A program made the translations under genes and the position numbers. A stretch of DNA of 16,386 bases from Anaerohalosphaeraceae bacterium. Its GTDB lineage: Bacteria > Planctomycetota > Phycisphaerae > Sedimentisphaerales > Anaerohalosphaeraceae. Shown piece after piece: positions 1-16,386 of the stretch. The stretch covers positions 1 to 16,386 of the forward strand of contig DAOVIC010000015.1 in NCBI GenBank assembly GCA_030671565.1, read 5' to 3'. The notes below the pieces were generated by a model. The model made no database searches, was not told where the DNA came from, and was given only the letters and a program-made list of their open reading frames with translations. Every line of letters starts with the position of its first letter. Position 1 is the stretch's first letter.

Positions 1-166
1 TAGCGTTCCGAAAAAATACCACATCGATCACGAAGCTCACTTCGCCCAGGTAACCGAGAAATATCTGCAATATCTCATCAACGGCAAATTACCCGAATGG
101 GAAGTACCGAACATGATTGCCAAGTACTACACGACCACTCAAGCGATAAAGATGGCCAATCAGTAA
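1..166 (+). CDS. C-terminal fragment of a probable Gfo/Idh/MocA-type oxidoreductase (5' part outside window)
   Basis: The frame is open from base 2 to a TAA at 164-166 and gives the last 54 residues of a protein that begins left of the window. The tail contains HEAHFAQVTEKYLQYL and LPEWEVPNMIAKYYTTTQA. From memory of the family, this resembles the putative oxidoreductase C-terminal domain found after Rossmann domains in Bacteroidota and PVC sugar oxidoreductases. No catalytic motif lies in the visible part, so the family call rests on the tail alone. The gene converges on the three-domain oxidoreductase fusion that ends at 240. This would make two oxidoreductases of one superfamily tail to tail. 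Confidence 0.55.
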   Translation, partial: SVPKKYHIDHEAHFAQVTEKYLQYLINGKLPEWEVPNMIAKYYTTTQAIKMANQ

Positions 167-239
167 GTATAAAGGCTGGCTTCATAGAAGGGTTCGAGTC
201 CCCTTTCCATAGTTTCTTCGGGCACTCCATATTTATCTG

Positions 240-2684
240 CTATTTATTGACAGCCAAGGCGTCTAAATTCGGCCCGTCACCAATGGCAACTACTTTGATG
301 GAGTTACCGCCTTTTATCAGATTGACTTTCACATCGACCGTCTTATAAGCAGTGTATTTCTTAGTACGCTTGAAAGGAATCTTTCTGACTTTTTCACCAT
401 TGACAAAGAGTTCACATGGACAATTGCCGACACTAGCATAGCGGAAGCTCAATCTGTATTCAGCCTTATTGTCGGCCAGCACATTATCCCATTCAACATA
501 ACTGCCCTTACCGCCCATGTCAGCATATCCGGTGCCCTGGTAACCTTTATGTTCATTATCTTTTTTAGAACCAACAAGTTTAGCGTCCTCAGCCTCGTAA
601 ATATCGCCTTTCATCTTGGATGGAACTGGAGCAGCGGCGGCATTTTCACGATGCGGATAATAAATTTCGCCGCCTTCGCCAAGATCCTTGATCCTTAGAT
701 TACGGAACTGGTAAACCAATCTTTTTTCGCCATGGTGCTGAATACCGATATAGCCCTTAAGATCCATCTCGTCATGAATATCTGTTGTTAAGACACCATT
801 GACGGTAATCTTAATATGAGAACCGACACACTCTATGCAGTATTTATTCCACTTACCCTGTTTAAAGCAATTACCTGCACGTGCGCGGAAACCAGCTTCA
901 GATGACTTGTCATTCTTCTTAGGTGAGATAAACCAGCCTCTGCGACCTTCGTCATACAATCCGCCAGACCACTTACGATCTTCTTTCGGATCAACTTCTG
1001 CCTGGTAACCCCAGGCCTTGTTTTTCTTCTTCTGGCAACGGAACAGGAAGCCGGAGTTTCCTTTTTCTGCTGGAATCTTGACCTCGCCTTCAAAGATGAA
1101 ATTGGCGTATTCTTTCTTGGTAAGTAGGAACCACTTGCCCTTTTGTGAGGTCAAGCTAATAATGCCATCGTTGTATTTTGTTTTGCCGTAAGTGTAAGGA
1201 TTTTCCCATTTACTCATTTTCTTATCAGCAGACAAATCCTGCCACTTAACCTGGGCCGGTGTCTTGATACGCGAAACTTTTGAAGCGACCGTTTTCTTTT
1301 TGTCGTATGCGGTCCAACGCTCTCTAGCCTCAGGGCCCATTAGCATTTTGTTTGCCTCAGCATTATTAGTGATCTTCATTGCCTTGGCATCATATTTAAG
1401 AGTTCCATCGAACTTTTGGCCAATACAACCAAGAGCCAGCATTTCAGAGAGCGGTGCTCCGACTGTAAATGGAGAATTTACCGGCTCTATGCCCTGACAT
1501 GCATTCAGGAAATTCTTATAGTGGTCATAGTTGGCACGTTTCGGATCGGGCAGTTTGCCGGCCTTTTCCATTTTTTCGAGTTTAAGATCCAAGGCAAAGT
1601 GATAATTCGCTCCGTGGCTTGTTCCACTTAGCACACCTTTGTCAAGGTAAAGCAACGAACCCGGCTTATCCATTGCCCTTTTGTAACCGTCTGGACGCGG
1701 AGCTTTATTTCTCTGGCCGTCATACCAGTTCAACTCCAGTGGAGGCATATCACCGCGTGCTTTGAACTTAAATGTGATCACAGAAGCCTGCGGATAGTAA
1801 AGGTCGCTTGGCCCCATGACTTTTGTGGTGATTTCGTAGGGCTGTCCGAGTTTGAGGTAACGATGATACGCATCGAGAATGTGAGCACCCCAGTCACCCA
1901 TGCAGCCGCAACCGAACTCATACCAGCATCGCCAGTTACCGCCGGTCATCTTAGGACTGTGCGGACGGAACGGACGACGACCGAGCCATTGATCCCAGTC
2001 ATAACCCGGCTGCGGGATTGATTCCGGATATTCAGTGTTGGTCCAACCGTGCCAGCGGCGACTTTTGTTCATCCAGGCATCGATCCTTTTAACGTTTTTG
2101 ATAAGGCCGGCATCAACCATCTGGCCGAACTGGATCGTACCGAAATCAGAATGGCCCTGGTTACCAAGCTGAGTAACAACACCAGGACATGCCTTTGCAA
2201 GTTCTTCTACCATGCGACATTCATAAACATTCTGAGCCAGCGGCTTTTCAACATAAACATGTTTACCAAGCAGCATCGCATGAGCGATCATCGGAAAATG
2301 AGAGTGATCCGGAGTACAGATTATTACAGCATCGATCTGATCGTGCATCTGTTCAAGCATCTCGCGATAATCACGGAAACACGGCACACCGTCAAAGCCC
2401 TTCAACTCAGAATCGTGTGAAGTAAACAGCACATCTGCAAATGCTTTGAATTCGATCTGGCTGTCTGAGTGACTATTAAATGATTTGAGAACACTAGAAC
2501 CCCGATTAAATACGCCGATCTGGGCGGCACGAATCTTTTGGCCTGTTGCTATGATCTTTGGCTCATACAAAGGTTTAAATGCCTTCTCAGCAAGACATCC
2601 GCTACTGGTGAACATCAACGCAGGCGGGGTCCAGAGAATAGCCTTTAACATCGTTCGACGGGATACATCACTCGTTTTATTCAT
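240..2684 (-). CDS. Exported three-domain fusion: Gfo/Idh/MocA oxidoreductase + DUF1080 (3-keto-glycoside hydrolase/lyase family) + CBM6/35-like domain
   Basis: The protein has 814 aa. The start is ATG at 2682-2684 with an AGGGG Shine-Dalgarno about 8 nt upstream. The N-terminus has a twin-arginine leader (SRRTMLK, residues 8-14) and a possible lipidation Cys30, so export is likely. Residues about 50-460 are a Gfo/Idh/MocA fold: nucleotide-binding loop IGVFNRG (56-62), the family EKP motif at 146-148 and GDWGAHILDAYH at 263-274. Residues about 478-668 match DUF1080 (WQDL..., SGFLFRC, GIQHHGE). Residues about 693-814 look like a beta-sandwich CBM6/35 domain (YEAED at 696-700, closing GPNLDALAV). 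In known systems Gfo/Idh/MocA enzymes oxidise a glycoside at C3, and DUF1080 proteins cleave or hydrate the 3-keto product, normally as separate proteins. Here both could act in one chain (inference). It is the last gene of the minus-strand series, 36 nt after a stand-alone DUF1080 gene. The exact substrate is unknown. Confidence 0.85.
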   Translation of the reverse strand: MNKTSDVSRRTMLKAILWTPPALMFTSSGCLAEKAFKPLYEPKIIATGQKIRAAQIGVFNRGSSVLKSFNSHSDSQIEFKAFADVLFTSHDSELKGFDGVPCFRDYREMLEQMHDQIDAVIICTPDHSHFPMIAHAMLLGKHVYVEKPLAQNVYECRMVEELAKACPGVVTQLGNQGHSDFGTIQFGQMVDAGLIKNVKRIDAWMNKSRRWHGWTNTEYPESIPQPGYDWDQWLGRRPFRPHSPKMTGGNWRCWYEFGCGCMGDWGAHILDAYHRYLKLGQPYEITTKVMGPSDLYYPQASVITFKFKARGDMPPLELNWYDGQRNKAPRPDGYKRAMDKPGSLLYLDKGVLSGTSHGANYHFALDLKLEKMEKAGKLPDPKRANYDHYKNFLNACQGIEPVNSPFTVGAPLSEMLALGCIGQKFDGTLKYDAKAMKITNNAEANKMLMGPEARERWTAYDKKKTVASKVSRIKTPAQVKWQDLSADKKMSKWENPYTYGKTKYNDGIISLTSQKGKWFLLTKKEYANFIFEGEVKIPAEKGNSGFLFRCQKKKNKAWGYQAEVDPKEDRKWSGGLYDEGRRGWFISPKKNDKSSEAGFRARAGNCFKQGKWNKYCIECVGSHIKITVNGVLTTDIHDEMDLKGYIGIQHHGEKRLVYQFRNLRIKDLGEGGEIYYPHRENAAAAPVPSKMKGDIYEAEDAKLVGSKKDNEHKGYQGTGYADMGGKGSYVEWDNVLADNKAEYRLSFRYASVGNCPCELFVNGEKVRKIPFKRTKKYTAYKTVDVKVNLIKGGNSIKVVAIGDGPNLDALAVNK

Positions 2685-2720
2685 CAGAAATTCCCCTTAT
2701 ATTCGGATTAATATATAACT

Positions 2721-3449
2721 TTATTTGAGCTCTTTGATCATGATATTCCTAAAAGAAACGGTATTGCCGTGGTCCTGCAGGAGGATATGACCTTCCGTCC
2801 ATTCACCGAAACCGGGCCACCTTTTGTATTTGCTTTCCTTAATAAGCTGTCGAAACTCGGGCGTTTTACGCTCACACTCGAGCACTTTATCTCCGTTAAG
2901 CCAGTGTTCAACGTGGTTGCCCTTAGAGACAATGCGGGCATGGTTCCACTGACCGATCGGGCTGGGCTTTTTATTTTCGGCTTTGATCAAGTCATAGAGA
3001 GAAGCGACTGTGCGGCTGCCTTCCTGGCTGCCTAGTTTGGCATCTTTATGCCGCTTATCGTCCAATATCTGGTATTCCAGGCCAATAGACGAACCCCGAC
3101 CTTTGTTGAGTCCCGGGTCAACGAAATACTTGATGCCGCTGTTTGCACCTGGCGTCACCTTAAAATCAAGCTTCAATTCGAAATCGCTGTATTTATCGAC
3201 AGTCACAATATCACCGCCAGCGGTAGATTCGCCGCCGCCTGATTCCAGAACCGTCAAAACTCCGTCCTCTATAACCCATCCTGATTTAGGAAAATGATCC
3301 AGCCTGGCACCACGCCAGCCGTTTGTAGTTTTTCCATCCCAGAGCATCTTCCAGCCGTCAGCTTCTTTCGATTTATTATTGGTCGATGTGCAGGAACAGA
3401 GCAGTGAGGTTAACAGTAATGTAAGTAAGAATTTGAGTTTCAGTTGCAT
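2721..3449 (-). CDS. DUF1080 lipoprotein, putative 3-keto-glycoside hydrolase/lyase
   Basis: The protein has 242 aa. The start is ATG at 3447-3449, preceded by AAGGAAA about 6 nt upstream. The leader ends in a lipobox LLCSC, giving a lipidated Cys20. Residues about 31-241 form a single DUF1080 domain, a concanavalin-like jelly roll, with the typical features [14 protein letters not shown] near the start, [39 protein letters not shown] and ILLQDHG near the end. DUF1080 proteins studied so far act on 3-keto sugars made by Gfo/Idh/MocA dehydrogenases. The gene sits 36 nt upstream of a fusion carrying both of those domains, so the two probably act together outside the cytoplasm (inference). The substrate cannot be read from the sequence. 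Confidence 0.82.
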
Positions 3450-3479
3450 GATTTCCTTTTTTCAGAAGATAAAATTTTC

Positions 3480-3512
3480 ATTATACTATTCTCAAACAAG
3501 TATACCAGTATA
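3480..3512 (-). promoter_or_regulatory. Candidate promoter and operator upstream of the DUF1080/oxidoreductase pair
   Basis: On the minus strand a perfect TATAAT (3480-3485 on +) lies 30 nt upstream of the DUF1080 start codon. A 17-nt spacing places the -35 hexamer at 3503-3508, which matches consensus poorly. It overlaps a perfect 5-2-5 palindrome, TATACCAGTATA, at 3501-3512. The minus strand here reads TGGTATAC, which resembles half of the TGGTATACCA operator of GntR-type hexuronate regulators (UxuR/ExuR). A weak -35 box covered by a palindrome suggests a regulated internal promoter. This is a pattern match only. Confidence 0.35.
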
Positions 3513-3570
3513 TTCCTGCTCATCTGGTGTCAAAATTGGCATTAAGAGTGGACCAGAACTTGGGTGCAGG

Positions 3571-4935
3571 TCATTTTGAGCCAATTTCTTGCCCGAAGAT
3601 ATTTTCATTCCATGTCTGAATCGATTCTTCAACTTCCTGAGTCTTTAGCTGATTGGTCTTGGCTGGCAGCCAAAGCGAGAGCTTGGGCATATACGTTATC
3701 GCCATCAGGGCTATGACCATCGCACCAAAGAACGGCAGCATTGTTTTTGTGACTTTTGCTATTGTCGTTTTTCCTACGCCGCAGCCTATAAAAAGACACG
3801 TCCCTACAGGTGGTGTGCAAAGGCCTATGCAAAGGTTGGCGATCATCATGATGCCGAAGTGGACCTCGTGCATTCCGAGCGACTTTACAACGGGCAAGAA
3901 AATAGGCGTAAAGATAAGAACCGCCGGGGTCATATCCATGAACGTTCCGACAAACAAAAGCAGCAGATTAATCGTTAGTAGAATCACTATCGGGTTGTCT
4001 GAGAGATTTAATAATACACCGCTTACCGACTGCGGGATATTTGCCATGGTCATGATCCAACTCATTCCGGAACTGGCACCTATCAGCAGCATCACAATTG
4101 CTGTCGTTATGCCTGTCTGTCTGAATATCTCCGGCAACTGGCGCATACCGATCTGGCGGTAAACTATCACGGAAAGTATGAATGAATACAATACGGCAAT
4201 GGCGGCCGCTTCTGTTGGAGTGAAAATTCCCTTCAATATTCCGCCGATGACGATGACTATCAGCATCAGGCTTAGGAGCGCCCTTTTGAATGAAACCAGT
4301 GTCTCAAAGAATGGTACGCGCTGCTCGCATCCGTATTTGTTGCGGAATGCGAAGTATCCGCATACGGCCATTATACATAAACCCATAACTATGCCGGGAA
4401 AGACGCCTGCCATGAACATCGCGGAAATCGAAACACTGCCGGCAGCGACGGAATAAACGATCATTACATTACTGGGCGGGATAAGCAACCCTGTCGTTGC
4501 CGCCGTTGTGGTGACTGCGACGTTGAACTCGACGCCGTAGCCCTTGCGGTTCATCTCCGGGATCATGAATCCTCCTACCGATGAGACGGCTGCACCAGCG
4601 GAACCGGAAATTGACCCGAACAACATGCAGGTGAGAGTGTTTACATACGCAAGTCCGCCGGGAAGCATGCCCACAAGAGCATTTGCAAAATCTATGAGAC
4701 GTCTTGCCATGCCACCTCGACCCATCAGATGGCCCGAGAGAATGAAAAACGGTATCGCAAGCAAAGCAAAACTGTTTACTCCGTTTGCCATTTTCAGCGC
4801 CATCATAACCGAAGGATCAATTCCCTCGGCAAGGATCGCAACGAATGCCGCAATCGCTATGGAAACGGCGACGGGTACATTCATGACAAGAAGAAGGACA
4901 AATACAAGTACAAGTATAAGGGCTGTTACAGCCAT
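3571..4935 (-). CDS. dctM: TRAP transporter large membrane subunit (DctM family)
   Basis: The protein has 454 aa and about a dozen hydrophobic segments. It opens with MAVTALILVLVFVLLLVMN and carries the family hallmarks AIPFFILSGHLM (about residues 60-71), SGSAGAAVSSVGG and PPVGTCLFIGCGVG near the C-terminus. DctM is the large permease subunit of tripartite ATP-independent periplasmic transporters, which use ion gradients to import organic acids. Its ATG overlaps the TAA of dctQ by one base (TAATG), which indicates translational coupling. The hydrophilic tail after the last helix (about 30 residues, ending GQEIGSK) is somewhat longer than usual. Next to uxaC the likely cargo is a hexuronate (inference). 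Confidence 0.93.
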   Translation of the reverse strand: MAVTALILVLVFVLLLVMNVPVAVSIAIAAFVAILAEGIDPSVMMALKMANGVNSFALLAIPFFILSGHLMGRGGMARRLIDFANALVGMLPGGLAYVNTLTCMLFGSISGSAGAAVSSVGGFMIPEMNRKGYGVEFNVAVTTTAATTGLLIPPSNVMIVYSVAAGSVSISAMFMAGVFPGIVMGLCIMAVCGYFAFRNKYGCEQRVPFFETLVSFKRALLSLMLIVIVIGGILKGIFTPTEAAAIAVLYSFILSVIVYRQIGMRQLPEIFRQTGITTAIVMLLIGASSGMSWIMTMANIPQSVSGVLLNLSDNPIVILLTINLLLLFVGTFMDMTPAVLIFTPIFLPVVKSLGMHEVHFGIMMIANLCIGLCTPPVGTCLFIGCGVGKTTIAKVTKTMLPFFGAMVIALMAITYMPKLSLWLPAKTNQLKTQEVEESIQTWNENIFGQEIGSK

Positions 4936-5441
4936 TAGTTTAGTCCTCCCTGCTTATCGGTGAGGATCAGTTCGATAATCCGCTCTACCGTGAATATTAT
5001 CATAAAAACTCCGGCTATTGGTAAAGCAAGATAGACATAGCCCTGCCCAATTCCCAGTGCCGGGGTGAGTTGCTCCATTCGTAGAGTGTCAATGACTACC
5101 GCTGACCCACCGATGACAAAAATGCTTGTCGCGAAAAATAGAACGACCAGTTGTGCGAAGATCGCCAGCAATTTCTGCGTGGATGTATCAAACAGGCCTA
5201 CAAAATAATCGACACCAAGGTGAGCCTTTTCGCCGAAAGCGACTGCTCCGCCCAAAAGAGATATCCAGATCAGGAGAAAACGGGCAAGTTCTTCGGTCCA
5301 GTCGGCTTGCGCTCCCATGGCATAGCGGGTAAAAACGCCCCAGAGTACGTCAAGGACGAGAACAAACACTGCTGCGATGAGTACCGCCTCTAGGACACGA
5401 CAAAGGGCTACACGGCTTTTTTTGATCATATCAACTATCAT
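4935..5441 (-). CDS. dctQ: TRAP transporter small membrane subunit (DctQ family)
   Basis: The protein has 168 aa, four predicted helices and the usual family length. The motif WTEELARFLLIWISLLGGAVAF (about residues 48-69) is the DctQ signature. DctQ pairs with DctM in the membrane part of a TRAP transporter. The gene overlaps dctP by four bases (ATGA at 5438-5441). Its Shine-Dalgarno, GGAGG, lies inside the end of dctP about 8 nt before the start. It is also coupled to dctM downstream, so the three transporter genes form a tight translational unit. Confidence 0.93.
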   Translation of the reverse strand: MIVDMIKKSRVALCRVLEAVLIAAVFVLVLDVLWGVFTRYAMGAQADWTEELARFLLIWISLLGGAVAFGEKAHLGVDYFVGLFDTSTQKLLAIFAQLVVLFFATSIFVIGGSAVVIDTLRMEQLTPALGIGQGYVYLALPIAGVFMIIFTVERIIELILTDKQGGLN

Positions 5442-6448
5442 GGTTTAACCTCCCGAATTCTTGTTACAAGATCCTTGATCTTATCATTTTCGATCGCGTC
5501 GTACATCGGCTTTACTTTTTCTGCAAAGAGACTTTGATCGACTTCATATATAGACACTCCGTCTGCTTTTGCCTCCTCGAGCGATTGTATGGTTTTTTCT
5601 TTCCATAGTTTTCGCTGGAAGATTGAAGATTCGTCGGCTGCTTGTTGAAGCCATTGCTGGACCTGCGGGTCGAGCTGGGACCATGTTTTTGTGGAGATCA
5701 AAAGAACGTCTGGGATTCTTGTGTGGCCGTCCTTTGAGAAATGCCTGCAAATTTCGAAATGCTTGTTAGTAGTAAAGCTTGGCGGGTTGTTTTCTGCTCC
5801 ATCTACGGTTCCCTGGGCAAGGGCAGTGTAAAGCTCGCCCCATGCTATGGGGGTCGGTGCCGCACCTAGAGCACTTACCATGTCCATGGCGGTTCGGCTG
5901 TTCATTACGCGGATCTTCAGGCCTTTGAGATCATCGGGAGTTAGTATCGGGCGGTCTTTTGTGTAGAAATTTCGGCTTCCGGAATCGTAGTAGCACAGGC
6001 CTCGCAGGTTTTTGGTTTGTGTCTTTTCAAGCAGTTCTTTGCCCAAAGGGCTGCTAAGGACATCCCAGTAATGCGTTTCGTCACGGAAAAGGTAGGGAAG
6101 GCCAAAGACTGACATCTCGGGCAGGAAGTTTTCGATAGACGCTGTAGAAGTTTTTGTCATGGCGAGCAAGCCGTACTGCAGCTGTTCGATAGTCTGAACC
6201 TCAGAGCCTAAAACGCTGCTGGGATATATGTCTATCCTGACGGTTGCGTCTGATAACTCGAGCAAACGGTCATTCATGAACTCCATCGCTTTGTGTACCG
6301 GGTGCGATGGGTCCAGACTGTGGCCGAGTTTGAGTACGATCTGGTCGGCGCTGTCGGCGGGGGCTCGAAGAAAGACCGCATATCCACATGTCGCGACCAA
6401 AGCACCGATAAGCATCATGCTTATTAGAAACGAAACTTGCCTTTTCAT
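5438..6448 (-). CDS. dctP: TRAP transporter solute-binding protein (DctP family), probable hexuronate binder
   Basis: The protein has 336 aa. A hydrophobic N-terminal segment (residues 5-26) directs export. The mature part starts near residue 34 with the family pattern VLKLGHSLDPSHPVHKAM. Residues 175-181 (KGLKIRV) carry the arginine R180 that in DctP proteins binds the carboxylate of the ligand. The conserved block AAPTPIAWGELYTAL plus GTVDGAEN follows at about 196-220. The gene lies 11 nt after uxaC, so glucuronate or galacturonate is the likely ligand. That comes from context and is not read from binding-site residues. The lipobox-like LVATC at 17-21 has a poor -1 residue, so I do not call it a lipoprotein. 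Confidence 0.92.
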   Translation of the reverse strand: MKRQVSFLISMMLIGALVATCGYAVFLRAPADSADQIVLKLGHSLDPSHPVHKAMEFMNDRLLELSDATVRIDIYPSSVLGSEVQTIEQLQYGLLAMTKTSTASIENFLPEMSVFGLPYLFRDETHYWDVLSSPLGKELLEKTQTKNLRGLCYYDSGSRNFYTKDRPILTPDDLKGLKIRVMNSRTAMDMVSALGAAPTPIAWGELYTALAQGTVDGAENNPPSFTTNKHFEICRHFSKDGHTRIPDVLLISTKTWSQLDPQVQQWLQQAADESSIFQRKLWKEKTIQSLEEAKADGVSIYEVDQSLFAEKVKPMYDAIENDKIKDLVTRIREVKP

Positions 6449-6459
6449 AATTTATTCCA

Positions 6460-7875
6460 TTATTCATTAATAGACATTGTAAAATAATTTCTGGCGTTAT
6501 TATATGATATATCCTCTACCATCTTACCTAGGAGCTTGATGTCATTTGGCCAGTAGCCTGCTTCTACCTCTTCGCCTAGCAGGTTGCACAATATGCGGCG
6601 GAAGTACTCGTGGCGGGCGTAGGAAAGGAAACTTCTGGAATCGGTCAGCATGCCGATGAAACGGCTTAGCAAACCAAGATTCGACACAGCGTTCATCTGC
6701 TTTATCATACCGTCCATCTGATCAAGGAACCACCAGCCGGAACCAAATTGCAATTTGCCAGGGACATCGGCTTGAAAATTCCCCAACATCGTGGCAAGCA
6801 CCTCGTTGTCCTTAGGGTTTATATTGTACAGTATCGTTTTCGCTAACATATTCTGAGCGTCAAGCCTGTCAAGGAATTTTGCCAGCGGTAATGCGATGTC
6901 AAAATCGCCTATCGAATCAAAGCCCGTATCGGCTCCGAGCGTGTTAAACATACGCGTATTATTATTGCGGATGACACCCATGTGCAGTTGCTGAACCCAG
7001 CCCTTTTTATGATTCATCATGCCGAATTCTATCATCATAGCGGACTTGAATTTTTCAATCTCATCCGGCGAAAGCGGTGCCCTGGTACGTATCTTCTGGA
7101 ATATCGCTTCGATCTGGCTTTCGGTGTACTCAGCTGCGTAAGGTCTGTCCAGTCCGTGGTCGCTTAACCGGCAGCCGTTTTCGTGGAAATATCCCTGGCG
7201 TTTTTCAATCGCCTCGATGTATGTTTCAAAACTGTTGATCTCAATATCAGTAAGCTCGGCGAGTTTGTCGATCCAATCATTTTGGGCGTCAAGATTTTCC
7301 GGAGCCATCGCCTTATCCGGTCGCCATGCGGTATGGATCGCAACTTCGAAACCATCAGCAGCAATCGCCTTATGGTGCTCAAGACTATCGAGCGGGTCCT
7401 CTGTGGTGCATACGAGCTTTACGTCCCATGTTCGCATAATGTTACGCGGAGTGAACTGCGGGGTGCTTAACATTTCACCGCAGCAATCGTATATCGCATC
7501 GGCGGTGTCTGGACCGAGAAGCTTATCGGTAATTCCAAATGGTTTTTTAAGCTCTAAATGCGTCCAGTGATATAGCGGATTACGAATGCAGGCAGCAGCA
7601 GTCTGTGCCCACATCTCAAATTTCTGGCGATCTGTCGCGTCTCCAGTGATGTATTTTTCTTCTACGCCGTTTGTTCGCATCGCCCGCCACTTGTAATGGT
7701 CGCCGTAAAGCCATATCTGCGTTAAATTCTCAAACTGTTTATCGACTGCGATCTGAGCGGGCTGCAAATGGCAGTGGTAATCATATATCGGCATCTTCGC
7801 CGCATAATCATGGTAGAGAGTCTTCGCTGTTTTATTTTGCAACAAAAACTCTTCATTTATATACTCAACAGTCAT
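6460..7875 (-). CDS. uxaC: Uronate (glucuronate/galacturonate) isomerase
   Basis: UxaC converts D-glucuronate to D-fructuronate, and D-galacturonate to D-tagaturonate, in the cytoplasm. The protein has 471 aa, close to the 470 of E. coli UxaC. It shows the amidohydrolase HxH (H34, H36 in YDYHCHLQP), the family block WRAMRTNGVEEKYITGDA, GSGWWFLDQMDGM and the C-terminal MLTDSRSFLSYARHEYFRRIL. The start chosen is ATG at 7873-7875 because GGAG lies 6 nt upstream. A longer reading from TTG at 7887 would place that Shine-Dalgarno inside the gene. It is the first catabolic step for sugar imported by the adjacent TRAP system. Confidence 0.96.
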   Translation of the reverse strand: MTVEYINEEFLLQNKTAKTLYHDYAAKMPIYDYHCHLQPAQIAVDKQFENLTQIWLYGDHYKWRAMRTNGVEEKYITGDATDRQKFEMWAQTAAACIRNPLYHWTHLELKKPFGITDKLLGPDTADAIYDCCGEMLSTPQFTPRNIMRTWDVKLVCTTEDPLDSLEHHKAIAADGFEVAIHTAWRPDKAMAPENLDAQNDWIDKLAELTDIEINSFETYIEAIEKRQGYFHENGCRLSDHGLDRPYAAEYTESQIEAIFQKIRTRAPLSPDEIEKFKSAMMIEFGMMNHKKGWVQQLHMGVIRNNNTRMFNTLGADTGFDSIGDFDIALPLAKFLDRLDAQNMLAKTILYNINPKDNEVLATMLGNFQADVPGKLQFGSGWWFLDQMDGMIKQMNAVSNLGLLSRFIGMLTDSRSFLSYARHEYFRRILCNLLGEEVEAGYWPNDIKLLGKMVEDISYNNARNYFTMSINE

Positions 7876-7915
7876 TGCCAGCTCCAATAAAAAACATAAA
7901 AAATAACACTATCCA

Positions 7916-9367
7916 CTAGACTATATATGTCGAAGCTGCTGTGTTGCCACCTCGGCCGGTCCAGTTTGTGTGGAAGAATTCGCCGCGAGCTTTATCTACT
8001 CTCTCGTAGGTATGTGCACCGAAGTAGTCTCTCTGGGCCTGTAAAAGATTTGCTGGGAGTCTTTCGCTTCTATAGCCGTCATAGAATGCCAAAGCCGAGC
8101 TTATCGCAGGCATTGGAATTCCAAGGTTAACCGAAGCAACAATAACCCTTCGCCACGCTGCCTGCGATGTCTCTACAGCGTTCTTAAAGAATGGATCAAG
8201 CAGAAGGTTTTCCAAGTCTGGATTACTATCGAACGCTTCTTTGATCTTGCCGAGGAAGACGCTTCTAATAATACAGCCGCCGCGCCACATCAAAGCGATG
8301 CCGCCATTGTTCAGGTTCCATTTGTATTCTTTCGCAGCTGCACGCATGAGCTGATAACCCTGTGCATAGCTAACTATCTTCGATGCATAAAGCGCCTCCA
8401 TGAGGTCTGCAACGAGTGCGGCCTTGTCTCCGTCAAACGATGCATCAGGTCCCGAGAGCACCTTAGAAGCTTTTACACGTTCATCTTTTAGAGCCGACAA
8501 GCATCTTGCGAATACTGCCTCGCCAATAAGAGTAAGCGGCATCCCCACATCCAGAGCAGCAACCGCTGTCCATTTACCGGTTCCCTTTTGACCGGCTGTA
8601 TCGAGGATATGATCGACGACTTCATTGCCGTCTTCATCTTTGTATCCAAGAATGTCACGTGTGATCTCGATAAGATATGAATCAAGAATACCATCGTTCC
8701 AATCTGTAAAGATCTTATGCATTTCTTCATTAGACAAGCCAAGCCCTTTGCTCATCATCTGGTACGTTTCGCAGATCATCTGCATATCACCGTATTCAAT
8801 GCCGTTGTGGACCATCTTAACGAAATGGCCCGCACCGTTTTCCCCTACCCAGTCGCAGCATGGCTGACCGTCATCGGTCTGTGCGCAACATTTCTGGAAG
8901 ATAAGTTTAACATGCTCCCACGCAGCCGGCGAACCACCGGGCATGATCGAAGGACCGAGCAAAGCACCTTCTTCACCGCCTGATACGCCAGTGCCGATGT
9001 AGAGCTTGCCTTTGCTTTCGACGTATTCGCATCTGCGGATAGTGTCTGGGAAATGTGAGTTACCGCCATCTATGATTATATCGCCATCTTCGAGCAATGG
9101 CAGGACCTGGTCGATGAAAGCGTCAACAGCTCCGCCTGCCTTAACCAGCAGCATTACCTTGCGAGGACGTTCGAGAGAATTGACAAACTCTTCGATAGAG
9201 TGACAACCGATGATGTTTTTGCCCTTTGCACGAGCGCCCATGAAGTCATCGACCTTCGAGACTGTACGGTTAAAGCATGCGACTGTAAACCCCTTGCTTT
9301 CCATGTTCAAAATGAAATTTTCACCCATTACGGCAAGGCCTACAAGGCCTATATCTGCTTTCGACAT
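7916..9367 (-). CDS. gnd: 6-phosphogluconate dehydrogenase, decarboxylating
   Basis: Gnd oxidises and decarboxylates 6-phosphogluconate to ribulose-5-phosphate with NADP+. The protein has 483 aa, the full length for the long (homodimeric) type. The nucleotide-binding site GLVGLAVMG is at residues 7-15 and the NADP-type NRT at 33-35. The substrate block GVSGGEEGA is at 127-135. The catalytic lysine is K184 in HFVKMVHNG, and H187 and N188 follow it. Near the end are WRGGCIIRS and DYFGAHTYER. All key residues appear intact. A pentose-phosphate enzyme is unusual inside a hexuronate cluster, where KDPG aldolase would be expected. It lies between the kinase and uxaC with short gaps (about 40-50 nt), so it is probably co-transcribed with them. 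Confidence 0.96.
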   Translation of the reverse strand: MSKADIGLVGLAVMGENFILNMESKGFTVACFNRTVSKVDDFMGARAKGKNIIGCHSIEEFVNSLERPRKVMLLVKAGGAVDAFIDQVLPLLEDGDIIIDGGNSHFPDTIRRCEYVESKGKLYIGTGVSGGEEGALLGPSIMPGGSPAAWEHVKLIFQKCCAQTDDGQPCCDWVGENGAGHFVKMVHNGIEYGDMQMICETYQMMSKGLGLSNEEMHKIFTDWNDGILDSYLIEITRDILGYKDEDGNEVVDHILDTAGQKGTGKWTAVAALDVGMPLTLIGEAVFARCLSALKDERVKASKVLSGPDASFDGDKAALVADLMEALYASKIVSYAQGYQLMRAAAKEYKWNLNNGGIALMWRGGCIIRSVFLGKIKEAFDSNPDLENLLLDPFFKNAVETSQAAWRRVIVASVNLGIPMPAISSALAFYDGYRSERLPANLLQAQRDYFGAHTYERVDKARGEFFHTNWTGRGGNTAASTYIV

Positions 9368-9417
9368 TTTTTGTGCCCCATATGTTTAAATGTTATTTTC
9401 GTATTACAGTCTTATTA

Positions 9418-10488
9418 TTAACGTTGGACTCTCGCGTTGCCTTCCCAAATACTCCAGAGTTGATCTTCGTCGGCAGGTTGAGCGTAATCGGTTAGCATCG
9501 TTGCCGCGAGTGCTCCGCTTGCCCATCCAAACCTGGCACATTTTTTCACATCCCAGCCCTTGAGTATTCCGTAAAGCAGACCGCCGACAAATCCGTCACC
9601 GCCGCCAATACGGTCAAGAACGCCGATCTCACGAGGCTTGATGACTTCCCACTCCTTGCCGTCAGTAACCAGTGCGCCCCACATATGGTTGTTTGCTGAC
9701 ACAACATCACGAAGTGTCGTTGCAAAGTAGCTGGCATTGGGGTAGGCAGCCTGAACTTTACCTATCATCACTTTAAAACTATCGATCTTCTGATCGAGAT
9801 CCTGACCGCCGGAATCAGGGCCTTCTATCCCAAGGCACAACTGGAAGTCTTCTTCGTTACCGATCAGGATATCACTGCGAGAAGCGATTTCGGCAAACGC
9901 CTCAGAAAGCTCTTTCTCTCTGCCCGTCCAGAAGCTGGCCCTATAGTTAAGGTCAAATGATACCAACGAGTCATTTTCTTTTGCAACGCGTGCGACGTCA
10001 AGACAAAATTTACTGGTCTTAGGCGAAAGTGCCGCAATAAGCCCTGAAAGGTGTACTATCTTAGCTCCTTCCTGAGCAAATATCCTATCAAGATCAAAGT
10101 CATCGGCGCTAAGCTCGCGGCCAACTTCACCTGCTCTGTCGTTTTGAACCCTCGGTCCGCGCGAGCCCCAACCGCTGCAAGCCATATTGATCTGATGGCG
10201 ATACCCCCATGGATCTTCCTGTTCAAACTCAGGCCCCTCAAAGTCCATCCGACGGCTTTTAAGGTTGTCCTTAATGAAATGAGAGACAGGGCTGCCCTTA
10301 ACAAATGCTGTCAATACTTTGACCGGCATGCCGAGATATGAAGCCACGCTTGCGACATTACTCTCAGCACTGGTTGCCTGCATTTTGAAAGTATCGCTGC
10401 AATGGAACGGCTGAGAATCAACAGGAGTCAATCGAACCCCCATACTGGTCGGAACAATCAATGAATATTTTTTTTCTGTTTCAGACAT
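9418..10488 (-). CDS. PfkB-family sugar-acid kinase (2-keto-3-deoxygluconate or gluconate kinase candidate)
   Basis: The protein has 356 aa. The start is ATG at 10486-10488 with GGAG 7 nt upstream; a TTG 15 bases earlier would overlap that site. The PfkB signature DRIGGGDGFVGG is at 292-303, with catalytic base D298. DLNYRASFW at 179-187 resembles the DxNxR..LW segment of 2-keto-3-deoxygluconate (KDG) kinases. The N-terminal substrate lobe is atypical: SAESNVASVASYLG (40-53) replaces the usual GGxxxNvA. The protein is also longer than typical KDG kinases (about 310-340 aa). Family membership is firm but the substrate is not. The usual annotation would be KDG kinase. In this cluster, with no mannonate dehydratase or KDPG aldolase but with gnd, phosphorylation of gluconate at O6 is a reasonable alternative (inference). 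Confidence 0.85.
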   Translation of the reverse strand: MSETEKKYSLIVPTSMGVRLTPVDSQPFHCSDTFKMQATSAESNVASVASYLGMPVKVLTAFVKGSPVSHFIKDNLKSRRMDFEGPEFEQEDPWGYRHQINMACSGWGSRGPRVQNDRAGEVGRELSADDFDLDRIFAQEGAKIVHLSGLIAALSPKTSKFCLDVARVAKENDSLVSFDLNYRASFWTGREKELSEAFAEIASRSDILIGNEEDFQLCLGIEGPDSGGQDLDQKIDSFKVMIGKVQAAYPNASYFATTLRDVVSANNHMWGALVTDGKEWEVIKPREIGVLDRIGGGDGFVGGLLYGILKGWDVKKCARFGWASGALAATMLTDYAQPADEDQLWSIWEGNARVQR

Positions 10489-10533
10489 TATTATACTCCA
10501 CAAATAAAATTACAGGAATCCACAAGCTAATAG

Positions 10534-11799
10534 CTAACAAAATCCCTCTCGACAGGACCAGAGGCCCATGCCGGGATTTGATATATAATATATTTCTTCA
10601 CCGACGACAGTATTGTATCCGTCGCTCAGTTTTTCCGGATCGTATAACTTCATCATCTCGTTTAGATCAGCATATTGAAAGTTCACCGACTCGATATCTT
10701 CTTTGCTGATATTGCCCGGACAATATGTTATGCTAAATCGACCTTCCGATGACCCATGGATCAGGTGAGCGGCAGCACTGAGGTTATCTCTTACTTCGTC
10801 TTTACTCTTTACCAGTTCCAGCACTTTGTCCGTGCCTATGTAACCGTATTTTCGTATTAGCTTGTCAATCTCGGCATCTTCGCCAAATTCCATCAGGCCG
10901 GGGGCAAGCACGATCAGTTCTCCGCCATCGGCCATTGCCATTCTGGTTCGGTAGATACTTTTGTTGCCGAGCCATGTGCTTTTGTACTCGTGCGGGTCGA
11001 GATAGACGACCGCTTTTTGCAGTGGTTTATCGAGTATCTGAAAATTCACCTCAAGTGAAAGTTTTGCGGCAAGTTCGTAACATTCAAAGCCATCGCCGAT
11101 GAATAGGCCCTTGACGACCTGCCTGCCTTGCTCGGCTGCTACTACGGTTAGAATGTATAATATTGGCAGATGATTTGAGAAATTCTCAGATGCATAGTTC
11201 AGGACTTTTCGAACTGGCGAGTCTGCCCGGCCCATTATGTTTTCCATCCCGTATGCCGCACCCAAAAAATGACTTTTGTTAATGGCTTCTGCGCCTCCTG
11301 TACCTACGAAGATGTTTTTATTGTGGTTTGCCATTCCGATCACTTCGTGAGGGACTACCTGTCCAAACGAAAGCATCAAATCAAAATCGCCCTCTACAAG
11401 AAGTTTATCAACCTGCACGGGCCAATCATAATCGACCTTTCCACCGCTTATATCGCTAACGAATTCGCCGGGTACTGTCCCCAAAGTAACCAGTCCGTCA
11501 CGCCAGTTGTGCTCTCTAAAGAGCGATTGCGGTATTTTGCCGAACATCGTCTTGATCTGCTCGGCCGTCATCGCCGTATGTGTACCAAGTGCGGGCAGTA
11601 CGTCTGTCATACTGTCGCCGTAATACTCCCATGCAGTTTCGGTTAGTTCGCCGGCACGAGAATGAAAGCGTGTAAAGTCCGGCGGAATCGCGAGGACTTT
11701 TCGCTTTTCGCCAAGTTTATCAAGAGCCTGGCGCAAACCATCCTTCATATCCTGTGCCGACAGATCATCATTTTTATCGCCGCGTTTATAGTATAGCAT
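10534..11799 (-). CDS. LarA-family nickel-pincer-dependent racemase/epimerase homologue, candidate hexonate 2-epimerase
   Basis: The protein has 421 aa and starts at ATG 11797-11799. LarA enzymes interconvert the configuration at C2 of 2-hydroxy acids using a nickel-pincer nucleotide bound to a lysine. Here DFTR (41-44) matches the LarA D72/R75 region and LGTHTAM contains H74, the likely match of H108. H151, K161 and H177 reproduce exactly the H174-K184-H200 spacing (10 and 26 residues) of Lactobacillus plantarum LarA. The active site is therefore likely functional, with K161 holding the cofactor. LarA homologues studied elsewhere include lactate, malate and phenyllactate racemases and a D-gluconate 2-epimerase. 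Among fructuronate reductase, a kinase and gnd, a mannonate/gluconate 2-epimerase is the natural guess (inference). LarB, LarC and LarE, which make the cofactor, are not in the window. The Shine-Dalgarno is weak. Confidence 0.85.
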   Translation of the reverse strand: MLYYKRGDKNDDLSAQDMKDGLRQALDKLGEKRKVLAIPPDFTRFHSRAGELTETAWEYYGDSMTDVLPALGTHTAMTAEQIKTMFGKIPQSLFREHNWRDGLVTLGTVPGEFVSDISGGKVDYDWPVQVDKLLVEGDFDLMLSFGQVVPHEVIGMANHNKNIFVGTGGAEAINKSHFLGAAYGMENIMGRADSPVRKVLNYASENFSNHLPILYILTVVAAEQGRQVVKGLFIGDGFECYELAAKLSLEVNFQILDKPLQKAVVYLDPHEYKSTWLGNKSIYRTRMAMADGGELIVLAPGLMEFGEDAEIDKLIRKYGYIGTDKVLELVKSKDEVRDNLSAAAHLIHGSSEGRFSITYCPGNISKEDIESVNFQYADLNEMMKLYDPEKLSDGYNTVVGEEIYYISNPGMGLWSCREGFC

Positions 11800-11829
11800 A
11801 ATATATAACCAATCCGGGTTTTCTCCCTG

Positions 11830-11916
11830 TTACTTGCTCAAAGCGGAATAAACTTGTTTGGCAATAACTAAGTGGCCTGTCAGATTCGGATGAACAGGCT
11901 CGGGGCAGAAAGTTAT
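11830..11916 (-). pseudogene. Remnant of an SGNH/GDSL hydrolase C-terminus
   Basis: The 193-nt gap between the LarA-like gene and the fructuronate reductase is long for this series. In its minus strand a frame of 28 codons, bounded upstream by a stop (917-919 of the 11,000s), reads FCPEPVHPNLTGHLVIAKQV and ends ...YSALSK before TAA at 11830-11832. This matches block V of SGNH hydrolases (DxxHPNxxGHxxIA), which carries the catalytic Asp/His pair; the Asp is Glu here. It has no start codon and no other part of the gene. I read it as the tail of a deleted hydrolase that once sat in the operon. The match is short and was judged by eye. Confidence 0.55.
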
Positions 11917-11992
11917 TTATTATATATTTTTTCTTTGAAGGTTCGTTAGTTATCACCAAATCGTCTGATTATTTCTAACCTTAATCGCTATG

Positions 11993-12811
11993 TTAAATTC
12001 CTCCGAATGCTGATACTCCGCCGTCTACGGGTACTACTACTCCTGTAACAAACTTCGCCGCATCGCTTAGAAGCCAAAGCATTGTACCGGTCAGTTCTTC
12101 TGGTTTACCGTAACGATCCATCGGAGTATGGTCAATTATAAGCTTGCCGCGAGGCGTTGGTTCGCCGGTTTTTTCGTCCGTCAAAAGAAAACGATTCTGC
12201 TCTGTCAGGAAAAAACCCGGAGCGATCGCGTTTACACGAATTTCTTTAGAATAATTCTGACACATGTGCACGGCAAGCCACTGCGTAAAGTTGCTTATAG
12301 CAGACTTAGCAGCCGAATACGCTGCGATCTTTGTCAAAGGCTTAAACGCATTCATACTGGAAATATTAAGTATTACGCCTTTGCCGGTCTCTGTCATGTC
12401 TTTAGCAAACACCTGCGTTGGAAGCAGGGCACCGATAAAATTAAGATCAAACACAAACCGAATAGCATCTGCAGGCATATCAAAGAATGACATATCCGGA
12501 CCGGTCGTCGCTTCCTTTTTGTTTCCGCCGGCACCGTTGATTAGGATATCGATCTTGCCGAGTTTGTCGTTTACAATTGCCTTTGCATCTTCCAGACTTT
12601 GCTTGTCGAGGACATTGCATTTAACCGCTATCGCCTCACCGCCACCGGCGACGATATCTTCAGCAACCTTTTGTGCGGCCTGTTCATTGAGGTCAAGGAC
12701 AGCGACCTTTGCACCAGCCTTGGCACAATCCCTGGCCATCTGTCCGCAGAGAACCCCGCCTGCACCTGTGATCACTATACATTTATTTTTGATATCAAAA
12801 AGTTCATTCAT
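11993..12811 (-). CDS. uxuB: Fructuronate reductase / D-mannonate oxidoreductase, short-chain dehydrogenase type
   Basis: The enzyme reduces D-fructuronate to D-mannonate. The protein has 272 aa. The start is ATG at 12809-12811 with GGAG 8 nt upstream; an upstream in-frame extension to 12844 would swallow that site. The cofactor loop TGAGGVLCG (15-23), NGAGGN (92-97), Ser152, Tyr165 and Lys169 (YSAAK) form the SDR machinery. D40 at the end of the second strand favours NAD(H). The blocks FDLNFIGALLPTQVFAKDM and ISSMNAFKPLTKIAAYSAAK closely resemble the SDR-type UxuB/YjmF of Bacillus hexuronate loci. It is the first gene after the divergent promoter, consistent with an operon that handles uronates. 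The product, mannonate, would normally go to UxuA, which is absent here. Confidence 0.9.
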   Translation of the reverse strand: MNELFDIKNKCIVITGAGGVLCGQMARDCAKAGAKVAVLDLNEQAAQKVAEDIVAGGGEAIAVKCNVLDKQSLEDAKAIVNDKLGKIDILINGAGGNKKEATTGPDMSFFDMPADAIRFVFDLNFIGALLPTQVFAKDMTETGKGVILNISSMNAFKPLTKIAAYSAAKSAISNFTQWLAVHMCQNYSKEIRVNAIAPGFFLTEQNRFLLTDEKTGEPTPRGKLIIDHTPMDRYGKPEELTGTMLWLLSDAAKFVTGVVVPVDGGVSAFGGI

Positions 12812-12855
12812 TTTAAGAACTCCGAGCAAAAAATAATATCCCATGCACTGAGATT

Positions 12856-12885
12856 ATTGTATATGCCATAGGCTTGACATTGCAA
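12856..12885 (-). promoter_or_regulatory. Candidate sigma-70 promoter for the uronate operon
   Basis: On the minus strand TTGCAA (12880-12885) and TACAAT (12856-12861) are separated by 18 nt and point toward uxuB, whose ATG is 45 nt downstream. Both hexamers differ from consensus by one or two bases. No good alternative appears in the gap. The -35 box lies inside a palindrome at 12868-12891, so a bound regulator would block it. Confidence 0.5.
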
Positions 12886-12891
12886 GCTTAT
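12868..12891. promoter_or_regulatory. Palindromic operator candidate for the ROK regulator
   Basis: A 24-bp inverted repeat has arms ATAgGCTTG and CAAGCtTAT around a 6-nt centre, with a single mismatched pair per nine-base arm. It covers the -35 box of the minus-strand promoter. It sits in the intergenic space shared with the divergent ROK gene, the usual place for a local regulator to act. AT-rich outer ends are typical of ROK (Mlc/NagC/XylR) operators, though the core here is not a known consensus. Confidence 0.45.
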
Positions 12892-12923
12892 TTTGGAAAT
12901 TTTCAGGAAAAGGCTAGAAATAC

Positions 12924-12951
12924 TTGCATAAAAGCGTTTATCTTGTATAAT
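12924..12951 (+). promoter_or_regulatory. Candidate sigma-70 promoter for the ROK regulator gene
   Basis: TTGCAT (12924-12929) and a perfect TATAAT (12946-12951) are separated by 16 nt on the + strand. Transcription would begin near 12958 and leave a leader of about 60 nt before the ATG at 13022. No riboswitch-like structure is evident in that leader. Confidence 0.5.
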
Positions 12952-13021
12952 TTAATGTGATTTGTACTTAATTAGGCATTTTAAGCAAAAGCGCAATTAT
13001 ACCACAAGGCATGAGATTATC

Positions 13022-14230
13022 ATGAGAAACGGCCCTATTGACTCAAAAAACGCAGGCCAGAGGAACGAAAACCTCATCCTTTCTATGCTCTTTGAGCACA
13101 AAAAGCTCTCTCAGGCCCAGCTTTGCAACCTCGCTGGGATCGGCAGTTCCACAGCCAGCACGATCGTAGCAAGACTTCGCGACAAAGGACTCATCACGGA
13201 AACGCCTGGCCATAGCGCAACCCGCGGCCCAAAACCGATCGTACTTGAGCTTAATTCGGACTGCAGATACACCGTAGGCGTTGAGATCAACCCCAGCCAT
13301 CTTTTCGTAGGACTGTTTAACTTAAAGGGCCAAATGAAAGATAAGATCCGCATCTCGCTGGGATCCGATCACTCACTGGAAAATGTTCTGGATTTGCTCA
13401 GCGTTAATGTGCCAGGTCTGCTCAATCGCAACAAGATCGAAAACACAAAAGTGATCGGTGTCGGCATCACACTCAGCGGATCGGTCTCGCCCGACGGATG
13501 CGTCTCCCTGTCCAGCCCCTTAGGGTGGAAAAATGTTCACCTCAAAGAACATCTCCAGCCGTTCTTTGAATTTCCAGTCTCGGTATACAGCAACCGCGTC
13601 AGGCTGCTTTCGGAATTTGCGATCAGCGCCGATCTCGCTTCGAAAAACATACTGTATCTAAATCTTGCCGATGGCGTAGGCTCAACCGTTTATATGGATG
13701 GTAAGCTCATATCAGGGGCTAACGGCAGATACGGTGAGATCGGCCACATAGTCGTAGAACCTGACGGCCCCCTTTGCGGCTGCGGTCAAAAGGGATGCCT
13801 GGAAGCATTGATCTCTGGGCCGGCTCTAATTAATAAGATTCGCAACGAATCCGACGGCATATCCGCTCCCTGCTTTGCCGGGAAAGATAACTGTAATATT
13901 CCAGAAGAGTTTTTAATGCAATGGTCCAGGGCTGCTGACGATGGGGATAAATATGCTCTTTCGCTGCGAGATTATGTAGCCGCCCATTTCTCAAGAGCTG
14001 CCTGCATGCTAATAAATTGTTATGATCCGGAAGTGATTGTTCTCGCAGGATATGTCTGCCTGCACTTTCACGAATATTTTGCCGAATGCATCCGCGAAAC
14101 GATGCAAACAAATGTTTACGAAAATTCCCTGCGAAATATTCAGATAATGCCCGCCCGCGCCGGAGAAGACGCCCTGATCACAGGAGTAAGCATAGCCGCA
14201 CGCCAAAGACTCCTAGGCTGGCCGGTATAA
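13022..14230 (+). CDS. ROK-family transcriptional regulator of the uronate cluster
   Basis: The protein has 402 aa. A winged helix-turn-helix occupies about residues 15-78 (LSQAQLCNLAGIGSSTASTI, then a wing with RGPKP). The ROK sugar-binding domain follows. Its signature GRYGEIGHIVVEPDGPLCGC lies at 235-254, with zinc ligands H242, C252, C254 and C259. The position that holds the catalytic Asp of ROK kinases (NDxN) reads SNRV at 190-193, so the protein is a regulator and not a kinase. I chose the ATG at 13022; the upstream TTG at 12962 lies too close to the -10 box. The Shine-Dalgarno is weak (GAG 7 nt upstream). It is divergent from uxuB across a 210-nt control region and probably senses a uronate or hexonate intermediate (inference). 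Confidence 0.9.
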   Translation: MRNGPIDSKNAGQRNENLILSMLFEHKKLSQAQLCNLAGIGSSTASTIVARLRDKGLITETPGHSATRGPKPIVLELNSDCRYTVGVEINPSHLFVGLFNLKGQMKDKIRISLGSDHSLENVLDLLSVNVPGLLNRNKIENTKVIGVGITLSGSVSPDGCVSLSSPLGWKNVHLKEHLQPFFEFPVSVYSNRVRLLSEFAISADLASKNILYLNLADGVGSTVYMDGKLISGANGRYGEIGHIVVEPDGPLCGCGQKGCLEALISGPALINKIRNESDGISAPCFAGKDNCNIPEEFLMQWSRAADDGDKYALSLRDYVAAHFSRAACMLINCYDPEVIVLAGYVCLHFHEYFAECIRETMQTNVYENSLRNIQIMPARAGEDALITGVSIAARQRLLGWPV

Positions 14231-14409
14231 TATGTTGTTATATTATTTAGCAATGCTTTTCTCAAGTGATTGCCGTAGGGTACAAACATAAATGAATTTT
14301 TCAGATTTAATTTAAAAATATCGTGTGAACTGAGACACGCATACCAAAACACATACCAAGCTTGCACCTTTGGTTCTACTTTAGTTCCATAAGTCTTTAT
14401 GGCCGCCAT
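14140..14409 (-). pseudogene. Short ORF start next to the tRNA scar, possible remnant of the inserted element
   Basis: The ATG at 14407-14409 is preceded by GGAGAAAGGG, a good ribosome site. It opens MAAIKTYGTKVEPKVQAWYV and runs 89 codons. About its last 30 codons lie antisense to the end of the ROK gene, so only the first 55-60 could be genuine. Integrase genes often begin just beside the tRNA half they target, and the opening Lys-Tyr-Gly plus aromatic pattern is not unlike an arm-binding domain. I do not recognise a family. It may be a decayed end of a mobile element or chance. Confidence 0.2.
14227..14246 (+). terminator. Weak AT-only hairpin at the end of the ROK gene
   Basis: ATAATAT and ATATTAT pair around GTTGTT, starting in the stop codon, and are followed by a short T run. 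The stem has no G-C pairs, so it would be a poor intrinsic terminator. It may be incidental to AT-rich sequence. Confidence 0.2.
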
Positions 14410-14430
14410 AAACCCTTTCTCCGTAAGTGC

Positions 14431-15795
14431 TTACAGTCGCGAGTATCGGGCTGTCGATCCGAAGGTTGAGGGTTCGAGTCCCTTCGGGGGCGTGTTGGGT
14501 TTAGCTTCAGTGGAAATTGTAATATTTGGTTTCCCTGGTTTTGGTCGATCTTTTCTGTTTGCGAACAGCCATGTTGTGTACTTAATATTTCCCCACACTT
14601 TTGCGGCGGTTGCTACGTGGTTTGTTTTTGGGAACTCTATGTACAGGCTGTCTCCTGAGGCTTTGGCAATCTCTTCGTAAACGGCTTTGCTTCCGAATCG
14701 CATGGGGTCCTGGTCGCCTGCGAATATTCTTGTCGGTACGTGTTTGTATTGTTTTACCTGCTGTTTTAGTTCGGTAAGGTATTGGCCCGACGGTGTCGAG
14801 CCTACAGGACCTATTGGCCAGCCGGCTACGGGGATGGCAGCTGCGAACAGGTCGTGGTCGGCTTTTAAGAATTCCCAGCATGCTTTGCCGCCGTATGAAA
14901 AACCTGTCAGGTATACCCGGTTGTTGTCGATGTTTATGTTTTTATCGTCGATCAAGGTTTGTACCAGTTTGAGGGTTGCGTGTGTGTACCATCCGTTTTC
15001 GTTTACGGCGGGCCAGTCAGGATGGTATGGGGTCGGGGCGCCCATTTTTCCTTTTGGGAAGTATGGGGCCGGGACAGTTTCCATCGGCGGTATCTGTGTT
15101 ACAAGGCTGAAGCATTCGAATTCTCGTTTGTGGTAGTAATTTGTAAAGAGGTATCTGGCGAAAATGACCTGTTCCATGCTTCGTTTGTTGTCGGTGCCTA
15201 TGCCGCCTGAGCCTGATACGCTTATGACGAGGGGGTATTTTTTTGCGGGGTCGTAGTTGCGGGGGAACATGAAGCGGTAGGGCAAGTCATTGTTTGCGAA
15301 TGTGAATGTTTCGGGTGTGTGGCCGTAGAGTGCTTCTTTGGTCCGGGAGTATTGGTAGCGGATGGCTTTTATGCGGACATTTTGTTCGGGCTGGAGTATC
15401 AGCCATGCGTATCGCTGGCCCTTGTAGCGAGATACTGCTTCGATCGAGGCGCCCGATTTAAGGGTTTTTAGACGTGTGTGCAGGTGTGATTTTGCGATGA
15501 CATTCTGTAAGTCGGGCGTATCTGAATAGCCTATGCTCATTTTTATTTGGCCGGGGCCGGCAAAATCTGCTGTGATCTTGTGAAAGTTTATTTCGCAGCC
15601 TTCTGGTGAAACTATTGCCGGGGAGATCAGGCAGGGCGTCGAGTCTACCGTGGCAGGAGTCCATTTTGCCATGTCGGCGTGGGAGTATTTTTTCGTGATC
15701 CGGTCGATCTGGGGCCGGGCGGGGGTGGAGTATGCGGCGGCTGGGTGGAGTGTCCAGAGCAGTGTGATCAGGTATAATGTAAACAGCTTTTTCAT
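14431..15795 (-). CDS. Exported alpha/beta hydrolase (esterase / prolyl-oligopeptidase-like), C-terminus read from a tRNA fragment
   Basis: The protein has 454 aa. A Sec signal peptide (MKKLFTLYLITLLWTLHPAAA) covers residues 1-21. Residues about 60-150 have few landmarks and may form a beta domain. The hydrolase core starts near 172 (LPYRFMFPRNYDPAKKYPLV) and has the nucleophile elbow GFSYGG with Ser300, an acid in GDQDP (D361 or D363) and His393 in KTNHV. The fold resembles LpqC/PHB-depolymerase-like esterases; the substrate is unknown. The last residues, from about 436 (PPKGLEPSTFGSTARYS), are the antisense reading of the tRNA-Asp fragment at 14445-14492. The native C-terminus was probably replaced or extended when that boundary formed. 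The domain ends near 413, so activity is likely kept. It has its own promoter and is not part of the uronate operon. Confidence 0.8.
   Translation of the reverse strand: MKKLFTLYLITLLWTLHPAAAYSTPARPQIDRITKKYSHADMAKWTPATVDSTPCLISPAIVSPEGCEINFHKITADFAGPGQIKMSIGYSDTPDLQNVIAKSHLHTRLKTLKSGASIEAVSRYKGQRYAWLILQPEQNVRIKAIRYQYSRTKEALYGHTPETFTFANNDLPYRFMFPRNYDPAKKYPLVISVSGSGGIGTDNKRSMEQVIFARYLFTNYYHKREFECFSLVTQIPPMETVPAPYFPKGKMGAPTPYHPDWPAVNENGWYTHATLKLVQTLIDDKNINIDNNRVYLTGFSYGGKACWEFLKADHDLFAAAIPVAGWPIGPVGSTPSGQYLTELKQQVKQYKHVPTRIFAGDQDPMRFGSKAVYEEIAKASGDSLYIEFPKTNHVATAAKVWGNIKYTTWLFANRKDRPKPGKPNITISTEAKPNTPPKGLEPSTFGSTARYSRL
14445..14492 (+). pseudogene. 3' half of tRNA-Asp(GTC), probable attachment-site remnant
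   Basis: The segment folds as the 3' half of a tRNA. The anticodon stem is TCGGG/TCCGA (14446-14450, 14458-14462) around loop CTGTCGA with anticodon GTC. Next come variable bases AGGTT, T-stem GAGGG/CCCTT around TTCGAGT (14473-14479), and the acceptor 3' strand CGGGGGC (14485-14491) with discriminator G. CCA is not encoded. Upstream of 14445 there is no D-arm and no matching GCCCCCG acceptor strand, so the 5' half is missing. A half that begins at the anticodon stem is what site-specific integration into a tRNA leaves at one end of an element. By orientation, the element would lie to the left and native chromosome to the right. Confidence 0.75.
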
Positions 15796-15823
15796 TTGGC
15801 TCTCTCAATATAATTATCCTTAC

Positions 15824-15851
15824 ATTATAGCTGCAAGTCGGTTTTTGGCAA
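15824..15851 (-). promoter_or_regulatory. Promoter of the exported hydrolase
   Basis: On the minus strand TTGCCA (15846-15851) and a perfect TATAAT (15824-15829) are separated by 16 nt, with the ATG 28 nt beyond the -10 box. This is the best sigma-70 match in the window. Confidence 0.6.
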
Positions 15852-15871
15852 TAGTAAGGAGGAATATATTA

Positions 15872-15952
15872 GTGTCAGGTTGGTTGTGGCAAGATATTCG
15901 GTTGTTTGTTATAATCTTTCGCTATGGAAACGAAGATCATTACAATCGATAA
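15872..15952 (+). CDS. Possible 26-codon leader ORF overlapping the start of tsaC
   Basis: A full AAGGAGG (15856-15862) stands 9 nt before a GTG at 15872. The frame reads VSGWLWQDIRLFVIIFRYGN and ends at 15952, overlapping the tsaC start in another frame. No promoter clearly places the transcript start upstream of this site. The only good -10 box lies inside the ORF, so translation is doubtful. Confidence 0.2.
   Translation: MSGWLWQDIRLFVIIFRYGNEDHYNR
15910..15915 (+). promoter_or_regulatory. -10 box immediately upstream of tsaC
   Basis: A perfect TATAAT ends only 8 nt before the tsaC ATG at 15924. A start about 7 nt downstream would give an essentially leaderless mRNA. No Shine-Dalgarno lies in those 8 bases, which fits. 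The -35 region is poor (TTGTGG at 20 nt spacing). Confidence 0.4.
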
Positions 15953-16386
15953 TGCGGAAAGGGATGCTTCGGCGATAAAGAGTGCCGCTGAGGTTCTTGA
16001 TGGGGGCGGGCTGGTTGCATTTCCTACTGAGACGGTTTACGGGATAGGTTGTAAGGCCGACAGTGAGGCTATCGAGCGGCTTGATGCGGTTAAGAACCGG
16101 CCTGGGGATAAGCGGTACACTTTGCATATCGGCGATAAGAGTCAGTTGGGGGATTATGTGCCGGTTGTGCCATTTAGGGCACAGAAGCTGATGTCTAAGG
16201 TTTGGCCGGGGCCTTTGACGCTTGTTTTTCAGCTGGATGAGGAAAGTTTGAAGTTGCAGAGGGAGAAGTTGGGGGACGATTGTTTTGAGACCCTTTATCG
16301 TGACGGTTCTATCGGGGTTCGGTGTCCTGATGAGCCGATCGCCCGGGCGTTGCTTTCGGCGGCGAAATCGGCGATCGTTGCTCCCA
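15924..16386 (+). CDS. tsaC: L-threonylcarbamoyladenylate synthase (Sua5/YrdC/TsaC), 3' end outside window
   Basis: The frame starts at ATG 15924 and is open to the right edge (154 codons). The opening METKIITIDNAERDASAIKS leads to LDGGGLVAFPTETVYGIGCK at about residues 25-44, the strongest hallmark of the YrdC fold. KNRPGDKR matches the KxRP..K motif that binds ATP/threonine, then WPGPLTLVF and SIGVRCPDEPIARALL. The enzyme makes threonylcarbamoyl-AMP from threonine, bicarbonate and ATP for the t6A37 modification of ANN-decoding tRNAs. It is a housekeeping gene, consistent with native chromosome to the right of the tRNA scar. The part seen shows no defect. Confidence 0.92.
   Translation, partial: METKIITIDNAERDASAIKSAAEVLDGGGLVAFPTETVYGIGCKADSEAIERLDAVKNRPGDKRYTLHIGDKSQLGDYVPVVPFRAQKLMSKVWPGPLTLVFQLDEESLKLQREKLGDDCFETLYRDGSIGVRCPDEPIARALLSAAKSAIVAP

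Follow-up and report, generated by a model that had tools for sequence, protein, structure and literature searches.

The analysed window, a 16,386-nucleotide stretch from an Anaerohalosphaeraceae bacterium, carries a complete gene set of the GntE route of Thermotoga maritima, i.e., UxaC, a mannonate oxidoreductase, a LarA-type epimerase, a kinase, and Gnd. We propose, with a probability of about 0.7, that this operon takes glucuronate via mannonate, gluconate, and 6-phosphogluconate to ribulose-5-phosphate, following the Thermotoga-type route with another LarA group and another kinase family. According to this model, glucuronate would be imported by the TRAP transporter and converted to fructuronate by UxaC, and the SDR would reduce fructuronate to D-mannonate. 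The group-18 LarA (hereafter LarA18) would then invert C2 of D-mannonate by the proton-coupled hydride transfer of LarA-type enzymes, the resulting D-gluconate would be phosphorylated to 6-phosphogluconate by the PfkB kinase, and Gnd would decarboxylate the latter to ribulose-5-phosphate. The model builds on gene identities, co-localization in several phyla, the distinctness of the kinase, the swap of a GntE-like LarA within one gene order, and conserved catalytic residues; from these we infer all substrates, the direction of the pathway, the order of epimerase and kinase, and the use of the nickel-pincer nucleotide (NPN).

Operon genes and candidate ROK control

Open reading frame calls and family scans placed SDR, LarA homologue, PfkB kinase, Gnd, UxaC, and TRAP transporter genes on the minus strand between 3571 and 12811 (Table 1), confirming the genes named in the initial annotation. 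Its interval of 5438..12811 ends at DctP; DctQ and DctM lie beyond it and carry the operon on to 3571. The SDR frame is open up to 12844, and the internal ATG that the same annotation had used remains the likeliest start. The annotated lack of mannonate dehydratase and KDPG aldolase was borne out, neither UxuA nor Eda being found among the window proteins scanned with NCBIfam and Pfam models. The secreted-looking DUF1080 protein, possibly involved in glycoside processing ahead of the uronate pathway, and the Gfo/Idh/MocA-DUF1080 fusion both lie within the corresponding operon of locus L006.

As annotated before, the operon is bordered by its own regulator, a divergent ROK gene, an arrangement found in 8/80 LarA18 loci. 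Pairs of TCTCA-N5-TGnG-like sites (at least 7 matches out of 10, spacer of 5) occur in 7 of the 8 ROK/SDR intergenic regions compared, and TCTCA was counted 14 times in such regions, versus a mean of 2.6 and a maximum of 8 in 1,000 mononucleotide shuffles. The operon would form a ROK-controlled uronate catabolic unit, with the sites of Table 1 as candidate operators. Sigma-70-like matches numbered 26 (shuffle mean, 15.7) and terminator-like matches 13 (shuffle mean, 11.3); neither was put to use.

Table 1. Features of the window, with positions, strand, and supporting matches
Feature	Positions	Strand	Evidence
Gfo/Idh/MocA oxidoreductase fused to DUF1080 and CBM35-like domain	240..2684	-	PF01408, PF06439, PF16990
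Secreted-looking DUF1080 (3-keto-disaccharide hydrolase family) protein	2721..3449	-	PF06439, 171 bits
DctM, TRAP large permease	3571..4935	-	TIGR00786, 442 bits (cut-off 268)
DctQ, TRAP small permease	4935..5441	-	Between DctP and DctM; weak NF007374 match, 50 bits (below cut-off 260)
DctP, TRAP solute-binding protein	5438..6448	-	TIGR00787, 234 bits (cut-off 175)
UxaC uronate isomerase	6460..7887	-	NF002794, 650 bits (cut-off 387); PF02614, 663 bits
Gnd, decarboxylating NADP-dependent 6-phosphogluconate dehydrogenase	7916..9367	-	TIGR00873, 763 bits (cut-off 427)
Sugar-acid kinase of the PfkB family (proposed substrate gluconate, or else mannonate)	9418..10503	-	PF00294; likely ATG start 10488
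LarA homologue, group 18, proposed D-mannonate/D-gluconate 2-epimerase	10534..11799	-	NF052594 "nickel-dependent putative hexonate epimerase," 655 bits (cut-off 500)
SDR fructuronate reductase/D-mannonate oxidoreductase	11993..12811	-	NF006132 "D-mannonate oxidoreductase," 391 bits (cut-off 281)
Candidate ROK operator 2, before SDR start	12836..12856	.	TAATCTCAGTGCATGGGATAT on minus strand; second of pair
ROK family repressor, N-terminal helix-turn-helix	12962..14230	+	ROK PF00480, 150 bits; MarR_2/HTH; likely ATG 13022
Candidate ROK operator 1, near ROK gene start	12999..13019	.	TAATCTCA-N5-TGTGGTAT on minus strand

LarA group 18, its neighbors, and NPN genes

The window LarA homologue has the LarA fold and the Lar_N domain, scores above the cut-off of the curated group-18 model (Table 1), and is 26% identical in fold alignment to 4nar, which we take to be the T. 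maritima GntE (group 20). Residues D72, R75, H108, H174, K184, H200, and K298 (LarA numbering) are invariant in 81/81 LarA18 and in 12/12 GntE-like proteins; they come from the catalytic and NPN-binding residues listed in excerpts of PMC7583248, and alignment columns were matched to them by reading the alignments, K298 being the least certain. LarA18 proteins also have the E-V loop residues common to the 12 GntE-like proteins, a loop described for LarA groups 18 to 20 (Desguin 2020, PMC7583248, in excerpt). In the K184 loop, SGGxK..PG gives way to AN[YH]NKN..[VI]G in nearly all LarA18 proteins; since the pLDDT of the AlphaFold model is <50 at 156-180, the cofactor loop, we make no structural claim for it. 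Context and residues suggest that the window LarA is a D-mannonate/D-gluconate 2-epimerase, and we recognized no assay of a group-18 LarA in the open-licence PMC literature.

The initial annotation had suggested surveying relatives for the larA-like/gnd/uxaC/uxuB set; of this, the SDR/LarA/Gnd combination does recur among the 80 LarA18 loci, so that its occurrence in the window is not due to chance. Of these loci, 45 have 4 kb or more of sequence on either side of LarA18; Gnd lies no more than 5 kb from LarA in 39 of them, the SDR is present in 37, a kinase of at least 60% identity in 26, and all three in 25 (the SDR reaches 58/80 overall). Co-localization of LarA18 and Gnd spans several phyla. 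Moreover, the gene order PFK-SDR-HAD-LarA18-Gnd of locus L001 is found again at L138 as PFK-SDR-HAD-(GntE-like LarA)-Gnd, the L138 LarA aligning to 4nar over its length with 223 bits. Counting against the model, PFK family proteins occur in five loci (L001, L020, L031, L056, and L077), and no kinase was found near the SDR-LarA-Gnd-UxaC genes of six others (L003, L008, L012, L049, L054, and L060). The class Bacteroidia sample held LarA18 in 1/246 genomes, namely, the centre genome, too few for a second co-occurrence test.

All three NPN genes, larB, larC, and larE, for which a search had been advised along with the first reading, are present in G005, the closest syntenic relative of the window. 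Elsewhere, none of the three is over the cut-off in 18/31 non-planctomycete LarA18 genomes, two of which (Maribellus sp. YY47 and Draconibacterium aestuarii) are not MAGs by title, and larC is not over the cut-off in 15/19 planctomycete LarA18 genomes; both counts weigh against the model. In the LarA18 set, larB is over the cut-off in 41/80. When a genome just short of the cut-off (174 of 175 bits) is scored as positive too, for a total of 42, mapping larB onto the LarA18 tree takes 17 changes, of which supported branches force 8. In the class sample, larC is no commoner with LarA18 (15/38 genomes) than without a hexonate-type LarA (57/123), and it accompanies GntE-like LarA in 31/37. Along with the altered K184 loop, these distributions could indicate that LarA18 still epimerizes hexonates at C2 but has been freed from the known NPN pathway, using either another cofactor (e.g., a pyridinium nucleotide that lacks nickel or is made in a different way) or, in Bacteroidota, a second, novel way of making or salvaging NPN; in Planctomycetota, a novel nickel insertase would stand in for larC only. 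We consider this rather unlikely given the seven invariant NPN/catalytic residues, the larBCE genes of G005, genes that may be missed in draft genomes and MAGs, and sub-cut-off matches to LarE in 50/50 and to LarB in 47/50 genomes, although we took these matches for other ATP-pyrophosphatases and PurE, respectively. No earlier account of larA without larBCE was recognized in the open-licence PMC literature. A PdxB-like dehydrogenase or a Gfo/Idh protein was also considered as replacing LarA where larBCE is missing and was rejected, because loci with both turned up irrespective of larB, showing no clear link.

The PfkB kinase and the Ashwell route

No NCBIfam model reaches its cut-off on the window kinase, which obtains 103.6 of 440, 49.8 of 400, and 27.5 of 400 bits with the KDG kinase models NF041332, NF040938, and NF052444 and 165.9 of 700 bits with the KHG/KDPG aldolase-kinase fusion model NF041633. 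Its nearest solved relative is nevertheless the T. maritima KDG kinase 2afb (117 bits), and relatives are listed by their sources as 2-dehydro-3-deoxygluconokinase. Both points, as well as Eda in 40/50 LarA18 genomes (14/19 in planctomycetes, G005 being positive), would suit an ordinary KDG kinase, with a mannonate dehydratase (UxuA or other) and Eda encoded elsewhere, uronates degraded by the Ashwell route, and LarA and Gnd serving gluconate from other sources.

The pocket region argues against such a role. The window kinase and 39 full-length relatives define the consensus RHQ.N.ADSG.G.RGPRV.NDRAGE.G (each letter in >95%), from which the window deviates at one residue, C in place of D. In contrast, GIYFLE.GA..R.SKV.YDRA.S, a motif drawn in this comparison from 2afb and Eda-linked paralogues and not curated, is found in 2afb and in 10/14 more distant PfkB proteins and is absent from the window kinase. 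Five Bacteroidota loci (L025, L033, L042, L057, and L072) carry UxaC, an Eda-linked PfkB (30 to 34% identity), and Eda together with the SDR, a window-type PfkB (69 to 71%), LarA18, and Gnd; as both PfkB proteins occur in the same loci, the window-type kinase is distinct from the Eda-linked one. Judged by motif and context, it is probably not a standard KDG kinase. Counted at E values up to 1e-60, it occurs in 29/198 genomes of the class, 21 with LarA18, 8 with a GntE-like LarA, and 0/123 with neither, a co-occurrence with hexonate-type LarA of hypergeometric probability 1e-14 when relatedness is ignored. Within these 29 genomes, the kinase lies near LarA18 in 11, while in 18 no LarA is found in the 9 to 15 kb inspected around it, which is in favor of the KDG kinase role; a hexonate-type LarA is nonetheless present in 29/29.

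UxuA, the mannonate dehydratase type covered by the search, is over the cut-off in 0/19 planctomycete LarA18 genomes, G005 included, and in only 2/198 genomes of the class. Altogether, an ordinary KDG kinase appears very unlikely, and we favor a gluconate kinase feeding Gnd; no PfkB gluconate kinase in this setting was recognized in the open-licence PMC literature. As UxuA is nearly absent from the class, no anticorrelation with uxuA can be claimed.

Outside the planctomycetes, UxuA is found in 17/31 LarA18 genomes and inside the LarA18 locus in 7/80 loci, where the LarA branch would add to the classic route rather than strictly substitute for it. LarA-type racemases and epimerases are reversible, and loci shared with UxuA could accommodate a reverse branch in part of the family, from gluconate via mannonate to KDG through UxuA, allowing gluconate use without gluconate dehydratase. 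This is highly improbable, since Gnd, the most constant neighbor (39/45), would be useless in the reverse direction and UxuA is missing from the window's lineage.

Relation to known uronate routes

The proposed route shares its first two steps with the Ashwell/Entner-Doudoroff route (UxaC-UxuB-UxuA-KdgK-Eda) and departs from it by the near absence of UxuA in the window's lineage, by a kinase that is not KdgK-like by motif, and by its end at Gnd. The GntE route of T. maritima for galacturonate and glucuronate likewise combines UxaC with a mannonate oxidoreductase of the SDR family, a 2-epimerase from the LarA family, a kinase, and Gnd, whereas its regulator UxaR belongs to the GntR family (ROK in the window), its kinase GntK to the FGGY family (PfkB in the window), and T. 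maritima also has uxuA (control search), which has no counterpart among the window proteins. According to excerpts of the respective papers, its operon aldH-pelB-gnd-uxaRED-gntEK brings together gnd, uxaD, gntE, and gntK, and a UxaR site precedes the uxuA operon (PMC3750489); UxaD is a mannonate oxidoreductase of the SDR family (PMC5673643); and GntE belongs to LarA group 20 and not, like the window LarA, to group 18 (PMC7583248). The sequence from mannonate via gluconate and 6-phosphogluconate to pentose phosphates was proposed for T. maritima galacturonate by Rodionova et al. in 2012 (as described in PMC6978723, in excerpt), and GntE1 and GntE2 were shown in 2020 to convert D-mannonate to D-gluconate (PMC7583248, in excerpt). 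The order from fructuronate to ribulose-5-phosphate given by the initial annotation agrees with the greater part of the comparative data. It does not amount to a new pathway, however, the 2012 route being identical from fructuronate on. What is new here is LarA group 18 near Gnd in several phyla, the different kinase, and the GntE-like LarA swap in one locus.

GntE1, GntE2, and LarAH15 belong, like the window protein, to the LarA superfamily; the GntE-like proteins of the class share its catalytic residues and E-V loop and, at L137 and L138, have the same neighbors as LarA18. Group 18 nonetheless constitutes a family of its own (NF052594), in which the K184 loop is altered.

The Lactobacillus suebicus route also links mannonate to 6-phosphogluconate and Gnd and is described as redox-neutral by Valk et al. 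(PMC6978723, in excerpt). The window route, first thought to yield NADPH, would be redox-neutral as well if the cofactor is the same, since the single NAD(P)H spent by the SDR would be regained in the Gnd reaction. In L. suebicus, the kinase acts before the epimerase, an order derived from activities in cell extracts rather than from genes (PMC6978723, in excerpt). By analogy, the PfkB protein could be a mannonate kinase and LarA18 could epimerize 6-phosphomannonate to 6-phosphogluconate; an identical gene set would suit either order, and the kinase precedes LarA in many Bacteroidota loci. We regard this order as unlikely because GntE1, GntE2, and LarAH15 use unphosphorylated D-mannonate (PMC7583248 and PMC11770544, in excerpt) and LarA18 has the GntE-like E-V loop and, in one case, a GntE-like gene order. 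Moreover, LarA precedes the kinase in the window and in several planctomycete loci, gene order being weak evidence in either case.

Our analysis of the epimerase-first route exposes a contradiction between the intact cofactor residues of LarA18 homologues and the cofactor genes not found in many of their genomes. It also offers a testable function for LarA group 18, still "putative" by name, and for a PfkB family labelled as KDG kinase. The little-known Thermotoga uronate route would thereby extend to Planctomycetota, Bacteroidota, Ignavibacteriota, and other phyla.

Gene layout and the proposed route

ORF calling and family scans found an unbroken run of 10 genes on the minus strand (see table) and a divergently transcribed ROK regulator, bearing out the gene set of the initial annotation (SDR, LarA homologue, PfkB, Gnd, UxaC, and TRAP transporter). 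From LarA to DctM, genes are spaced by ≤50 bases or overlap. The two DUF1080-containing proteins, encoded between UxaC and DctP in L006 (a locus of genome G005), may act in glucuronate release from glycosides via 3-keto intermediates.

Features of the window, with candidate ROK sites
Feature	Position	Strand	Remark
SDR, mannonate oxidoreductase subfamily	11993-12811	-	first in transcription order
LarA homologue	10534-11799	-	second
PfkB kinase	9418-10503	-	third
Gnd	7916-9367	-	fourth
UxaC	6460-7887	-	fifth
TRAP DctP/DctQ/DctM	6448-3571	-	downstream of UxaC
DUF1080 protein, secreted-looking	2721-3449	-	after (3' of) TRAP genes
Gfo/Idh-DUF1080-CBM35 fusion	240-2684	-	last; 3' of TRAP genes
Secreted-looking protein	14431-15795	-	prolyl-oligopeptidase match below cut-off (21.2 against 22.6 bits)
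Frame at window edge	15924-16385		divergent from 14431-15795; Sua5/YciO/YrdC threonylcarbamoyl-AMP synthase-like by eye
Candidate ROK sites	12999-13019 and 12836-12856		TCTCA-N5-TGnG-like

With 655 bits against a cut-off of 500 for the model NF052594 (NPN_18_hexonate, "nickel-dependent putative hexonate epimerase"), the LarA homologue is by score a member of LarA group 18 (LarA18); the model's name points to that group as numbered by Desguin et al. 2020 (PMC7583248). Of the 13 homologues assayed in that study, none belongs to group 18, for which a hexonate substrate was put forward as a hypothesis only; the nine enzymes tabulated in PMC11770544 carry other numbers, which may not correspond to these groups. 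We infer that the window protein is a nickel-pincer nucleotide enzyme and gluconate 2-epimerase.

The initial annotation had read the operon as a candidate new uronate pathway, from glucuronate through mannonate and gluconate to ribulose-5-phosphate, with a gain of NADPH. This reading is supported in part: a route through a GntE-type reaction fits, and the operon works like the Thermotoga maritima GntE route; the pathway itself is already known. The NADPH gain fails for the route as a whole, since with one cofactor shared by SDR and Gnd it is redox-neutral to ribulose-5-phosphate. What appears to be new, as far as the open-licence PMC literature searched goes, is the variant: a group-18 LarA with a PfkB kinase, under ROK control and widely spread.

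Conservation and control of the operon

Genome contigs were scanned using 19 aligned LarA sequences; the best 80 of the 566 matching stretches represent Planctomycetota, Bacteroidota, Ignavibacteriota, Calditrichota, Spirochaetota, Acidobacteriota, Verrucomicrobiota, and Lentisphaerota. Within 10 kb of LarA18 in these 80, many on short contigs, lie Gnd (62/80), SDR (58/80), PfkB of at least 60% identity (43/80), and UxaC (26/80). Where both flanks extend for 4 kb or more (45 loci), the counts within 5 kb are 39, 37, 26, and 14, respectively; SDR, PfkB, and Gnd occur together in 25 and are all missing from 5, and these neighbours share the strand of LarA except UxaC in 2 of 14 loci.

The window operon is repeated in L006 (ROK 84%, SDR 69%, LarA 71%, PfkB 89%, Gnd 94%, UxaC 86%). 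The window SDR and LarA are closer to L001, a PFK/HAD-type locus (76% each). These two diverge from L006 while Gnd, PfkB, UxaC, and ROK stay at 84 to 94%, and the SDR-LarA pair may have been swapped as a cassette.

Among the best 80 loci, a PdxB-like 2-hydroxyacid dehydrogenase occurs in 24 (that of L080 scoring 433 bits against NF001309, cut-off 434) and a Gfo/Idh protein in 20; such proteins lie between LarA and Gnd in L018, L020, L024, L026, L034, L037, L056, L071, and others. A PFK family protein takes the kinase's place in the SDR-LarA-Gnd clusters L001, L020, L031, L056, L077, L137, and L138, most also with a HAD-like protein; that of L138 scores as diphosphate-fructose-6-phosphate phosphotransferase.

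In a comparison of the ROK/SDR intergenic regions of the window and seven other loci, all eight except that of L008 hold two TCTCA-N5-TGnG-like sites, one by each divergent start. TCTCA occurs 14 times, against a mononucleotide-shuffle mean of 2.6 (maximum 8 in 1000). The candidate site rests on the exact half-site and constant spacing, because in most regions shuffled sequence yields roughly as many hits to the looser scored pattern by itself.

The PfkB kinase

For the window kinase, all NCBIfam models fall below their own cut-offs. With 39 full-length relatives (≥60% identity, ≥320 residues) it defines the consensus RHQ.N.ADSG.G.RGPRV.NDRAGE.G (each letter >95%), from which the window deviates once (C for D). 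Unlike it, GIYFLE.GA..R.SKV.YDRA.S is common to the T. maritima KDG kinase (2afb) and 10 of 14 distant locus PfkBs; the other four are of other types, three adjoining LarA or Gnd. Five Bacteroidota loci (L025, L033, L042, L057, L072; four Marinilabiliaceae by title) carry two PfkBs: Eda adjoins that of 30 to 34% identity, and SDR/LarA/Gnd that of 69 to 71%.

Among 198 genomes of G005's class (requested at ≥90% completeness, values absent from the output), 29 carry the kinase: 21 with LarA18, 8 with GntE-like LarA, and none of the 123 with neither. The LarA18 group comprises 34 genomes above the NF052594 cut-off and four below (G161 at 493 bits; G241, G211, and G208 as pieces); the GntE-like group, 37 with best matches of 118 to 196 bits (12 fetched, only 2 compared with 4nar, read as GntE); "neither" takes in G131 (93 bits) and weaker matches. 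The kinase lies near LarA18 in 11 of the 29, and no LarA was seen in the 9 to 15 kb fetched around it in 18, including G081, where it adjoins SDR and Gnd. It is set apart from LarA in G015, G016, G018, and G091, and in three of these the LarA18 operon (L049, L054, L060) has no kinase.

UxuA, Eda, and the cofactor genes

The initial annotation had proposed asking whether the gene set anticorrelates with UxuA in related genomes. Among 50 LarA18 genomes searched, UxuA exceeds its cut-off in 0/19 planctomycetes and 17/31 others, and Eda is present in 40 (14 of the 19 planctomycetes, G005 among them). UxuA also occurs in just 2 of the 198 class genomes; its absence thus shows a lineage nearly without UxuA-type dehydratase, and not replacement by LarA. 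UxuA lies inside 7 of the best 80 LarA18 loci, and mannonate is therefore a branch point there.

In ten LarA18 planctomycetes (G003, G004, G007, G009, G012, G013, G015-G018), LarB and LarE score above cut-off, and LarC has no match at all. It is in the missing cofactor genes that the lasting interest lies.
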